Positions 1 to 64,000 of a DNA stretch of 64,000 bases are shown here, in pieces. The DNA lies in contig CAIKHO010000007.1 of the NCBI GenBank assembly GCA_903827245.1, forward strand, positions 1 through 64,000. Direction: 5' to 3'. Under the pieces are notes generated by a model. That model was not told the origin of the DNA, made no database searches, and saw only the letters and a list, made by a program, of their open reading frames with translations. Each line of letters starts with the position of its first letter. Position 1 is the stretch's first letter. Position numbers and translations under genes: made by a program. Origin of the DNA: an uncultured Opitutia bacterium (GTDB lineage: Bacteria; Verrucomicrobiota; Verrucomicrobiia; Opitutales; Opitutaceae).

Positions 1-243
1 GGTCTCGTCGGGCAGCACGCCGAAGTGGCCGCTGAAAATCTTGCCGAAGACAACAAAGTAAAGCCCGAGCATGAGCAGCGGATTCAACACCGCCCATCCG
101 ACCCCGAAGTAACTGCCCTTGTGCTTCAGGCCGAAATTCCGGAGCGTGAACTGCCAGAGGAGCTCGCGCTGCTGGAAAAGCTGGCGGACCGGCGCGACCG
201 GATTGAGGTGGGCAAGAAAACCTGGGGAAACACGGGCGGACAT
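1..243 (-). CDS. ABC-2 type polysaccharide export permease, N-terminal part (cut by window edge)
   Basis: The minus strand reads in frame from an ATG at 243 to the window edge, giving the first 81 residues of a longer protein. The fragment contains QLFQQRELLWQFTLRNFG followed by a Tyr-Phe-Gly-Val-Gly-Trp-Ala-Val-Leu-Asn-Pro run and the start of a first membrane helix rich in Leu, Phe and Val. This is the characteristic N-terminus of Wzm/KpsM/TagG-type permeases, which export polysaccharide chains across the inner membrane with a partner ATPase. The ATPase would be expected downstream, outside the window. The position next to sugar aminotransferases fits an O-antigen or capsule export role. 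No clear ribosome-binding site was seen before the ATG. Confidence 0.85.
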   Translation of the reverse strand, partial: MSARVSPGFLAHLNPVAPVRQLFQQRELLWQFTLRNFGLKHKGSYFGVGWAVLNPLLMLGLYFVVFGKIFSGHFGVLPDET

Positions 244-347
244 GCGAGGGGTCAGAGTGAAAGTGAAAGTGAGGGTGAAAGGGAAGATCGGAAAAATTGG
301 GCGACGAAGCGCTTTGCCATCCTGATCTCCATTTTCGGATCGCAACC

Positions 348-394
348 GTAGTCGGCCTCGCTGAGGCCGGCCCGGGGTCACCGACCCCGGCTAC
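348..394. repeat. REP-like double hairpin
   Basis: Two adjacent perfect hairpins occur here: GGCCTC/GAGGCC around a 3-base loop (354-368) and CCGGGGTC/GACCCCGG around a 3-base loop (372-390). GTAG (348-351) and CTAC (391-394) close the whole element. There is no T-run, so it does not look like an intrinsic terminator. It lies in the 170-base gap between the permease start and the aminotransferase stop and resembles a repetitive extragenic palindrome. Confidence 0.55.
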
Positions 395-413
395 AACACG
401 CTTCCGGTCCGTC

Positions 414-1520
414 TCACCGCGTAAAAAACGACCGTACCGTCGCGCAGACATAATCGATCTGCTCATCGGCGAGGTGCGGGCCGACGGGCAGGCTGAGCAC
501 CTCGATGGCGAGGCGTTCCGCGAGCGGGAAATCCCCGTGTTTCCAGCCGGCGGCGCGATAGGCTCCCGACAGATGCGGAGGAACGGGATAATGAACCTGT
601 GAGCCCACCCCATGGGCGGCCAGGTGCTTCTGCAATGCTTCGCGCTGGCGGGTCCGTACGACAAAGAGATGCCAGACCGGCTCCGCCCACGAGGGCACGG
701 CGGGCAGCACGAAATCGCCGACGCCGCGGAGTTGGTCGAGATAGCGTGCAGCGAGGCGGGTGCGCCGGGCATTCCATGCCGCGAGATGCGGGAGTTTGGC
801 CCGCAGGAAGGCGGCCTGCAGTTCGTCGAGGCGGGAGTTCAGTCCGGCATATTCGTTTAGATAGCGGATCTTGGAGCCGTAGTTGCGGAGATGGCGGATC
901 TTGTCGGCCAGCGCGGCATCACGGGTGGTCACGGCACCGGCGTCGCCGAGGGCGCCGAGGTTCTTGCTCGGATAAAAACTGATCCCGGCGGCGTGGCCGA
1001 GGCTGCCGCTGGACCGTCCGTGACAGCGCGCCCCGTGAGATTGTGCGGCATCCTCGAGCACAAACAGGCCGTGACGGGCCGCGACCGCGTTGATGGCCTC
1101 CATGTCGGCCGTCTGACCGTAGAGGTGAATGGGCAGGATCACCTTGGTGCGAGGCGTGATGAGCGCGGAGATTCGCTCCGGGTCGAGGTTGTAGGTGCGC
1201 TCGTCGCACTCGCAGGGCACGGGCCGCGCGCCGGTGTGGGTCACGGCCAGCCAGGTCGCAATATAGCCGTGGGCCGGCACGATGACCTCGTCGCCCGGAC
1301 CCACGCCGAGCGCCATCAGCACGAGTTGCAATGCCTCGAGGCCATTGGCGACGCCGACGCAATGGGCCGCGCCGACGGCCAGGGCGTATTCCGCCTCGAA
1401 CGCCTCCAATTCGGCGCCGAGCAGGAACCGGCCGGAGTCCATCACGCGGCGATAAGCGGCATCAAGCGCGGGACGCAATTCGTCGACCGCGGGCTTCAAG
1501 TCGAGGATCGGGACGTTCAT
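414..1520 (-). CDS. DegT/DnrJ/EryC1/StrS-family sugar aminotransferase
   Basis: A 368-residue PLP enzyme of the family that transaminates nucleotide-linked keto-sugars. The ATG at 1520 begins [10 protein letters not shown], the usual start for the family; an in-frame upstream extension lacks any family similarity. Visible landmarks are [16 protein letters not shown] near residue 57, EDAAQSHGA (about 156-164) and the PLP lysine K186 in [15 protein letters not shown]. The last motif resembles the FdtB/QdtB type that makes 3-amino-3,6-dideoxyhexoses, but the exact sugar cannot be read from sequence. The gene is on the same strand as the export permease and hicAB, and opposite to two other aminotransferases of the same family. 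Confidence 0.9.
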
Positions 1521-1587
1521 TACCGGTGGGAGGGACGCTCGCGGGGCGCGAGTCAAAGGAAAATGGAGAGGGACTGTGGCCTTGGAC

Positions 1588-1782
1588 TCATGCGCCTTTC
1601 GGCACTTCGACGGATAAATTCTTGCAGATCGAACGTGCAAGATGGCGTTTGACCTCACTATGCCGGGGAACGGCCTCTTTGCGGCCCGTCGAAGAATTAA
1701 TCCAAATTGAATGACTGCTTCCCGCGCGCAGAAGCCGGCATCCATGCTGGTGCAAATGGGCAAGCGGCTCGCGCCGCTTCAT
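1588..1782 (-). CDS. hicA: HicA-family toxin (mRNA interferase)
   Basis: A 64-residue protein with the compact HicA double-stranded-RNA-binding fold pattern. It starts [18 protein letters not shown] and then has GSSHSIW, in which H24 is the expected catalytic histidine. A conserved AVPRHSE segment and a C-terminal basic helix [10 protein letters not shown] follow. HicA toxins cleave mRNA and are neutralised by HicB. The ATG overlaps the stop of the upstream hicB by four bases (ATGA), so the two are translationally coupled. The order is antitoxin first, the reverse of the E. coli order. Length is normal for the family and no disrupting change was seen. Confidence 0.85.
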
Positions 1783-1994
1783 ACCGCTATCGTGATCTCT
1801 TCAGCGGCTGGATCGTCTTTGAATTGCTGCTCACGTTCGATTTCGAGCAGAAGACGCACGGCGGCGCTCAAATCCGCCAGGCACTTTTCCTTCGTTTCAC
1901 CCTGTCCGTTGGCGCCTGGAACTTTGAGGCAGGTCGCCCAGAAACCACCCTCGCCTGGTTCACCTGGATGAACGATGGCTGTGAGCTTTGTCAT
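1779..1994 (-). CDS. hicB: HicB-family antitoxin
   Basis: A 71-residue protein with the partial RNase-H-like HicB domain: beta strands TKLTAIVHPGEPGEGGFWA, then VPGANGQGETKEKCLADL, then a helix AVRLLLEIERE. It is a short form, lacking the C-terminal ribbon-helix-helix or HTH DNA-binding part found in larger HicB proteins, so autoregulation may be weak or need HicA. It is expected to bind HicA and block its active site. It is the first gene of a two-gene unit with hicA, inside a polysaccharide locus. Confidence 0.82.
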   Translation of the reverse strand: MTKLTAIVHPGEPGEGGFWATCLKVPGANGQGETKEKCLADLSAAVRLLLEIEREQQFKDDPAAEEITIAV

Positions 1995-2001
1995 GGGATT
2001 T

Positions 2002-2029
2002 TAGTTAATCAGATGCCAAAGATCGTCAA
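2002..2029 (-). promoter_or_regulatory. Possible hicBA promoter
   Basis: Read on the minus strand, TTGACG (2029-2024) and TAACTA (2007-2002) are separated by 16 bases, resembling sigma-70 -35 and -10 boxes. The -10-like box ends only about seven bases before the hicB ATG, so transcripts from it would be nearly leaderless. This is a visual match only. Confidence 0.3.
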
Positions 2030-2244
2030 GACTACCGTCACTTGGATGGTGGTTCGTTTTGATGTCAATTTCGTGCCTTTGGCTGAAAGCGCTTCACTCG
2101 GTGCGTAGCCAATCCGTGATTTATTGCAAACGGCACCACGACCATCGCGTGTCGGTGGAGGGAATCCCTAATAAATGTCTGGGACGCTGCGGTCAAAGCG
2201 GCTAGCACAGTGACGGAAGTCTCTTCCCCTCCCTTCCCGCCAAC

Positions 2245-3348
2245 ATGTCTCATGATGCCGTACCCTATACCGCGCTTTCGGCCGAAGCCGCCTTGGTCAA
2301 GCCAGAGCTCATGCGCGCGGTGGAAAAGGTTCTCGATAGCGGGCGTTACATCCTCGGCCCGGAGTGCGCGGAGTTCGAACGGGAATTTGCCGGGTATTGC
2401 GGAGTCGGGTTCGCGGCCGGGGTAGCCAATGGGACGGATGCCTTGCATCTGGTGCTGCGTGGACTCGGCTTGCGCCCAGGCGACGAGGTCATAACGGCGC
2501 CGAATTCCTTCATCGCTTCAGCGTCCGCCATCGCGCTCGCCGGGGCCAAGCCGGTGTTCGTCGATCTCGGCGATGACGGAAACATGGACCCGGAAAAGCT
2601 GGAGGCGGCGATTTCGAGCCGGACCCGCGCCATCATGCCCGTGCACTTGACCGGTCGCCTGGCGAAGATGAAGGAGATCCTCGCGATCGCTGGAAGACAC
2701 GGCCTGTTTGTGCTGGAGGATGCGGCCCAGGCCATCGGGGCCACCCTCGACGGCCGCCGGGCCGGAAGCTGGGGCGACGCGGCGTGTTTCAGCCTGCATC
2801 CGCTCAAGAATCTCCACGCCTTTGGGGACGCGGGAATCGTCACGACCAATGATCCGGAGGTGCAGGCCAGACTCGTGCAGTCCCGCAATCACGGCCTGGC
2901 CAACCGCGAGCAGTGCGATTTCTGGAGCTTCAATTCGCGCCTGGACGAGATCCAGGCCGCCATGCTCCGGGTGCAGTTGCGGTATCTCGATGCATGGACG
3001 GATCGCCGCCGGACTCTCGCCCTTCGCTACAACGAGCTGCTGCGCCCCTATGTGGGCGTTCCCGACGAGGGACCGGGCGAGCGGTGCGTTTTCCAAACCT
3101 ACATCGTCAGGGCGAAGCGACGGGACGAGCTCAAGCAATACCTGGGCAAAAACGGCGTGGAGACGCTGATCCACTATGCCACGCCCATTCACCTCCAACC
3201 CGCGGCCCGTGATCTGGGCTATACCGCGTCGGATTTTCCCAAAACCATGCAGTACGTGAGCGAAATCCTGACGCTTCCGCTCTATCACACGCTCACCCAC
3301 GTCCAGCAGGATCGCGTGGTGGAACTCATTTCATCGTTCTACAAATAG
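2245..3348 (+). CDS. DegT/DnrJ/EryC1/StrS-family sugar aminotransferase
   Basis: A 367-residue PLP-dependent nucleotide-sugar aminotransferase. Landmarks are GRYILGPECAEFE (about 34-46), VANGTDALHLVLRGLG (about 60-75), EDAAQAIGA (about 158-166) and the PLP lysine K188 in SLHPLKNLHAFGDAG. The chosen ATG gives a normal-length N-terminus with the substrate-loop motif in place; the region just upstream has only a weak purine stretch. The next aminotransferase starts 24 bases after its stop, so the two are probably co-transcribed. The sugar substrate is unknown. It is a distant paralogue of the aminotransferases at 414-1520 and 3373-4476. Confidence 0.9.
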   Translation: MSHDAVPYTALSAEAALVKPELMRAVEKVLDSGRYILGPECAEFEREFAGYCGVGFAAGVANGTDALHLVLRGLGLRPGDEVITAPNSFIASASAIALAGAKPVFVDLGDDGNMDPEKLEAAISSRTRAIMPVHLTGRLAKMKEILAIAGRHGLFVLEDAAQAIGATLDGRRAGSWGDAACFSLHPLKNLHAFGDAGIVTTNDPEVQARLVQSRNHGLANREQCDFWSFNSRLDEIQAAMLRVQLRYLDAWTDRRRTLALRYNELLRPYVGVPDEGPGERCVFQTYIVRAKRRDELKQYLGKNGVETLIHYATPIHLQPAARDLGYTASDFPKTMQYVSEILTLPLYHTLTHVQQDRVVELISSFYK

Positions 3349-3372
3349 CCGCAGCGATCATCTCTTTCGAAA

Positions 3373-4476
3373 ATGCAGGTTCCCTATAACTATCTCGATC
3401 GGCAGTTCGCCGACGTCGAAGACTACTTTCAAGATCTACGGAAGCTCGTCGCGACGGGGGAGTTTACCCTGGGGCCGTTCGTCGAGGCCTTTGAAAAGAA
3501 ATTCGCCGCCTACGTCGGGGCCAAGCATGCAATCGGTACGAATACCGGGACCGGTGCGTTGATCCTTTCGCTCAAGGCGGTCGGAGTCGGGCCCGGCAAG
3601 GAAGTGATCACCGTCGCCAATACTTTCATCGCCACGGTGGGCGCAATTGTCGCGGCGGGCGGGCGCCCGGTATTTGTCGATTGTGACGACAGGTACCAGA
3701 TCGACGTCAGCGCCATCGAGCGTGCGATCACGGTCAACACCGCGGCCATCCTGCCGGTGCACTGGGCGGGCGCTCCGCCGGACATGGACAGAATCCTTGA
3801 GATCGCGAACCGTCGCGGGATTCCCGTCGTCGAGGATGCCTGCCAGGCAGTGGGGGCGAAGATCAACGGCCGTTGCGCCGGGACTTTTGGCAAGACGGGT
3901 ACCTTCAGCATGCACCCGATCAAGCCGCTGAATGTCTGGGGCGATGGCGGCATCATTGTCACGGATGATGACAAGATCGCGAAATTTCTCCGGCTCTACC
4001 GGAACCACGGCATGGTGGACCGGGACCACATCGAGATCTGGGGCGTCAACGACCGCCTGCAGCCATTCCAAGCCGTGGTGGGAAGCCGGGTGCTCGATAC
4101 GGTTGAAGGGCTGATCGAAAAGCGCATTCACAACGCGGGGCTGCTGGATGACGGACTCAAGGGCCTGGAAGCCAAGATCAGCCGGCCGCAGCGGCTGGCG
4201 GGTCACCGCGAGGTTTATCAGCTCTATCTCGTCACCACGAAGCGCCGCGACGAGTTCGTCCGGTTTCTCATCAGCCGCGGGATCGAGGCGAAGGTGCACT
4301 ATCCGATTCCGATTCACCTGCAAAATGCGGCGCGCGACCTTGGCTACAAGCGCGGGGATTTTCCGGTCTGCGAGCGACAGTCGGACGAGGTGGTGACCCT
4401 GCCCGCGCACCAGTATATTACCGGGGAGCAAATCGCGTATATCCTGGCTGTGATCCGCGAATTCTACGCGGAATGA
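3373..4476 (+). CDS. DegT/DnrJ/EryC1/StrS-family sugar aminotransferase
   Basis: A 367-residue member of the same PLP family but from a different branch. It begins MQVPYNYLDRQFADVEDYF and has TNTGTGALILSLKAVG, VVEDACQAVGA and the PLP lysine K184 in FSMHPIKPLNVWGDGG. The active-site Gln of the family is present. It directly follows the aminotransferase at 2245-3348 with a 24-base gap and no terminator, consistent with one transcript. Two consecutive but divergent aminotransferases suggest two different amino positions or two different amino sugars. Exact substrate not recognisable. Confidence 0.9.
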   Translation: MQVPYNYLDRQFADVEDYFQDLRKLVATGEFTLGPFVEAFEKKFAAYVGAKHAIGTNTGTGALILSLKAVGVGPGKEVITVANTFIATVGAIVAAGGRPVFVDCDDRYQIDVSAIERAITVNTAAILPVHWAGAPPDMDRILEIANRRGIPVVEDACQAVGAKINGRCAGTFGKTGTFSMHPIKPLNVWGDGGIIVTDDDKIAKFLRLYRNHGMVDRDHIEIWGVNDRLQPFQAVVGSRVLDTVEGLIEKRIHNAGLLDDGLKGLEAKISRPQRLAGHREVYQLYLVTTKRRDEFVRFLISRGIEAKVHYPIPIHLQNAARDLGYKRGDFPVCERQSDEVVTLPAHQYITGEQIAYILAVIREFYAE

Positions 4477-4561
4477 GTGGACGGCAGGATGGTGGCACGT
4501 TTCCAGTAATCCGCAGATTTCTCGCCACGAAGAGGCACAACATGACACGAAAACAAACCGG

Positions 4562-4648
4562 TTTCACGCAGAGGCACAGAGCACACGGAGGATTCCTGGG
4601 CAGTGATCGAACTCCCGATCGCTGTGCTCTCGGTGCCTCTGGGTGAAA
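4562..4648. repeat. Imperfect inverted repeat of the TTTCAC...AGAGGCAC type
   Basis: TTTCACGCAGAGGCAC (4562-4577) is matched at 15 of 16 positions by the reverse complement of 4633-4648. The flanking AGAGCACA-like segments pair imperfectly. A related AGAGGCACAACATGACACG segment lies just upstream, around 4530. The element fills the gap between an aminotransferase and the following SDR. Sequences of this AGAGGCACAGAG style recur between genes in many environmental bacteria; their function is unclear. Confidence 0.5.
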
Positions 4649-4688
4649 ATGTCCGCTACGACCGATAAACACTCGACCCCGCGCAAGC

Positions 4689-5570
4689 ATGCACGTTCTG
4701 GTAACGGGAGCCGGTGGATTTAGCGGGGCGGAAGTGGCGCTGGGATTGTTGGCGGATGGGCACCGGGTGACGGCTGTCGTCAGGTCCGGGCGTGGACGCC
4801 TGCCGGAAGACGCCGGGCGCGCGGGCGACCTGCAGGTGATCGCCGGCGACCTTTCCGCGGATCTCACGCTGCCGGCGAAAATTGATGCGATCGTGCACGC
4901 CGCGGGCCGCTCGCCCGGGTCCGGGGCAACAGCGGACGATCTGACGCGCGACAACGTGCGCTCGACGAGCCGGCTGGTGCGGCATGCCCGGGACTCGGGG
5001 GTGCGCAAGTTCATCCTCTTCTCGACGCTTTCGATTTATGGCCGGATCGAAACGCCGGTAGTCGATGAGAATACGCCGGTGCGCGAGCCGGACATCTATG
5101 GACGGGCAAAACACGAGGCGGAAGAACTGGTCGCCGCAAAGGAGAATACGTTTAGTTCGCTGGCCCTGCGGCTTCCCGGCATCATTGGCCGTGGCTCGGT
5201 CAGGAATTGGCTGACCGGCGTATTGGCCGCAGCGCGGGAAGGGCGAGAAATAACCGTGTTCAATCCGGGCACTCCGTTCAACAACGCGGTTCATGTGGCT
5301 GACCTGACCCGGTTTACGGTCCGTTTGTTGGAGCAGGATTGGACTGGCGCGGATGCAGTTACCTTGGGTGCGTCCGGCCAAATCCCGGTGGGGGATGCCG
5401 TGCAACTGTTGGTCGACGCCTTCGGGGGTCGGTCGCGCATCCGGCCGGAGTTGTCGCCGATGCCCGGCTTTGTCGTCTCGAGCGTGCGGGCCAGAGAGCA
5501 TTATGGCTATGACGCCATGGACATCAAGGCGATGCTGCTCCAGTTCGCCGCGGAGAATGCGAATTCCTAA
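4689..5570 (+). CDS. NAD(P)-dependent epimerase/dehydratase (extended SDR)
   Basis: A 293-residue Rossmann-fold protein. MHVLVTGAGGFSG at the N-terminus is the dinucleotide-binding glycine motif, FSTLSIYG holds the SDR serine region, and DIYGRAKHEAEE supplies the YxxxK catalytic pair. The mid part ALRLPGIIGRGSVRNWL is typical of sugar-nucleotide epimerases, reductases and dehydratases. It is slightly short for an extended SDR, with a small C-terminal substrate domain. It follows the aminotransferase pair after 212 bases containing an inverted repeat, so it may be separately transcribed. A role in making or reducing a nucleotide sugar is inferred from the neighbours; the substrate cannot be named. 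Confidence 0.85.
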   Translation: MHVLVTGAGGFSGAEVALGLLADGHRVTAVVRSGRGRLPEDAGRAGDLQVIAGDLSADLTLPAKIDAIVHAAGRSPGSGATADDLTRDNVRSTSRLVRHARDSGVRKFILFSTLSIYGRIETPVVDENTPVREPDIYGRAKHEAEELVAAKENTFSSLALRLPGIIGRGSVRNWLTGVLAAAREGREITVFNPGTPFNNAVHVADLTRFTVRLLEQDWTGADAVTLGASGQIPVGDAVQLLVDAFGGRSRIRPELSPMPGFVVSSVRAREHYGYDAMDIKAMLLQFAAENANS

Positions 5571-5590
5571 AGCGCAAATCGGGTGGGGCG

Positions 5591-5630
5591 GCGACCTCCC
5601 GGTCGCCGTCCGTTGCGACCGGGAAGTCGC
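5591..5630. repeat. Palindrome between convergent genes
   Basis: GCGACCTCCCGGTCGC (5591-5606) pairs with GCGACCGGGAAGTCGC (5615-5630), with one mismatch and an 8-base loop. It lies between the stop of the SDR on the plus strand and the stop of the glycosyltransferase on the minus strand. A long GC-rich stem without a T-run may act as a bidirectional mRNA 3' structure or be a REP element. Confidence 0.5.
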
Positions 5631-5701
5631 ATCTCCATCGGGCGTTCTAGCGGAATCCAGAGTCGCTGCTCGGCTACCACCTCGAATGGATCGATTCCGG
5701 C

Positions 5702-6460
5702 CTAGCGGCCGAAAAACACGCGGCGGACGCGGCGCAGGGTGATGTCGAACAAGGTGTGGCCGGTGGAGACGAAATTGCGGAGGGTCAGGGGCGTGCTTTC
5801 GCGCGGCTTGGTCACATGGCTTCCCGCCACCGCGACCTCGAGATGGGTGGCGCCTTCGTCCAGCAGCATGGTCACGAGGTCGGCTTGAAACCCAAAGCCG
5901 TAATTGTAGGACGCCCAGCGCATGACGTGAAAGCGGCGGTAAATCGGGTGACCGTTGTAGTAGTGGAGCCGGTAGCCGCTGAGCACGTTCACCAGCCAGG
6001 TATAGAATTTAGAAAGGGCGACCCGGGGCCAGCTCTTGCCCGAGATCGTGGCGTGATACGGAATAATTAGATCGGCGTGGCCCAATTCCCGTAGGATCCG
6101 GACGATGAGTTCCTTCGAGTCGACGTTGTCGCCGCATACGAGCCGGTAATACTTGCCGCGACCGCGAAAGGCCGTGTCCACAAAACTGCGGGCGAGCCCG
6201 AGGTTGTAGGGGTTGCGGTGCAACTTGACGGGCAGTTCGGGGTTCCGGCGGCAAAAGTCCCTCACCGCCGCCGAAGTGCCATCGGTCGACGCATCGTCAA
6301 TCACGAAGATCTCGTAGCTGCAGCCCACCTCGCGCGCTGCGGCGCAGGTATTCTCGATGGAGGGGACGACCCGGCTTTCCTCGTTCAGGCAGGGGATGCA
6401 GATGGTCAGGTCCAACTCCTCGCGGATGCCGGTGGGAACGAGCTCGCCGCCGGTCATCAT
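5702..6460 (-). CDS. Family 2 glycosyltransferase
   Basis: A 252-residue GT-A fold enzyme. After a short N-terminal extension it has LDLTICIPCLNEESRVVPSI, then EIFVIDDASTDGTSAAV, the nucleotide-sugar-binding strand and Asp motif of GT2 enzymes. RLVCGDNVDSKELI corresponds to the metal-binding DXD region. No long membrane segment is obvious, so it is likely peripheral on the inner membrane. It probably adds a sugar to a polyprenyl-linked saccharide or to another acceptor made by this locus. Start is either of two adjacent ATGs (6460 or 6457). Confidence 0.85.
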   Translation of the reverse strand: MMTGGELVPTGIREELDLTICIPCLNEESRVVPSIENTCAAAREVGCSYEIFVIDDASTDGTSAAVRDFCRRNPELPVKLHRNPYNLGLARSFVDTAFRGRGKYYRLVCGDNVDSKELIVRILRELGHADLIIPYHATISGKSWPRVALSKFYTWLVNVLSGYRLHYYNGHPIYRRFHVMRWASYNYGFGFQADLVTMLLDEGATHLEVAVAGSHVTKPRESTPLTLRNFVSTGHTLFDITLRRVRRVFFGR

Positions 6461-6571
6461 GGTTGTGAAGCAGCCGAGGGAAACGGTCCGAAGGGGGCGA
6501 CTGAGGAGCTGTTGCAGGATGTCGCCGGGGGGAGGGCAGGGTTAGGGTCGAGGTGCAACATGGCGGGGCGG

Positions 6572-7489
6572 TTATGCGAAGATCTTCGCGTAGAGCAAAT
6601 CCGGATGCAGGCCATGGGCCTTCAACAGGTCGTCATGGGAGCCGTAGCAGTGGATGAATTCGTCCCGCAGGGAAAAGGCGTGCAACCGGCAGCGGGCGCC
6701 GCTCTCAAAGGCCAGCGCCTTCAACTGCTGGCCCAGCCCGCCGACGACGGAATGTTCCTCGACGACGATGACCCGGTCGTATTGGGCCAGGATGCGCGAG
6801 AGGCCCTCGCGGTCCAGTGGCTTCAACGTGTGAATGGAATAGGCCGCCACTTGGCCGCCCTGTTCCCGCTCGATCTTGGCGGTGAGCTCCAGCGCCATCT
6901 TGGTGACGAGGCCAAACGACAGCACGCACGTGCCGGCGCCGCGCTTGATGCAGCGCGCGCGGCCGAACTCGAAAGGCTCGGGGGCGTTCGCGGTCAGCAC
7001 CGGCTCGCCCGCCTTGCCCAGGCGCAGGTACATCGGGCCCGGATGCCGGGCGCATGCCCACACGGCGGCCTCCGTTTCCAGCGGATCGCACGGCGCGAGG
7101 ATGCTCATGTTGGGCAGGGCGCTCATCACGGCGATGTCCTCCTGCGCGTGATGGGTGCCGCCCAGCACCGAATACGTCAGGCCGCCGCCGATCCCGACCA
7201 CGGTCACCGGGAGATTCTGGTAGCAGAGGTCGACGCGCACCTGCTCGAACGGGCGGTAGATCGCAAAAGTAGCGATGGTATAGGCGAAGGGCTTCATCCC
7301 GCGCATGGCCATCCCGGCGCACAGCCCGATCATCGCCTGCTCGGCCACGCCCACGTTGGTGAAGCGCTCGGGGAATTCCTCGCGGTATTGCTGCATGCTG
7401 CCGGCCGGCGAGATGTCCGCGACCACGATGCAGACCTTGGGGTCCGCCTTCGCGACTTGGTAAAGGGTGCGGGAAAAGGTGTCTCTCAT
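6572..7489 (-). CDS. Transketolase, C-terminal subunit (split form)
   Basis: A 305-residue protein carrying the pyrimidine-binding and C-terminal domains of transketolase. NVGVAEQAMIGLCAGMAM includes the conserved Glu that activates thiamine diphosphate; GGLTYSVLGGTHHAQEDIAVM and ILAPCDPLETEAAV are typical of split-transketolase and DXS-like C-halves. It would pair with the N-terminal subunit encoded immediately upstream, with a four-base ATGA overlap. Transketolase moves two-carbon ketol units between sugar phosphates. The location next to a kinase/nucleotidyltransferase fusion and a SIS isomerase suggests a dedicated role in making a sugar precursor rather than central metabolism; that is inference. 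Confidence 0.9.
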   Translation of the reverse strand: MRDTFSRTLYQVAKADPKVCIVVADISPAGSMQQYREEFPERFTNVGVAEQAMIGLCAGMAMRGMKPFAYTIATFAIYRPFEQVRVDLCYQNLPVTVVGIGGGLTYSVLGGTHHAQEDIAVMSALPNMSILAPCDPLETEAAVWACARHPGPMYLRLGKAGEPVLTANAPEPFEFGRARCIKRGAGTCVLSFGLVTKMALELTAKIEREQGGQVAAYSIHTLKPLDREGLSRILAQYDRVIVVEEHSVVGGLGQQLKALAFESGARCRLHAFSLRDEFIHCYGSHDDLLKAHGLHPDLLYAKIFA

Positions 7490-8361
7490 TCGCGGTGGGC
7501 CCGGTCGAGCTCATCGAGAGCCTGCTGATATTCCTGTGGATTCGGTGAGCGGTAGTGCCACATCGGGACATTCTCCATGTAGCTGACGCCCTTGCCCTTG
7601 ATCGTGCGGGCGACGACCATGAGCGGCCGCCCGCCTTTGCGCCCGACGATGGCGTCGTGCACGGCCTGCGGGGAATGGCCATCCACCTCCACCGCCTCCC
7701 AGCCGAACGCGCGGATCTTTTCCGCCACCGGGTAAAAGTTGGGCAGAATCTTGCTCGTCCGTCCGAGCGACTGGAAGTCGTTCAGGTCGACCACGGCGAT
7801 AACGTTTTTCACGCCCAGGCTGGGGGCGAGCATCATCACTTCCCACACGGAGCCTTCCTCGAGCTCTCCGTCGCTCATTACGACATAGACGAGGCGGTCA
7901 TGCTGCTGGATGCCGTCCGCCAGGGACATGCCGACGGCCAGAGCCAGGCCGTGACCGAGCGAGCCAGTCGAGGCCTCGATGCCCGGCAGGCCATAGTCGG
8001 GATGGGTCGCCCGCCGGCCGCCCGGCTGGCAGGTAAGATCCATCTCCTCGGGCGGAATTATACCCATCTCCTCGAGCACCGCATATTGGGCCATGGAGCC
8101 GTGGCCTTTCGACAGGATGAACGTGTCCGGGCTGTTGCCGTCGGCGCCACGGCGCATCACGCCGTGGTAGATCGTGTCCACGATCTCGAGGCAGGAAAAT
8201 GCCCCGCCGATGTGCAGTGCGGAAACCTTCTGAGAGACTTGGAGAATTCGCTTCCGCATCCGCCAGCAACGGGTCCGGGCCTGGACGGGGTCAAAGGGGG
8301 GCTTGGTCGCCGGCCCGGGGCTGGGTGTGAACCGGGTTGTTCCTCGGGCGGGACTGGTCAT
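7486..8361 (-). CDS. Transketolase, N-terminal (thiamine diphosphate-binding) subunit (split form)
   Basis: A 291-residue protein matching the diphosphate-binding half of transketolase. Visible motifs are SALHIGGAFSCLEIVD, LSKGHGSMAQYAVLEE, SLGHGLALAVGMSLAD and the thiamine-diphosphate motif SDGELEEGSVWE followed by VVDLNDFQSLG. The first 35 residues are Pro/Thr-rich and unlike the family; an internal ATG at residue 35 falls inside the conserved first helix, so the upstream ATG is kept although a start between the two is possible. Divergently oriented from the nucleotidyltransferase-kinase gene, with a 173-base shared upstream region that probably holds both promoters. Confidence 0.9.
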   Translation of the reverse strand: MTSPARGTTRFTPSPGPATKPPFDPVQARTRCWRMRKRILQVSQKVSALHIGGAFSCLEIVDTIYHGVMRRGADGNSPDTFILSKGHGSMAQYAVLEEMGIIPPEEMDLTCQPGGRRATHPDYGLPGIEASTGSLGHGLALAVGMSLADGIQQHDRLVYVVMSDGELEEGSVWEVMMLAPSLGVKNVIAVVDLNDFQSLGRTSKILPNFYPVAEKIRAFGWEAVEVDGHSPQAVHDAIVGRKGGRPLMVVARTIKGKGVSYMENVPMWHYRSPNPQEYQQALDELDRAHRE

Positions 8362-8534
8362 GGGGTTGGTCGGTCGAGCGTGAAGCGGGAGGGAGGCAGG
8401 TCAAGGCTGGGTGGGAGGCGGTGATGGTCGGGTTTGAAAACCGCAAGGGAAGCCCCTACTTTCAGTGCAGACGCACCTGCGCCAAATTGCCATTTGCCAT
8501 TTGACGGCCGAGCAAACAAGAGAGTCCGGAAGGA

Positions 8535-10076
8535 ATGAACAAGAGCCCCAAGGAGATTCAATTTGCCGATGCCGAGGCGTTTTTCGACCGGCTGCGCCAG
8601 TCCGGGACCAAGATCGTCCAGTGCCACGGGACCTTCGATCTGCTTCACCCGGGACACATTGCCCACCTCGAGGCCGCTAGGGAGAAAGGGGACGTGCTGG
8701 TCGTGACCTTCACCGACGAGCAGTGGGTCAACAAGGGGCCGGGCCGGCCTTATTTCAACAACCGCCTGCGGGCCAGGAGCCTTTGCGCGCTCCAATGCGT
8801 GGATTACGTAGTGGCGATTCCCTTTCCGGCGGCCACCGAGGCCATCACCGCGGTCAAGCCGCACATTTACTGCAAGGGATCGGAATACGCCTCGGTCGAG
8901 GCCGACGTGACGGGCAACTTCAAGCATGACGTCGAGGCCACGGAGCGGTACGGCGGCCGCGTCGAGTTTGTCGGCGAGACCCTCTTCAGCTCGACCAACC
9001 TGATCAACAAGAACTTCAAGGTCGTCGCGGATGACATCAGGGACTTTTGCCTGACGATCTCCAGCACCTGGTCGCCCGCGGATTTTCGCGCTATCATCGA
9101 CTCCTTCTCCGGCCTCAAGGTCCTGGTGGTTGGCGATGTGATCATCGACCGTTACACGACGGTCGAAGTCCAGGGCATGACCTCCAAGGACCGGATCCTG
9201 AGCGGGCGGTTTATCAACGAAGAAGACCAGAAGGGCGGGGCGCTGGCGATCTACCGGCACCTCAAACAATTTGTCAGCCGGGTGGATATCTGCGGGATTA
9301 TTGGGCGCGAGGCGTGGGCCCAGCGCTGCATCAGCGAGGTAGTCCCGCCGGAATCGGACCTGCTGGTCCGATCGGACCGCTGCACCATCGTCAAGCAGCG
9401 CTTTGTCGAGGCCGTAAAGCCGGGCAAGGAGATCTCAAAGCTTTTTGCGACCAATTACATCGAACGGGAGCTGCCGGACGCCGGGGTCACGGCCAGTCTC
9501 GCCAAAATTATCGAGGAGAAGATTGGCGAGTACGACGTAGTGCTCGCGGCCGACTTCGGGCACGGCACCTGTCAGGACGCCGTGCGCGAGCTGGTGCAGC
9601 GCAAGGCCGCGTTCCTGGCGGTCAACTGCCAGACCAACAGCAATAATCACGGCTTCAATATCATCGACCGGCGCTGGCGCCGGGCCAACGCCTTCAGCCT
9701 GGACCGGACGGAACTCGCGCTGGCGGTCGGGCGGCAAAAATTCGACATCGTTCCGGAACTGGACCGGCTGAAAAGCGGCCTCAGCGCGGACTACGCGTGG
9801 ATCACGCGGGGCGAAGTTGAAACGATCGGGATGAAGACCGGCGCGGTCCCGTGCCGCTGCGTGCCGCTCGAGGTCAACGTCATTGACACCATCGGCGCCG
9901 GCGACGCGTTCTTTGCCCTGGCGGCCCTGGCGGCGGCCTCGGCGGTCCCGCTGCCAATGGCGACCTTCATCGCCCAGCTGGCCGGAGCCCAGGCGGTCCT
10001 GACGGTGGGGAATCGGGAGGCGGTCATGAAGGAACGCCTGCTCAAGAGCGGGATGTCATTGCTGGCGGTGCAATGA
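8535..10076 (+). CDS. Bifunctional sugar nucleotidyltransferase-PfkB kinase fusion (HldE-like, reversed domain order)
   Basis: A 513-residue two-domain protein. Residues about 25-165 form a cytidylyltransferase-like nucleotidyltransferase with CHGTFDLLHPGH (HPGH at 38-41). Residues about 191-513 form a PfkB/ribokinase-type kinase, beginning LKVLVVGDVIIDRY and ending with the signature DTIGAGDAF, whose catalytic Asp is near residue 457. E. coli HldE, which phosphorylates heptose 7-phosphate and adenylylates heptose 1-phosphate, has the kinase first and the transferase second. The order here is opposite, so this is not a plain HldE orthologue. Together with transketolase and a GmhA-like isomerase it suggests synthesis of a nucleotide-activated heptose or similar sugar. 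Confidence 0.85.
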   Translation: MNKSPKEIQFADAEAFFDRLRQSGTKIVQCHGTFDLLHPGHIAHLEAAREKGDVLVVTFTDEQWVNKGPGRPYFNNRLRARSLCALQCVDYVVAIPFPAATEAITAVKPHIYCKGSEYASVEADVTGNFKHDVEATERYGGRVEFVGETLFSSTNLINKNFKVVADDIRDFCLTISSTWSPADFRAIIDSFSGLKVLVVGDVIIDRYTTVEVQGMTSKDRILSGRFINEEDQKGGALAIYRHLKQFVSRVDICGIIGREAWAQRCISEVVPPESDLLVRSDRCTIVKQRFVEAVKPGKEISKLFATNYIERELPDAGVTASLAKIIEEKIGEYDVVLAADFGHGTCQDAVRELVQRKAAFLAVNCQTNSNNHGFNIIDRRWRRANAFSLDRTELALAVGRQKFDIVPELDRLKSGLSADYAWITRGEVETIGMKTGAVPCRCVPLEVNVIDTIGAGDAFFALAALAAASAVPLPMATFIAQLAGAQAVLTVGNREAVMKERLLKSGMSLLAVQ

Positions 10077-10154
10077 CGAAGCCGTCGGGGCAAGTTCCGG
10101 GTGTTTCATCAAACCATCGCCAACTCATGATACCCGCTGTTTCGTCGACCTTTT

Positions 10155-10222
10155 GCAGGAGCCGGCTTGCAGGCGATTTTGGCCCGGTCAACGTCGCTCT
10201 TCGCCTGCAGGCAGGCTCCTCC
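10155..10222. repeat. REP-like palindrome, family A (copy 1)
   Basis: Left arm 10155-10176 begins GCAGGAGCC and contains GCTTGCAGGCGA; right arm 10201-10222 contains TCGCCTGCAGGCAGGCTCC. The arms are near-perfect inverted copies around a 24-base centre. A second copy of the same family lies at 52397-52499. It sits between the kinase fusion and the methyltransferase. Confidence 0.65.
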
Positions 10223-10265
10223 ATTCCAACCAAGCCAGACCCGAAAACCGCTACCTGACCTTCAA

Positions 10266-10928
10266 ATGAAGAAACTGAAAACCTACTTCACGCCTCTGCA
10301 CCGCCGCACACAGCGGAATTATATCGGGCGGATGATGGACGATAAGGTCCACTGCATGGTGAAGGCGAAAATGTACGGGGCCGACTATTGGGACGGCGAC
10401 CGCCGTTATGGCTATGGCGGCTACAAGTACGACGGACGGTGGAAGGCCGTGGCGGAGCAACTGATCGCGGATTACAACCTGACCAACGCGTCCAAGCTGC
10501 TTGATGTCGGTTGCGGGAAAGCCCACCTGATTTATGAAATCAAGCTGCTGCTTCCCGGGATCAGCATAATCGGCCTGGACATCTCCGACCACGCCATCGC
10601 GACCGCACCCGAAGGGATTCGCGAGCAACTTTCCGTGCATCGAGCCCAGGATCCGCTGCCTTACGGCGACAAGCAGTTCGACCTGGTGATTTCGCTCGGC
10701 TGCCTGCACAACCTGCGGATCTACGACCTCAAGGCGGCCTTGGCGGAAATCGCACGCGTCGCGAAGCAGAGTTATTTCATGGTCGAGAGCTACCGCAACG
10801 AACAGGAGCTGTTCAACCTCCAGTGCTGGGCGCTGACCTGCGAGAGTTTCTTCGAGCCGGCCGAATGGGAGTGGGTGATGAATTTGGCTGGATACACCGG
10901 GGACTACGAATTCATCTATTTTGAATGA
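10266..10928 (+). CDS. Class I SAM-dependent methyltransferase
   Basis: A 220-residue protein starting MKKLKTYFTPLHRRTQRNY. An in-frame start 99 bases upstream would translate a palindromic repeat and is rejected. Motif I KLLDVGCGKAHLIYEI, motif II around ISIIGLDISDHAI and a post-II segment FDLVISLGCLHNL are clear. The N-terminus, with KMYGADYWDGDRRYGYGGY, resembles methyltransferases found in polysaccharide clusters next to dehydrogenase and isomerase genes. It probably methylates a sugar or a sugar intermediate in the cytoplasm. Its stop overlaps the next start by four bases (ATGA), so it is translationally coupled to the zinc dehydrogenase. Confidence 0.85.
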   Translation: MKKLKTYFTPLHRRTQRNYIGRMMDDKVHCMVKAKMYGADYWDGDRRYGYGGYKYDGRWKAVAEQLIADYNLTNASKLLDVGCGKAHLIYEIKLLLPGISIIGLDISDHAIATAPEGIREQLSVHRAQDPLPYGDKQFDLVISLGCLHNLRIYDLKAALAEIARVAKQSYFMVESYRNEQELFNLQCWALTCESFFEPAEWEWVMNLAGYTGDYEFIYFE

Positions 10929-11980
10929 AATTCCGCGCCGCCATTCTCGTCGAGTCACGGAAGCCGCTGGTCATCGATGAAATCGAGAGCCTGCCCCTCG
11001 AGGCCGGCCAGGTGCTGGTCAAGGTGCACTGCAGCGGCATTTGCGGCGCCCAGATCAACGAGATCGATGCGGTCAAGGGGGAGGACAAGTTTCTGCCGCA
11101 TCTCTTGGGACATGAGGGCGGCGGCACCGTGGTGGAGGTCGGCGCGGGCGTCAGCCGGGTGAAGCCCGGGCAACGGGTCGTGATGCACTGGCGCAAGGCC
11201 GAGGGCATCAACGCCAAGCCGGCGAAATACCTGTGGGCGGGGCGCAACGTCAACTCCGGTTGGGTCACCACCTTCAGTGATTACTCCGTGGTTTCGGAGA
11301 ACCGGGTCACCCCGGTGTCCGACACGACGCCGGTCGAGATTGCCGCCCTGATGGGCTGTGCCGTGACGACGGCATTCGGCATCGTGAACAACGACGCCAA
11401 CCTCAAGGTCGGCGAATCCGTGGTGGTGCTCGGCTGTGGCGGGCTTGGCCTCGCGGTCCTCATGGCAGCCAAGGCGGCCGGGGCGTGGCCCATCATCGGG
11501 GTGGATATCAAGCCGGAGAAGCTCGAGTGGTCGCGGCAGATGGGGGCGGATGAAACCGTGCTGTACACCAGCAAGGCCCAGCTGGTGCAAGACATCGGCC
11601 GGCTGCTGCCTCGGGGCGTCGATGTCTGCATCGAAAACACGGGCCTCGGGTCGATGATCGAATATGCCTACGAGACCGTGAAGGATCGGACGGGCCGGGT
11701 GATCTTGGCCGGGGTCCCCGACTCCCGCGAGAAAGTCTGCATCCATACGCTCCCGCTTCACTTCGGAAAGATTCTGACGGGCAGCGAGGGCGGACAAACC
11801 CAGCCCGACCGGGACATCCCGCGCATCCTGTCGTTCACGGGGGCGAAGAACATCGATTTGTCAGCGCTGATTTCCCATCGGTTTCCCCTCGAAAAAATCA
11901 ACGAAGGGTTGCTCTTGATGCGTTCGGGCGGCACCAAGCGCGTGCTGATCGAAAATGCCCCGAACGGAAATCCCGGCTGA
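10925..11980 (+). CDS. Zinc-binding medium-chain dehydrogenase
   Basis: A 351-residue medium-chain dehydrogenase/reductase. The catalytic-zinc region HCSGICGAQINEID and GHEGGGTVVEVG are present. VVVLGCGGLGLAVLMAAKAAG is the NAD(P)-binding Rossmann motif, and GVDIKPEKLEWSRQMGADE follows. The four-cysteine structural zinc lobe of classical alcohol dehydrogenases is not visible. It probably oxidises or reduces a hydroxyl or carbonyl on a sugar-derived substrate. Coupled to the upstream methyltransferase by an ATGA overlap and followed 67 bases later by the SIS isomerase, it belongs to the same probable operon. Confidence 0.88.
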   Translation: MKFRAAILVESRKPLVIDEIESLPLEAGQVLVKVHCSGICGAQINEIDAVKGEDKFLPHLLGHEGGGTVVEVGAGVSRVKPGQRVVMHWRKAEGINAKPAKYLWAGRNVNSGWVTTFSDYSVVSENRVTPVSDTTPVEIAALMGCAVTTAFGIVNNDANLKVGESVVVLGCGGLGLAVLMAAKAAGAWPIIGVDIKPEKLEWSRQMGADETVLYTSKAQLVQDIGRLLPRGVDVCIENTGLGSMIEYAYETVKDRTGRVILAGVPDSREKVCIHTLPLHFGKILTGSEGGQTQPDRDIPRILSFTGAKNIDLSALISHRFPLEKINEGLLLMRSGGTKRVLIENAPNGNPG

Positions 11981-12047
11981 TTCCGGCTTCCTGTCGGGCG
12001 ACGCGAAGGCAGTGATTCCAAAATAAAACCGGCGCGGGCCATTTCCC

Positions 12048-12665
12048 ATGAATTTGAACCACTGGATTTCGGAGTACCTTAAGGCCCAGACGGCCGCCCT
12101 GCAGTCTGTGCCGCCACTGGCGATCGAGGGGATTGTGCGACTTTTGGCCGAGGCCGTGGCGAACGACCGGCAGGTGTTTGTGTTTGGCAATGGAGGCTGT
12201 GGCGCGATCGCCTCGCATTTCGCCTGTGACTTGGGGAAAGGGGCCTCGAACGCGCTGGGCCTGCGCTTCCGCGTCCGTTCGCTGAACGACAATATGCCCT
12301 GGATCACGGCCATCGCCAACGATCATGGCTACGAGGACATCTTCTGGCGGCAGTTGGAAGGCCATGCCCGTCCGGGCGATTTGGCCTTCGCCCTCAGTGT
12401 CAGCGGCAAGTCGCCCAACATTGTGAGCGCCGTGAAATGGTGCGCCGCTCATCAGCTGCGCACGGTTGCCTTGGTGGGAGCGGGGGAGGGAAGTGTGGCG
12501 CAACTGGCGGACACGGTCATTTCGATGCCGGAAAAGCACTTTGGCCGGGTCGAGGATGTCTACATGACCATATGCCACGTGATCTCCTACGCCTTTGTGG
12601 AAGGGATCGTCTCGCGTGCCGATTTGACCGCCGGGTCCGGAGCGAAATCTCAAAACGGCGCCTGA
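12048..12665 (+). CDS. SIS-domain phosphosugar isomerase (GmhA-like)
   Basis: A 205-residue single SIS domain protein. FVFGNGGCGAIASHFACDLGKG corresponds to the GmhA motif GNGGSxxDAxHFAxEL, and FALSVSGKSPNIVSA is the phosphate-binding SGxSxN loop. GmhA converts sedoheptulose 7-phosphate to heptose 7-phosphate with a zinc ion. Here the first metal His is kept, the expected Glu four residues later is Asp, and the C-terminal Gln/His/His pattern reads Glu-Tyr-His (VEDVYMTICHVI). The isomerase fold is clear but the substrate may differ from sedoheptulose 7-phosphate. It is the last plus-strand gene of the sugar block. Confidence 0.85.
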   Translation: MNLNHWISEYLKAQTAALQSVPPLAIEGIVRLLAEAVANDRQVFVFGNGGCGAIASHFACDLGKGASNALGLRFRVRSLNDNMPWITAIANDHGYEDIFWRQLEGHARPGDLAFALSVSGKSPNIVSAVKWCAAHQLRTVALVGAGEGSVAQLADTVISMPEKHFGRVEDVYMTICHVISYAFVEGIVSRADLTAGSGAKSQNGA

Positions 12666-12683
12666 ACAGGTAGGAATGTAGGA

Positions 12684-12698
12684 GCGGCTTTATGCCGC
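12684..12698. repeat. Short hairpin GCGGC-TTTAT-GCCGC
   Basis: A perfect five-base stem with a five-base loop, inside a GTAGGAGCGGCTTTATGCCG context that resembles single REP units described in other bacteria. It lies 19 bases after the SIS isomerase stop and just before a larger palindrome. It could stabilise the end of the transcript. Confidence 0.4.
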
Positions 12699-12719
12699 GA
12701 TCATTGGGTCAGTAGGTAC

Positions 12720-12865
12720 AGGTGGCCGCCGACCTCCGGGTGGCGGATTCAGCGTGGCGATGCGCCACACCGCCGCGCGGCCATCTTCGCGAAGGCTACG
12801 GTGCCCTCGCGAAGCCATTGCAGGCCGCCATAGCGAGAGCGCCGGCGGGAGGTCGGCGGCCACCT
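12720..12865. repeat. Long composite palindrome between convergent genes
   Basis: AGGTGGCCGCCGACCTCC (12720-12737) is perfectly repeated in inverse orientation at 12848-12865. The centre holds a GTGGCG/CGCCAC hairpin (12754-12768) and a CTTCGCGAAG-like inverted pair. There is no coding potential and no T-run. It separates the SIS isomerase (plus) from the SDR (minus). It looks like a composite repetitive extragenic element or the remnant of a small non-autonomous mobile element. Confidence 0.6.
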
Positions 12866-12905
12866 TTCAAACATAAGTCCAAAACCAACGGGACGTTGGT
12901 TCGAC

Positions 12906-13922
12906 TCAATGGGCGCCGGATTTTCCCTCGAGGAAACTGAACCAGTTGCGCGTGGCTTGTTCGATGGAGGCGGGATCCCAGACGGGGGCGTCACGCCAAT
13001 AATCGATCACCGCCAGCATCCGCTTCACGCCTTCCTCGAAGGAGACCTGCGGCTTCCAGCCCAATTCCCGCTGGATCTTGGTGATGTCAGCCCAGGTGCA
13101 GTCCGGCTCGCCCGGGCGCTTGGGGAGGTGGATTTTTTCGCCGCCGAGGAGCTCGACGAGGCGGTTGACCGACTGCGGATTGCCTGCGCCGAGGTTGAAG
13201 ACGCCGTTCACGATCGGCGTCGTGGCGGCCAGGCAAAACGCGCGGGCCACATCGGTCACATAGAGAAAATCGCGGCGCTGGGTGCCGTCGCCCACGATGG
13301 TGAACGGCTTGCCCTTGAGTTTTTGCGCGAGGAAGACCCCGAAGACGGCGCCGTAGGCACCCGTGGTCCGGGAGCGGGGGCCATAGGCATTAAAAAGGCG
13401 GATGACGTTCACGGGGAGTCGATACACCCGGCCCCAGTGGAGCACGGCCTGCTCGCCCAGGTACTTGCTGAGCGCATAGGGATATTCGCAGTTGATCGGA
13501 GCCTGCTCGGTGGTGGGCAGCTCCTGGGCCAGGCCGTAGCAGGACGACGAAGCGGCGTAGACAAATTTTTTCACCTGGGCGGCCCGGGCGGCTTCCAGCG
13601 CGCACACGGTGCCGAGCACATTGGCCGACATGTAATCCACGGGACGGTCGATCGAGGGGACGATATCGCCGATCCCGGCGAAATGGACCACCTGGCTGGC
13701 GCCGGCGAACAGGCTGTCCCCCGGCTTGATCTCGCGGATGTCGCGCGTGTCGACGCGCAGATCGGCGTTGCCCTTCAGGTGATCGAGGTTCTGCAGCCGG
13801 CCGCCGACCAGATTGTCCACCACATGCACGCGGCAGCCCTCGGCGAGCAGCAGGTCCACCATGTGGCTGCCGATGAACCCGGCGCCGCCGGTAACGACGG
13901 CCAGTGGTCGGGAGGTACTCAT
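12906..13922 (-). CDS. NAD-dependent nucleotide-sugar epimerase/dehydratase (extended SDR)
   Basis: A 338-residue extended SDR. The start is the ATG at 13922 (MSTSRPLAVVTGGAGFIGSH), which overlaps the previous stop by four bases; the longer reading lacks homology. VTGGAGFIG is the NAD-binding motif, AASSSCYG contributes the serine, and YPYALSKYLGE gives the YxxxK pair. RLFNAYGPRSR and GDGTQRRDFLYVTDVA are hallmarks of UDP-glucose 4-epimerase and GDP/dTDP-sugar dehydratase relatives. It probably epimerises a nucleotide sugar in the same pathway as the coupled SDR upstream. Confidence 0.88.
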   Translation of the reverse strand: MSTSRPLAVVTGGAGFIGSHMVDLLLAEGCRVHVVDNLVGGRLQNLDHLKGNADLRVDTRDIREIKPGDSLFAGASQVVHFAGIGDIVPSIDRPVDYMSANVLGTVCALEAARAAQVKKFVYAASSSCYGLAQELPTTEQAPINCEYPYALSKYLGEQAVLHWGRVYRLPVNVIRLFNAYGPRSRTTGAYGAVFGVFLAQKLKGKPFTIVGDGTQRRDFLYVTDVARAFCLAATTPIVNGVFNLGAGNPQSVNRLVELLGGEKIHLPKRPGEPDCTWADITKIQRELGWKPQVSFEEGVKRMLAVIDYWRDAPVWDPASIEQATRNWFSFLEGKSGAH

Positions 13923-14917
13923 TTCAGGCCGAGGCGCTTGACGACCTTCACATTGATAAACTGGTCGTCGTTCATCGTATTCTGGAAGCGACCGTCCTTG
14001 AACGCATCGCACAGATCGCGGACGGCATCCTCGATGGTGAAGCGCGGTTTCCAGCCGAGCTTCCGATGGATCTTTTTCGAAGAGACATGATAGGAGCGGT
14101 TGTCGTTCGAGGGCGTGGTGGTAATCCGGATCGGCGCCTTGGCCGGAAACTCCCGTTCCACGGTTTTTTTCACGAATTCCGCCAGAGCCGCGACCGTGAA
14201 GTTCTCGTAACCGACGTTGAAGATCTCGCCCGCGACCAGGGCGTCGGGGTACTCGAGCATCTTCACATAAAGCTCGGTGACGTCATCGATATGGATGTTC
14301 GGGCGTTTCTGGGCGCCGCCGAAGACCGTGATGACCCCCTTGTTCACCGCGTGATTGGTGAGAATGTTAATGGTGAGGTCGAACCGCATGCGCGGGGAGT
14401 AACCGCAGACCGTGGCCGGACGCAGCGTGATGCAGGTGAAATCCGGCGATTGGTGCCGGAAGAGCAGGGGTTCGCACAGGACCTTGTACTTGCTGTAGGG
14501 AGTGAGGGGAACGAGCGGGTGTTCCTCGGTGACCTCGGGGGCATCGCTGACCCCGTAGACCGAACTGCTTGAAACATAGATGAAACGGCGGACACCGACC
14601 TCCTTTGCAGCCACGACCATCGGCTCGAAGCAGTCGAAGTTGATCGTGCGGCTGAGTTCCTCATCGAGCTCGAAGCTCGGGTCGTTGGAGATGCAGGCCA
14701 GATGGATCACGCTATGCACCCCCTGGAGTGCGGCGGTGAAGGCGGGGAGGTCGCGGATGTCGCCCTTGATGACCGTGAGGTGGGGATGGTCCGGCAGGCC
14801 CGCGGAGCCGAAAAGCATCAAATCATAGACGACCACCGCATAGCCGGCTGCGAGCAGCTTGGGGACAAGCACGCAGCCCTTGTAGCCAGCGCCGCCGGTA
14901 ACGAGAACTTTCTGCAT
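13919..14917 (-). CDS. NAD-dependent epimerase/dehydratase (extended SDR)
   Basis: A 332-residue extended SDR starting MQKVLVTGGAGYKG at the ATG at 14917. The glycine motif has Lys where Ile is usual (GGAGYKG). SSSSVYG and TPYSKYKVLCE provide Ser and YxxxK. RPATVCGYSPRMRFDL and the C-terminal SNDNRSYHVSSKKI are typical of a branch of SDRs found in surface-polysaccharide clusters. It is the first gene of a two-gene minus-strand unit, translationally coupled (ATGA) to the SDR at 12906-13922. The substrate is unknown; a nucleotide or phosphorylated sugar is likely. Confidence 0.87.
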   Translation of the reverse strand: MQKVLVTGGAGYKGCVLVPKLLAAGYAVVVYDLMLFGSAGLPDHPHLTVIKGDIRDLPAFTAALQGVHSVIHLACISNDPSFELDEELSRTINFDCFEPMVVAAKEVGVRRFIYVSSSSVYGVSDAPEVTEEHPLVPLTPYSKYKVLCEPLLFRHQSPDFTCITLRPATVCGYSPRMRFDLTINILTNHAVNKGVITVFGGAQKRPNIHIDDVTELYVKMLEYPDALVAGEIFNVGYENFTVAALAEFVKKTVEREFPAKAPIRITTTPSNDNRSYHVSSKKIHRKLGWKPRFTIEDAVRDLCDAFKDGRFQNTMNDDQFINVKVVKRLGLK

Positions 14918-15248
14918 GGAGGATAAGAGGCAGAGTGCCGTGCCGTTTTCGGACGGGGCAAGCAAAATGCCGGCCCGGCACGCGGGCTGGATGCACCCCG
15001 CGAATCTGCATCGCATGAATCCAGCGCGGGAAAAGCTTCACGACCGCGACGTTGGTTTCCCGCGGCCAAGCCTGGACAATTACCGGCCGGCCGCGTTTGC
15101 CGGTGCGATCCGGCAAAAGAAAAGCCGGCGCGAATTTTTCCTGAAAAACGCGGCTGCTGGAATTGTAATCAAAAAGCGTTTCGGGGTTGCAATCGACTGT
15201 GAATTCCAGCGGGCTCGACGCTGAATCCGGTCCGTACTTTCCATCGTA

Positions 15249-16661
15249 ATGTTCGCCTTGTTGTCCTCCCGCCCGCGTCGATCCCGGCGTTTTGCCGCGG
15301 TTGTCCTTCTCCTTGCGCCCTTGGTTTTGGCGGCGCAGCCGGCCGCCGATGTGGCGGGTACCATGCCAGAGGACTATCTGCCCGGCCTGAAGGGCATCCT
15401 CGAGACTGCGTTGAAGCAATCGCCGCAGATGCTGACCCAGAACATCAGCCTGGCCCAGGCGGAAGCCGGGCGCATTTCCGGTGAGTCCATACTCTGGCCA
15501 AGCCTGAGCGGTTCGGCGTCCTATGCCTTCAACGGCGCCAAGATCAATTCAGGCGGAAGCAGCACCAGTACCAGCAGCGGCGGCTTTTATGGGATCAACG
15601 TCGGCCAGCCGATCTACCAGTGGGGTGCCTATAAGGCGCAGGCCGATTCCGCCAAGCTGGCCGAGCAGGTTGCCAAGCACCAGTATGCCGAGGCCTACCG
15701 GACCTTGGCCGGCACGCTGCGGTCGCAATACCTCGGGCTGATCGTCCAGAAAATTTCAGTGCGCAACGCCCGTTACCAGCTTGAGCTGGCGGAAAATGAC
15801 CTGGCGATCCAAGAGGAGAACTTCAAGGCCGGCACCGTTTCGGCCGCCGATATGAACCAGCCGCGCATCGGCCTCCAGGAAATGCGGCTCAGCGTCGATC
15901 GGACGACGGAAAACTTTGCGCATGCCCGGCATGCGTATGCGCGCATGGCAGGGCTGGACGACCTCACGGAGGAATCGATCCCCCTGGAAATTCCACACCC
16001 GGCCGATTCATCCGGAAAATCCAAGGATTTGTTGGGCGCATTTGTTCACGAAGGACCCGAAAACAGCCTGCAGGGCCAAATCTGGGATCTCTACCTGAAA
16101 CAGGGTGACCTGTCCTACAAGATTGCGCGTACCCAGCTCTATCCGAAGTTTTCCTTCGGCGCCAGCTATGGCCTGTCTTATTCGCAATCGGCCTTTGCCG
16201 GGACCGTGTCCCAGTCGGCCGTGGTATCATACAGCTACGGCGTGAGTGCAAACTGGACCCTCTTCAACGGTTTCGCCTCGCGGGCGGCCAAGCTGTCCGC
16301 GCTCGCCACCAAGCGTTCCTATGAGCGCCAGCGCAAAACCTACCTCGATGATACGAGTGCCAATGCCCAGGATCTGCAGACCCAGGTCGGCTTTGCCGCC
16401 CGCGCCCTGGAGCTCGCGGAGCAGCACCAGGCACTGGCGGACGACCTGATCAAGCGCGCCACGGCCGAGCTGGGCGAGGGCACGATTGCGCCCGCCACCG
16501 TGAAGGCCTACCGGAGCAATGCCTACGCGGTCGATTATGCGACCAGCAGCGCCCGGGCCGAGTTCTTGAACCGCTGGTCCGAACTTGTCTCGCTGGTCGG
16601 GGCCGACCCCATCCTCAACGCCCTTCCCGTCAGTTATCTCAATCTCAGCCATGGCAAATAA
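15249..16661 (+). CDS. TolC-family outer-membrane efflux protein
   Basis: A 470-residue outer-membrane channel subunit. A basic N-terminus followed by AAVVLLLAPLVLAAQP is a Sec signal peptide. The mature part has the long amphipathic helices and repeated architecture of TolC proteins, with two halves showing related motifs such as GQPIYQWGAYKAQADSAK and WTLFNGFASRAAKLSA. It forms the outer-membrane exit duct of a tripartite exporter. The stop overlaps the start of the membrane-fusion gene by 11 bases, so the four genes to 19795 form one operon. Confidence 0.92.
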   Translation: MFALLSSRPRRSRRFAAVVLLLAPLVLAAQPAADVAGTMPEDYLPGLKGILETALKQSPQMLTQNISLAQAEAGRISGESILWPSLSGSASYAFNGAKINSGGSSTSTSSGGFYGINVGQPIYQWGAYKAQADSAKLAEQVAKHQYAEAYRTLAGTLRSQYLGLIVQKISVRNARYQLELAENDLAIQEENFKAGTVSAADMNQPRIGLQEMRLSVDRTTENFAHARHAYARMAGLDDLTEESIPLEIPHPADSSGKSKDLLGAFVHEGPENSLQGQIWDLYLKQGDLSYKIARTQLYPKFSFGASYGLSYSQSAFAGTVSQSAVVSYSYGVSANWTLFNGFASRAAKLSALATKRSYERQRKTYLDDTSANAQDLQTQVGFAARALELAEQHQALADDLIKRATAELGEGTIAPATVKAYRSNAYAVDYATSSARAEFLNRWSELVSLVGADPILNALPVSYLNLSHGK

Positions 16662-17811
16662 ATCCAACCTCGGTCTCAAGCTTGTCCTTACCTTGGCGGT
16701 GCTCGCCGCTGCGACCATGGTGGGCCTGCGTTTCCTGCGGCCGACCGCCAAGGTCGCGATGGTTGCGCCCGGCCCGGCGTTGAATGCCGTGCCCGGCAGC
16801 GTGGTGGTCCAGTCCGAGGGCGGGACCCGTTCTCTGACCGGTGACGTGGGCGGCCGGATCCTTTGGAGCGAGCCGCTGGACCCCGGCAAGAAATTCAAGG
16901 AGGGCGACGTGCTGGTGCGGCTCGATACCAGCGACATCGAGCTGGAGATCGAGAACATCCAGATCCAACTCGATGCCGCGACCAAGCGGGTCGCGGCCGG
17001 CTCGGCCGTGAAGTTCGAGTACGATACGGCCATGGAAAGCCTGAAGACCACGCAGCGGGCGCATGATCGCGGCCAGGTTTCCGATCTCGATCTCACGCAG
17101 AAGACCCGCGCGGTCCAGGCGACCAAGCAGCGGCTCGATCTCGACGAGGTGGCCAACCAGCAGCAAAAGGACCTCCTGGCGAACAGTCTGAAGGTGAAGC
17201 AAAACCAGCACGAGAAGATGACAATCAAGGCGCCTTTTGACGGCCAGGTCACCGCGGTGTTTGCGCACAAGGGCGACCTCATCAATGCCAGCAGTCCCAT
17301 CGCCACGCTTATCACGACGACCCGCACGGTCGAGGCGAGGATCAGCGAGGAAAACTTCAGCGGGATCAAGTTGGGTCAGAAGGCCTCGGTGACCTTCCTC
17401 GGCGGCATCGCGGGCAATCCCGCCCCCTACATTTACGATGGCAAGGTCAGCAAGATACTGCCGACCGCCGATCCCGATACCCAGCGCTACATTGTCCACC
17501 TTGAGATCAACGTCGATCCGGAGAATCTGACACCGGGCAAGACCGGCGAGGTGTCCATCACGGTCGATGAACATCAGGCCAAGACGATCGTGCCGCGTCG
17601 CGCGTTGCAGGGCCGAACCCTTTATGTGGTGAAAGACGGCCGGGTGGAGAAGCGTGAGGTGGTTGCCGGCTATCTCTGGCTGGATGGCGTTGAGATCACG
17701 AAGGGGGTGCAGGCCGGTGAAGAAGTGATCGTGGATGACATCGACAATTTCCGGGAAGGACAGTCCGTGCGCACCGAGCGGGTCCAGCTGGTTCCCACCA
17801 ACTCCAAGTAG
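16651..17811 (+). CDS. HlyD/RND-type membrane fusion protein (periplasmic adaptor)
   Basis: A 386-residue adaptor. The start MANKSNLGLK at 16651 is chosen because it places a single membrane helix (LKLVLTLAVLAAATMVGL) at the N-terminus; a longer in-frame reading runs inside the TolC gene. GGRILWSEPLDPGKKFKEGD is the first lipoyl half, followed by coiled-coil helices rich in Gln, Lys and Glu, then a second lipoyl half (TIKAPFDGQVTAVFAHKGD) and beta-barrel and membrane-proximal domains. It bridges the inner-membrane permease and the TolC channel. Followed by the permease gene after 41 bases. Confidence 0.92.
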   Translation: MANKSNLGLKLVLTLAVLAAATMVGLRFLRPTAKVAMVAPGPALNAVPGSVVVQSEGGTRSLTGDVGGRILWSEPLDPGKKFKEGDVLVRLDTSDIELEIENIQIQLDAATKRVAAGSAVKFEYDTAMESLKTTQRAHDRGQVSDLDLTQKTRAVQATKQRLDLDEVANQQQKDLLANSLKVKQNQHEKMTIKAPFDGQVTAVFAHKGDLINASSPIATLITTTRTVEARISEENFSGIKLGQKASVTFLGGIAGNPAPYIYDGKVSKILPTADPDTQRYIVHLEINVDPENLTPGKTGEVSITVDEHQAKTIVPRRALQGRTLYVVKDGRVEKREVVAGYLWLDGVEITKGVQAGEEVIVDDIDNFREGQSVRTERVQLVPTNSK

Positions 17812-17852
17812 GCGCCGGCTCATTCCTCGCGTTCGTCCGCCCGCGATTACTG

Positions 17853-19097
17853 ATGTCTCCCAACCTGCACATTGCCTTTCGCTTCCTCACAGCGAAGAAG
17901 CGGGCCATGTTGATGAGCCTTTCGTGCATCATACTGGGCGTGGGCCTCTTTGTCGTCACCCAGGCGACGACGAGCGGGTTTGAGGAATTTTTCATCAGGA
18001 CCATCCTGGGAGCTGACGGGGCCATCCTGATCCAGGACAAGCTGCAGGCCACCCAGCGCAGCATGGCCGCGGGCGGTTACGGTTCCGGCTTTGCGATCGA
18101 TCTGAAGGAGGGGGTCAAGTACATCGAGGGCATCGATGATCCGGAGGGGCTCAGGCACCTGCTCGGAGACTTTGGCAATGTGTCGGGTATTTCAGTCGTG
18201 CTGAAAGGGCAGGTCGACATAGTCAGCTCATTCAAGACAGAGACGGTGCGGGTCTACGGCATCACGCTCGATGAACACCTCAAGGTCACCAACCTGGCGG
18301 ACCAGATAGTGGACGGTAAGCTCGATGATTTTCGCAATAGCCTGAGTGGCGCGCTGCTCGGGCGGGAAATGGCCAATCGCATGCAACTCAATGTCGGCGA
18401 TTCCTTCCAGCTCCAGGCGGTCGGACAGCTCCGGCGCTACAAGGTCAGCGCGATCTATGAGACGGGCATCGGCGAGATCGACCGCACCCGCCTCTATCTT
18501 AACATGCCCGAGGCGCGCTCTCTGCTCAAGAAGCCGACCGGCGCGTCCTTCATCCAGTTGCAGCTGACCAATCCGGAGGCGGCCCCGGTGGTGGCCACGC
18601 ACCTCGAGGATGTGCTCAAATACCGGGCCGAGCCCTGGCAGGACCACCAGAAATCGTGGCTCGCCGTGTTTCGCGCGCTGAGCATCTGCTCCGGCATCAC
18701 GGTCTCGGTCTTCACGCTGATCGCGGGGCTCGCGATGTTCAACACCCTCGCCATGATCGTCCTCGAGAAAACCAAGGAGATCGCGATCCTGCGCTCGATG
18801 GGATATACCCGTGAGGACATCACCCGGATCTTTCTCTGGCAGGCCGTGATTGTCCTCGTCATCGGCTGCATCATTGGCGCTGCGCTGGGGGCGGGCGTCA
18901 CCGAGCTGGTTTCGCGGATGCCGTTGCCGATCAACGGCATTTTCAAGACCGAGTACTTTATCGTTTCGAGGAACCCGTGGCATTATGCGGAGGCCATGGC
19001 CACCGCCGTGGTCATGGTGATGGTGGCGAGCCTGCTGCCGTCCCGCCGGGCCGCCCGCTTGGAGCCGGGCGACATCATCCGGGGCACGGCGCAATGA
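17853..19097 (+). CDS. FtsX-like ABC transporter permease (LolC/DevC/MacB type)
   Basis: A 414-residue type VII ABC permease. One N-terminal membrane helix (around residues 18-40) is followed by a periplasmic MacB-PCD-like domain of about 220 residues. Three C-terminal helices follow, in segments such as ITVSVFTLIAGLAMFNTLAM and WQAVIVLVIGCIIGAALGAG, with the conserved VLEKTKEIAILRSMGYT cytoplasmic loop. Such permeases use ATP to drive substrate from the periplasm through TolC, or to move lipoproteins. The presence of TolC and an adaptor favours efflux of a lipid, peptide or glycolipid. Coupled to the ATPase by an ATGA overlap. Confidence 0.9.
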   Translation: MSPNLHIAFRFLTAKKRAMLMSLSCIILGVGLFVVTQATTSGFEEFFIRTILGADGAILIQDKLQATQRSMAAGGYGSGFAIDLKEGVKYIEGIDDPEGLRHLLGDFGNVSGISVVLKGQVDIVSSFKTETVRVYGITLDEHLKVTNLADQIVDGKLDDFRNSLSGALLGREMANRMQLNVGDSFQLQAVGQLRRYKVSAIYETGIGEIDRTRLYLNMPEARSLLKKPTGASFIQLQLTNPEAAPVVATHLEDVLKYRAEPWQDHQKSWLAVFRALSICSGITVSVFTLIAGLAMFNTLAMIVLEKTKEIAILRSMGYTREDITRIFLWQAVIVLVIGCIIGAALGAGVTELVSRMPLPINGIFKTEYFIVSRNPWHYAEAMATAVVMVMVASLLPSRRAARLEPGDIIRGTAQ

Positions 19098-19795
19098 CGA
19101 CCCCCATGGCCGAATCCACCGATCATCACGTGCTGCGCTGCGAAGGGCTGCACCGCTACCTCGGCCAGGAGGAGGGGAGGGTGCACGTGCTCCGGGGCGT
19201 CTCGTTTTCGGCGGAACGCGGGCAGGTGTATGCGATCGTGGGTCCCTCGGGTTGCGGCAAAAGCACGCTGCTTTACCTGCTCGGGCTGCTCGACCAGCCC
19301 GACGAGGGCAAAATCTGGATCAACCAGCAGCGCATGTCCAACAGCAGCGACGCCGACCGCACGGCGGCCCGGGGCGAGCACATCGGCTTCGTTTTCCAGT
19401 TTCACTTCCTGATGCAGGAGTTCACCGCGCTGGAGAACGTCATGATGCCCATGCGAAAGCTCGGAAAACTCCCGCCTGCGGCGATGGTGGCCCGGGCCCA
19501 CGATTTGCTGAAGTCGGTCGGCCTGGGTGAGAAAACCCATCGCCTGGGCACGCAGCTCTCCGGCGGCGAGCAGCAGCGCGTGGCGGTGGCGCGGGCGCTG
19601 GCCAACCAGCCCGCGATCATCCTGGCCGACGAGCCGACCGGCAATCTTGACGTCAAGAACTCGACGCTGGTTTTTGACCTGCTCACGCGCCTCGCCAAGG
19701 AGAACGGCCAGGCGGTGATCCTCGTCACGCACAACCCCGAGATCGCCAACCGCTGCGACTCGGTGCGACCGATGCGCGACGGGTTGTTTGTGTAG
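19094..19795 (+). CDS. ABC transporter ATP-binding protein (LolD/MacB-N type)
   Basis: A 233-residue ATPase with a complete set of motifs: Walker A GPSGCGKST, Q-loop FQFHFLMQEFTALENV, signature LSGGEQQRVAVARAL, Walker B IILADEPTGNLD and the switch His in VTHNPEIA. The start at 19094 overlaps the permease stop by four bases; a second ATG four codons later is also possible. It powers the FtsX-like permease. The 220 bases after it contain no recognisable terminator. Confidence 0.93.
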   Translation: MTTPMAESTDHHVLRCEGLHRYLGQEEGRVHVLRGVSFSAERGQVYAIVGPSGCGKSTLLYLLGLLDQPDEGKIWINQQRMSNSSDADRTAARGEHIGFVFQFHFLMQEFTALENVMMPMRKLGKLPPAAMVARAHDLLKSVGLGEKTHRLGTQLSGGEQQRVAVARALANQPAIILADEPTGNLDVKNSTLVFDLLTRLAKENGQAVILVTHNPEIANRCDSVRPMRDGLFV

Positions 19796-20015
19796 ACCGC
19801 ATAGGCTCCGCTCCCACCGAGCGGCCACTCGTTAGGACCTTCTCGGTGGCGACCGATGTCCGGCCCAGCCATATTTATGGTGATAAGCAAGGACGTGGTG
19901 CGCCCCCGCGGGCACTAATTCCGTCGGCTAAAAAAACTTCTCCGGAATTTTCTGTTTACAAGCCGGAGGGCGCTCCCTTGTTTCAGCGGCTGATTTTAAA
20001 CACTCGAGACAACCT

Positions 20016-20198
20016 GTGAGCCACGACCAGACGCGAAAGCATTTCCTAGCCAAGTTTATCGGGCTGACCGCCGTTGCCGGCCTCGCCCCGAAACTCCTGG
20101 CCCGGCCGGCGGTGACTTCCACTTCTCCGACGCCGACGGCATCATTCCAGCTTCAACCGGAGGCACGGGCGGTCGCCCGCCGTTCCGAGTCGGTCTAA
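20016..20198 (+). CDS. Small Tat-leader-like hypothetical protein
   Basis: A 60-residue open frame starting with GTG. The sequence TRKHFLAKFIGLTAVAGLAPKLLARPA resembles a Tat-type or Sec leader (basic residue, Phe-Leu, hydrophobic core, Ala-rich end). It is followed by a Pro/Ser/Thr linker and FQLQPEARAVARRSESV. No cofactor motif is present. It ends 33 bases before the pentahaem cytochrome gene and may be the first gene of the respiratory operon. Coding status is uncertain because of its size, GTG start and lack of a clear ribosome-binding site. If it is not a gene, 19796-20231 is an empty 436-base leader. Confidence 0.45.
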   Translation: MSHDQTRKHFLAKFIGLTAVAGLAPKLLARPAVTSTSPTPTASFQLQPEARAVARRSESV

Positions 20199-20231
20199 TT
20201 CCGGCCGCGGTCACCCGAGAAACCCAGGTCC

Positions 20232-20885
20232 ATGTCGAACATTTTCCCGAAATCGGCCAACCGGCTCCCGCTGCAGATCATCCTGTTCGTGTTTGTGCTG
20301 GGCGGCATCGCGACCGCGGGCGCGACCTACTACATGACGCCGAAGTACACGCGGGTCGGCTATGCCCCGGTGCAGCCGGTGCCGTTCAGCCATGCCAAGC
20401 ATGTCGGCGAGCTCGGCCTCGACTGCCGCTACTGCCACTCGAACGTCGACAAGTCCGGCCATTCCAACGTGCCGACATCGCAGACGTGCATGAACTGCCA
20501 CAGCCAGATCAAGAAGGACAGCCCGCTGCTGGCCCCGGTACGTGAAAGCTACGAAACCGGCAACCCGGTGCCGTGGGTCTGGATTCACCAGGCGCCGGAC
20601 TATGTTTATTTCAACCATTCCATCCATGTGAACCGCGGCATCAGCTGCGTGGAATGCCACGGCAAGATCAACGAGATGGAGACGGTCTACCATGCCAAGC
20701 CGCTGAGCATGGGCTTCTGCCTCGACTGCCATCGCGATCCCGCGGCCCATGTCCGCGAAAAGGGCGATGTCTTCAATCTCGATTCGCCGACCATCGCCAC
20801 CCGCACGGGCCTCGAGGCCGGCCAGAAATTTGTGCACGACTGGAACATCAAGCCCCCGCAAAGCTGCTCTGGTTGCCATCGATGA
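20232..20885 (+). CDS. actA: Alternative Complex III subunit A, pentahaem cytochrome c
   Basis: A 217-residue membrane-anchored cytochrome. An N-terminal helix (LQIILFVFVLGGIATAGATY) is followed by five CxxCH haem sites: CRYCH, CMNCH, CVECH, CLDCH and CSGCH, the last at the C-terminus. Five haems match ActA of Alternative Complex III (quinol:cytochrome c oxidoreductase), which replaces the bc1 complex in many bacteria. It faces the periplasm and receives electrons from the ActB iron-sulfur chain. The stop overlaps the actB start (ATGA). Confidence 0.93.
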   Translation: MSNIFPKSANRLPLQIILFVFVLGGIATAGATYYMTPKYTRVGYAPVQPVPFSHAKHVGELGLDCRYCHSNVDKSGHSNVPTSQTCMNCHSQIKKDSPLLAPVRESYETGNPVPWVWIHQAPDYVYFNHSIHVNRGISCVECHGKINEMETVYHAKPLSMGFCLDCHRDPAAHVREKGDVFNLDSPTIATRTGLEAGQKFVHDWNIKPPQSCSGCHR

Positions 20886-23800
20886 AACGCAAACTGCATC
20901 ATCCCGCCCCGTCCGAACGCGAGCTGACCGGCCCGAAGTACTGGCGCAGCCTTGACGAGCTGGCCGCGACCCCGGGCTTCCAGGCGCAGCTTGAGCGCGA
21001 ATTTCCCGAGGGTGCCTCGAACCTGAACGAGGTGGACCGGCGTCATTTCATGAAGATCATGGCGGCGTCCTTTGCCCTCGGTGGGCTTGGCATCGCCGGC
21101 TGCCGCCGCCCGGAAAAATACATCCTGCCCTACGGCAAGTCCGTCGAGGGCGTCATTCCGGGTCTGCCGCTTTACTTTGCCACTGCGATGCCCCTGCGCA
21201 AATCGGCGATCCCGCTGCTGGCCGAGACGCATCAGGGCCGGCCGACGAAGCTCGAGGGCAATCCCACCTACGCGCCCCATGGCGGGGCGAGTTCGCTGGT
21301 CGCGCAGGCTTCCGTACTCGATCTTTACGATCCCGACCGGGCGACGGTGCACACCAAGGGCGGAGCGGTGCTCTCAGTCGCCGCCGCCGGCGAGTTGCTG
21401 GCGAACACCGCCAAAACCTATGCCGCCAATGACGGCGCGGGTCTCGCGTTTCTGGCGGACGAGTCCTCGTCGCCCACCCGTGCCCGTCTCGTCAAGAAAC
21501 TGCGCGGGAAGTATCCCAAGGCGGTCTGGGCCGAGTACGAACCCGTGCGCGACGAGCCGCCGCTGGAGGCCGCTCAGGCCGTCTTTGGGCGGAGTGTGAA
21601 GCCGGTCTACCGTTTTGCCGCGGCCAAGCGCATCGTTTCGCTGGACGCCGACTTTTTCCATGCCGAGTCCGGCAGTCTTTTTTACGCGCGCGAATTCGCC
21701 AAGGGCCGGCGCGTGGCGAAGAAGGACGACCCGATGAACCGGCTCTATGTGGCGGAAAGCGGTCTAACCCTGACGGGCTCGATGGCGGATCACCGCCTGC
21801 GCATCGCCAGCAGCCATATTCTCGCGCTGGCCGCCGCACTCGCGGTCAAGGTCACGGGCGACGCTACTTATTCGGGTTCAGCCCAGGGGCTGGACTTCAA
21901 GGACAAGGACAAATGGATCGACGCCTGTGCCGAGGACCTGCTGGCCCACAAGGGCGAGTCCTTGGTGGTAGCTGGCTCCCATCTGCCGGCCGGCGTGCAT
22001 GCGGCCGTTTACGCCCTGAATGCGGCGCTCGGTAACATTGGCCGGACTGTCGATTTGGTCGAGGTTGAGCCGTCGTCGGCCGCCACGATTTCAGATCTCG
22101 CCGCGGCGATCAAAGCCGGCACGGTCAAGACCCTGGTGATTCTCGGTGGTAATCCCGCCTACAATGCGCCGGCCGACCTCGACTGGGCGACGCTGCAAAA
22201 AAATGTCGGCGATGTCATCCGCCTGGGGTATTACGCGGATGAAACGTCCGTTCTGGCCGGCACGCAGCTGGGCGCGGCGCATTACTTGGAGTCGTGGGGC
22301 GACGCCCGCACGGCCGACGGCACGGTGGTGCCGGTCCAGCCGATGATCCTGCCTCTGTTTGGCGGCTTCACCGACATCGAGGTGATTGCGCGCATTGCGG
22401 GCGAACCGGTTTCGGATCCTTACGCCTTGGTGTACGAGACGATCACCGGTCAGGCCGGCGCGGACGCGGAGAAGGTGATGCGGAAATTCCTCCACGACGG
22501 TCTGCTCGCGGGCTCGGCGTATGCGAAGGTTGACGTGCGATTCAACGCCCGCGGGGCCGCGGGACTGCTGGCCGGTGCGGGCAAGGTCGAGGCCTTTTCC
22601 AGCAAGAACCTCGAGGTCCGCTTCGTCACGGATCACAAGATGGATGACGGCCGCTTCGCCAACAATGGCTGGCTGCAGGAGTGCCCTGACCCCATCACGA
22701 AAATTTCCTGGGACAATGCGATTCTGGTCAGTCCGAGGCTCGGCAAGGACATGGGCATCGACCCCAAGGGCGCCCTGCTCCAAGTGGCGCGCAAGGAGGA
22801 AAATGAGTTCAGCATCGGCAAGGAGAATTCCCGGGTGTTCGAGCTGACGGTGGGCGGACGAAAGATCCGTGGGCCGGTTCACATCCAGCCGGGCCTGTCG
22901 AATTACACGGTGATCGTGCCGCTCGGCTATGGCCGCACGCACTCCGGCCACATCGGAACGAATGCCGGTTTCAGTGCCTATCCGCTGCGCACGGTCGCGG
23001 CGCAGCATATCGCGACGGGCGGATCGCTCGTGGACACGGGCGAGCGCACGCTGCTGGCCAACGTGCAGGAGCACTGGTCCATGGAAGGCCGCGATCTCGT
23101 GCGCGAGGCCAATTTGGACGAGGTCGCCAAGGAAGACGGTCCCGGGCTGGCGTACGTGAAGGGTATCGGCATGGAGTCGCACACGCCCTCGGTCATCGGC
23201 GAGGTGGGCCTTGCGATGACCCCGGCGCAGCGCGCTTCCGAGTTGCCCCGCGGCGGCTCGCTCTACGTGACGCCGAAATTCGACGGCCAGCACCAGTGGG
23301 GCATGTCGATCGACCTCAACACCTGCATCGGCTGCAACGCCTGTGTTATCGCCTGCCAAGCGGAGAACAACGTGCCGATCGTGGGCAAGGACCAGGTGCT
23401 GCGCGGCCGCGAGATGCACTGGATCCGGCTCGACCGCTATTATTCGGATGGCCGGGCCGAAGCCGGCGCTTTCGGTGGCGAGGGCAACCGCGAGCTGCCC
23501 GAGGATCCCCAGATTTCGCTCCAGCCGATCGCCTGCCAGCAATGTGAGCTTGCCCCATGTGAGACGGTTTGCCCGGTCAATGCCACGGTGCACGACGAGG
23601 AAGGCATCAACACGATGGCCTACAACCGCTGCATCGGCACCCGTTACTGCGCGAACAATTGCCCGTACAAGGTGCGCCGCTTTAATTTCTTCGACTGGAA
23701 CCAGCGCCAGCTCGACAGCCTCTACCTCGGGCCCATCGGCCCGCAGGGCATGCCCGAGCTGGTCAAGATGGCGAAGAATCCCGAGGTCACGGTCCGGATG

Positions 23801-24253
23801 CGTGGCGTGATGGAGAAATGCACCTACTGCATCCAGCGCATCGAGAACGGGAAGATCCGCCACAAGGTGAAGACCGCCCAGGCGGGCGACCCGGCCGACG
23901 TGATCGTGCCCGACGGCACAATCAAGACGGCCTGCCAGCAGGTATGCCCGGTCGAGGCCATCGTCTTCGGCAATATTCTCGACGAGAAAAGCGCCGTCTC
24001 CGTGGCCAAGAGCCGCGAGCAGGACTACGCGCTGCTCGGTTATCTCAACATCCGCCCGCGAACCACGTATCTCGGTAAACTCCGCAATCCGAACCCGAAG
24101 ATGCCCGACTACGCCGCACTCCCGCTCAGCCGCACGGAGTACTACAAGAAGAATTATCCCTCGGGTCGTGAGCCCGAGGAAGGACACGGCGAGAAAAAAG
24201 CCGAGGGTCATGGCGCGCTCGGGCTGGCGAAACGACTGGGGGGACTTAGCTAA
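20882..24253 (+). CDS. actB: Alternative Complex III subunit B, fused molybdopterin-like and iron-sulfur protein
   Basis: A 1123-residue protein. The ATG at 20882, coupled to actA, is chosen over an in-frame extension inside actA. A twin-arginine leader is visible ([18 protein letters not shown] at 53-54), with Cys74 after the hydrophobic core as a possible lipid or cleavage site. The large N-terminal part is related to molybdopterin oxidoreductases; in known ActB this domain lacks the cofactor. The C-terminal part, from about residue 810, carries the ferredoxin cysteine groups [49 protein letters not shown] and CQQVCPVEA for 3Fe-4S/4Fe-4S clusters. It passes electrons from quinol to ActA and ActE. 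Confidence 0.94.
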
Positions 24254-25680
24254 TGGCCCACGCTGAACATGCCGTCGCCACACCGGCGATTCTCAACGAG
24301 GTGAAGCCCGCGGTGCTCCCGCGCGCGGTGCTCGTCGAGAACAACCGCAGCTTTTCCTGGATCACCGAGAAGATCTGCGGCATCATCGAGGGCAAGACGC
24401 CCGCTTGGTGGTGGGTCTGCTTCTGCATCGCCTGCCTGATCGCCTGCTTCACGGTGGGCGGCATCACCTATCTGGTGTCCACCGGGGTGGGCGTTTGGGG
24501 TCACGCGAACCCGGTCAACTGGGCGTGGGATATCGTCAACTTCGTGTTCTGGATCGGCATCGGCCACGCCGGCACCTTGATCTCGGCCATTCTCTGCCTG
24601 CTGCGCCAGAAGTGGCGCACCTCGATCAACCGCGCCGCCGAGGCCATGACCATCTTCGCCGTGGTTTGCGCCGCGATCTTCCCGGTCTTCCACGTCGGCC
24701 GCGTGTGGTACGCCTGGTATCTTTTCCCGATCCCGAACTCGAACTACATCTGGCAGAATTTCCGTTCGCCGCTTGAGTGGGACGTGTTCGCCGTCTCCAC
24801 GTACGGCACGGTCTCCGTGCTGTTCTGGTACGTCGGCCTGCTCCCCGACCTGGCTACGCTGCGCGACCGCTTTGAGGCGGCCGGCAACAAGCTCCGCTCG
24901 TTCCTTTACGGCTTGTTCGCCATGGGCTGGCGCGGCTCGAACCGCCACTGGAGCAACTACGAGATGGCCTACCTGATCCTCGCGGGCATCTCGACGCCGC
25001 TGGTGCTCTCGGTGCACACCATCGTGTCGTTCGACTTCGCGGTCTCCCTGCTGCCGGGCTGGCATACCACCATCTTCCCGCCGTACTTCGTCGCGGGCGC
25101 CATCTTCTCGGGTTTCGGCATGGTGCTCACACTCATGCTGCCGCTGCGCGCGATCTACAAGCTCGAGGACCTGATCACGCAGTACCACATCGACTGCATG
25201 TGCAAGATCACCCTGGCGACGGGTACGATCGTCGGCTACGCGTACGCGATGGAGTTCTTCATCGCGTGGTATGGCGCGAACCCGTACGAGGGCTTCACCT
25301 TCATCAACCGTGCGTTCGGTCCCTACGCTTGGGCCTACTGGATCATGATCTCCTGCAACGTGATCACGCCGCAGTTCTTCTGGTTCCGCAAGGTGCGCGA
25401 GAACACCACGATGGTCTGGGTGCTCTCGATCTTCGTGAACGTCGGCATGTGGTTCGAGCGTTTTGTCATCATCGTGACCTCGCTCGCCCGTGACTTCCTG
25501 CCGTCGAGCTGGGGCTACTACAGCCCGTCGGTCGTCGAGATCTTCACGTTCTTCGGCACCTTCGGCGTGTTCTCGGTGCTCTTCCTCCTCTTCATCCGCT
25601 TCCTGCCGATCATGCCGATGGCGGAACTCAAGGCCGTCACGCCGCAGGCCGACCCGCATGCGGGCCACGACCACCACTGA
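24253..25680 (+). CDS. actC: Alternative Complex III subunit C, NrfD-like quinol-binding membrane protein
   Basis: A 475-residue integral membrane protein of the NrfD/PsrC family with about ten predicted helices. [34 protein letters not shown] and the [30 protein letters not shown] region are typical of ActC and hold the quinol-binding and proton-path positions in characterised complexes. The C-terminus is His-rich (PHAGHDHH). Its start shares one base with the actB stop. It is one of two NrfD-like subunits, the other being ActF. Confidence 0.94.
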
Positions 25681-25692
25681 TCCGATCCGCCC

Positions 25693-26226
25693 ATGGCTGC
25701 ACAACCTTACGGCTTGATCGCCACCTTCGACACCGTCCCGGACATCTACCACGCGGCCGAGCAGGTCCGTGACGCCGGATATCGGAACTGGGACTGTATC
25801 ACGCCCCTCCCGATCCACGGGCTGGACAAGGCGATGGGCGTGAAGCGCTCCATCGTCCCTCGGATCTCCCTTGCCGGTGGCATCACCGGCTTTTGCACCG
25901 GCATGTCGATGATCTGGTGGACGGGGGCCTACGACTACAAACTGATCGTGGGCGGGAAGCCGCTCTTCAGCCCGATGTTTGCCTTTCCCATTTCCTATGA
26001 GCTGACGATCCTGTTCACGGCCTTTGCCACGATCGGCGGCATGTTCTTCCTCAACGGACTGCCGATGCACTATCACCCTGTGCTGAAATACAAGGAGATC
26101 CGCCGCGGGATGGATGACCAGATGTTCATCGTGATCGAGGCGCGGGATCCGCGCTTCAACCTGGCCAACACCAAGGCCCTCCTCGCCCAGGCGGGCGGCA
26201 AGAACATCAAGGAGCTCGAAGCCTGA
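25693..26226 (+). CDS. actD: Alternative Complex III subunit D (DUF3341)
   Basis: A 177-residue protein with an N-terminal soluble part (YGLIATFDTVPDIYHAAEQVRDAGY) followed by two membrane helices separated by a short loop, LAGGITGFCTGMSMIWWTGAY and ELTILFTAFATIGGMFFLNG. It ends with a soluble tail. This is the DUF3341/ActD layout; the subunit stabilises the complex and has no cofactor. It starts 12 bases after actC and is followed by actE two bases after its stop. Confidence 0.93.
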   Translation: MAAQPYGLIATFDTVPDIYHAAEQVRDAGYRNWDCITPLPIHGLDKAMGVKRSIVPRISLAGGITGFCTGMSMIWWTGAYDYKLIVGGKPLFSPMFAFPISYELTILFTAFATIGGMFFLNGLPMHYHPVLKYKEIRRGMDDQMFIVIEARDPRFNLANTKALLAQAGGKNIKELEA

Positions 26227-26228
26227 CC

Positions 26229-26870
26229 ATGCGCTACGTCTACCTCGCCACCGCATTTGTCGTCGTGCTTCTGGTGTCCGTCTTTGGATTCCGCGGCGCG
26301 AAGTTCACGTCGCCACCGCTGGACGTGTTTCCCGAGTGGGCGTTCCCGGGCATGAAGCGCCAGCCGAAATACAAGCCGCAGGCCGCGAGCCCGTTTTTCG
26401 CCGATGGCCGGGCTGATCGCCCCCTGCCGGATCACGTCGTCGCCCGTGGCGATCAGCGGGAGGACGATCATCTCTACCGCGGCAAGGATGCGGCCGGCGC
26501 GTGGGCGCGGGGGTTTCCGGCCGGGCTGGCGATTGACGCCAAGTTCATGGAACACGGCCGCGAGCGCTACACCATCTATTGCGCCCCCTGCCATAGTGCG
26601 GTCGGCGACGGCAACGGTGTCACCAAGCGCTACGGCTTGCTGCCTGCGACCTTCCAGGATGACCGCCTCCGCCAGATGGCGGAGGGCGAGATTTTCAACA
26701 CGATCACCAACGGTTCGCAGAACAAGAACATGCTGCCCTACGCCGACAAGCTCCCCGCGGAGGATCGCTGGGCCGTGATCGCCTACATTCGCGCCCTTCA
26801 GCGTGCGCAATCCGGCAAGCCGTCCGACGTCGTCGATGCGACTGCGAGACAAACCCTCGGCCTCAAATGA
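26229..26870 (+). CDS. actE: Alternative Complex III subunit E, monohaem cytochrome c
   Basis: A 213-residue cytochrome anchored by an N-terminal helix (YLATAFVVVLLVSVFGF). The haem site is CAPCHS, with a candidate Met ligand in NKNMLPY and the usual WAVIAYIRALQ terminal helix of class I cytochromes. It probably exchanges electrons with ActA and with a soluble or membrane cytochrome that delivers them to the oxidase. The stop overlaps the actF start (ATGA). Confidence 0.93.
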   Translation: MRYVYLATAFVVVLLVSVFGFRGAKFTSPPLDVFPEWAFPGMKRQPKYKPQAASPFFADGRADRPLPDHVVARGDQREDDHLYRGKDAAGAWARGFPAGLAIDAKFMEHGRERYTIYCAPCHSAVGDGNGVTKRYGLLPATFQDDRLRQMAEGEIFNTITNGSQNKNMLPYADKLPAEDRWAVIAYIRALQRAQSGKPSDVVDATARQTLGLK

Positions 26871-28141
26871 GCACCCACGCCGCCTCCGTTTCCACGCCCC
26901 TTGTGGCGCCTGCTTCGCCCGCCTCGTCGGCGAACAAGGCGCTGGTCATTGGAGCTGCCGGGCTCGCGCTGACGGCGATTGGCGTCGTCGTGTCCTCCGA
27001 TGCCCATGGCGTTGCGATGTCCTACCTCGTGGGCGTCACCTACTGGACCGCCATCACCATTGGAATGCTGATGCTGACACTGATCCACCACATCGTGGAT
27101 GCTTCATGGTCCGTCGTCATCCGACGCCAGTGGGAGCACTGGTTGGCCGCCTTCAAGTGGCTGTTCGTCCTCTTTCTGCCCCTGCTGGTCTTTGCCTGGC
27201 TCAAGCCCGGCTTCGTCTGGCCATGGATGGACCTGAACCACGAATTGCACGGGCACGGCACGGTGGGCACCGACGTGCTCTACCAGAAAAAGGCGGGCTT
27301 TCTGAACTTGAACATGTTCACGGGCATGACGCTCGCGTTTTTCGGCATCTGGGTCTGGGTCTCGGCCCGGCTCCGCAAGGCCTCGTTTGCGCAGGACGCC
27401 GATGGTGACGTCAAGTGGACCTTCATGAACCGCAAGACGGCGGCCTTCGGTCTTCCGTTGGGCGCGCTCACCCTGACCTTTGCCGCCATCTACTGGGTGA
27501 AGAGCCTGGAGTATCACTGGTTCTCGACGATGTATGGCGTCTGGTTCTTTGCGAACTGTGTCCGCGGCGCGCTCTCGATCAGCGTCTTGATCATGTTGTG
27601 GCTTTGGGCGCGGGGCGACTACAAGGGCGTGCTCAACACGAACCATCTCTATAGCGCGGGCCAGCTGGTTTTTGCCTTCACGGTCTTCTGGGCCTACGTG
27701 ACCTTCTCCCAGTACTTCCTCATTTGGAACGCCAACGTCCCGGAGGAAACCTTTTGGTACAACCTCCGCGAATTAAACCACGACGGCACGACCAACCAGT
27801 GGAAATGGGTCGGCATGCTGATCCTTTTTGGGCACTTCTTTGTGCCTTTCCTCTATCTTCTCTCCTATAAGCACAAGGTCGTCCACGCGAAGGTCAGGCC
27901 GATTGTCATCTGGATTCTCGGGATCATCCTGGTGGACATGTGCTACAACATTCTGCCCGTCCTGAAGGATGAGCATGGCGATTCCCTGCCTTTCCTCTCG
28001 GTCAACCTTGTCTGGGTGCTGACTTCCGTCGCCGGCGTCGGTGGCGTCTGCGTCTGGGCTTATCTCCGGAGCTTCCCGTCGACGAAGCTCATCCCGATCC
28101 GCGATCCGCGCATTGGCGAGTCCCTGACCCACCATGAGTAA
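26867..28141 (+). CDS. actF: Alternative Complex III subunit F, second NrfD-like membrane protein
   Basis: A 424-residue NrfD-like protein with about ten membrane helices, such as GAAGLALTAIGVVVSSDAHG, ITIGMLMLTLIHHIVDASW and WWFxF-like aromatic stretches. It resembles ActF, the pseudo-symmetric partner of ActC. A conserved NHLYSAGQLVFAFTVFWAYVTFSQYFLIWNAN-type segment and NVPEETFWY are seen near its middle. No cofactor is expected. It overlaps the next small gene by eight bases. Confidence 0.92.
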   Translation: MSTHAASVSTPLVAPASPASSANKALVIGAAGLALTAIGVVVSSDAHGVAMSYLVGVTYWTAITIGMLMLTLIHHIVDASWSVVIRRQWEHWLAAFKWLFVLFLPLLVFAWLKPGFVWPWMDLNHELHGHGTVGTDVLYQKKAGFLNLNMFTGMTLAFFGIWVWVSARLRKASFAQDADGDVKWTFMNRKTAAFGLPLGALTLTFAAIYWVKSLEYHWFSTMYGVWFFANCVRGALSISVLIMLWLWARGDYKGVLNTNHLYSAGQLVFAFTVFWAYVTFSQYFLIWNANVPEETFWYNLRELNHDGTTNQWKWVGMLILFGHFFVPFLYLLSYKHKVVHAKVRPIVIWILGIILVDMCYNILPVLKDEHGDSLPFLSVNLVWVLTSVAGVGGVCVWAYLRSFPSTKLIPIRDPRIGESLTHHE

Positions 28142-28490
28142 TCCCAGCATGAGCCCGTCGAATGATTCTCCCGCCAGGTCCGTCTCGGTGTTTTCCGTCG
28201 CCGCGGTCTTTGTCGGCTTCGCCCTTTTTCTCCTGGTGGTGAAGTACGTCTACCTGCCGCACCAGTTCCCGGCGCCGCATTCGGTCGCTCCCGAGCAATT
28301 GCCGGCCGACCAGGCGTGGAAAGCCACCCCCGAGGCGCGCAAAGCCTATCTCGCCGAGCTCCGGGCCAAGGAGCAGAAGCAAGCCGCCGCCTATGCCTGG
28401 ATCGACCAGGGCAAGGGTGTGGTCCAGCTCCCGATTGACCGCGCGATGGAACTCACCGTGCAGGAGCTCAACGCCCGCGCCAAAAAATAA
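28134..28490 (+). CDS. Small single-pass membrane protein of the ACIII operon
   Basis: A 118-residue protein with one N-terminal membrane helix (VFSVAAVFVGFALFLLVVKYVYL) and a periplasmic or outer-side tail. The tail ends AYAWIDQGKGVVQLPIDRAMELTVQEL; I recall similar W-D-x-x-x-G-V-x-x-(L/I)-P-I-(D/E)-R-A-M-E-L motifs in small proteins of oxidase and Alternative Complex III loci, but that is memory, not a search. No cofactor motif. It overlaps actF by eight bases and precedes the oxidase-like gene by 27 bases, so it could serve assembly or bridging of the complex. Confidence 0.8.
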   Translation: MSNPSMSPSNDSPARSVSVFSVAAVFVGFALFLLVVKYVYLPHQFPAPHSVAPEQLPADQAWKATPEARKAYLAELRAKEQKQAAAYAWIDQGKGVVQLPIDRAMELTVQELNARAKK

Positions 28491-28517
28491 CCGCGCCTTC
28501 CAACCGATTTTTCCGCG

Positions 28518-29924
28518 ATGATTTCCGCCCCGTCCAACGTTGCCGCCAGCGAAACCGACACTACTGCGCGCGGGCCCTTGGTTTTGCTGCTGGTCTCCGC
28601 CCTGGGCTGGCTGCTGGTCAGCGGGGTGCTGGCCTTGATTGCCACGATCCAGCTGCACACCCCCGGCTTCATGGCGGCCTGTCCCTGGCTGACCTACGGA
28701 CACACCCAGGCTGTCCAGGAAACCGCCTTCATCTATGGCTGGGCGGCCAACTCCGCCTTTGCCGTTTCGCTCTGGATTCTTGGCCGTTTGGGCGGTGCGC
28801 CATTGCGTGGACTCGGTTTGCTGACGGTCGGGACGGTGTTCTGGAACCTCGGCGTCACCATCGGAATCGTCTGCATTATGCTCGGCGAAGCGACCGCGGT
28901 GTCATTCCTACAGATTCCGGCTTACATTCACCCGCTGCTCCTTGTCGCTTATGCGGCCATTGCCACGCCGGGGGTGCTTGCCTGGACCGGACGCCGGCAA
29001 CAGGGGACCTTCGCCTCCCAATGGTACGCGGTCGCCGCCCTGTTTCTTTTCCCTTGGCTGTATTCCGCCGCCCAAATGATGCTGCTGGTGGCGCCGGTGC
29101 GCGGGGTGGGGCAGGCCGTGGTGGCCGCTTGGTTCGCCCAAAATCTCCTCAGTCTCTGGCTGATTCCCACCGCCTTGGCCGCGGCTTACTATTTGGTGCC
29201 GAAACTGACCGGCCGGGTCATCGCGAACTATGACTTTGCCCCGCATGGTTTTTGGGCGCTGCTGTTTTTCGGTGCCTGGACCGGTACCCGCCACCTCATC
29301 GGGGGACCCGTGCCGGCCTGGATTCCGACCGTGGGCATTGTGACGACGCTGGTTCTGCTTTTCCATTACGTCATTGTCGCGCTGAACCTCCGCGCCGGCC
29401 TGGGCGGCGGACGGGGCAATGTTGTGCTGGGCTTCGTTTCATTCGGGCTGCTGGCCTACGTTATTGGTGGCTTGCTCGACGCGATTTTCTCGTTCCACGT
29501 TTTTGCCGAAGTCCTGCAGTTCACCTATTTCCCGGTGGCGCAATTGAAACTCGCGGTCATGGGAGCCTATTCCTTCCTGATTTTCGGTGCCATATATTAT
29601 CTTACCCCCCGGATCACGGGTGTGGCGTGGCCCTCAACGAGCCTCATAAGGGCACACTTCGGACTTGCGGTGCTTGGCACGGTTGTGACCGTCGTGAGTT
29701 TGGCCGCCGCAGGCTGGGTCCAAGGCAAAGGCTTGGGTGACCCGGTCATGACTTTTGCCTCAATCGCCGCGGCAACGCGTCCTTGGCTGCTGGCTGCCAC
29801 CGCGGGTGAGGCGATCCTCCTCTTTGGCAGCATTGTCCTGACTGTCCACTTCGTCCGTCTCCAAGCTGCCACCGTCTGCCCTGCATGGGGAAGCACATCC
29901 GCCTTGGAGGCATCCGCGTCATGA
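28518..29924 (+). CDS. cbb3-type oxidase subunit I-like protein lacking most haem/copper ligands
   Basis: A 468-residue protein with about twelve hydrophobic helices, similar in order to CcoN. By eye, the helix II segment GHTQAV keeps the low-spin haem His. The canonical CuB motif W-Y-G-H-N reads WFAQN, the CuB His pair in GPHHLHY reads GTRHLIG, and the helix X segment SHYTDWTIGHVHAGALG reads LQFTYFPVAQLKLAVMG, so both haem-iron histidines are Gln and Lys. Only fragments of the metal-binding set remain, so normal oxygen reduction is not expected. The frame is intact and coupled to a CcoO-like gene (ATGA), which argues for a retained, non-catalytic or altered role. Confidence 0.82.
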   Translation: MISAPSNVAASETDTTARGPLVLLLVSALGWLLVSGVLALIATIQLHTPGFMAACPWLTYGHTQAVQETAFIYGWAANSAFAVSLWILGRLGGAPLRGLGLLTVGTVFWNLGVTIGIVCIMLGEATAVSFLQIPAYIHPLLLVAYAAIATPGVLAWTGRRQQGTFASQWYAVAALFLFPWLYSAAQMMLLVAPVRGVGQAVVAAWFAQNLLSLWLIPTALAAAYYLVPKLTGRVIANYDFAPHGFWALLFFGAWTGTRHLIGGPVPAWIPTVGIVTTLVLLFHYVIVALNLRAGLGGGRGNVVLGFVSFGLLAYVIGGLLDAIFSFHVFAEVLQFTYFPVAQLKLAVMGAYSFLIFGAIYYLTPRITGVAWPSTSLIRAHFGLAVLGTVVTVVSLAAAGWVQGKGLGDPVMTFASIAAATRPWLLAATAGEAILLFGSIVLTVHFVRLQAATVCPAWGSTSALEASAS

Positions 29925-30544
29925 AAAACGGCCTGCTTCTTTTCATCGGTATCTTCGCCGCCATCGGCCTTTCCTGGGCCGGCTTGGCGCTGGGGACCAA
30001 TGCGCAGCTGGGAGGGCTCGCGCCCTATTACGACCAGCTGGAAAACCGCGCTTTCCCTGAGCGTGCCCCGGGTATCGCGTCGCGCGGCAAGCTCGTTTAC
30101 GAGGATCTCGGGTGTGCTTCCTGCCACACCCAGGCCGTGCGCCGTCCTGGCTTTGGGAGCGACCAAGATCGCAAATGGGGGGATCGGCAGAGCTACGCCC
30201 GCGATTACATCCATCAGGAACGCGTGCAGCTCGGGCTCAGCCGCATCGGTCCGGACCTGACCAATGTCGGCAGTCGCCTCAAGAGCCCCGATGACGTGTT
30301 CAAGCTTCTCTATCATGGGACGGCCGCGATGCCTGCCTATGCCTTTCTCTTCGAGGAGCGCCCCGCACTGGCCCAACCGTCTCCGAAGGCCGTTGGCCGC
30401 TCGGGTGACCGTGAGATTGTGCCCACGCCCCGGGCCGAGGTGCTGGCGGCCTACCTGCTCAGCCTGAACTCCCCGGCGGACTATCCGGTCGAGAAGGCCG
30501 AAAACACGATGGCCGCGGTCAAGAAGGAGGGTGAGCACAAATGA
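29921..30544 (+). CDS. CcoO/FixO-like monohaem cytochrome c
   Basis: A 207-residue membrane-anchored cytochrome. The ATG at 29921 follows the oxidase-like stop by overlap; an earlier in-frame reading is inside that gene. The N-terminal helix GLLLFIGIFAAIGLSWAGLAL is followed by CASCHTQAVRRPGFG, then YARDYIHQ, IGPDLTNVGSR and MPAYAFLF. These are the CcoO hallmarks (C-x-x-C-H-x-Q-x-V-R, G-P-D-L, M-P-x-Y). In true cbb3 oxidase it passes electrons to subunit I; here its partner has lost its active site. Coupled to the next cytochrome (ATGA). Confidence 0.87.
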   Translation: MKNGLLLFIGIFAAIGLSWAGLALGTNAQLGGLAPYYDQLENRAFPERAPGIASRGKLVYEDLGCASCHTQAVRRPGFGSDQDRKWGDRQSYARDYIHQERVQLGLSRIGPDLTNVGSRLKSPDDVFKLLYHGTAAMPAYAFLFEERPALAQPSPKAVGRSGDREIVPTPRAEVLAAYLLSLNSPADYPVEKAENTMAAVKKEGEHK

Positions 30545-31194
30545 GTTCCCAGCCCGATCCGAAATTCACGCCGCCGCAGTCGTTCTCCGACGGGGGCCTC
30601 CTGCATGCGCACGAGGAATCGGTGGCGCACAGGACCGATGATCGCGGCAGCTACAAACTGCTGCCGCTCGCACTGCTCTTTGCCTTCAGCGGCCTCATTT
30701 TTTTTGGTGGCACCTACCTCAATCTGTTCTCCGGCCATTTTGACCCGAAGATCTTTGATGAGCGCGCATTGCCCCATAGCGGCCAAGTCGAGGTAGCCAA
30801 GCTCGACCCGGTCGTTTACGGCAAGAAGCTGTATGAGTCACTCTGCATTAATTGCCACCAGCCGACCGGCTTGGGCGTTCCCGGGGCATTCCCGCCGCTC
30901 GCGGGTTCCGAATGGGTCAATGGACCTCAGGAACGAATCATCCGCATCCTTGAGCACGGACTCCAGGGTCCGCTGACGGTCAAGGGCAGCAACTTTGGCG
31001 CCGTTCCCATGCCTGCGGTCGGCGTGGGTGGCGCCGGGTGGAGTGACGACAAGATCGCAGCGGTCCTGACCTATGTCCGGCAGGCCTTCGGTAACAATTC
31101 TCCCGCAGTCACCGAGGAGAAGGTAACCGAAATCCGCAACCAAGTCGGCACGCATGCCCCTTGGGCTCCTGCGGATCTGCTCAAAATCCAGTAA
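30541..31194 (+). CDS. Membrane-anchored monohaem cytochrome c
   Basis: A 217-residue protein with a hydrophilic N-terminus, one membrane helix (LLPLALLFAFSGLIFFGGTY) and a periplasmic class I cytochrome domain with CINCHQPTGLG. Candidate Met ligands lie in FGAVPMPAVG, and a terminal KIAAVLTYVRQAF helix is present. It is the last gene before a strong terminator. It may accept electrons from Alternative Complex III or from the CcoO-like cytochrome and hand them to a terminal oxidase encoded elsewhere. Not a CcoP, which has two haems. Confidence 0.87.
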   Translation: MSSQPDPKFTPPQSFSDGGLLHAHEESVAHRTDDRGSYKLLPLALLFAFSGLIFFGGTYLNLFSGHFDPKIFDERALPHSGQVEVAKLDPVVYGKKLYESLCINCHQPTGLGVPGAFPPLAGSEWVNGPQERIIRILEHGLQGPLTVKGSNFGAVPMPAVGVGGAGWSDDKIAAVLTYVRQAFGNNSPAVTEEKVTEIRNQVGTHAPWAPADLLKIQ

Positions 31195-31219
31195 TTGCCG
31201 CCACGATCCCCGGCTCTCG

Positions 31220-31244
31220 GGCCCGGCAATCGCCGGGCCTTTTT
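31220..31244 (+). terminator. Rho-independent terminator of the respiratory operon
   Basis: GGCCCGGC (31220-31227) and GCCGGGCC (31232-31239) form a perfect eight-pair stem with a four-base loop, followed by five T. It lies 25 bases after the last cytochrome stop and ends the operon that begins at actA. Confidence 0.9.
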
Positions 31245-31298
31245 GTTGGCGGAGTTGACGGGGACCGGAGCAAGGAAGGCTCTTGGTCGGGTCTCGGT

Positions 31299-32297
31299 TC
31301 ACTCACCGAGCTTTTTGCCCGGCATCAGATAATTTTGCACGTAATCGCGCACGGCTTCGGGGAGGGGTGTCATGGCACGATCATAGCCCGTGACGCGAAG
31401 CTTGGAGATGTCTGCCTGCGTGAAGTACTGGTACTTGCCCTGCAGTTCGGCGGGCATATCGATGAACTTGATGGCGGGCTGGCGACCCAGGGCGGAAAAG
31501 ATTGCCCCGGCGAGGTCGATCCAGGTTTTGGCCTGGCCGGAACCGAGATTGTAGAGCCCGCCGGCACTCGTGGCTTTCTCCGCAAAGTGGAGTGTCATCT
31601 CGACGGCATCCTTGACGTAGAGAAAATCGCGCTGCTGTTCGCCATCCTTGAATTCGGGTTTGTAGCTCTTGAAAAGCCCCACTTCGCCGGTGGCGAGGAT
31701 TTGCTGGTAGGCCTTGTTGACCAGCGAGCGCATGTCGCCCTTATGGTCCTCATTGGGGCCGAAAACATTGAAATATTTCAGGCCGACAATATACGGCAGC
31801 CAGCCCGCCCGCTGGGCATGCAAATCGAAGAGATGCTTGGACTCGCCGTAAAGGTTGAGCGGCTTCAGCCGGGCGAGGTTATCGTCCGTATCGTCCATGC
31901 CCTGACTGCCGTCACCATAGGTGGCGGCCGAGGAGGCATAGATGAAGCGCGAGCCGCGGGCGAGGGCCCAAGCGGCCAGCTCCTTGGTGACGGCAAAATT
32001 GTTGTCCAGCAGGTAGGTGAAATTCTTCTCCGTGGTGGAGGAACAGGCCCCGAGGTGAAAGACCGTGGAGAAGCTGCCGAAGGCATCGGCATGCTGGGCG
32101 ATGCGCGCGCGGAGATCCCCGGCCTCGACATAGTCGTTGAACCTCAGCGCCGCAAAATTCCTGCGTTTTTCCTCCGTCAGGGAGACGTCGGTCACAACTA
32201 TGTCGGTCAACCCGCGCTGGTTGAGCGCCCAGATGAGCGCGCTGGCGATAAAGCCGGCGCCACCCGTGACAAGGATGCGACCGTGGAGTGTGCTCAT
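31299..32297 (-). CDS. hldD: ADP-L-glycero-D-manno-heptose-6-epimerase
   Basis: A 332-residue extended SDR with the HldD pattern. RILVTGGAGFIASALIWALN binds NADP; HLGACSSTTEKNFTYLLDNN, ASSAATYGDG and PLNLYGESKHLFD give the active-site Ser and YxxxK; VGLKYFNVFGPNEDHKGDMRS is diagnostic of RfaD/HldD. It converts ADP-D,D-heptose to ADP-L,D-heptose for lipopolysaccharide inner core. It implies that this organism makes heptose, although the HldE-like gene at 8535 lies over 20 kb away and has altered domain order. Confidence 0.93.
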   Translation of the reverse strand: MSTLHGRILVTGGAGFIASALIWALNQRGLTDIVVTDVSLTEEKRRNFAALRFNDYVEAGDLRARIAQHADAFGSFSTVFHLGACSSTTEKNFTYLLDNNFAVTKELAAWALARGSRFIYASSAATYGDGSQGMDDTDDNLARLKPLNLYGESKHLFDLHAQRAGWLPYIVGLKYFNVFGPNEDHKGDMRSLVNKAYQQILATGEVGLFKSYKPEFKDGEQQRDFLYVKDAVEMTLHFAEKATSAGGLYNLGSGQAKTWIDLAGAIFSALGRQPAIKFIDMPAELQGKYQYFTQADISKLRVTGYDRAMTPLPEAVRDYVQNYLMPGKKLGE

Positions 32298-32381
32298 GAA
32301 ACAAGTTAATCGCGGAAGCGCGGAAGGGCGGAAGCACTAAATATCCGCCCCGGTGGCTGACGCCCGGCCGCACCGGAGGGG

Positions 32382-33188
32382 CTAGGAGTCCTGCGACAAT
32401 TCCTCCGACCGGGTCTTCGCGGCGAGGACCGTTTCCTTGACCATGCCGCGGAAATCGCGGGCCTCCATGCGCTTTAAGCCGGCGAAGGTGGTACCATTGG
32501 GGGAAGTGACCTGGTTGAGGAGTTCCTCGGCCCCGGCGTTGCTCTGGGCCATGAGTTTTGCCGAGCCGAGGATGGTTTCAACCGCCAGCTGGTAGGAGGC
32601 CGCACGGGAAAGTCCGGCGGCCTCGCCGGCATCGCGCAAGGCGGCCGCAAACTCAAAGACATAGGCGGGGCCACTGCCGCTCAAGGCGGTGACTGCATCG
32701 AGCTGGGCCTCGTCGACTTCGACCATCTTGCCGAGTGAGCCAAGAATGGTGTTCACGATGTCCCGGTCGGAAGGGGAAAGCGGGCTTTGTGCGCTCCAGC
32801 CGGTGATGCCGGCGCCAATCCGGCCGGGGGTGTTGGGCATGGTACGGACCAGATTGCGGGCCTGGGAAAAGGTTTGCCCGAGCCGGGCGAGGCGTTTGCC
32901 GGCAAGAATGGAGAGGACCAGTTTGCCCGCGGTAAGTTCGGCGACACGGGGATCAAGACTGGAGAGCTGCTGTGGCTTGCAGGCCAGCACCACGGTGCCC
33001 GCGTCCTGCAGCAGCGCGGGCAGGCTGGCGTGAACGACGATGCCGGTGCGCTCACCCAGGAGCCGGGCGGTGCCGTTCTCGCCTCCGATGCAGGCGAGTT
33101 CGGAAGGAAGGGCCGCCTTGTGGGCGAGCAGACCGTCGACCATGGCCGAGGCCATGCGCCCGGCACCGAGAAAGGCGATCTTAGTCAT
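32382..33188 (-). CDS. proC: Pyrroline-5-carboxylate reductase
   Basis: A 268-residue enzyme for the last step of proline synthesis, reducing pyrroline-5-carboxylate with NAD(P)H. IAFLGAGRMASAMVDGL is the nucleotide-binding motif and VRTMPNTPGRIGAG and TALSGSGPAYVFEFAAAL are ProC signatures; the C-terminal VTSPNGTTFAGL motif is present. It overlaps the upstream receiver/kinase gene by eight bases and is probably co-transcribed with it. Length is standard. Confidence 0.95.
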   Translation of the reverse strand: MTKIAFLGAGRMASAMVDGLLAHKAALPSELACIGGENGTARLLGERTGIVVHASLPALLQDAGTVVLACKPQQLSSLDPRVAELTAGKLVLSILAGKRLARLGQTFSQARNLVRTMPNTPGRIGAGITGWSAQSPLSPSDRDIVNTILGSLGKMVEVDEAQLDAVTALSGSGPAYVFEFAAALRDAGEAAGLSRAASYQLAVETILGSAKLMAQSNAGAEELLNQVTSPNGTTFAGLKRMEARDFRGMVKETVLAAKTRSEELSQDS

Positions 33189-34311
33189 GGATGATTTTGC
33201 GCACCTTTCGGTCGAACGGGTGCCAGAGGGCCGCGATCGTGCCGCCGCCCGGCCGGTCGGTGAGATTCACCTCGCCGCCGAGGTTTCGCAGCGCGTGCCG
33301 GGCGACGGTGAGTCCCATCCCAACGCCCACGGTATGCTTCGAACTGATGAACGGCTCGAAAATATGGTCGCGAATCTGCGGATCCACGCCGTGGCCCTCA
33401 TCCTCGACATTGATCACGACATATTTCCCGTCATCGGGCTTATCGATTATCTCGGTGCGGATCCGGACCGGCCGGGCCGAAGCCGGCTTGTCGTCGTAGG
33501 CTTCCCAGGCGTTGATCAGGGTCTTCGAAAGGACTTCCTCGAACACCTCGAAGTTGGTGTCGATCATGAGTTCGCCCAGCGGGTTGTCGATGATGACGGC
33601 GGCGGCGATCTTGTTGTCGGTCTGGTAGCGCTGGACGCCGCTCTCGATCAACCGCTGGAGGTTGCACTTGATGAGCGGCAACCGGGTCTTAACGACGAGC
33701 GAGCTGAGCTGCTTGATGATGGTGACAATGCGTTGCACGGCCTCCTCGACGTGGGCGGCATTCTTCTTCACCAGCTCGGGTTTGTCGTAGTAGGCCTTGA
33801 CCAGGTCGAGATAGCCGATGACAACGCCGAGGAGATTGTTGAGGTTGTGGGCGATACCTTGGGTCACCGCACCGATGGTGGCGGCGCGGCGGGCTTCGGA
33901 AAGACGGCGCTGGAGGACAACGAGCTCGCGATTGATGGCCACGAAGCGCAGCTGGGTCTGCACCCGGGCAAGCGTTTCATCCAGGTCAATGGGCTTGGTG
34001 ATGTAGTCGACGGCGCCCACGCCCAAGCCCTCGATTTTGCCTTCCTTCGACGAGCGCGCGGTGATGAAGATGACGGGGATCGAACGGGTTTCCTCGCTGG
34101 ACTGAAGACGCTGGCAGACCTCGATGCCATCCATGTCGGGCATCATCACGTCGAGCAGGATCAGGTCAGGTTTGTCGCGATTGACACTTTCCAGCGCTTC
34201 AAGGCCGCTGTAGGCGGCGACGACCTGGATGCCTTCGCGCTCCAGTTTGCGTTTGAGCAGCTGGACATTGATGGGCTGGTCGTCAACGACGAGGATTTTT
34301 GGGGCAGCCAT
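33181..34311 (-). CDS. Receiver domain - histidine kinase hybrid
   Basis: A 376-residue cytoplasmic protein. The ATG at 34311 is preferred to a TTG six codons upstream. Residues 1 to about 120 are a receiver: KILVVDDQPINVQLL, phospho-acceptor D54 in LILLDVMMPDMDG and the KP pair in ITKPIDL. Residues about 140-376 are a histidine kinase: IGAVTQGIAHNLNNLLGVV (H-box with His-Asn-Leu-Asn-Asn), VLSKTLINAWEA (N-box), VEDEGHGVDPQIRDHIFEPF and GVGMGLTVARHAL. No sensor or membrane part is visible, so the input is probably another kinase. The partner response regulator is not in the window. Confidence 0.87.
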   Translation of the reverse strand: MAAPKILVVDDQPINVQLLKRKLEREGIQVVAAYSGLEALESVNRDKPDLILLDVMMPDMDGIEVCQRLQSSEETRSIPVIFITARSSKEGKIEGLGVGAVDYITKPIDLDETLARVQTQLRFVAINRELVVLQRRLSEARRAATIGAVTQGIAHNLNNLLGVVIGYLDLVKAYYDKPELVKKNAAHVEEAVQRIVTIIKQLSSLVVKTRLPLIKCNLQRLIESGVQRYQTDNKIAAAVIIDNPLGELMIDTNFEVFEEVLSKTLINAWEAYDDKPASARPVRIRTEIIDKPDDGKYVVINVEDEGHGVDPQIRDHIFEPFISSKHTVGVGMGLTVARHALRNLGGEVNLTDRPGGGTIAALWHPFDRKVRKIIHD

Positions 34312-34353
34312 TGAGTGGGGCGGAGACAAGCGGATCGGGCCGGCGGGTGCAAG

Positions 34354-35229
34354 CTACCGCACCTGCCGGAGCCGGAATGCCTTGACCGTGTTCTTCATGA
34401 GCATGGCCACGGTCATCGGGCCGACTCCACCGGGGACCGGGGTGATCTTGCTGGCGAGTGCCGAGACGGTCGGAAAATGAACATCACCCGTCAGGCGGTA
34501 ACCGGCCTTCTTGGTCGGGTCGGCCACCCGATTGATGCCGACATCGATCACCACGACGCCGGGTTTGACCATGTCGGCCGTGACGAACTCCGGGCGGCCG
34601 ATGGCGGCGATCAAAACATCGGCCTGACGGGTGAGGGCGGAAACGTTGGACGTCCCGGAATGACAGATGGTCACCGTGCCATTGGCGCCGGATTTTTTCT
34701 GGAGCGCCAGCAGGGCCACCGGCTTGCCCACGATGAGGCTGCGTCCCAACACAACCACATGGCGGCCCTTGAGATCGACGCCGCTGCGGGCGAGCAGTTC
34801 CATGATTCCAGCGGGCGTGCAGGACACAAAGCCCGATTCGTCCTCCTGCGCGACCTTGCCCAGGTTGAGCGTGTTGAACCCGTCGACATCCTTTTCCGGG
34901 CTCACGCGGCGGAAAACGGCGACCTCGTCGAACCCGCGGGGCAGCGGTGACTGGACCAGGATGCCATCCACCGAGGGATCGGCATTAAGCCCGTCGATCA
35001 GGGCGAAGAGTTCATCCTGGGTGATCGTAACCGGGGGAAGGAGGATGCGGCTGGTGACGCCGATCTCAGCCGCGGTCTTTTCCTTTTTCCGCACATAGGA
35101 AACAGAGGCCGGGTCCTCGCCCACGCGGACCAGGGCGATGCAGGGTTTGCGTCCGTTGATTTGGGCCACCTCCGCGCGCAACTCGGCGACGATGTCGGAC
35201 GCGATCTTGTTGCCGTCGATGAGGTCCAT
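34354..35229 (-). CDS. folD: Bifunctional methylenetetrahydrofolate dehydrogenase/cyclohydrolase
   Basis: A 291-residue Fol[16 protein letters not shown] contains the catalytic Tyr and Lys, [10 protein letters not shown] the substrate loop, PCTPAG-like [11 protein letters not shown] and [22 protein letters not shown] the NADP-binding part, and the C-terminal [20 protein letters not shown] is diagnostic. It interconverts 5,10-methylene- and 10-formyl-tetrahydrofolate for one-carbon metabolism. Separated by 42 bases from the receiver/kinase hybrid; same strand. Confidence 0.95.
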
Positions 35230-35305
35230 GAAAAAATCAATGATGCTACGAGGCGTGCAGCGGTCGGTCTTCCGGCCCCGCTGCCTGCATCGAGCGGTGG
35301 CGGAA

Positions 35306-36103
35306 TTATTTCAGCTCGAGCGACTCGATCTGAATCACGATTCCTCCGGAATCGGGCACGTTCTTCGCTGTCCCGGTCACGACGACGGTCTGGCCGGCGT
35401 ATTTCTCGATTTGTTCGGTCTGGAGGAGTTTGCTGACGTCGAGATACGCGAAGCGTACTCCGGCGTCGTCATTGAGCTGGTAATCGTAGGGCCGGCGGGG
35501 CGCGAAGGGTCGGCGGGTCGAAACCAATTTGCCCTGAAACAGCCGGGGAAGGGCGCTGGAACCGCCATCACCCAGGTCAACCATGGGGGCGGGCTTGCCC
35601 GCCTGGCCGGTGGATTCCGCCACGGGCGCGGGACCTGGCAGGCCGGATCCCGCAGCTCCGGCGGGAGTGGTGGCGATCGACGGCAGCGGCGCGGGGACAA
35701 TGCGGATGTAGCCGACGACTTTCTTGTCGAAATGGATCTGGGTCCACTTGGGCAGCAGGCCATCAACCTCCGTCTTGTCGCCCTTTTCCGCCACGGTCAG
35801 AACGGCGGCGCCCGGCTTTGGCTCAAGGTAAATGGGCGCGCCGGGGCGGACATCGAGGCTTTTGGTGATGTCGCTGTTGTTCACGTAGCCTTCGAACGGG
35901 CCGGGCAGCTCGATGGCCATCCAGCCGGCCGGGGTGGTGGAAAGCGCCGCAGTTGTCGCGACCGGGTCGGTGCCAGCCTTGAGATAGGTGAGGGTGGGCG
36001 AGGCGAGATCGGGATTCGAGTGAACCGCGGTGGTCTCGGTCAGCGGCGCGGCGCCGAGCGGAGCCGCCAGCAGGAGAAGTACAGCGAGGATTTTAGTTTT
36101 CAT
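35306..36103 (-). CDS. Secreted protein with SH3-like repeats
   Basis: A 265-residue protein whose ATG at 36103 gives a clear signal peptide ([20 protein letters not shown]). Two SH3b-like segments follow: [20 protein letters not shown] with the nearby [21 protein letters not shown], and [22 protein letters not shown] with [14 protein letters not shown] Pro/Gly-rich linker leads to a C-terminal beta domain ending [16 protein letters not shown] and IQIESLEL, which could be an OB-like fold. It is probably periplasmic. The start overlaps the stop of the pseudouridine synthase gene. No function can be assigned. Confidence 0.75.
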
Positions 36104-36887
36104 CGTGGTCGGGAAGGGCGGGCGGTGAGGCATCCCGGACGTGGGGCCGGGGGACGCGAAACAGGAGTTCGATCTCCTTCGTAGAAAGTTGCTTCATTGC
36201 GCGCAATGGGATTCCCCGCAGCGGGAAGGCCCCGATCTGGTAACGCCGCAGGCGCTTCACGTCATAGCCGAGGGCAGTGAAAAGCTGCCGAATCTCGCGT
36301 TTCTTGCCGTGATGCATGTGCACATCGAGCTGGGTCGAGGTGCGGGCCGGCGTGGGATTAACGAGGGCGGCATGCTCGACCTTGAGCCGTTCACCATCGA
36401 ACTGAATGCCCTTGAGGAGCAAAGGCACGCGGGCAAATGGGAATGACTGCTTCAGCTCCACGTAATACCGCTTCACCACCACGTTGGAGGGGTGCATGAG
36501 CCGGTGGGCAAGGTCGCCGTCGGTCGTGAGGATCACCAAGCCCTCGCTGTCCTTGTCGAGGCGGCCCGCGCAGAAAAAACGCAGCTTGGCGAATTCCCGC
36601 GGCAGCACGGTGAAGATCGTCTCGTCGTGGTGCGGATCGTCGTTGGAGCAGATGAGGCCGCGCGGCTTGTGCATGGCGAGGGTGATCCGTGGCTGGGCGG
36701 CGGCCCGCACGGACTTGCCGCTGACCGTGACCTTGTCGATCCCCGGCGTGATTTTCTGGCCGAGGGTGGCCCGGGCGCTATTGACCCAGACCTCGCCCTG
36801 CGCGATGAGTGCCTCCGCCGCGCGACGGGAACACACGCCGGAGTCGGCGAGATGCTTCTGCAAACGGATGGGTTCGGCGTCGTTCAT
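36093..36887 (-). CDS. RsuA/RluB-family pseudouridine synthase
   Basis: A 264-residue enzyme. The ATG at 36887 begins an S4 RNA-binding domain (IRLQKHLADSGVCSRRAAEALI) followed by the synthase domain with catalytic Asp in GRLDKDSEGLVILTTDGD and the later HHGKKREIRQLFTALGYDVKRLRR motif. It converts uridine to pseudouridine in rRNA; the RluB (23S) or RsuA/RluE/RluF assignment cannot be fixed by eye. Coupled by overlap to the secreted SH3-like gene downstream. Confidence 0.92.
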   Translation of the reverse strand: MNDAEPIRLQKHLADSGVCSRRAAEALIAQGEVWVNSARATLGQKITPGIDKVTVSGKSVRAAAQPRITLAMHKPRGLICSNDDPHHDETIFTVLPREFAKLRFFCAGRLDKDSEGLVILTTDGDLAHRLMHPSNVVVKRYYVELKQSFPFARVPLLLKGIQFDGERLKVEHAALVNPTPARTSTQLDVHMHHGKKREIRQLFTALGYDVKRLRRYQIGAFPLRGIPLRAMKQLSTKEIELLFRVPRPHVRDASPPALPDHDEN

Positions 36888-36988
36888 CAGGCAAACGGTG
36901 AGTGGGCCGGAAATCCGGCCGGGCTGCAAGCTCGCGCAGTGAAACGGACTTGCCACGCCCGCTCCGTCCCGCTTCATCCGGCGCAGCC

Positions 36989-38152
36989 ATGTCTGTTACT
37001 GCTGACGCCTCCGCTTATTCAAAAGACCACCCGTTTCCGGCCAAGGTCACCGAGAACCGGCTGCTAAACAAGCCGGGCTCGGTCAAGGAAACCCGTCATT
37101 TGGTCGTAAACCTGGCGGGCAGTGGCTTGCGCTACGAGGCGGGCGATTCCCTGGGGGTGTTTGCCTCCAACCGGCCGCAAGAGGTGGATGAGATTCTGCA
37201 GTTACTGGGCGCAACTGGCGACGAGCTGGTGATGCTGCCCAAGGCACCGGCCCCCGTTTCCTTGCGCGAAGCCCTGACCTCCCGGCTCGCCCTGGCCGGT
37301 CCGACGCGGAAGATCGTCGAGAGCCTTGCAGCCAAGGCCACGGGGACGGACGAAAGGGCGAAACTTGCGGGCCTGCTGGCTCCGGAATCGAAGGAGGTGC
37401 TGGCCGCGTTTCTCGAGCAGCGTGCATTTGTCGATTTGCTCGCGGAATTTTCCGGCGCCCGGTTAACGCCCCAGGAGTTCACCGACCATCTGCGTCGCCT
37501 GATGCCCCGGTTGTACTCGATCGCGTCCTCGCCCAAGGTCTACCCCGGCGAGATTCACCTCACGGTCGCGGTCGTGCGCTACCAGACCAACGGCCGGGAT
37601 CGCGTGGGGGTTTGCTCCACCTTCCTCGCGGAACGCGCCCTCGTCGGCATCACCCCGGCACCGGTCTTTGTCTCGCACTCGCATTTTGGCCCGCCGGAGG
37701 ACGGTGCGAAGGACTGCATCATGATCGGGCCCGGGACCGGGATCGCGCCATTCCGGGCGTTCGTGCAGGATCGCGTCGCAAGCGGGGCGAAAGGCCGGAA
37801 CTGGTTGTTTTTCGGCGACCAGCACCGCGCGACGGATTTTCTCTACGAGGACGAATGGCAGCAATGCCTCGCCCAAGGCAGTCTCGCGCGCCTGGACACT
37901 GCATTTTCACGCGACCAGCTGCTCAAGGTCTATGTCCAGGACCGCATGCGGGAAAGCGCGGCCGAGTTGTGGGCATGGCTGCAGGCCGGGGCCTACTTCT
38001 ATGTTTGCGGCGATGCGAAACGCATGGCCAAGGATGTGGACACGGCGCTGCATGATATCGTCATGCAGCAAAGTGGCATGGCCCCGGAGCAAGCGGCCGA
38101 GTATGTGAAGCAGATGAAAAAGGAAAAACGCTACCAGCGTGACGTGTACTGA
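36989..38152 (+). CDS. CysJ-like FAD/NADPH reductase without flavodoxin domain
   Basis: A 387-residue diflavin-reductase module. The start MSVTADASAYSK at 36989 is chosen; the upstream reading overlaps the divergent gene. RLYSIASSPKVYPGEIH binds FAD, GVCSTFLAE is the conserved Cys/Thr loop, IMIGPGTGIAPFRAFVQDR is the NADP pyrophosphate motif, YFYVCGDAKRMAKDVDTAL the NADPH motif, and the chain ends in an aromatic (KRYQRDVY). It matches the C-terminal two-thirds of sulfite reductase flavoprotein alpha or cytochrome P450 reductase but has no FMN domain. It likely passes electrons to a separate flavodoxin, ferredoxin or sulfite reductase. No cysI is in the window. Confidence 0.87.
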   Translation: MSVTADASAYSKDHPFPAKVTENRLLNKPGSVKETRHLVVNLAGSGLRYEAGDSLGVFASNRPQEVDEILQLLGATGDELVMLPKAPAPVSLREALTSRLALAGPTRKIVESLAAKATGTDERAKLAGLLAPESKEVLAAFLEQRAFVDLLAEFSGARLTPQEFTDHLRRLMPRLYSIASSPKVYPGEIHLTVAVVRYQTNGRDRVGVCSTFLAERALVGITPAPVFVSHSHFGPPEDGAKDCIMIGPGTGIAPFRAFVQDRVASGAKGRNWLFFGDQHRATDFLYEDEWQQCLAQGSLARLDTAFSRDQLLKVYVQDRMRESAAELWAWLQAGAYFYVCGDAKRMAKDVDTALHDIVMQQSGMAPEQAAEYVKQMKKEKRYQRDVY

Positions 38153-38241
38153 ACCGGCTGTCCGCCCGGCGGCGCGGATGTTTCCGCTTGTGCTCCTGAT
38201 TCCTGACTCCTGACTTCTGCTTGGTTCCACCATCGATTTTT

Positions 38242-38988
38242 ATGACTTTCAATAATCGCACAGCACTTGTCACCGGAGCGGGTCGTGGCATCGGCAAGGC
38301 CATCGCCGAAACCCTGGCCAGACAGGGTGTCACCGTTATCTGTGTCTCGAAGTCTGCCGATTCCTGCGGCGCGGCCGCCGCGAGCATCGTTGCCGCCGGC
38401 GGCAAAGCGAAGGCACTGGCGGTCGATGTCGCCGATGGCGCGGCCATTGCCAAGGCGGCCGAACAGCTGCTGGGCGAGTTCCCGGTGATCGACATCCTGG
38501 TCAACAATGCGGGCATTACGCGCGACGGACTGCTCTTCCGGATGAGCGAGGACGACTGGGATTCCGTAATCCAGACCAATCTCACCAGCTGCTTTCATTG
38601 GACCAAGCACATTGCCCGGCCGATGGCGCGGGCCCGCTGGGGCCGAATCATCAACATCGCCTCGGTCAGTGGAATCATGGGCAACGCCGGTCAGGCGAAC
38701 TATTCCGCCGCCAAGGCCGGCATGATCGGCCTGACCAAGACGCTCGCCCGGGAGTTCGCGTCCCGCAATGTCACCTCCAACGCGGTGGCCCCGGGGTTCA
38801 TCAAGACCGACATGACGACTGAATTCGTGAACAACGCCGAGGTTTCGGCCAAGATCCTCGAAACGGTCCCCCTCAAGCGTTTTGGGGAGGCGGCCGATAT
38901 CGCGAACATGACGGCTTTTCTATGCTCCGAAGAAGCGGGATACATTACCGGTCAAGTTTTTACCGTTGACGGCGGCATGACGATGTGA
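38242..38988 (+). CDS. fabG: 3-oxoacyl-ACP reductase
   Basis: A 248-residue classical [24 protein letters not shown] binds [16 protein letters not shown] is the NNAG motif, [19 protein letters not shown] and [17 protein letters not shown] give Ser, Tyr and Lys. It reduces 3-oxoacyl-ACP in fatty-acid elongation. The ATG at 38242 is the normal start. It heads a fabG-acpP-fabF cluster. A short CTGATTCCTGACTCCTGACT-like repetitive tract lies in the gap before it. Confidence 0.94.
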
Positions 38989-39017
38989 ACCCTCCAAATC
39001 ACCCGAATTTACCATCC

Positions 39018-39281
39018 ATGGCCGACCAAAAAACCATCGAACAGCGCGTCAAAGAGATTATCGTTAACCAGCTTAATGTTAACGAGGAGCAAATCACACC
39101 CACGGCTTCATTTCTCGACGATCTTGGCGCAGATTCGCTCGACACCGTCGAGTTGATCATGGCTTTTGAGGAGGAGTTCAAGGACGAGATTAAGGGCGAA
39201 ATTCCCGAGTCCGATGCCGAAAAACTCCAGACGGTCGGCCAAGTGATCGACTATATCAAGGGCAAGGCGGGAGCCAAATAA
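39018..39281 (+). CDS. acpP: Acyl carrier protein
   Basis: An 87-residue acidic helix bundle with the 4'-phosphopantetheine attachment serine S40 in [20 protein letters not shown]. The start [10 protein letters not shown] at 39018 is preferred to an in-frame extension beginning inside the fabG stop region. It carries growing acyl chains for fatty-acid synthesis. A terminator-like hairpin follows before fabF. Confidence 0.97.
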
Positions 39282-39304
39282 GTCCGGTTCCCGTTTAGAT
39301 TTTC

Positions 39305-39353
39305 GGCGCCCCGCCCGGCCCACTTGTGGGGTTGCGGCCGGAGCGCCTTTTTT
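39305..39353 (+). terminator. Intrinsic terminator between acpP and fabF
   Basis: GGCGC (39305-39309) pairs with GCGCC (39343-39347), and CCGGCC (39315-39320) pairs with GGCCGG (39336-39341), making a long GC stem followed by six T (39348-39353). It would end or attenuate transcription after acpP, about 40 bases before the fabF start. Confidence 0.75.
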
Positions 39354-39394
39354 GTTCTTGGAAGCGACCTGATTGCCACGCCGTACCACCACAA

Positions 39395-40648
39395 ATGGAA
39401 ACGTCATCCCCGGTCCCCCGTCGCGTCGTTATCACGGGCTTGGGCGTGGTTCATGGGCTCGGCCATGACGTCGAGGCATTCTGGGCCAGCTTGTTGGCGG
39501 GACGGCCCGGCGTTGACCGTGTGACGCATTTCGATCCCCGTGATTTCGCCTGCCAGATCGGCGCCGAGGTGCGCGACTGGGATGTCACGCAGCACATGGA
39601 TGCGAAGGAGGCGCGGCGCAATGACCGCTACACCCACTTTGGGTTTGTCGCCGCCAAACAGGCCGTGCGCGATTCCGGGCTGGAGATGAACGGGGAGGAT
39701 GGGGATCGCGTGGGGGTTATCATCGGTTCCGGCATTGGCGGCATGCTCACCTATGAGACGCAGCTCAAGGTCCTTTTCGAGCGGGGTCCGCGCAAGGTTT
39801 CCCCGTTCACTATTCCGTCCCTCATCGGCAACATGTGCTCGGGTCTTGTTGCCATAGAATTTGGCGCGCGGGGACCGAATTTCGGCGTGGTCTCCGCCTG
39901 TGCCACGGCTTCGCATGCCTTGGGCGAGGCGGCGCATACCATCAGGCGTGGCGATGCCGATGTCATGATTGCAGGCGGCAGCGAGGCGGCGATCACGCCT
40001 TTTTCCTACGCCAGCTTTTGCTCGATGAAGGCCATGAGCACGCGCAATGACGATCCGGCGCATGCGAGCCGCCCGTTTGATGCGCAGCGCGACGGCTTTG
40101 TCATGGGCGAGGGAGCGGGTGTGCTGGTGCTCGAATCACTGGAGCACGCGCAGGCCCGGGGTGCCCGAATCTATTGCGAACTCGCCGGCTATGCGGCGAC
40201 CTGCGACGCCTTTCATATCACGCAGCCTGACCCGGAGGGCAAGGGGCTCTCGATGGCCATGAAGCGCGCGCTGGCCAGCGCCGGGGTCGAGCCCGGACAG
40301 ATCGACTACATCAATGCCCATGGCACCAGCACGCCCTACAACGACAAGTTTGAGACCCTGGCGATCAAGAAGGTTTTCGGCGACCATGCCGCCAAGCTGG
40401 CGATCAGCTCGACCAAGTCCATGACGGGCCATCTGCTGGGTGCGGCAGGGGGCATCGAGTCCGTCATCTGTGCCAAAACCATCCAGACCGGCCGGATTGC
40501 ACCCACCATCAACCTGGTAGAGCCGGACCCGGATTGTGACCTGGATTATGTGCCCAATACGGCCCGGACGGGCAACGTCCGGACAGTCCTGAGCAATAAC
40601 CTGGGTTTCGGCGGCCAGAACGCCGCTGTTGTTTTCCGCGCGCTCTAG
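39395..40648 (+). CDS. fabF: Beta-ketoacyl-ACP synthase II
   Basis: A 417-residue condensing enzyme starting METSSPVPRRVVITGLG. The active-site Cys is C169 in VVSACATASHALGEAA; the two His are in NAHGTSTPYND and STKSMTGHLLGAAG; the C-terminal NNLGFGGQNAAVVF is typical. It elongates acyl-ACP with malonyl-ACP. It follows acpP after a terminator-like hairpin and is followed eight bases later by a lytic transglycosylase. Confidence 0.95.
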   Translation: METSSPVPRRVVITGLGVVHGLGHDVEAFWASLLAGRPGVDRVTHFDPRDFACQIGAEVRDWDVTQHMDAKEARRNDRYTHFGFVAAKQAVRDSGLEMNGEDGDRVGVIIGSGIGGMLTYETQLKVLFERGPRKVSPFTIPSLIGNMCSGLVAIEFGARGPNFGVVSACATASHALGEAAHTIRRGDADVMIAGGSEAAITPFSYASFCSMKAMSTRNDDPAHASRPFDAQRDGFVMGEGAGVLVLESLEHAQARGARIYCELAGYAATCDAFHITQPDPEGKGLSMAMKRALASAGVEPGQIDYINAHGTSTPYNDKFETLAIKKVFGDHAAKLAISSTKSMTGHLLGAAGGIESVICAKTIQTGRIAPTINLVEPDPDCDLDYVPNTARTGNVRTVLSNNLGFGGQNAAVVFRAL

Positions 40649-40656
40649 GGGCGGAC

Positions 40657-41172
40657 ATGAAGGCGATCGTGATGTTGTCGGTCGTGCTCGCGCTGAGCGG
40701 GTGCAGCCGTCGTTTGGACCCGGCCGCGACCGTGCAACCTCCAACGCGAACAGAAATTTGGACCGCAATCCAGGCGCCCGCCGCGCGCTACCGGATCGAT
40801 CCGGCGTTTGTCTATGCCTTGGTGGCGGCCGAGTCCAATTTTGACCCGCAGGCCCGCAATGGCAGCGCCTGCGGCCTGCTTCAGCTCAAGCCGGCGGCGT
40901 GGCGGGCCGTGTCGACGGACCCATTTGAACCGGGTGTCTGGGAATGGCGCCGCAACCTTGAGGCCGGAATTGACTACCTCGCCTATTCCCGCAGCTATCT
41001 GCACCGGAAGACCGCGTTCTCTTATCCGCTCCTACTGGCCGCGTTTCACTACGGATTGGATTATGTGGAGGAACGAAATTTCGATGTGGGGAGAATCGCG
41101 GTGCCCGACAATCCCATCTACCGCCGGCTGTGGAAGGAGGACCTTGCGCCCATACCCGTGCCTCAACCCTGA
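40657..41172 (+). CDS. Lipoprotein lytic transglycosylase (SLT domain)
   Basis: A 171-residue protein. The leader MKAIVMLSVVLALSGCSRR ends in a lipobox (LSGC), so it is probably lipid-anchored. The SLT domain has the catalytic Glu in ALVAAESNFDPQARNG followed by SACGLLQLKPAAW, and a later NLEAGIDYLAYS and LLLAAFHYGLDYVE. It cleaves the glycan strands of peptidoglycan. It is short but includes the core motifs. Probably co-transcribed with fabF. Confidence 0.85.
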   Translation: MKAIVMLSVVLALSGCSRRLDPAATVQPPTRTEIWTAIQAPAARYRIDPAFVYALVAAESNFDPQARNGSACGLLQLKPAAWRAVSTDPFEPGVWEWRRNLEAGIDYLAYSRSYLHRKTAFSYPLLLAAFHYGLDYVEERNFDVGRIAVPDNPIYRRLWKEDLAPIPVPQP

Positions 41173-41231
41173 CGGATATTGCAGGACTTCGCGGCTGCCG
41201 GTCGGGCGACACGAGCTTGCCGAAAGGGCAC

Positions 41232-41259
41232 AAAAAACCCACGGCCCAAGACCGTGGGT
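41232..41259 (-). terminator. Rho-independent terminator of rpmB
   Basis: On the minus strand ACCCACGG (41259-41252) pairs with CCGTGGGT (41244-41237) around a seven-base loop and is followed by about six T. It starts 21 bases after the rpmB stop. On the plus strand the same stem lies downstream of the transglycosylase gene but has no T-run. Confidence 0.88.
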
Positions 41260-41279
41260 GGAGAGAGGGAAGGGCGTGC

Positions 41280-41510
41280 TCAGGCCTTCTGGACGAGCCC
41301 GGCCTTGATGGCCTTGACCGAGACCCAGACCCGCTTCGTGCCGCCGTTGGCGGTCTTGATGCGAATCTTCTGCAGGTTCGGCCGGAATTTGCGCTTGGTG
41401 ATGCTCGTCACGTGGGTGCCGATGCCGCCGCTTTTCTTCGACTGGCCCTTGCGATTGATGATGCTGCCCTTGACGGGACGCTTACCGGTGATTGCGCAGA
41501 TTCTAGACAT
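41280..41510 (-). CDS. rpmB: 50S ribosomal protein bL28
   Basis: A 76-residue basic protein starting MSRICAITGKRPVKGSIINRKGQ with the bL28 pattern of GK-rich loops and KRKFRPNLQKIRI. It binds 23S rRNA in the large subunit. It carries a single zinc-type Cys only, so it is the zinc-free form. It has its own terminator and a likely promoter in the AT-richer 77 bases upstream (on the minus strand) toward 41587. Confidence 0.97.
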   Translation of the reverse strand: MSRICAITGKRPVKGSIINRKGQSKKSGGIGTHVTSITKRKFRPNLQKIRIKTANGGTKRVWVSVKAIKAGLVQKA

Positions 41511-41587
41511 GATGATTTCGATTTGATTAAAGGTTAATTAGTAAAGGGCGGCGCAAGGGTGAAGCAAGGGGAATTTTAAATCCGGGA

Positions 41588-42583
41588 TTATTCCCGGCAG
41601 GCATGCAGCACCTGGAATTTCTGGCCGAGGTGGGAGGGGTGCAGGAGCTGGAGGAGGGAGAGTTTTTTCGGACTGAAATCGGCCGCTTCGGCCGAGGAGA
41701 CGCCCGCGATGAAATCGGCGGCATGGCGCACAAAAAAGGACTCCTGCGATTCGATCACGGGCCCGGCAAAGCCTCGCCGGACGAGGGCGCCAGCCAGCCA
41801 GTCCCAGCACACGTGGCAGGTAAGATCCTGTTCGCCCGGGCGGGCGAGCAGATCATTGGATTGGGTGTGCCGGAAGTAAGCCCGGGCTGTGCCGCCGGGA
41901 TAATTTTCCGCGAGTTCGTGGAAGGCCCGGCCATAATCGCAAGCCAGGAAGAGCCCGGTCCATGGAAGCGACGCAATGCGTTCGGCCAGAGCCAATGCAC
42001 CCAGAGGGGCGTCGAAAATGTAACCTTCGGGGGCTGAGGGCGGCAGCAACGGGGACGGAATGGTTTCAAGTTCGATCTCGACGAGCTGGCATGTTTGGAG
42101 GGTGACCCCCAGCTCGATCCATCGGCCACGGCGAAAAACATAGCGGTGAAAGACCTGGGCATCGAACAGCTCGTTCGAAAAGATCACGGACGGACCGGTA
42201 AATTCGAGCGAATCGCCCTGACGCAGGGTGGTTACGGCACCGAAGGGATGGTCGACCCCGGCCAGCACACTGCGCCCGGGCTCGGCGCCGATTTCGATGA
42301 AGGCATATTCTGACGGGTTTCGCCTGCCGAGCAGCGTGACCGTGGCGGCGGAAACGAGTTCGCCGAACAGCGGGCCGCTCGTGCTGGCCGTGAAAAAATC
42401 CGTTCCGGCGCCATAGCCAACGCGCGGCTGCGACCGACGGTAATAGCCAACCGCGGGATGGTAGAGCGCCAATTCCATGAAGCGTGCGAACGTCATGGTT
42501 CCGGCCGGATCCGCGTGCGCGCGGAAGACCCCGAGAAAATCCGCTGCACCGTCCCCGGTCGCTGGTATGGCTGACGAACCCAT
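41588..42583 (-). CDS. MidA/NDUFAF7-family (DUF185) SAM-dependent methyltransferase
   Basis: A 331-residue protein. The N-terminus TFARFMELALYHPAVGYYRR and GTDFFTASTSGPLFGELVS are signatures of DUF185. The SAM motif is YAFIEIGAEPGRSVLAG, followed by IFSNELFDAQVFHRYVF. The mitochondrial relative methylates an arginine of a complex I subunit; the bacterial substrate is not established. The final two-thirds vary more. It is divergent to the C-terminal processing protease gene, with only a few bases between the two starts. Confidence 0.85.
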   Translation of the reverse strand: MGSSAIPATGDGAADFLGVFRAHADPAGTMTFARFMELALYHPAVGYYRRSQPRVGYGAGTDFFTASTSGPLFGELVSAATVTLLGRRNPSEYAFIEIGAEPGRSVLAGVDHPFGAVTTLRQGDSLEFTGPSVIFSNELFDAQVFHRYVFRRGRWIELGVTLQTCQLVEIELETIPSPLLPPSAPEGYIFDAPLGALALAERIASLPWTGLFLACDYGRAFHELAENYPGGTARAYFRHTQSNDLLARPGEQDLTCHVCWDWLAGALVRRGFAGPVIESQESFFVRHAADFIAGVSSAEAADFSPKKLSLLQLLHPSHLGQKFQVLHACRE

Positions 42584-42590
42584 TTACAAA

Positions 42591-43904
42591 ATGAAGCGGA
42601 TGACCACTGTCGGTGGCATGATCAAACGCATTCTTGCGGTCATCGCCGGGGTTTCAGTCGGGTTTGGCCTCACGCTCGCGGCCACGCACTCGGCTCTGGC
42701 CTGGGGATGGTTCGGCCACCGCGACCTTGATCGCTCGTCGGATTACATGCGCGAGGTGCTGCAACTGGTGAATGAGAACTACGTGGATGGCAAGGAAGCC
42801 GATATCGACAAGCTGACCAAATCCGCGCTGCACGGCATGATCGAGTCGCTGGACCCGCACTCGGAGTTTCTCGAGTCGAGCGATTACCGCGAGATGGAGG
42901 AGGAGATGAGCGGGAAGTTCGGCGGCATCGGCATCCAGGTGGAGATCCGCCAAGGCCGCGTTGTGGTCATCGCCCCTATCGCCGGCACGCCGGGCGAACG
43001 CGCCGGCATCCTGCGTGGAGACGAGATTGTGCGCGTGGACGGCAAGCCGGTGGAAAAAGGCGCGACCATGAACGCGGTCGTCGACCAGCTCCGGGGCCTC
43101 CCGCGCACGAAGGTCAACGTGAGTCTCTTCCGTCCCGGGACCGGGAAGACCTTCGACCTGACGCTGGTGCGCGAAATCATCAAGGTTGAAAGCGTGCGCG
43201 ATGTGCACGTGCTGCCGGGAGGAGTGGGCTATCTCCAGCTGACGGAGTTTTCGGAGCACACCGGGGAGGAGTTTGGCCGGGCGCTGGACCGCCTTTTGGC
43301 CGACGGTGCGCAAAGCCTTGTCCTCGACCTGCGAAATAATCCCGGCGGCCTGCTCGATGCGGCGGTGGACGTGGCCGAGCCCTTTTTCCGGAAGGGCGAA
43401 CTCATCGTCTACACTCAGGGCCGCAAGGCGGACGATCGCGATGACTACCGGTCCGAGGCCAAGGGCGAACCGATCAAGCTGCCCATGGCCGTGCTGATCA
43501 ATGCGGGGAGCGCGAGCGCTGCGGAGATCGTCGCCGGGGCGCTCAAGGACACGGGCCGCGCCGTGATTGTCGGCGAGCGCTCCTTTGGCAAGGGCTCCGT
43601 CCAGTCGGTCTTCAAGCTCAAGAACGGCGAGGGCCTGCGCCTGACGACGGCCCGCTATTACACGCCGAGCGGCGTGAGCATCCATGAGAAGGGCATTGAG
43701 CCGCAGGTGGAGGTCGTGATGACGCCCGCCGAGGACAGCAAGCTTCGCCTGCAGCGGGCGCGCTCCGACGTGACCGCCCCGAAGGAATTTGCGGAACGAT
43801 TTGAATTCACCCCGATCGAGGACCGGCAGTTGCAGGCGGCGGTTGACGTCTTGAAGGGGGTCGGGATTTTCGCCGGCCGTCTGGCCGGGCCGGTCATACA
43901 TTGA
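42591..43904 (+). CDS. C-terminal processing peptidase (S41 family)
   Basis: A 437-residue serine protease. Starts at 42591, 42600 or 42618 are possible; 42591 is used, since the signal or anchor helix (IKRILAVIAGVSVGFGLTLA) follows closely in all. A helical N-part contains YMREVLQLVNENYVDG and MIESLDPHSEFL. The PDZ domain holds GIQVEIRQGRVVVIAPIAGTPGERAG. The catalytic Ser is in LINAGSASAAEIVAGALKD and the Lys in GERSFGKGSVQSVFKL. It trims C-termini of periplasmic proteins. The tsaD start follows after six bases. Confidence 0.93.
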   Translation: MKRMTTVGGMIKRILAVIAGVSVGFGLTLAATHSALAWGWFGHRDLDRSSDYMREVLQLVNENYVDGKEADIDKLTKSALHGMIESLDPHSEFLESSDYREMEEEMSGKFGGIGIQVEIRQGRVVVIAPIAGTPGERAGILRGDEIVRVDGKPVEKGATMNAVVDQLRGLPRTKVNVSLFRPGTGKTFDLTLVREIIKVESVRDVHVLPGGVGYLQLTEFSEHTGEEFGRALDRLLADGAQSLVLDLRNNPGGLLDAAVDVAEPFFRKGELIVYTQGRKADDRDDYRSEAKGEPIKLPMAVLINAGSASAAEIVAGALKDTGRAVIVGERSFGKGSVQSVFKLKNGEGLRLTTARYYTPSGVSIHEKGIEPQVEVVMTPAEDSKLRLQRARSDVTAPKEFAERFEFTPIEDRQLQAAVDVLKGVGIFAGRLAGPVIH

Positions 43905-43910
43905 CGCCGG

Positions 43911-44948
43911 ATGATCCTGGCGCTCGAAAGTTCCTGCGATGAAACGGCGGTCGCGGCCTTTGATCCACGGCATGGCGTGGCCGGTGAATGGATTCACAGC
44001 CAGATGGCGCTCCACGAGCGTCATGGAGGCGTGGTGCCCGATCTTGCGACGCGCGAGCATCTCAGGCATTTCGGCCCCCTGATCGAAAGGGCGCGCACGG
44101 AGGTGGAGTTTGGGCTGGTCGCGGAGGTGGCTGTGACCCATGGGCCCGGTTTGGCAGCCTGCCTGGCCATCGGTGTGGCCGCGGGGAAATCCCTGGGGCT
44201 GGCGCTTCACGTGCCGGTGACGGGAGTAAACCACCTGCGGGCTCACGCCTGGTCGCCGTTTATCGGGGTCCATGCCGAGGCGCCGGGTCAGTTTGAGGGA
44301 CGGCTGGACACGTTGCTGCCTCACCTGGGCCTGATTGTGTCAGGTGGAAACACCCTGCTCTTCATCCTGGATGCCGGGCGCAGGATCACGACGCTGGCCG
44401 GCACGCGCGATGACGCGGCAGGCGAGGCACTCGACAAAGGGGCGAAGCTACTGGGGCTGGGTTATCCCGGCGGACCGCTCATCGAGCAGCTGGCGCTCAA
44501 CGGGCGGGCGGATGCGTTTGACTTCCCTCGCGGGATCGGCCGGCGGGATGAACTGGATTTCAGTTTTTCCGGCCTGAAGACGAGCCTGCGCTACCTTCTC
44601 GAAAAAATGCCCATGGAGCAGATTCAGGCGCGGCTGGCGGATCTTTGCGCGAGCTATCAGCAGGCGGTGGTTGATGCGCTGGCCCGAAAGGCCGGCCTTG
44701 CCCTTGAACGCGGTGAAGGGGGATTTCGCAGCCTCGGGTTGTCCGGTGGGGTGGCGAACAACCGGGTGCTGCGGATGAGCCTGGATCGGCTGGCCCGCGA
44801 GCAAGGGGTGGCGTTTTTGCCGGCGGCACCGCGGCACACCGGGGACAATGCCGGCATGATCGCATTTTCCGCCTGGGCGGATCGGGACAACCCGGCCAAG
44901 GAACAGGGCATGGGCCTGCGGATCAACCCCGGACTCACCCTCGCCTGA
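43911..44948 (+). CDS. tsaD: tRNA N6-threonylcarbamoyladenosine transferase
   Basis: A 345-residue ASKHA-fold enzyme. MILALESSCDETAVAAFD is the diagnostic start, VTHGPGLAACLAIGVAAGKSLGLAL and GVNHLRAHAWSPF (metal-binding His pair) follow, then IVSGGNTLLFI, GYPGGP and a C-terminal LSGGVANNRVLR. It places the threonylcarbamoyl group on A37 of ANN-decoding tRNAs. Convergent with rpoN and directly abutting it, with no base between the two stops. Confidence 0.95.
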   Translation: MILALESSCDETAVAAFDPRHGVAGEWIHSQMALHERHGGVVPDLATREHLRHFGPLIERARTEVEFGLVAEVAVTHGPGLAACLAIGVAAGKSLGLALHVPVTGVNHLRAHAWSPFIGVHAEAPGQFEGRLDTLLPHLGLIVSGGNTLLFILDAGRRITTLAGTRDDAAGEALDKGAKLLGLGYPGGPLIEQLALNGRADAFDFPRGIGRRDELDFSFSGLKTSLRYLLEKMPMEQIQARLADLCASYQQAVVDALARKAGLALERGEGGFRSLGLSGGVANNRVLRMSLDRLAREQGVAFLPAAPRHTGDNAGMIAFSAWADRDNPAKEQGMGLRINPGLTLA

Positions 44949-46430
44949 TCAGGTGTAATCCCGGCGCAGGTTGCTTGGCAGCAGGCCGAGTTCCTCGCGG
45001 TACTTGGCAACGGTGCGCCGCGCGATGTTGATGCCCTTTTCCTGCAGCTTGGCCACGATCTCCTGGTCGCTGAACGGCTTCGAGCGGTCCTCGGTGGCGA
45101 TGAGGTCATGGATCATTTCCTTGACGCTCTTGTTGGAGACCGAGGCGCCGCTGTCGGCCTGGTAACCCGGCGTGAAAAAGAATTTCAGGTCGAAGACCCC
45201 GTGCGGGGTCTTGATGAATTTATTGGCGATGGCGCGGCTGACAGTCGTCTCGTGGACCCCGACCACGTCGGCAATTTGCGTCATCGTGAGCGGCTTCAAC
45301 TGTGAGACGCCGCCCTCGAAGAATGCCTCTTGGACCTTGATGATTTCCCGGGTGATGCGCTCGATCGTCTGCTGGCGCTGCTCGATGGAATTGATGAGGA
45401 ACTTGCCCGACCGGATCCGCTCGCGAAGGTAATCGCGTTCCTGCTTGGAAAGGGTGCCCTTGGCGATCAGCTCGCGGTACGTGTTCGAAATGCGCAGCCG
45501 GGGGATATAATCGTTGTTGAGCGAGATGACCCATTTGTCGCCGTCCTTCTCGACCGTGACGTCGGGCACGACGATCCGGTTGTTGTCCTCGGCGAAACGG
45601 CGGCCGGGCGCGGGGTCCAGCGAGCCGATCTCCTCGATGGCGACCTGGACGTCGTCGGCATGCGCCCCGAGCTTGCGGGCGATTTCCGGGATGCGGCGGC
45701 GCGAGAGCAGCTCAAAGTGATCGCGCACGATGCGCGCGGCCATTGATTCCTTCCGGCCCTTGGCGGCGAGCTGCATGAGCAGACACTCCTCGAGGGCACG
45801 GGCGCCGATGCCGGCCGGATCGAATGTTTTCAGGAGTTTGACCGCCTCCTGTACAGCCTCCAGCGGCAACCCGGTCTGCAGCGCGAGGTCGGCCGGGGTC
45901 TGGGCGAGGAACCCGCGGTCATCGAGGCTGCCGACGAGGTAGCGCATGGCATCGAGCGCCTGGGGCGAAAGATCGGCCAGCTCGGCCTGCTGCATGAGAT
46001 GCTCCTGCAGCGAGGTTTCAGTGACCAGCGAATCGAAGAAATGCTGCCGTTTCTCCGCATCCTCCGTGGTGAAGGGCTGCGCCCCGCCGGCGCTGGCCAT
46101 GTGGTCGCGCCAGTCTTCGTCGAGCTTGTTGAGGATCTCGAATTCCTTGGAAAAATCCATTTCCTCGCGATTTTCCGATGTGTCGGAATCGGCCGGGGAA
46201 TTTGCGTCCGCCCCGGACTTCTCCGTGTCGTCGCGCTCCTTGTCGAGGCTCACGCCCTCCATCGGGAGCTCTTCAAGCGTGGGATTGGCCTGCAGTTCCT
46301 CCTGGATGACGGAACGCAGGTCCAGCGCGGCAACCTGCAGAATCTTGAGCGACTGCCGCAGTTGCGGCGCGAGGATAAGAGACTGCGATTGGCGTTGGCG
46401 AAGGTCTTGGCTAAATCCGGGCCCGCTCAT
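44949..46430 (-). CDS. rpoN: RNA polymerase sigma-54 factor
   Basis: A 493-residue sigma-54. Region I is Gln/Leu-rich (MSGPGFSQDLRQRQSQSLILAP and LRQSLKILQ), then an acidic linker. The core-binding domain includes LRYLVGSLDDRGFL-like sequence, the helix-turn-helix contains LTMTQIADVVGVHETTVSRAI, and the RpoN box ARRTVAKYREELGLLPS is complete near the end. It directs transcription from -24/-12 promoters with enhancer-binding ATPases. The kinase gene lies 31 bases upstream of the start. Confidence 0.95.
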   Translation of the reverse strand: MSGPGFSQDLRQRQSQSLILAPQLRQSLKILQVAALDLRSVIQEELQANPTLEELPMEGVSLDKERDDTEKSGADANSPADSDTSENREEMDFSKEFEILNKLDEDWRDHMASAGGAQPFTTEDAEKRQHFFDSLVTETSLQEHLMQQAELADLSPQALDAMRYLVGSLDDRGFLAQTPADLALQTGLPLEAVQEAVKLLKTFDPAGIGARALEECLLMQLAAKGRKESMAARIVRDHFELLSRRRIPEIARKLGAHADDVQVAIEEIGSLDPAPGRRFAEDNNRIVVPDVTVEKDGDKWVISLNNDYIPRLRISNTYRELIAKGTLSKQERDYLRERIRSGKFLINSIEQRQQTIERITREIIKVQEAFFEGGVSQLKPLTMTQIADVVGVHETTVSRAIANKFIKTPHGVFDLKFFFTPGYQADSGASVSNKSVKEMIHDLIATEDRSKPFSDQEIVAKLQEKGINIARRTVAKYREELGLLPSNLRRDYT

Positions 46431-46461
46431 GGACGATTTGGACTATGACGGTGGTCATGGG

Positions 46462-47446
46462 TCAGGAGATCGCGGTGGGGGGGCGGGAAGAAAGCGAGGC
46501 GGCAATCGGCTCGTCGTGGCCCATGATTTCCTTGAGGTAAACGCCGAGCTTTTCGTTCGTGGGGCCGTACCGGTCACTATAGAGATACATCTCGAGTTCG
46601 TTCAGCACTTCGTAGGCGCTTTGATGGCGCTTTTCGCGGTCGCGCTGGAATGCCTTCTGGATGATGGCCTCGAGCTTGGGGTCGATATCCGGCCGCAGCT
46701 TTGAAAACTGCGGGATCGGCATGGACAGGATGTTGCGGCGCGATTGCGCCCGGTCCGTGGCCCGGAAGATGTTCCGGCCGAGGAGCAATTCGGTCAGGAC
46801 AATGCCCAGCGGAAAGAGGTCGGCACGCGCATCTGTCACGGCGTAGCTGGCCTGCTCGGGCGAAAGATACTCGTCCTTGCCCGCGATCACCTTGCCTTCC
46901 TCGTTGTACATGAGGTCAAGGGCCTTCGCGATGCCGAAGTCCGTGAGCTTCACGTCTCCCTCATACGCAATCATCACGTTCTTCGGGCCGATATCGCGGT
47001 GGACGATCCCGAGCAGCCGACCCTCGCTGTCCCGCTTCTGGTGGGCGTAGGTGAGCCCGCGCGCAATCCGCGACACGATGAAGGCCGCGATGTCGATCGG
47101 CATCGTGCGGCGGAGCGCACGATGGCGTTCCAGGAACTGCTCGAGGTTCACCCCCCCGGACGAATTCCATGACCATGAAATACTGGCCGCCGACCTGGCC
47201 GAGGTGATAGGTCTGGACGATATTGGTATGAATGAGATCGGCCACCAGGCGGGCCTCGCCGATGAAGTTCTTCTGGAACTCCTCGATGGCGGAGTACTCC
47301 TCGCGGATCAGCTTTACCGCGACGACCTTCTTGAAGTTGCCCGCCCCACGCTGAAATGCCTCGTAGACAACCCCCATGCCGCCCTCGGCAACCTTGTGCA
47401 CCATCTCGTAATGGATCTCGTTAAAAATGTGTTTTATCGCCGCCAC
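46462..47446 (-). pseudogene. Serine/threonine protein kinase disrupted by a one-base frameshift
   Basis: Two overlapping frames together make one Hanks-type kinase. The first, from a GTG at 47446 (a TTG at 47482 is another option), holds the glycine loop [13 protein letters not shown], Lys in VVAVKLIRE and MVMEFVRGG. The second holds HRDIGPKN, the DFG motif LTDFGIAK and YLSPEQ. The join is a run of seven C (plus strand, 47151-47157); with six, the frames fuse as FVRGVNLEQF, giving about 327 residues. No membrane or sensor domain is visible. This is a real mutation, a sequencing error or, less likely, slippage. If intact it would be a cytosolic kinase. Confidence 0.85.
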
Positions 47447-47558
47447 GCCGCCCACAAAAAGGCAGCGATGGGGTGCTGGCAAGTATGCAAATGATCATTG
47501 GCACGAAATTTGCAGCCGAACATTTGACACGCGTGCGAGGGGAGCCAACCTTCACGAC

Positions 47559-47876
47559 ATGATCACCCTTACGCCCCGCGCCGCGCAACGCGTGAGCGCC
47601 ATGCGCACCGAGCTCGGCTCAGTGGAGAAGCGACTCCGGATCTTTGTCGAGGGTGGTGGCTGCTCGGGTTTTCAATACGGCATGTCCTTCGATATCCCAA
47701 AGGACGGCGACAACGAACTCGAGAGCGAAGGCGTCCAGATCTTGATCGATCCGGCAAGCCTGTCCTATCTGCAGGGCTCGGCGGTCGACTTCGATGACGG
47801 CCTGCACGGCAAGGGCTTTGAGATCAAGAATCCGAACGCCCAGAGCACCTGCGGCTGCGGCAAGTCCTTCGCGTAA
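47559..47876 (+). CDS. A-type iron-sulfur carrier (IscA/ErpA/HesB family)
   Basis: A 105-residue protein starting MITLTPRAAQRVSAMR. The three conserved Cys are in VEGGGCSGFQYG and the C-terminal CGCGKSFA. It accepts Fe-S clusters from a scaffold and delivers them to targets. The position next to menaquinone synthesis is not informative. Divergent from the frameshifted kinase and convergent with the ubiE/menG gene. Confidence 0.93.
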   Translation: MITLTPRAAQRVSAMRTELGSVEKRLRIFVEGGGCSGFQYGMSFDIPKDGDNELESEGVQILIDPASLSYLQGSAVDFDDGLHGKGFEIKNPNAQSTCGCGKSFA

Positions 47877-47919
47877 ATGCGCGGGTTTCTGGCTGAGGCG
47901 CGGATCGGCCCGGGATTTC

Positions 47920-48624
47920 TTATTTCGTTGCCTCGTGCAGGGCCACGATGCCCAGCGTCAGGCCTTGATCCGTGACGCGGGCAAAACCGGCCCGTCGAAA
48001 CTCTGCTGCCAAGGCTGCGCGATCCGGAAACTGCTCGATCGAACTGCAGAGATAATCGTAGGCCGAGGACACTCCCGTGACCAATCCGGCGAGCCGGGGG
48101 GCGAATTTTCCCAGGTAGAAAAAATATAACGGACGGAACCACGCCGCAGGCTGGGAGAATTCGAGGACGAAAAGCCGGCCGCCCGGGCGGAGCACGCGTC
48201 GCATTTCAGAAAGGGCCTTTGCGCGGTCGGCCATGTTGCGCAGGCCGAAGGAAATGGTCACGACATCGAATGACTCATCAGCCAGCGGAAGCGCGAGTCC
48301 GTCGCCCTGATGAAAGGTCACGGCGGAGTACGGTGAATCAGGGCCGGCGGCGGTTTTTTTGCGGACCGCCTCGTCGAGCATGGGCTGGCAGAAATCCATC
48401 CCATTGATCGGAATACCTGGTGGCAGACCGCGAGCCAAGGCGAATGCCACGTCGCCGCTGCCGGTGGCCAGATCCAGCACGTCCCGCGGTGAATGACGGC
48501 GCACAGCCATCACCAACCGCCGCCGCCACCATAGATCCATCCCACCGCTCAGCAGGTGGTTAGCCAAATCGTAGCGTCGAGCCACCCTCGCGAACATGGC
48601 GTTGATGGCATCGGGATCAGGCAT
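47920..48624 (-). CDS. ubiE: Demethylmenaquinone/ubiquinone methyltransferase (UbiE/MenG)
   Basis: A 234-residue methyltransferase. DAINAMFARVARRYDLANHLLSGG is the UbiE start, VLDLATGSGDVAFALA is motif I, and FDVVTISFGLRNMADRAKALSE and LEFSQPAAWFRPLYFFYLGKF are diagnostic. It makes the last methylation of menaquinone or ubiquinone on the inner membrane. Menaquinone would supply Alternative Complex III. Single gene, minus strand. Confidence 0.93.
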   Translation of the reverse strand: MPDPDAINAMFARVARRYDLANHLLSGGMDLWWRRRLVMAVRRHSPRDVLDLATGSGDVAFALARGLPPGIPINGMDFCQPMLDEAVRKKTAAGPDSPYSAVTFHQGDGLALPLADESFDVVTISFGLRNMADRAKALSEMRRVLRPGGRLFVLEFSQPAAWFRPLYFFYLGKFAPRLAGLVTGVSSAYDYLCSSIEQFPDRAALAAEFRRAGFARVTDQGLTLGIVALHEATK

Positions 48625-48795
48625 GGGAAGGATAGAGGCAAGCTTTCGTCACGCCCTTGGGCGTGTAAGCATTGCCGTGGACCAAGGAGTGCAAGAGAAG
48701 GAGGAACTTATCACTGGTAAGCGGATCTGTCGTGAAGCGAGGCCGATATCGGGCTAAGTTTCACGGGCTTTTAAAAAGCGATTGGCCATAATGGG

Positions 48796-48825
48796 TTGAC
48801 GTAGTCCTGCATACGCAAGTAACTT
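48796..48825 (+). promoter_or_regulatory. Candidate promoter of the HU-like gene
   Basis: TTGACG (48796-48801) and TAACTT (48820-48825) are 18 bases apart in an AT-rich stretch that is unusual for this GC-rich window. An AGGAG-like ribosome-binding site lies shortly before the ATG at 48895. By eye only; the -10 match is weak. Confidence 0.4.
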
Positions 48826-48894
48826 AAAAGTAGATTAAGGTTTAGAAAGGTTTAGACTGAGTTAGGAAATTTTACCAAATAGGAGAAATCCCCC

Positions 48895-49206
48895 ATGTCC
48901 ACCAATCTCACAAAACGCGAGATCGTGCTCGAAATCTACAAGAAGACAAACTTCCCGCAAAAGCAGGTCGTTGAAACGGTGCAGCGCACTCTCGATATCA
49001 TCCAGAACGCGCTGGCCGCCGGCCGCAACGTTGAGCTGCGCAATTTTGGCGTGCTGGAAGTGCAGGTGCGCAAGCAGCGCATCGGCCGCAATCCCAACAA
49101 GCCCGAGGCTGAGGTCGTGATTCCCCAGCGCGCCGTGGTGAAGTTCAAGTCGGGCAAGATCCTCAAGCAGCAGCTCGCCAAGCTCGATCTCACCACGCTC
49201 CTGTAA
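48895..49206 (+). CDS. HU/IHF-family DNA-binding protein
   Basis: A 103-residue histone-like protein, MSTNLTKREIVLEIYKKTN at the start, then VVETVQRTLDIIQNALAAGRNVELRNFGVLEVQVRKQR with the conserved beta-arm RIGRNPNKPEAEVVIPQRAVVKFKSGK. It bends and packs DNA as a homodimer or heterodimer. Preceded by an AT-rich 270-base region with a promoter-like pair and a ribosome-binding site. The hisS start follows after 87 bases containing a TGCCGG/CCGGCA hairpin. Confidence 0.93.
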   Translation: MSTNLTKREIVLEIYKKTNFPQKQVVETVQRTLDIIQNALAAGRNVELRNFGVLEVQVRKQRIGRNPNKPEAEVVIPQRAVVKFKSGKILKQQLAKLDLTTLL

Positions 49207-49293
49207 GCGGTGGCAGTGTCCGTTGGGTGCCGGTTGCGTGCCGGCAAAAATGATTCGCCCTGCGCCCGCACGCTTCGCAACGTGGCGGTTTCC

Positions 49294-50613
49294 ATGGCAA
49301 CGTTTCAGACCCTGCCCGGCTTCCGCGAATTTTACCCCGAGGATCTCATCCGCCGGAGTCATATTTTCCGGCTTTGGCGGCAGACCGCGAATGCGTTTGG
49401 CTTTGCCGAATATGACGCTCCCGTGCTGGAACCCCTGGAACTCTACAAGGCCAAGTCGGGGGAGGAGATCGAGAACCAGCTTTTCAGCTTCACGGACAAG
49501 GGTGGCCGCGAGGTGGCGCTCCGGCCGGAAATGACGCCGACCGTGTGCCGGCTGGTCGGGGCCCGGGCCAGCGCGCTCAAGCGCCCGATCAAATGGTTCA
49601 GCATCGCGGAGTTTTATCGCTACGAGCGGATGCAAAAGGGCCGCGGGCGTTGCTTCCACCAGTTTAATGCCGACATATTTGGCGAGCCCGGACCGGAGGC
49701 CGAGATCGAGCTGATCGCGCTGCTGATCCAATGCCTGGGCGCGTTCGGTTTGACGGAGCAGGATTTTTACGTGCGCCTGAGTGACCGCAACCTGTGGTTC
49801 TACTATCTCGAGACGCTTGGCCTCGACGACGCCCGCATCCGCGGGGTGCTGGGGGCCGTGGACCGCCATGAGAAATATGGGGATGAGGCCTTCAAGGCCT
49901 ACACCGAGCAATTCGGGCCGCTGGATGCGGCGGTCAAGGAGAAGGTCCTGGCGTTCCTGCACGTCAAATCGCTGTCGGAACTTGAACGAATTCTGGGTGC
50001 GCCCGGGGCGGAAAAAATCACCGCGCGGCTCGCGGATTGGCGCAAGCTTCTCGGCGGTCTCGAGGCGATGGGGCTGGCGCGTTTCATCGAGGTGGACCTC
50101 GGCGTGGTGCGCGGGCTGGCCTACTATACCGGGTTTGTCTTCGAGGCTTTTGACCGCAAGGGCGAATTGCGGGCCCTGGCAGGGGGTGGCCGCTATGACG
50201 ACCTGGTCGAAAAGCTGGGCGGCCCGGCGCTGCCCGCGGTGGGGTTTGCCATCGGGGACATGACCTTTGCCCTGCTGCTGGAGCAAAGAGGGTTGACCCC
50301 GAATTTGGTGCAGGCGCCGGATGTTTACTGTGTCATTGGCGGCGAAGCGGAGCGGCGGGCGGCGTTTGCCGGCATCCACGCGTTGCGGGCAGCCGGGTTT
50401 CGCGTCGAGTACCCGCTCAAGGAAGTGGCCTTCGGCAAGCAATTCAAGGCCGCGGCCGATTCAGGGGCGAAACTGGCCCTGATTTATGGGGCGGACGAAC
50501 TGGCCAAGGGCGTCGTGAAATTTCGCGACTTGACGGAGCGCAGCGAGCATAACGTGCCAAGGGACCAGATCCTGGCCGCGGTACGCGATGCCATTGGCGG
50601 CCGGGCGGGGTAG
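49294..50613 (+). CDS. hisS: Histidyl-tRNA synthetase
   Basis: A 439-residue class II synthetase. The ATG at 49294 begins MATFQTLPGFREFYPEDL; an upstream extension is not homologous. Motif 2 area FYRYERMQKGRGRCFHQFNADIFG, ALRPEMTPTVCRLV, and the HisRS-specific LAYYTGFVFEAFDRKGELRALAGGGRYDDL are present, as is a C-terminal anticodon-binding domain. The central insert is long, with a helical segment near residues 190-250. It charges tRNA-His. Confidence 0.94.
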   Translation: MATFQTLPGFREFYPEDLIRRSHIFRLWRQTANAFGFAEYDAPVLEPLELYKAKSGEEIENQLFSFTDKGGREVALRPEMTPTVCRLVGARASALKRPIKWFSIAEFYRYERMQKGRGRCFHQFNADIFGEPGPEAEIELIALLIQCLGAFGLTEQDFYVRLSDRNLWFYYLETLGLDDARIRGVLGAVDRHEKYGDEAFKAYTEQFGPLDAAVKEKVLAFLHVKSLSELERILGAPGAEKITARLADWRKLLGGLEAMGLARFIEVDLGVVRGLAYYTGFVFEAFDRKGELRALAGGGRYDDLVEKLGGPALPAVGFAIGDMTFALLLEQRGLTPNLVQAPDVYCVIGGEAERRAAFAGIHALRAAGFRVEYPLKEVAFGKQFKAAADSGAKLALIYGADELAKGVVKFRDLTERSEHNVPRDQILAAVRDAIGGRAG

Positions 50614-50635
50614 AGGGCGCCAGCCGGCCCACGGC

Positions 50636-51049
50636 CTACTTCAGGTTCTTGCGGCCGAAAGCGGCGGGCAGCAGGCGGTCCAGGGTCGTCTCAAGGCGTT
50701 TCCGGCCGTTGCCAATACTGATGATGAGGGCCCGGGGTCCGAATTCGTTGATCACCTGACGGCACGCGCCGCAGGGTGCGGTGGGCGCGGCGGTCCGCGT
50801 GTAGACGGCCACGGCCTTGATCCGGCGTTCACCGGCGGCCACGGCCGCGAACAGGGCGGTGCGCTCCGCGCAATTGCAGAGGCCATAGGAGGCGTTCTCG
50901 ACGTTGCAGCCGGTGAAGATTTTCCCTGAACCGGCCAGCACGGCCGCGCCCACGCGGAATTTGGAATAGGGCGCGTAGGCGGCCGCGGCGGCTTTTCGCG
51001 CGGCTTGCTCGAGACGTCGGAGGACCGGCGAGGGAAGGGTCAGGCTCAT
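50636..51049 (-). CDS. cdd: Cytidine deaminase
   Basis: A 137-residue zinc deaminase. The ATG at 51049 begins MSLTLPSPVLRRLEQAA; a longer reading lacks homology. FRVGAAVLAGSGKIFTGCNVENASYGLCNCAERTAL holds the catalytic Cys-Ala-Glu, and APCGACRQVINEF the two further zinc Cys. It salvages cytidine and deoxycytidine to uridine forms. Divergent from the HD-domain triphosphohydrolase gene with 61 bases between starts. Confidence 0.93.
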   Translation of the reverse strand: MSLTLPSPVLRRLEQAARKAAAAAYAPYSKFRVGAAVLAGSGKIFTGCNVENASYGLCNCAERTALFAAVAAGERRIKAVAVYTRTAAPTAPCGACRQVINEFGPRALIISIGNGRKRLETTLDRLLPAAFGRKNLK

Positions 51050-51110
51050 TTTTCGGGCTCTAAGTGTTTGCATCGTGTGGCCGTTGGCATTCGTGTCGAA
51101 GCCAAATCCG

Positions 51111-52379
51111 ATGGCCAACCGCTTCTACAACGCCTTTGACAGCGAGACGCTGGGTGGTGAACGCAAGACCGACTATCGCAGTGCATTTCAAATCGACCGC
51201 GATCGCATCATCCACGCGCAGGCCTTCCGCAAGCTGCAGTCGAAGACCCAGGTCTTTCTCTCGGGCGAGTACGATTTCTACCGCACCCGCCTGACCCATT
51301 CCATGGAGGTGGCGCAAATCGGCCGCTCGATCTGTCATTTCCTCCGCTCGCAGGGAGGTCCGATGGAGGCCGACTTCTACATCGACGGCGACCTGGTGGA
51401 GGCCGTGTGCCTGGCGCATGATCTCGGCCATCCGCCCTTCGGGCATTCGGGCGAGCGCACCCTGCAGGAGCTCATGACCCCGTGGGGCGGGTTTGAGGGC
51501 AATGCGCAGACGCTGCACCTTTTGACTGAAACGATCTATGAGAACGAGGCCGGTGTCCGGGGCATGCAGGCGACGCGGGCGCTGCTGGACGGGGTTCTGA
51601 AATACAAGAAACTCTTCAGCGAATTCGCCCGCCCGCCCCAGAATCACTTCCTCTATGGTCCCCAGGCCGCCGTGCGTACATTTGTCTTTGGCGGCGTCCC
51701 GATCCCGGTCGAGTTGCATGCGGGCGACCGGTTGAACGCGTTCAAAAGCGTGGAGTGCCAGATCATGGACTGGGCCGACGATGCCGCGTATTCGCTCAAT
51801 GACATCGTCGACGGCGTGAAGGCAGGCTTCCTTACCCCCGACCGGATCGAGGCGTGGGCGTCGGGGGAGGCCATCGGGGCGGAGCAGCAGCGGCTCCTCG
51901 ACCAACTGTTCAACGCGATCCGGGGCGACCGCCTGGAAAACGTTTTTTCGGCCAAGATCGGCGGTTTCATCACGGCCTGCCGGCTGCGGGAAAGATCAAG
52001 CTTCATGGGTGACCTGACCAACCGCTACCGCTTCGAGCTGGTGGTGGCACCGGAGGCCGAGCGCGAGGCGCAGTTTTTCAAGAAAATGGCCAACGACATC
52101 ATTTTCGAGAGCCCGCAACTCCAGCAGATGGAGCACAAGGCCCGCCGGGTGCTGTTCGACCTGTGGGACTCCTGCTGGCGCAACTATGTCGAAAAGGAGT
52201 CGCGGGTGATCAACATCCTGCCGCCCCGGGTGGGGCGCCTGATCGAAGCCGAGGTCACTCCCGCCGGCAAAGCCCGGCAAATCTGCGACTGGCTCGCGGG
52301 CCTGACCGATGGCATGATCGTGCGCACCTACCGCCGGTTGTTCGATCCCGAGTTCGGGTCGATCCGCGACCTGAGCTGA
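51111..52379 (+). CDS. dGTPase-like HD-domain deoxynucleotide triphosphohydrolase
   Basis: A 422-residue protein starting MANRFYNAFDSETLGG at 51111. The HD metal site is seen in TRLTHSMEVAQIGRSICHF and LAHDLGHPPFGHSGERTL; the early RSAFQIDRDRIIHAQAFRKLQSKTQVF and the later GFEGNAQTLHLL are typical of dGTPase. It hydrolyses deoxynucleoside triphosphates to nucleoside plus triphosphate. The C-terminus differs from E. coli Dgt, so the specificity is not certain. It ends before a large palindromic repeat. Confidence 0.9.
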   Translation: MANRFYNAFDSETLGGERKTDYRSAFQIDRDRIIHAQAFRKLQSKTQVFLSGEYDFYRTRLTHSMEVAQIGRSICHFLRSQGGPMEADFYIDGDLVEAVCLAHDLGHPPFGHSGERTLQELMTPWGGFEGNAQTLHLLTETIYENEAGVRGMQATRALLDGVLKYKKLFSEFARPPQNHFLYGPQAAVRTFVFGGVPIPVELHAGDRLNAFKSVECQIMDWADDAAYSLNDIVDGVKAGFLTPDRIEAWASGEAIGAEQQRLLDQLFNAIRGDRLENVFSAKIGGFITACRLRERSSFMGDLTNRYRFELVVAPEAEREAQFFKKMANDIIFESPQLQQMEHKARRVLFDLWDSCWRNYVEKESRVINILPPRVGRLIEAEVTPAGKARQICDWLAGLTDGMIVRTYRRLFDPEFGSIRDLS

Positions 52380-52396
52380 GTCGCGCTCGTTCCGTG

Positions 52397-52499
52397 GCAG
52401 GAGCCTGCTGGCAGGCGATTCGTGGCGGAGCCACTATCAGGCTCACCGCGGAACGGGATGCCGTTCCGTTACGGCAATCGCCTGCAAGCAGGCTCCTGC
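52397..52499. repeat. REP-like composite palindrome, family A (copy 2)
   Basis: Arms GCAGGAGCCTGCTGGCAGGCGA (written in part; 52397-52418) and its inverse at 52478-52499 bracket two smaller hairpins, GTGGC/GCCAC (52422-52434) and GGAACGG/CCGTTCC (52450-52467). The outer arms match the element at 10155-10222. It lies between the convergent HD-domain gene and the spermidine-synthase-like gene. Confidence 0.65.
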
Positions 52500-52544
52500 A
52501 TCCAATCCAGGGAATGCACTCCACTCATCGAATCGCAGCGGACC

Positions 52545-55037
52545 TCAGGGCTTTGGTGGCGCCGGTTTCAAGGCCTCGCGCAGGGCTTCCTTGCGCTCGC
52601 CCGAACCGGTGAAGAGCTGGTCGGAGAATTTCCGGTAGACGAGGATGTCAGCGTAAATGCTGCCGCTCTTCACCGAGTTCAACCCCATGCCGGCCAGATA
52701 TTGCAGGCGGAGGTTCCGGTCGCGGTTGATTTCCGCATCCTTCATCCACGGGCCAAGGTCGGAGGCTTCGCCCCCGTAGGTGGAAAGAAGCGAGACCGCC
52801 GAACCGAATCCCAGCTCGTTGAGCGAGGCGGCGACCTTGGCGTACTCAGGCCGCTCGAGCCGCCCCTGCAGCTCGTCCGCGTCGATTTTCATCGGCTCGA
52901 CCTGGCCCATCAGGACCAAGTCGTAACCGACGCCGCTGTTGTCGTTGCTCCAGATGACGCCGTTCGGGAAGACCTTGAAGAAGGTGGCGATCTCGCTCTT
53001 CACCGCATCGTTGTTGCTCTCATACAACGGCACCCATTGGGTGACAATCCCGCCCGGATTCAGGTGCTTTTTGCAGAGCTCGAAATACTCCTCGGAATAG
53101 AGCGTGGCCGCGCCCTTGACCCAGGGATGGATCGGATCGGAGGTGATGATGTCGAATTTGTCCGGGGTGGTGAGAATGTAATGCCGGGCATCGTCGTAAT
53201 GGACCGTCACGTGGGGATCGTGCACGACATTGTAATTTTGCGGGCCGAAAAACTGGGCGACCACCTGGGGAATCAGCGGCTCGATCTCGCAGATGACGAC
53301 CCGCTCGACATCCGGGTGCAGCACAAAGGAGCCGGCGGTCACGCCGGCTCCGCAGCCGACCACGAGGATGGACTTGGGCTTGGGATGCAGCAGGGCGGGG
53401 ATATGCCCGAGCATGCGCTGGAGGCGCATGTCCTGGGGTTCGCTGGAGGCCTCGACCTTGCCGCTGACGTGAAAATTTCTCACCCCGGAACTGAGTTCCG
53501 TGACGGCCACGGACGAATTCATGCCCTCGCCGACAAACAGAACCTTCGATCCTCCCGAACGTATCTCGCTGGACCAGCCGGGAAGATAACGGCCATAGGC
53601 AATGACGCCCCATGGAATCTTGGGTATCCGCAGGGCGAGTCCCACCGCAAGGCCGGCCACCGCGAGCAGAGCGACGGTGGACCAGGCCCGGGATTTGCGC
53701 CAAGTGTCATCCTGGTCCGGGGATTCGGAGAGGAGCTTCGTGCGCGGGAGCAGCGCCACGAGGGCCGCCACGGCAGACAGGCCGATCAGGATGCGCTGGG
53801 CCTGCTGTGTGCCCACGGCCGAAATCAAGAAAACGCTGAACGCAATCGCGCCGATGATCGCGCCTACGGTGTTGGCCGCGTAGACCCGACTCACGAGCCG
53901 GCCGGGATCCTGCCCGGGCGAGGCTACGGAGGCCAGGGCCAGCGGAAAGCTGGCACCCCACAGGCAGGCGGGGGGAAGAATGGCCCACATGCACCGCGCG
54001 AGATCGAACTGGAAGTTAAGCCACGGGCTGGACGAGAGGCCCGGATCGATCGGCCAGTAGGGAAGCGACACCGAGATCATGTAGGCCGTCCACGAGATCG
54101 CCAGGGTGAGCAGCACCTGGCAGCAACCCAGGGCGAATCGCGGGGACTTCAGCTGCCGGGACATGAACGACCCCACGCTACTGCCGAGTCCCAGTCCCAG
54201 CAGAAACACCGCGAGAATAATGGAAAAGGTGTAGACCGTGGCGCCCAGCATCAGGGAAAGCAGGCGGGTCCAGACCACCTCGGCGCCCAAGGCGGACAGG
54301 CCGGAGAGAGCGATGGTGAGGTGCACCGCGCCAAATCCTGGCGCGGGTGTGGACTGGGGCGCGGTTTGCTCATCGGCGGTCGCGGCCCGTGGGGTAAGTG
54401 ACGCGAGGCAGAAAGCAACGAGCGCAACGGCCACGTTGACGGCGGCTGCCACATAAGTGGCCGTGGCCATGTCATGAACCCGCAGCAGGTAGAATCCGGC
54501 AAGGAGGCACCCGAAGACGGCCCCGGCGATGTTGCCCCCGTAAAAGAAACCCAGCCAGGAAATCCCGCGGGGCGTGGTCTCCACCCACCGCGCGATGGCG
54601 GGTAGCGTTGCGCCCATGAGCAGGGTGGGCGGGAGGAGGCACAGGGCGGCGACGGCTCCGCGCCAGAAAATGCCGGCAAAACCGGGGCCGACCGTGGCAG
54701 CATACAGCCGGTCAATGGAAGGCATCCCGAACAGGACGGCGATGCCCACGATCCCGATGCCGAGTTCAAGCAGGGCATAGATGCGCAAGGGATGCCGCTG
54801 GAGCGAAACCAGGCGGGGCAATAGGAGGCTGCCCAGGCACATTCCGCCCATGAAGGTTCCGAGCAGGACCGCGAGTGAAACCGCGGAGGAGCCTATCACC
54901 AATTGCAGCAGCTGGAACCAGACGATCTCGTAAATCAGCGCGGAACAGCCGCTGCCGACGAACAGCACCAGCAGCAGGGGGAGGAACCGCTGGCGGTTCT
55001 CCACGTTGGCGGGCGGCGGCGGGAATTGGTCGGTCAT
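52545..55037 (-). CDS. Membrane-fused spermidine-synthase-like protein
   Basis: An 830-residue protein. The first half has many membrane helices (for example LLLVLFVGSGCSALIYEIVW and AVSLAVLLGTFMGGMCLGSLL) resembling an MFS-like transporter. The second half is an aminopropyltransferase fold: SILVVGCGAGVTAGSFVLHPDVERV, HVTVHYDDARHYILTTPDKFDIITSDPIHPWV and EEYFELCKKHLNPGGIVTQWV. Such fusions are common in Verrucomicrobia and Planctomycetes; whether they make polyamines is unknown. The C-terminal part is a periplasm- or cytoplasm-facing variable tail. Start chosen at the ATG just before the first helix. Confidence 0.85.
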   Translation of the reverse strand: MTDQFPPPPANVENRQRFLPLLLVLFVGSGCSALIYEIVWFQLLQLVIGSSAVSLAVLLGTFMGGMCLGSLLLPRLVSLQRHPLRIYALLELGIGIVGIAVLFGMPSIDRLYAATVGPGFAGIFWRGAVAALCLLPPTLLMGATLPAIARWVETTPRGISWLGFFYGGNIAGAVFGCLLAGFYLLRVHDMATATYVAAAVNVAVALVAFCLASLTPRAATADEQTAPQSTPAPGFGAVHLTIALSGLSALGAEVVWTRLLSLMLGATVYTFSIILAVFLLGLGLGSSVGSFMSRQLKSPRFALGCCQVLLTLAISWTAYMISVSLPYWPIDPGLSSSPWLNFQFDLARCMWAILPPACLWGASFPLALASVASPGQDPGRLVSRVYAANTVGAIIGAIAFSVFLISAVGTQQAQRILIGLSAVAALVALLPRTKLLSESPDQDDTWRKSRAWSTVALLAVAGLAVGLALRIPKIPWGVIAYGRYLPGWSSEIRSGGSKVLFVGEGMNSSVAVTELSSGVRNFHVSGKVEASSEPQDMRLQRMLGHIPALLHPKPKSILVVGCGAGVTAGSFVLHPDVERVVICEIEPLIPQVVAQFFGPQNYNVVHDPHVTVHYDDARHYILTTPDKFDIITSDPIHPWVKGAATLYSEEYFELCKKHLNPGGIVTQWVPLYESNNDAVKSEIATFFKVFPNGVIWSNDNSGVGYDLVLMGQVEPMKIDADELQGRLERPEYAKVAASLNELGFGSAVSLLSTYGGEASDLGPWMKDAEINRDRNLRLQYLAGMGLNSVKSGSIYADILVYRKFSDQLFTGSGERKEALREALKPAPPKP

Positions 55038-55195
55038 GATTTTTTTGGCGGCTTGTTCCGCGCCGCTTGAACCGCGGGCGGGATCAGGCCCGAGGAGTAG
55101 TTCTTTGCAGCGGAATCCGAGCCCGTCGTCACTGGCACCGGCCTGATCTCGGACGAGAATCAGGCGAAACCGGTGCGGGTGCTCGCGGGGAATTC

Positions 55196-56560
55196 CTAGA
55201 CGGCGTGACGAAAAATATTGTCCAGCTTGCCGGTGCTGTCGCCGATCTTCTCCGTAGGTGCGCCCACGGTTTCGATCATCGACCGGTACAGGTTCGTCAA
55301 CGGCGTCTTGTCGTCCACCCGGACGTGCCGGCCGGGCCTGACGGCGCCGCCGCCGCTGCCGGCGACGAGAATGGGCAGGTTTTCGTGGAGGTGCTGGTTG
55401 CCGTCGCTGATGCCGCTGCCGTAGCTGATGAGGCAGTTGTCGAGCAGCGTGCCGTCGCCTTCCTTGATCGATTTCAGGCGGTTGATGAAATAGGCCAGCT
55501 GCGTGACATGGAAGCGATTGATTTGGGCGAGCTTGGCCTTCTTCTCCTCGTCATTGCGGTGGTGCGAGAGGTCGTGATGGCCGTCCTTGATCCCGATGAA
55601 GGGATAGGGCCGGTTGCTGCCGTCATGCGCCATGATGAAGGTCGAGATGCGCGTGGTGTCCGTCTGGAACGCGAGGGTCATGATGTCGAACATCAGGCGA
55701 AGCTGCTCCTCGTAGTTTTCGAACATCTCGGGCGGGTTGACGCCGGCGGGAACCTTGGGCGGAAATTTTTCCGCCCGGTCGATCCGCTGTTCGATCTCCC
55801 GGACGGCGGTGAGGTACTCGTCGAGCTTGCGGCGGTCGGTTGACCCGAGGTCGTTCCCGAGCCGCTTGGCATCGTCGAGCACGAAGTCGAGCACGCTCTT
55901 GTTGTAGAGGGAACGCTTGGCGCTGGCCTCCTTGGAACGGGCGGAATCGCCGTTGCCGAACAGCCGCTCAAAGGCGGCGCGCGGGTCCACTTCCGGGTTC
56001 ACCGGCATGGTTTCAGACTTCCACGAGAGATTGAACTGGTACGCGCAGCTGTAGCCGGAATCACAGGATCCGGCGCGCTGCCCGCCATCACAGCTCAGCT
56101 CGAGTGAGGGGAGCCGAGTCTGGCTGCCGATCTTGTTGGCTGCGATCTGGTCGACGGAGATGCCGGCCTTGATGTCGGCTCCGGCCGTCTTTCGCGGATG
56201 GCAGCCCGTGAGGTAACTGGCCGAGGCGCGCGCGTGATCGCCGCCGCCGTCGCCGAGGGAATTGCCCTGTTCGTTGGCCAGGCCGGTGATGATAGTGAAG
56301 TCCCGGCGGTAATCCTTCAGGGGCTCCAGGATCATGGGCAGGTCGAAATTTTCGCCGACCACCTGCGGCGTCCAGTCCGCCATGTTTTTGCCCTGGGGCA
56401 CGTAGAGCCAGGCGACGCGCTTGGGCAGGGCGGTCGCCGGGCCGCCGCCGATGGCCGCGAGGGCTCTCATGGGCAGCATGGCATCCAAGACGGGCAGCGC
56501 GACAATCGTTCCAAGGCCGCGGAGAAAGGTGCGGCGGGGCATTTGCCAACTCTTGCTCAT
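55196..56560 (-). CDS. DUF1552 Tat-exported protein
   Basis: A 454-residue protein with a twin-arginine leader MPRRTFLRGLGTIVALPVLDAML. The mature protein contains the DUF1552 pattern VAWLYVPQGKNMADWTP, SYLTGCHPRKTAGADIKAGISVDQIAA and LPILVAGSGGGAVRPGRHVRV. Function is unknown; it is almost always beside a DUF1592 cytochrome-type protein, as here. The partner gene lies 53 bases upstream and is transcribed in the same direction, so they probably form one unit. Likely periplasmic or surface. Confidence 0.9.
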   Translation of the reverse strand: MSKSWQMPRRTFLRGLGTIVALPVLDAMLPMRALAAIGGGPATALPKRVAWLYVPQGKNMADWTPQVVGENFDLPMILEPLKDYRRDFTIITGLANEQGNSLGDGGGDHARASASYLTGCHPRKTAGADIKAGISVDQIAANKIGSQTRLPSLELSCDGGQRAGSCDSGYSCAYQFNLSWKSETMPVNPEVDPRAAFERLFGNGDSARSKEASAKRSLYNKSVLDFVLDDAKRLGNDLGSTDRRKLDEYLTAVREIEQRIDRAEKFPPKVPAGVNPPEMFENYEEQLRLMFDIMTLAFQTDTTRISTFIMAHDGSNRPYPFIGIKDGHHDLSHHRNDEEKKAKLAQINRFHVTQLAYFINRLKSIKEGDGTLLDNCLISYGSGISDGNQHLHENLPILVAGSGGGAVRPGRHVRVDDKTPLTNLYRSMIETVGAPTEKIGDSTGKLDNIFRHAV

Positions 56561-56613
56561 AAATCAGCGGGGTTTTGAGGTGTGATCAAAGGGTCGTTGA
56601 ATGAAAGGTGGGA

Positions 56614-59600
56614 TCAATCCGAACGCAATTGGGGATTCGTCGGCGCCAGGGCCGGGCTGACCGAGGTCAAACGAAGATCCGGCCGGGCTTTTGGAGCGGC
56701 GTCTTTTTCGGTTGGCGATGCGGAGGCGTCCTGCCCGGCGACATTGCCCGGGGCTCCCGGGGCGGTTTCTCCCCGGCGCATGACAAAGGGGAAGCTGGTC
56801 GCGGTCTGAAGGACAAGCTCGGAGAACCTGTCCTGGTTGCCTTCGAGGCCCTTGACGATCTGGTCGAGGGCGGGACGGTCGTAGGCTTCCACGCCCCGGC
56901 CGAGCGCATAGGTCAGCATTTTTTCCGCGAGACAGTGGAGGAATTCATTGCGCCGCTTGCCGGCGAGAACCTTCGTCAGTTCAACGGCTCCGCCAAAACT
57001 GTCACCGGTAGTGAGCTTGCCGGCCGGGTCGATCGCGACCTGCCCGTCCTTGTCGCGCCAGGCACCGATGGCATCGAAATTTTCCAACCCGAATCCAATC
57101 GGGTCCATGCGGGCATGACATGACGCGCAATTGGGATTCTCGCGATGCTGCTCCATTTGCTGCCGCAGGGTCCCGGTGAGCTTGCGGTCCTTGTCATCCA
57201 GCGCCGGCACGTTGGGCGGCGGCGGGGGCGGGGGCGTGCCGAGCAGGTTTTCCAGCACCCACTTGCCCCGCTTCACTGGCGAGGTTCGCGTGGGGTTCGA
57301 GGTCAGCGTCAGCACACTGGCCTGGGTGAGCACGCCGCGCCTCGGTGAGCCTTGCAGCGAGACCTTCTGGAAGTCATCGCCGGTGACATCGGGCAGGCCG
57401 TAGAATTTCGCGAGACGCGCGTTCACGAACGTATAGTCGGCGGTCAGGAAATCGAAGACCGGGCGGTCCTGGCGCATGACATTTTCGAAAAGGAGCTCGG
57501 TCTCCGTCTGCATCGCGCTGCGCAGCGCCAGGTCGTAGTCGGGGAAGAGGGACTTGTCGGGCGCGGCCGTGTCCAGGCTCCGGATCTGCAGCCACTGGCC
57601 GGCGAAGTTATCCACGAGGGCGCGGGCCTTCGGCGCAGCCAGCATCCGGCGGACCTGGGCGGTGAGATTGGGGCGCAGCTGGCCGCGCTCGGCGAGCCCG
57701 AGCAGCTCCTCGTCCGGGGTGCTGCTCCAGAGGAAATAGGACAGGCGGGAGGCGAGGGCGAACTCGTCGAGCGGTTCCACGCCGGCCGTGGCCGCAGCGG
57801 CGCGTGGGGGTTCGCCCACGAAAAGAAAATGGGGCGAAACGAGCACCGCCTTCATGGCGAGCTTCACGCCCGCCTCGAAGCCGTCGCCATTCTTTCCGGC
57901 GAGTTCATACAGTCCCATCAGCCGGTCGATCTCGGCGGGCTGGGGCGGACGGCGCCAGGCGCGGCGCGTGAAATCGGTGAGGATCGCCCGGGCGGCCTTG
58001 TCCTTGGCCGAGGCCCCCGACGCCCCGCCGAAAATCCGGCCGAGGAGGCCCGGCTTTTTGGCCGGGGCCGTGTGCTTCGCGAAAATCTCCTGCAGCGGCG
58101 CCGGCATGGGTGGAGTCAGGACCGGTTCGGACAGGTTCACGACCTCTAGGTTCTGAACGGTCAGGCTGCGGGCACGCAGGTTGGGGTTTTCGTTCTTCGG
58201 GTCTGCGAATTCATTCACGAACGCCGCGGAAAAGTGCTTAACACCCGGGGTCAGATGAGCCCGGTACTCGTAGACATAGGGCTGCGGCACCAGCAGGGCC
58301 GGGGAGAAGACCCGCTGGCTCGACAGCGGCTCCATGCTGGCCATGGCGATGACGTCGAAATCCTTGACGGGCTGGCCATCGATGCGGAATTGCATCCGGG
58401 TGGTCTCGGCGCCCGCCTGCTTGGCGTAGGCCTGGGCGCGCAGGAGGTAGTCGCCGTCCTTGGTGACGTTGATGGTGGTGGCGACCTCGCCGTTATGGGC
58501 CAGCAACCGCTCGCCGGAAGGCGTGACCTTGCCGTCGCCGGTGACTTCCGGCGCGTCGGCGCGGTAGCGGCGCGTGGCGGCGGGCAGCGGGCCTTCGACC
58601 TCGATCCACTTGACGAAGACAATGCCGGGCTGCTGCTTGCCGATGCGGCCGTTGACCATGATGAGATCGTTGTCCCCGCCATGGATCCGCCCGACTTCCG
58701 CCCGGACGCGCTGTTTGCCCGCGGGCAGGCCGACCCGGGCCTCATACACGCCGGGATGGGCCTCGTCGTTGGTCAGCTCGAAATCCTTGATGAAAGCGTC
58801 GTTCACCATGATCGAAATTTTCGTCGGCTCGGGCTTGTCCTTGGCGTCCTGGGCGGAGTTGTTGCCGCCGCCGGCCATGGCGCCGCCCGTCGGCTTGGCG
58901 AAGGCGTGGACGCGAACAAGGTAATCGCCGGCCGCAGTCACGGGGAGTTCGATGGCGACATCGTCCTCCTCCAGACTGATCAATTGGATCCAGCCATCGC
59001 CGCGGTCGCCGATGGCATTGAAGCCGACCTGGCCGAGGCTGGCGGGGAAGCGCTGCACCTTGCTTTCAATCGGGTCGGTGACGATGGCCTGGTCGAGGAT
59101 CTTGTCCGCCGCCGAAAGGTATTTTTCCATCAGGACGGGCGGAAGCGAGAGCACGTCGCCGATATTGTCGAAGCCGTAGCCGGAGTCGTCGGGCGGAAAG
59201 TCGGCGGCCGGCTTGAAGTCGACGCCGATCAGGTCGCGGATGGTGTTGTTGTATTCCGCCCGGTTGAGGCGCCGGATGGTGACGCGGCCCGGATCAGGAT
59301 GCTCGGGGTCGAACTTGAAGAGCTGCTTTTCGATCCAGGCCGTGATAACATCGCGCTCAGCCTGGGTGGGCTGCACGTCGGTGTCCTCGGGGGGCATCTC
59401 GTGCGAATTGACGTGATGCAGCACGGTTTCCCAGGTCGGCCTGTCCTTCTCCACGTCGGCCACGGTCTTGTACCCGTCCAGGGCCACGTCGCCCTTGTGC
59501 TTTCCGTTGCCGTGGCAGTCGTAGCAGTATTTCTGCAGCAACGGCGTGACGTCCTTTTCAAAGACGGCCGGCATGGCCGCAGGATCAGGGGTGGCGGCCC

Positions 59601-59664
59601 GGACCAATCCGGCGGATCCGACGAGGACAGTGACCAGGACGACAATGCGACTTTTGAACGGCAT
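56614..59664 (-). CDS. DUF1592-family planctomycete-type cytochrome c protein
   Basis: A 1016-residue exported protein with signal peptide (IVVLVTVLVGSAGLVRAA). An N-terminal planctomycete cytochrome C domain has CYDCHGNGKHKGD (CxxCH), followed by DUF1587, carbohydrate-binding-like beta regions, then DUF1595, DUF1592, DUF1588 and DUF1585. The motifs WLQIRSLDTAAPD, FLTADYTFVNARLAKFYGLPDV, GVLTQASVLTLTSNPTRTSPVKRG and NPNCASCHARMDPIGFGLENFD (second CxxCH) are clear. These giant proteins are thought to take part in surface electron transfer or polymer handling; function unproven. It precedes the DUF1552 gene. Confidence 0.92.
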   Translation of the reverse strand: MPFKSRIVVLVTVLVGSAGLVRAATPDPAAMPAVFEKDVTPLLQKYCYDCHGNGKHKGDVALDGYKTVADVEKDRPTWETVLHHVNSHEMPPEDTDVQPTQAERDVITAWIEKQLFKFDPEHPDPGRVTIRRLNRAEYNNTIRDLIGVDFKPAADFPPDDSGYGFDNIGDVLSLPPVLMEKYLSAADKILDQAIVTDPIESKVQRFPASLGQVGFNAIGDRGDGWIQLISLEEDDVAIELPVTAAGDYLVRVHAFAKPTGGAMAGGGNNSAQDAKDKPEPTKISIMVNDAFIKDFELTNDEAHPGVYEARVGLPAGKQRVRAEVGRIHGGDNDLIMVNGRIGKQQPGIVFVKWIEVEGPLPAATRRYRADAPEVTGDGKVTPSGERLLAHNGEVATTINVTKDGDYLLRAQAYAKQAGAETTRMQFRIDGQPVKDFDVIAMASMEPLSSQRVFSPALLVPQPYVYEYRAHLTPGVKHFSAAFVNEFADPKNENPNLRARSLTVQNLEVVNLSEPVLTPPMPAPLQEIFAKHTAPAKKPGLLGRIFGGASGASAKDKAARAILTDFTRRAWRRPPQPAEIDRLMGLYELAGKNGDGFEAGVKLAMKAVLVSPHFLFVGEPPRAAAATAGVEPLDEFALASRLSYFLWSSTPDEELLGLAERGQLRPNLTAQVRRMLAAPKARALVDNFAGQWLQIRSLDTAAPDKSLFPDYDLALRSAMQTETELLFENVMRQDRPVFDFLTADYTFVNARLAKFYGLPDVTGDDFQKVSLQGSPRRGVLTQASVLTLTSNPTRTSPVKRGKWVLENLLGTPPPPPPPNVPALDDKDRKLTGTLRQQMEQHRENPNCASCHARMDPIGFGLENFDAIGAWRDKDGQVAIDPAGKLTTGDSFGGAVELTKVLAGKRRNEFLHCLAEKMLTYALGRGVEAYDRPALDQIVKGLEGNQDRFSELVLQTATSFPFVMRRGETAPGAPGNVAGQDASASPTEKDAAPKARPDLRLTSVSPALAPTNPQLRSD

Positions 59665-59674
59665 GGAGACGCGC

Positions 59675-60694
59675 TTAATTTTTCAACATGCCGGTATCGC
59701 CGAGCCAGTCGACCAGGCGGGCGGGCCAGGTGGAGATCGGCATTTCCGGCCGGTCGGTACGCACGCCAAAGCCGTGGCCGCCGCGATTGTAGATGTGAAC
59801 CTCGGTGGGCACGTTGGCCGCCTTGTATTTAAGGAAGAGATTGGCGAGAGCACCGACCTTGGGGGTGTCATCGAAGGCCACCGTGAAAAACGCCGGCGGC
59901 GCATCCTTCGGCACCTCGATGTCGCCGCGCGGCACTTCGGCGTAAATTAGGGCATGAAAATCCGGCCGGGAACTCTGCCGTTCGACCGCGTCGGCGGCCG
60001 CGGGGTTACCTTGGTCGAAATGGAGGGCCGAGCCCAAGGCCGGAGCGCCGCCTGCCGAAAAGCCGAGGATGCCGATGTGATGAGGGTTCACGCCAAATTC
60101 TGCGGCACGGCTGCGCACAAGGCGGATGGCGCGCTGGCCGTCGGCCACGGGCTCCACGTTGGTCTTGTAGGTCGAGCCTTCTCCGGACTGATCGCGCGCC
60201 AGACGGTATTTCAGCACAAAGGCCGCGATGCCGCGGTCTGCCAGCCATTTCGCGAGATCGTAGCCTTCGCGGTCGATGGTGAGGAACATGTGTCCGCCGC
60301 CGGGGGCGATGATGACGGCTGCGCCCGTGGCCTTCCCCTTCGCCGGCAGGAAAGGCGTGATGGAGGGGTTTTGAATGTTGAAGACGACGGGGAAGACGAT
60401 GTCAGGCTCCTGCCGGTAGCTGACCTGTTCGGGTTCATCTTTGCGGGTCTCGGAGCCCGGCGCGCCATTGGGCCAGAGGGCGATCGGATCCGGGTGAGCG
60501 GATTCCGCCGGTGCGGTCGAAGGAATCGGCGGCCCGTTGGGCACGGTGTTGGCCGGCAGCACGGGCACGACGCGCGGGGCCGGCCAGGCTGCGGACTCGG
60601 CCGCGGCGAGCCGCGCTGCGAGCGAGACGGAAAGGATGACGAACGTGAAGGCCGGCAATAGGGCGGCAGCTCGGAGCGGGCGGGGAATTTTCAT
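59675..60694 (-). CDS. Secreted alpha/beta-hydrolase, esterase-like
   Basis: A 339-residue exported hydrolase. The ATG at 60694 gives a signal peptide (AALLPAFTFVILSVSLAARLAAA). AAVIIAPGGGHMFLTIDREGYDLAKWLADRGIAAFVLKYRLA is the oxyanion region, the nucleophile is Ser in GILGFSAGGAPALGS, and His in NRGGHGFGVRTDRPEM completes the triad. It resembles acetylxylan-esterase or dienelactone-hydrolase relatives. It neighbours a DUF1592 protein and an oligogalacturonate-lyase-like protein, so a role on plant-polysaccharide esters is likely but not proven. Start of the DUF1592 gene follows after ten bases. Confidence 0.85.
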   Translation of the reverse strand: MKIPRPLRAAALLPAFTFVILSVSLAARLAAAESAAWPAPRVVPVLPANTVPNGPPIPSTAPAESAHPDPIALWPNGAPGSETRKDEPEQVSYRQEPDIVFPVVFNIQNPSITPFLPAKGKATGAAVIIAPGGGHMFLTIDREGYDLAKWLADRGIAAFVLKYRLARDQSGEGSTYKTNVEPVADGQRAIRLVRSRAAEFGVNPHHIGILGFSAGGAPALGSALHFDQGNPAAADAVERQSSRPDFHALIYAEVPRGDIEVPKDAPPAFFTVAFDDTPKVGALANLFLKYKAANVPTEVHIYNRGGHGFGVRTDRPEMPISTWPARLVDWLGDTGMLKN

Positions 60695-60896
60695 GAGGTC
60701 AGGGGTTCCAGACGGCGGGTGATGGGGGAGGGAACTCAAGCACCCCCGTGTTGCTCGCGGGGGTGCAGGGATACGGATGGATCAACCGAAAATCCCGGAA
60801 GTTGTCCATAACTTCAAGAGCGGGTTCGGACACGAATAGGACACCGGGCCTCAAGTGAGGTCGAAGTTCCCGGGGCTGTGCGGGCGTGCCCAGGCG

Positions 60897-62354
60897 TCAC
60901 TTGGACTTGGCAATCTCCACGGCGTAAACCTGGCGCGACCCGAACATGTTCCCGCTGAAGATGACCCACTTGTTATCAGGTGTGATCGAGCCGTTGGGCT
61001 CGATGCCGCCCTGGCCGGTCACGTAGTTGTGCTTGGACATGTTGACGAGCCGCTCGTGCTTCACGGTGCCGTCCGGCTGTACGCGGAAAAGATTGATCCA
61101 CATGCCGTCATTGGAGTACGCGACCTGCGTGGGGTCGCCGCCGTCGCTCATGAACAGGGTGTTGTCGCGCGAGACGTTGAAATGCACGCCCCACGAATCG
61201 CGCTCGATGTGGTAGTGCGTTTCCTTGCCGGTGTCGATGTTCACCCCGCCGATCCAGAAGTCCTGGCTGCGCGGCAACTGCAGATCGAACCAGATGGTGC
61301 GGCCGTCGTAGCTCCAGAACTCGTGGCCCTCGATTTCCATGTCCATCGTCCGCTTGTGGCGCAGCGTCATCTCGCTGCCGTCGGTGCGGATGGTCCAGAC
61401 GCGGTCGACCTCGTGCCAGGTACCCTCGTGTGCGTAGAGCATGAGGTTCGGATCGGTCGGCGAGAACTGCATGTGGTTCAGCCAGCCGTACTGGTAACCG
61501 ACTGTCTGCTTCTCCCCGGTCTTGAGGTTGGTGAAGGTGAACGCTTCCGAGTCGGGATTGAACACGCGGCGCGACAGGCCGTCCTCCTTGGTCACCGAGT
61601 ACTGCTGCGTCGGCGTGAGGTCCTCCATCTTTTTGCCGGGAAACATCCGGCTGAGCTGCGGTACGATCTTGCGCTCGGGCGGCTTGGGCGTCTTACCCGA
61701 CGGATCCTCCTGCGTGATGCTGGCGACGGTGAAGGTCTCGTCGCAGCTGATCAACGTGCGCGTGGCGTTGGGCACCAGACGGGTGGCCTTGGTATCGTAG
61801 TTGAAGGCATAAACCGGGCCGCCGCCGAACCCGCCTCCGCCACCGCGGGCACCAGGAGCGCCGGGTGCGCCGCGTCCGCCGGCCGCCTGATCGCCGGCCG
61901 GCGGCGGAGTCTGGGCGCCATTGGCCGCCGGCGGCTGGCCGTTGGCTCCCCGTTGACCGCCGCGGCGACCGCCACCGCCGCGACCACCGAGCTGGAAATA
62001 GACCTCGCGCGTGCGGCGGGCCATGTACGAGCCGCTGCCACCGGCTACGGCCACCTCCGCCTTGACCGGGGCGCTGCCGAGCTTCGTGAGATCGACCATC
62101 ATGATGCCACTGGGGGAGTTGAAGATATACTTGTCCCCCTCGGGCGAATAGGAGTTGTCGTGAAAATAGAGGGTCGAACTGCCGGGCTCGGAGGAAAGGC
62201 GGATGACGCGGTGGCCGGTGTCGGCATCGATCCACTCGGCCGGGCCGTTGTCGGCCGCGGCTGCCGGGGTGGGCGCCGGTTGGGCGAGGGCGCCAGGAGC
62301 GCATGCGACCAAGGCGAGGATGAGGAGAAGCGGGAGCTGCCGGGGGGTAGTCAT
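60897..62354 (-). CDS. Oligogalacturonate-lyase-like beta-propeller protein (PL22-like)
   Basis: A 485-residue exported protein with signal peptide (LPLLLILALVACAPGALAQP). The propeller blades WIDADTGHRVIRLSSEPGSSTLYFHDNSYSPEGDKYIF, NHMQFSPTDPNLMLYAHEGTWHEVDRVWTIRTDGS and HEFWSYDGRTIWFDLQ resemble oligogalacturonate lyase, with several His and Gln at likely active-site positions. Residues about 124-180 are a Gly/Pro/Ala-rich insert (GGRGGGGRRGG then NGQPP and APGAPGARGG) not usual for the family. It would cleave unsaturated pectin fragments. A second copy begins in the next window; both lie in a pectin-like cluster. Confidence 0.83.
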   Translation of the reverse strand: MTTPRQLPLLLILALVACAPGALAQPAPTPAAAADNGPAEWIDADTGHRVIRLSSEPGSSTLYFHDNSYSPEGDKYIFNSPSGIMMVDLTKLGSAPVKAEVAVAGGSGSYMARRTREVYFQLGGRGGGGRRGGQRGANGQPPAANGAQTPPPAGDQAAGGRGAPGAPGARGGGGGFGGGPVYAFNYDTKATRLVPNATRTLISCDETFTVASITQEDPSGKTPKPPERKIVPQLSRMFPGKKMEDLTPTQQYSVTKEDGLSRRVFNPDSEAFTFTNLKTGEKQTVGYQYGWLNHMQFSPTDPNLMLYAHEGTWHEVDRVWTIRTDGSEMTLRHKRTMDMEIEGHEFWSYDGRTIWFDLQLPRSQDFWIGGVNIDTGKETHYHIERDSWGVHFNVSRDNTLFMSDGGDPTQVAYSNDGMWINLFRVQPDGTVKHERLVNMSKHNYVTGQGGIEPNGSITPDNKWVIFSGNMFGSRQVYAVEIAKSK

Positions 62355-62448
62355 GGTGGTAAGACGATTGCCAAGCCTAACGGCTGCCGGCGACGGAAGT
62401 GACGGCCGGATCGAGGTTAATCGGAAGATTTATGGGGGACTGCTGGAA

Positions 62449-62529
62449 GGTGTCAGGCCATTACAACTTAATTCCTGCCCGACCGGCAGGAGACTCCGCT
62501 GAAAAATTAAGTTCTAATGGCCTGACACC
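62449..62529. repeat. Long inverted-repeat element (possible MITE/REP)
   Basis: Arms 62449-62473 and 62505-62529 are 25 bases each and match at 24 of 25 positions as inverted copies (ends GGTGTCAGG and CCTGACACC). The 31-base centre contains a second hairpin, CCTGCC/GGCAGG (62474-62490). It is non-coding, lies between a propeller gene and the acyltransferase, and resembles short elements mobilised by REP-associated (Y1) transposases. No direct target duplication is obvious. Confidence 0.65.
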
Positions 62530-62547
62530 CTCGGCTCGGCCTCCGAC

Positions 62548-63681
62548 TCAGAGAACGTGTCGGGCGCCGGGGATGGCGCGCAGAACGGCGGCGGCAAAGA
62601 AACTCCCGATGCAGGCGGCGATGCCCACGACCACAAATTTCCCCACCGGGCTTATCGTCCAGGTCGCGGCCACCAGACTCGCGCCGACCACGACCGGCGG
62701 ATGCACGATGAAGGCGCCATAGGCATGGCGGACCAGCCAGGCACTCAGCGGAGTCGCCTGCGACCAATAGATCCGGGCGGCCCAAAGCATCCCGAGGATG
62801 ATGCCCCAGCCGACGAACGGATCCCACAGGGCGTAGTAAATCGCATGGCTGTTCAAGCCGCCTTCAAAGGAGCCCTGGCCCAGCTGGAGGAAGATGACGG
62901 CGGGCAGGGTGAGAATGGCCAATGCCGATACGACCAGCCAAGGCCGGGATTGGCGAAACGTGATCTGTTCCAGGAGCTGCGACCTGGCCGCCACGCAGCC
63001 GGCGGCAAAAAGGTAGATATAGCAGGGAAAGTATCCGAGTTGAAGCCATGCGACCTCCTGGCCGACGGGGATCACGAGCCGCACCAGAAACGACACTCCG
63101 CCCAAAATCAAAGCGGTGAGCGCCAGAGCGCCAAAGCCGGGCAGGCCCCTCGCGGCCCCGGGCGCGGTGCGGACCAGGCGCCAAATCGCGTAACCGCCGG
63201 CGAAGAGCAGCAGGGCCTCGGCGAACCACAGCGGCCCCGGCCCAAAAACGCCGGGGCGGGTCATGGCCCACCAGCCCGGCCAGAAGGCGAACCCCTTGCT
63301 CGTGCGCGCCAGCGCCACCGTGAGGGGAGCGAGGACAAAGAAATAAACCAGCAACGGCACCCCCAGCCGCAGCAGTCGCTCCCGCAGGAACCGCCCCGGC
63401 CCCTTTCGCTCGTACGACGCCGGCGTGTAGTAGCCCGCTAGCAGAAAGAAAAATCCCATGAAGAACGCCTGATCAATGGCGTTGAGCATCAACAGGCCCT
63501 TGTTCGAGGCGTTGGGCTGCTCGCGCCAATACCAGCCGCCCGAACCACCATAGGCGATCGCCACGTGGTGAAAGACAACGAGCACCGTGAGGACGATCCG
63601 TATATGATCGATCGCCGCGTTACGCGGACGGGCGACAGGGGAGAAAGCGGCCGGCAAATCGACTGGAGGAAGCGGCTTCAT
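62548..63681 (-). CDS. Acyltransferase family 3 membrane protein
   Basis: A 377-residue polytopic protein. The ATG at 63681 begins MKPLPPVDLPAAFSPVARP, soon followed by AIDHIRIVLTVLVVFHHVAIAYG (the OafA-type His motif H-H). Later GFFFLLAGYYTPASYERKGPGRFLRERLLRLGVPLLVYFF matches the conserved Arg-rich loop, and eight to ten hydrophobic helices follow. An alternative TTG start lies 84 bases upstream. It probably transfers an acetyl or other acyl group to a surface carbohydrate. It is oriented with the pectin cluster. Confidence 0.87.
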   Translation of the reverse strand: MKPLPPVDLPAAFSPVARPRNAAIDHIRIVLTVLVVFHHVAIAYGGSGGWYWREQPNASNKGLLMLNAIDQAFFMGFFFLLAGYYTPASYERKGPGRFLRERLLRLGVPLLVYFFVLAPLTVALARTSKGFAFWPGWWAMTRPGVFGPGPLWFAEALLLFAGGYAIWRLVRTAPGAARGLPGFGALALTALILGGVSFLVRLVIPVGQEVAWLQLGYFPCYIYLFAAGCVAARSQLLEQITFRQSRPWLVVSALAILTLPAVIFLQLGQGSFEGGLNSHAIYYALWDPFVGWGIILGMLWAARIYWSQATPLSAWLVRHAYGAFIVHPPVVVGASLVAATWTISPVGKFVVVGIAACIGSFFAAAVLRAIPGARHVL

Positions 63682-63906
63682 ATTTTGCCCAGCATCGGAT
63701 GAGCCCCGACTTTGGCTAGAGCCTGATTGGGCGTTTGATTCCTTCGAATTTCTCTCATGACTCAAAGCGCCTTAACTTCGGCAAGCCAGTCGCTACTACT
63801 CCATTTCTCCTGTAGACGTTTGGCGCCCAATTGTTGGCCATGATTCGATTTTCTTATCTAAGCGAGGCCGATGCTCAGATCATCCGATCATCTGGCCTTC
63901 CGATCA

Positions 63907-64000
63907 TCAATGCTTCGCGAGCTCGACGGCGTAGACGTGCACGGCGCCGTGCATGTTCGAGCGGAAGACGATCCATTTCATGTCGGGGGTGAAGGTGACG
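63907..64000 (-). CDS. Second oligogalacturonate-lyase-like protein, C-terminal end (cut by window edge)
   Basis: The minus strand is open from the window edge to a TGA at 63907, giving 30 residues that end TPDMKWIVFRSNMHGAVHVY then AVELAKH. They align with the last residues of the propeller protein at 60897-62354 (TPDNKWVIFSGNMFGSRQVY then AVEIAKSK). It is therefore the end of a paralogue whose body lies beyond the window. The 225 bases between it and the acyltransferase hold no recognisable gene; they include a short GATCATC/GATGATC-like repeat near 63880-63910. Confidence 0.8.
   Translation of the reverse strand, partial: VTFTPDMKWIVFRSNMHGAVHVYAVELAKH

Follow-up and report, generated by a model that had tools for sequence, protein, structure and literature searches.

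A recurrent bacterial gene cassette with heptose-type activation domains and interchangeable thiamine enzymes may direct synthesis of a branched sugar

We analyzed a 64,000-nt stretch of DNA, here called the window, from an uncultured Opitutia bacterium (GCA_903827245.1, contig CAIKHO010000007.1, positions 1-64,000 of the forward strand). A preliminary description had placed in it a set of genes for an unusual activated sugar, and every member of that set is an intact open reading frame (ORF) according to the ORF list and Pfam. The genes and two possible additions are as follows.

2245..4476, plus strand: adjacent pair of DegT/DnrJ/EryC1 aminotransferases, a possible extended part of the cassette (41-52% relatives are paired beside other cassettes)
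5702..6460, minus strand: GT2 glycosyltransferase, a possible member (Pfam Glycos_transf_2)
6572..7489, minus strand: C-terminal half of a split transketolase (TKC), pyrimidine-binding and C domains (Pfam Transket_pyr, Transketolase_C)
7486..8361, minus strand: N-terminal, ThDP-binding half of the split transketolase (TKN; Pfam Transketolase_N)
8535..10076, plus strand: nucleotidyltransferase-kinase fusion (FUS; CTP_transf_like at residues 31-119, PfkB at residues 377-495)
10167..10928, plus strand: ORF of a SAM methyltransferase, likely start near 10266 (Pfam Methyltransf_31/11)
10925..11980, plus strand: zinc-dependent alcohol dehydrogenase (Pfam ADH_N, ADH_zinc_N)
12048..12665, plus strand: GmhA-like SIS isomerase (Pfam SIS_2)
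12906..14012, minus strand: SDR1, an extended SDR of epimerase type, likely start 13922 (Pfam Epimerase/GDP_Man_Dehyd)
13919..15016, minus strand: SDR2, a probable NDP-heptose C4-dehydrogenase (solved relative 6vo6)

The TKN and TKC genes overlap by 4 bases, as do those of the methyltransferase and dehydrogenase. The likely start of SDR2 at 14917, which the preliminary description gave as the end of the set, is an in-frame ATG within ORF 13919-15016. The window copy is rearranged, with the transketolase (TK) pair and the SDR pair on the minus strand. Its SDR1-SDR2 DNA is 75-78% identical to a pair that, in G031 and G023, neighbors another fusion protein, so the window may be a mosaic.

The cassette was found in at least 82 non-redundant loci from several phyla, using a scan seeded with the peptides V[QH]CHGTFD and NCQTNS[NYA]N from which the best 80 of 112 relatives were kept. 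Loci L091, L080, L105, L078, and L124 were dropped because they lie on the same contigs as G035, G058, G014, G016, and G028; L048-L050, which carry a distant fusion, were kept apart from the counts; L067 and L107 belong to one genome; and alignment A3 excludes L135. Since the same set is conserved in other phyla, chance clustering of these genes can be ruled out. The genes share one strand in every TK-type relative scored for all six (28 of 28) and in every relative of the E1 type described below that has all five (14 of 14). Gene order varies only in detail (SDR2, for example, may precede or follow FUS), so the scattered order that would have spoken against a self-contained cassette was not observed. 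No description of the cassette was found among titles and abstract openings in the open-access literature searched.

The thiamine (TPP) enzyme is of two types: 43 of the 82 loci have a TK pair, 21 have an E1 pair, none has both, and 18 have neither pair complete. Cultured carriers include Crocosphaera watsonii WH 8501 with the TK type and a Microcoleus strain with the E1 type. The E1 pair consists of stand-alone pyruvate-dehydrogenase-type halves, and lipoyl (E2) or E3 motifs were found in 0 of 21 E1 loci. We followed TPP type on trees that left out loci lacking a complete pair and short fragments (length floors of 400 aa for FUS; 150 for the methyltransferase and SIS; 250 for the dehydrogenase and SDRx; and 200 for SDR2). 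The FUS tree (59 rows) has 10 changes of type, at least six of them forced by supported branches, and the methyltransferase tree (50 rows) has one, with support of 100. There are 3 changes on the dehydrogenase tree, 9 on that of SDR2, 11 on that of SDRx, and 7 on that of SIS. By these trees the methyltransferase is a partner of the TPP enzyme and is inherited together with it. Among 40 well-flanked loci (8 kb or more to either side), the methyltransferase occurs in 21 of 22 with TK, 6 of 10 with E1, and none of the 8 with neither. The dehydrogenase accompanies 34 of 43 TK pairs and 11 of 21 E1 pairs. A HAD-APH protein, present in 34 of 43 TK loci and 0 of 21 E1 loci, was not detected in the window. 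Only 8 of the 22 well-flanked TK loci have SIS close to FUS, and an SDR1-type protein stands in for SDRx in 12 of 82 loci, the two never occurring together.

We favor a reading in which the TPP enzyme would add a branch to the sugar activated by the core. The same pattern could also arise if the TPP enzyme, methyltransferase, and dehydrogenase built a separate residue or substituent, such as another ketosugar or an acyl-like group, and lay beside the core only since the two supply a single glycan. We regard this alternative as unlikely but deserving of real weight. It would account for a module that swaps and goes missing independently of the core, for related TKs that occur without FUS, and for a split TK adjoining nonulosonate genes on a Solidesulfovibrio plasmid. 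However, the dehydrogenase, like the methyltransferase, is absent from all 8 well-flanked loci without either pair, two of which (L041 and L129) carry on the opposite strand a distant ORF resembling a TPP enzyme. Across all 18 loci without a complete pair the methyltransferase is found in none and the dehydrogenase in two, both on short contigs. Also arguing for a shared product, the TPP genes lie a median of 3.2-4.0 kb from FUS, and SDR2, a possible source of the ketone, is encoded in 40 of 43 TK loci and 20 of 21 E1 loci.

Returning to the branching reading, we considered what the transketolase itself suggests. The best solved relative of TKN is the N-component of a split-chain transketolase (6yak, 4.3e-48) and that of TKC is the C-chain of the Carboxydothermus split transketolase (1.7e-52); TKC is probably the C2-transferring subunit. 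We applied the residue numbers, and the roles in sugar-phosphate/acceptor binding, that we take to hold for E. coli transketolase. All 44 cassette TKs, the window included, retain the core ThDP/catalytic residues (equivalents of H26, H66, H261, E411, H473, and GDG) as well as R358. Equivalents of S385, H461, and D469, all retained by the housekeeping TK of the same genome, are replaced in all 44, the H461 position being G in 43 and the D469 position L in 38. The H100 equivalent is H in only 12 of 44, among them the window, and Q in 31.

Relatives of the cassette TKs stand in RfbF/RfbG/RfbH operons, others elsewhere. The CDP-ketosugar operons are ordered RfbF-TKN-TKC-SDR-RfbG-RfbH (L213), TKC-TKN-RfbG-RfbF (L215), and, in Methylovirgula, rfbF-rfbG-SDR-rfbH-TK-TK. 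In CDP-4-ketosugar operons, two plasmid-borne TKs have, like the cassette TKs, G at H461, a residue other than D at D469, and K at R520; unlike cassette TKs they retain the S385 equivalent, and one is without R358. The pattern at positions 461, 469, and 520 is absent from the split TKs linked to LysW, nonulosonate, or TRAP genes. The TK tree, in which rows L095 and L194 are identical, disperses the five CDP-ketosugar TKs (5 changes) and places the window TK on a long branch belonging to no starred group. A wider search gave 96 TK matches in 79 genomes, with neighborhoods taken for 40, mostly the strongest; the profile used for this search across phyla contained two CDP-ketosugar TKs and hence leans towards such TKs. 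The motif GxGxxYxxxGxTH is present in all 27 TKs that a script labeled as having neither cassette nor CDP-ketosugar neighbors. The one of these inspected closely, L202, belongs to a 17-row clade and lies beside URO-D, MttB, and aminotransferase genes in a catabolic-looking setting. G at H461 is seen, too, in L152, a TK with cobalamin/radical-SAM-type neighbors. Because the signature extends to such contexts, we rejected it as proof of ketosugar branching and treat it as supporting evidence.

The preliminary description had instead assigned the split transketolase to making a ketose phosphate (sedoheptulose or longer) for SIS to isomerize and FUS to activate. Family membership, the retained R358 and core residues, and co-location with SIS and FUS are all as this model would have them, yet we consider it improbable and rejected it. 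E1-type halves replace TK in 21 of 82 loci, and the 8 of 40 well-flanked loci with neither pair keep both SIS and FUS in every case. On chemical grounds, a pyruvate-type enzyme would yield a 1-deoxyketose, which an aldose-ketose isomerase could not convert to an aldose. Moreover, the residues for the acceptor phosphate are lost, and the genome also encodes a housekeeping TK. The transketolase is better read as adding a C2 branch to a ketosugar. Hence, where a modified heptose or a branched or higher-carbon sugar had been offered as alternatives, the second becomes the favored, if still proposed, product.

Heptose-type activation, also part of the preliminary description, held up, resting on domains related to GmhA and HldE and a kinase fold closest to HldA. 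FUS carries its nucleotidyltransferase first and its kinase second, the reverse of HldE. Its equivalog scores are 99.6 for the kinase (cut-off 345), 92.9 for the nucleotidyltransferase (181.5), and 133.2 for HldE (521); SIS scores 95.4 for gmhA, below the cut-off of 209.45. In an AlphaFold2 model of FUS (mean pLDDT 89.9), the kinase best matched the HldA-type structure 4e84 (Z 33.4, 305 aligned, rmsd 2.6; next family Z 29.0), with the kinase domain filling the fold-match lists. For the nucleotidyltransferase part, the top individual match among solved structures is ethanolamine-phosphate cytidylyltransferase. All 74 aligned copies conserve both H residues and the G of HPGH as well as the G, G, and D of GAGD. 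The kinase has DFGHG and NCQTNSNN where the HldA of the same genome has DYAKG and DPK; conservation of CHGTFD and NCQTNSNN is partly by construction, since the scan was seeded with these peptides, and DFGHG was no seed.

The isomerase has an altered metal site, as had been noted: the zinc ligands of GmhA are given as H61, E65, Q175, and H183 (PMC5387315), and the cassette has H-D-E-H instead of H-E-Q-H. Among 40 cassette copies, including the window, H61 is kept in 40, D replaces E65 in 40, E replaces Q175 in 40, and H183 is kept in 38. The SIS of the window has diverged from the others (end branch 1.87; nearest relative 35%). A plain, locally shuffled copy of the ADP-heptose pathway, without new chemistry, would explain why each activation domain has homologs in GmhA and HldE, but is very improbable given that all three domains score far under their cut-offs, the fusion is reversed, the changes at the metal site and kinase motifs are common to the copies, and the genome has GmhA-, HldA-, GmhB-, HldC-, and HldD-type genes outside the cassette.

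SDR2 offers a further link to heptose chemistry. Its best solved relative in a single-sequence search is 6vo6 (3.2e-38; next 1.8e-24), and with a family profile 6vo6 (9.2e-64) is the sole PDB sequence at or below 1e-40. We take 6vo6 to be Cj1427, a GDP-heptose C4-dehydrogenase, and by this kinship SDR2 is probably an NDP-heptose C4-dehydrogenase. The product of Cj1427 is given as GDP-4-keto-heptose in PMC10680097. SDR1 has an SSSCYG motif and is without the dehydratase D-E pair.

Taken together, we give an even chance to the cassette making a heptose-derived sugar, C2-branched and activated by a nucleotide, for use in a surface glycan. We infer the following reactions, together with their order, the nucleotide (ADP, CDP, or GDP), and the branch position. 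Starting from a ketose phosphate, for which sedoheptulose 7-phosphate out of ordinary metabolism is the likeliest candidate, SIS would form an aldose phosphate, which FUS would phosphorylate at C1. The window yielded no GmhB-like protein, in agreement with the preliminary description, and the genome has two GmhB-like genes at other sites (C17, C30); removal of the other phosphate, before FUS attaches the nucleotide, would fall to a GmhB-type phosphatase from outside the cassette. Oxidation at C4 by SDR2 would give an NDP-4-keto-heptose, and the split transketolase would then transfer a hydroxyacetyl unit onto the ketone, leaving a branched tertiary alcohol. In sister cassettes, pyruvate would serve the E1-type enzyme as donor of an acetyl unit. 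The new branch would be completed by the dehydrogenase and methyltransferase, and SDR1 may adjust stereochemistry.

Several known systems resemble parts of this scheme. The GmhA-HldE-GmhB (ADP-heptose) pathway shares the logic of isomerase, C1 kinase, and nucleotidyltransferase and the HldA-nearest kinase fold; it differs in its fusion order, metal site, and kinase motifs, in domains that in the cassette fall below cut-offs, and in having GmhB. The GDP-heptose modification of Campylobacter jejuni, the presumed source of 6vo6 as Cj1427, likewise has an expected 4-keto-heptose intermediate, whereas the cassette has a ThDP carboligase module instead. The three ThDP superfamilies said to use ketone acceptors are TK, alpha-KADH2 (E1-type), and the YerE-like decarboxylase type (PMC12247030). 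The yersiniose pathway (a CDP-ketosugar and YerE) branches an NDP-4-ketosugar by C2 for a surface polysaccharide (PMC12247030), as predicted for the cassette, and relatives of the cassette TK stand in RfbF-RfbG-RfbH operons; however, the cassette has a split TK or E1 rather than a YerE decarboxylase type and a heptose-type core rather than a CDP-dideoxyhexose. AviB1/AviB2 and Pau11/Pau12 (E1-like, alpha-KADH2) are, by their description, like the sister cassettes in having E1 alpha and beta halves without E2/E3 nearby (PMC4425429), but they are branching enzymes of actinobacterial antibiotics. The split-gene TKs of miharamycin and amipurimycin are similar by description, with a proposed hydroxyacetyl transfer to a ketosugar, but come from Streptomyces and are described as uncharacterized in vitro (PMC12247030).

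It is plausible, at slightly less than even confidence, that a modular pathway makes C2-branched nine-carbon sugars from heptose across phyla, with a carboligase slot filled by TK (hydroxyacetyl) or E1 (acetyl), each with its own methyltransferase. If so, the surface glycans of Verrucomicrobiota, Lentisphaerota, Omnitrophota, and Cyanobacteria, among others, would contain branched higher-carbon sugars, and many split transketolases would be candidate catalysts for tertiary-alcohol formation. The ketone-branching function of TKs is presented as a proposal still pending in PMC12247030, whose relevant section has Streptomyces proposals only; the present reading would place ketone-accepting split TKs in bacterial surface glycans. 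It would also replace vague annotations (transketolase, PfkB kinase, SIS) with a series of steps open to testing, with predicted masses that differ between TK and E1 types.

A motif scan detected flagellin genes near the cassette in 1 of 130 loci (L131), so flagellin is not supported as a general glycosylation target. Relatives of the window GT2 occur in 8 of 82 cassette loci. Relatives of the window aminotransferases form adjacent pairs beside other cassettes (e.g., L044, L058, L064, L115, L116, and L137), although in few loci overall (degT2 in 9 of 82, degT3 in 7 of 82). On an Azospirillum oryzae plasmid, E1 is also followed by DegT-DegT.

The cassette is real, conserved and modular. Every member of the gene set named in the preliminary description was found as an intact open reading frame in the window, which comprises the first 64 kb of contig C7 in a genome of 3.55 Mb. 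The genes for the two transketolase halves (TKN and TKC) overlap by 4 bases, as do those for the methyltransferase and the zinc dehydrogenase, and two short-chain dehydrogenase genes (SDR2 and SDR1) would also do so if the likely start of SDR1 were used. These overlaps suggest that each pair is translationally coupled. The transketolase is genuinely split: chains of solved split transketolases (including the Carboxydothermus C-chain) are the best matches of its halves. Equally borne out was the swapped HldE-like fusion, in which an N-terminal nucleotidyltransferase precedes a PfkB kinase, whereas HldE has the opposite domain order.

A profile search with the fusion returned 112 relatives, of which the best 80 loci were kept. 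Adding seven loci from further relatives and removing five duplicates gave 82 loci, which were scored with the window proteins and marker proteins from sister loci. SDR2 was present in 73 loci, the methyltransferase in 50, the dehydrogenase in 47 and the GmhA-like isomerase (SIS) in 39, with many contigs ending early. Either SDRx, a dehydrogenase of sister cassettes, or SDR1 occurred in 69 of the 82 loci (57 and 12, respectively) and the two never occurred together. Phyla with the cassette include Verrucomicrobiota, Cyanobacteriota, Lentisphaerota, Omnitrophota, Kiritimatiellota, Elusimicrobiota and Bacillota. The fusion is sporadic: of 387 genomes sampled from the window's phylum, 22 reached an E-value of 1e-110 or better. 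Genes lay on the same strand in all 28 transketolase loci with six genes and in all 14 loci with five genes and a pyruvate dehydrogenase-type E1 pair, while gene order inside the block differed between loci. On an Azospirillum oryzae plasmid, one annotated relative reads SDR-SDR-fusion-SIS-SDR-E1alpha-E1beta-DegT-DegT, and two glycosyltransferase genes lie 3-4 kb beyond it. Directly upstream of one E1-type cassette (L131, 881-7606) are three flagellin-like reading frames, one of which NCBIfam confirmed, together with a protein of 1005 residues that is GT4-like in part. On the Solidesulfovibrio plasmid pDCAR1 (L150), three radical SAM genes adjoin a distant fusion and an SIS, and a separate split transketolase is next to pseudaminate-type genes and methyltransferases.

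The thiamine diphosphate (ThDP) enzyme was a transketolase pair in 43 of the 82 loci, an E1 alpha/beta pair in 21, both in none and neither complete in 18. In the one E1 pair scanned, beta just passed its subfamily cut-off (322 bits; cut-off 321) and alpha, at 295 bits, fell short of its equivalog cut-off (394); a motif search found E2 lipoyl or E3 motifs in none of the 21 E1 loci. Enzyme type changed 10 times on the fusion tree, at least 6 of them forced by supported branches, compared with once (support 100) on the methyltransferase tree and 3, 9, 11 and 7 times on the dehydrogenase, SDR2, SDRx and SIS trees. The few changes on the methyltransferase and dehydrogenase trees, set against the many on that of the fusion, indicate that the ThDP enzyme, the methyltransferase and largely the dehydrogenase form a module that moves together and has been exchanged into a core. 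A HAD-type protein accompanies the transketolase (34 of 43 loci versus 0 of 21 E1 loci), and an acetolactate-synthase-like protein accompanies E1 (8 of 21 versus 0 of 43). In L058 (6989-8602), the second part of the HAD-type protein contains an APH kinase domain; the copy in L045 had no Pfam match. One locus (L119, 12.5-19.8 kb) holds two transketolase pairs.

Of the 40 loci flanked by 8 kb or more on each side, eight had neither pair; all eight kept SIS and none had the methyltransferase or the dehydrogenase. Two of the eight carried a distant ThDP-enzyme-like reading frame on the opposite strand (L041, acetolactate-synthase-like, 38%; L129, transketolase-like, 23%). Given this retention and the interchange with E1, the ThDP enzyme is unlikely to make the SIS substrate, and the role of substrate maker first proposed for the transketolase is probably mistaken. 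A pyruvate-type enzyme could not yield a ketose convertible by an aldose-ketose isomerase.

Equivalents of H26, H66, H261, E411, H473 and GDG were kept in all 44 cassette transketolases (43 plus that of the window). Three further residues, corresponding to H461, D469 and S385 of the E. coli enzyme, were replaced in all 44, by G in 43, L in 38 and R in 36, respectively. The genome's own full-length transketolase keeps all three. At the position of H100, the window enzyme has H, and 31 of the 44 have Q. In the alignment, the Carboxydothermus split transketolase retains H and D at the H461 and D469 positions, which implies that the split state is not the cause of their loss. Among the annotated plasmid matches listed, the best (40%) was a Methylovirgula transketolase in rfbF-rfbG-SDR-rfbH-TKN-TKC, and a Paenibacillus plasmid transketolase adjoins rfbF-rfbG. 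Like the cassette enzymes, both have G at H461, a residue other than D at D469 and K at R520; both retain the S385 equivalent, and R358 is lost in that of Methylovirgula. Transketolases beside LysW-aminoadipate genes, nonulosonate genes or a TRAP transporter had neither the G nor the K, and one beside cobalamin/radical-SAM-type genes had the G without the K. Within the window's phylum, L213 reads RfbF-TKN-TKC-SDR-RfbG-RfbH (RfbG and RfbH above cut-off, RfbF 280 of 300) and L215 reads TKC-TKN-RfbG-RfbF (RfbG and RfbF above cut-off).

According to PMC12247030, YerE makes yersiniose by adding activated acetaldehyde to a CDP-4-ketosugar, ketone acceptors are known for only three ThDP superfamilies (DC, TK and alpha-KADH2), and 13 putative ketone-acting split transketolases, all from streptomycetes and none characterised in vitro, have been proposed. 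PMC4425429 offers AviB1/B2 and Pau11/12 as precedents for branching enzymes. We infer that the split transketolase stands in for YerE in the CDP-ketosugar (RfbF/RfbG/RfbH) operons compared.

A branching enzyme of this kind needs a ketone. The SDR2 profile from 13 cassettes had a single PDB match at or below 1e-40, namely 6vo6 (9.2e-64), which is presumably the GDP-heptose C4-dehydrogenase Cj1427; window SDR2 alone matched 6vo6 at 3.2e-38, followed by the next PDB match at 1.8e-24. The 6vo6 structure paper is cited in PMC7949155. This kinship makes SDR2 the putative source of the ketone and would tie the core to heptose.

Ordinary heptose genes occur in the same genome:

Contig C74: GmhA, with the usual H-E-Q-H residues
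Contig C30: HldA, 323 bits against a cut-off of 345
Contig C85: HldC, 140 bits against a cut-off of 181.5
Contigs C30 and C17: GmhB-like phosphatases, above the cut-off of the broader TIGR01656 domain
Window contig, 31326-32276, minus strand: HldD (ADP-glyceromanno-heptose 6-epimerase), above the NCBIfam cut-off

A further SIS and GmhB-like pair on contig C17 (6552-7625) may mark a third locus of heptose-like type.

The genome's own HldA and HldC also score under their curated cut-offs, and the cassette kinase and nucleotidyltransferase (101 and 96 bits in those searches) fall much farther below. A single-protein scan of the cassette gave scores of 95 for SIS (cut-off 209), 100 for the kinase (345) and 93 for the nucleotidyltransferase (181.5). 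Judged by sequence, the cassette would be a second, specialised heptose-type set beside the ordinary one. The GmhA zinc ligands are given as H61, E65, H183 and Q175 in PMC5387315. As the preliminary description had claimed, the metal site of the isomerase is altered: all 40 cassette SIS proteins have D in place of E and E in place of Q, and all 40 retain the first H, the last being retained in 38. Every one of the 74 aligned fusions has the G, G and D of GAGD in its kinase domain. Where the genome's own HldA has DYAKG, the fusions have DFGHG (D, G, H and G each 74/74; F in 61, Y in 13). Where it has DPK, they have NCQTNSNN, with six of eight positions at 73 or 74 of 74 and one at 48, a conservation partly by construction because the scan for fusion relatives was seeded with that motif. 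In an AlphaFold2 model of the fusion (mean pLDDT 89.9), HldA was the nearest structural match of the kinase domain (Z 33.4, 305 residues aligned), ahead of the next family at Z 29.0. This fold, the low equivalog scores and the changed motifs together predict a heptose-kinase-like function outside the HldE equivalog.

The best single account is a predicted heptose-type activation, which would be followed by C4 oxidation and then C2 branching. The parts are of known kinds, and no description of their combination or of the carboligase interchange was found in the open-access literature searched. Against branching, however, the GxGxxYxxxGxTH motif of the cassette transketolases also occurs in all 27 transketolases of the phylum labelled as being without cassette or CDP-ketosugar neighbours. 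Similarly, the examined member of a 17-row transketolase clade (L202, 8660-19337) adjoins URO-D, MttB-like, class-III aminotransferase and E1 genes; this clade is perhaps a catabolic counterpart. CDP-ketosugar transketolases are also scattered on the tree, where that of the window is a weakly placed long branch. Furthermore, the window SIS is divergent on its tree, and SIS lies near the fusion in only 8 of 22 well-flanked transketolase loci. Lastly, the window copy is rearranged relative to sister cassettes, and its SDR1-SDR2 pair has 75-78% DNA identity to a pair in two genomes (G031 and G023) adjoining another fusion, itself 27-29% identical in protein to that of the window.

Seventeen split transketolases with the same pocket motif fall in one clade (L195-L204, L206-L210, L212 and L214). 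In three loci (L048, L049 and L050), orthologues of SDR1-SDR2 adjoin swapped nucleotidyltransferase-kinase fusions of a second subfamily, 27-33% to that of the window; the first of these loci also has GFO/IDH/MocA, UDP-glucose-dehydrogenase, NUDIX and E1 genes. TolC, HlyD, FtsX and LolD-like genes, named from sequence, follow the SDR pair in the window (15249-19795, plus strand), and relatives of TolC, HlyD and FtsX likewise follow the related pair in G031 (L048).
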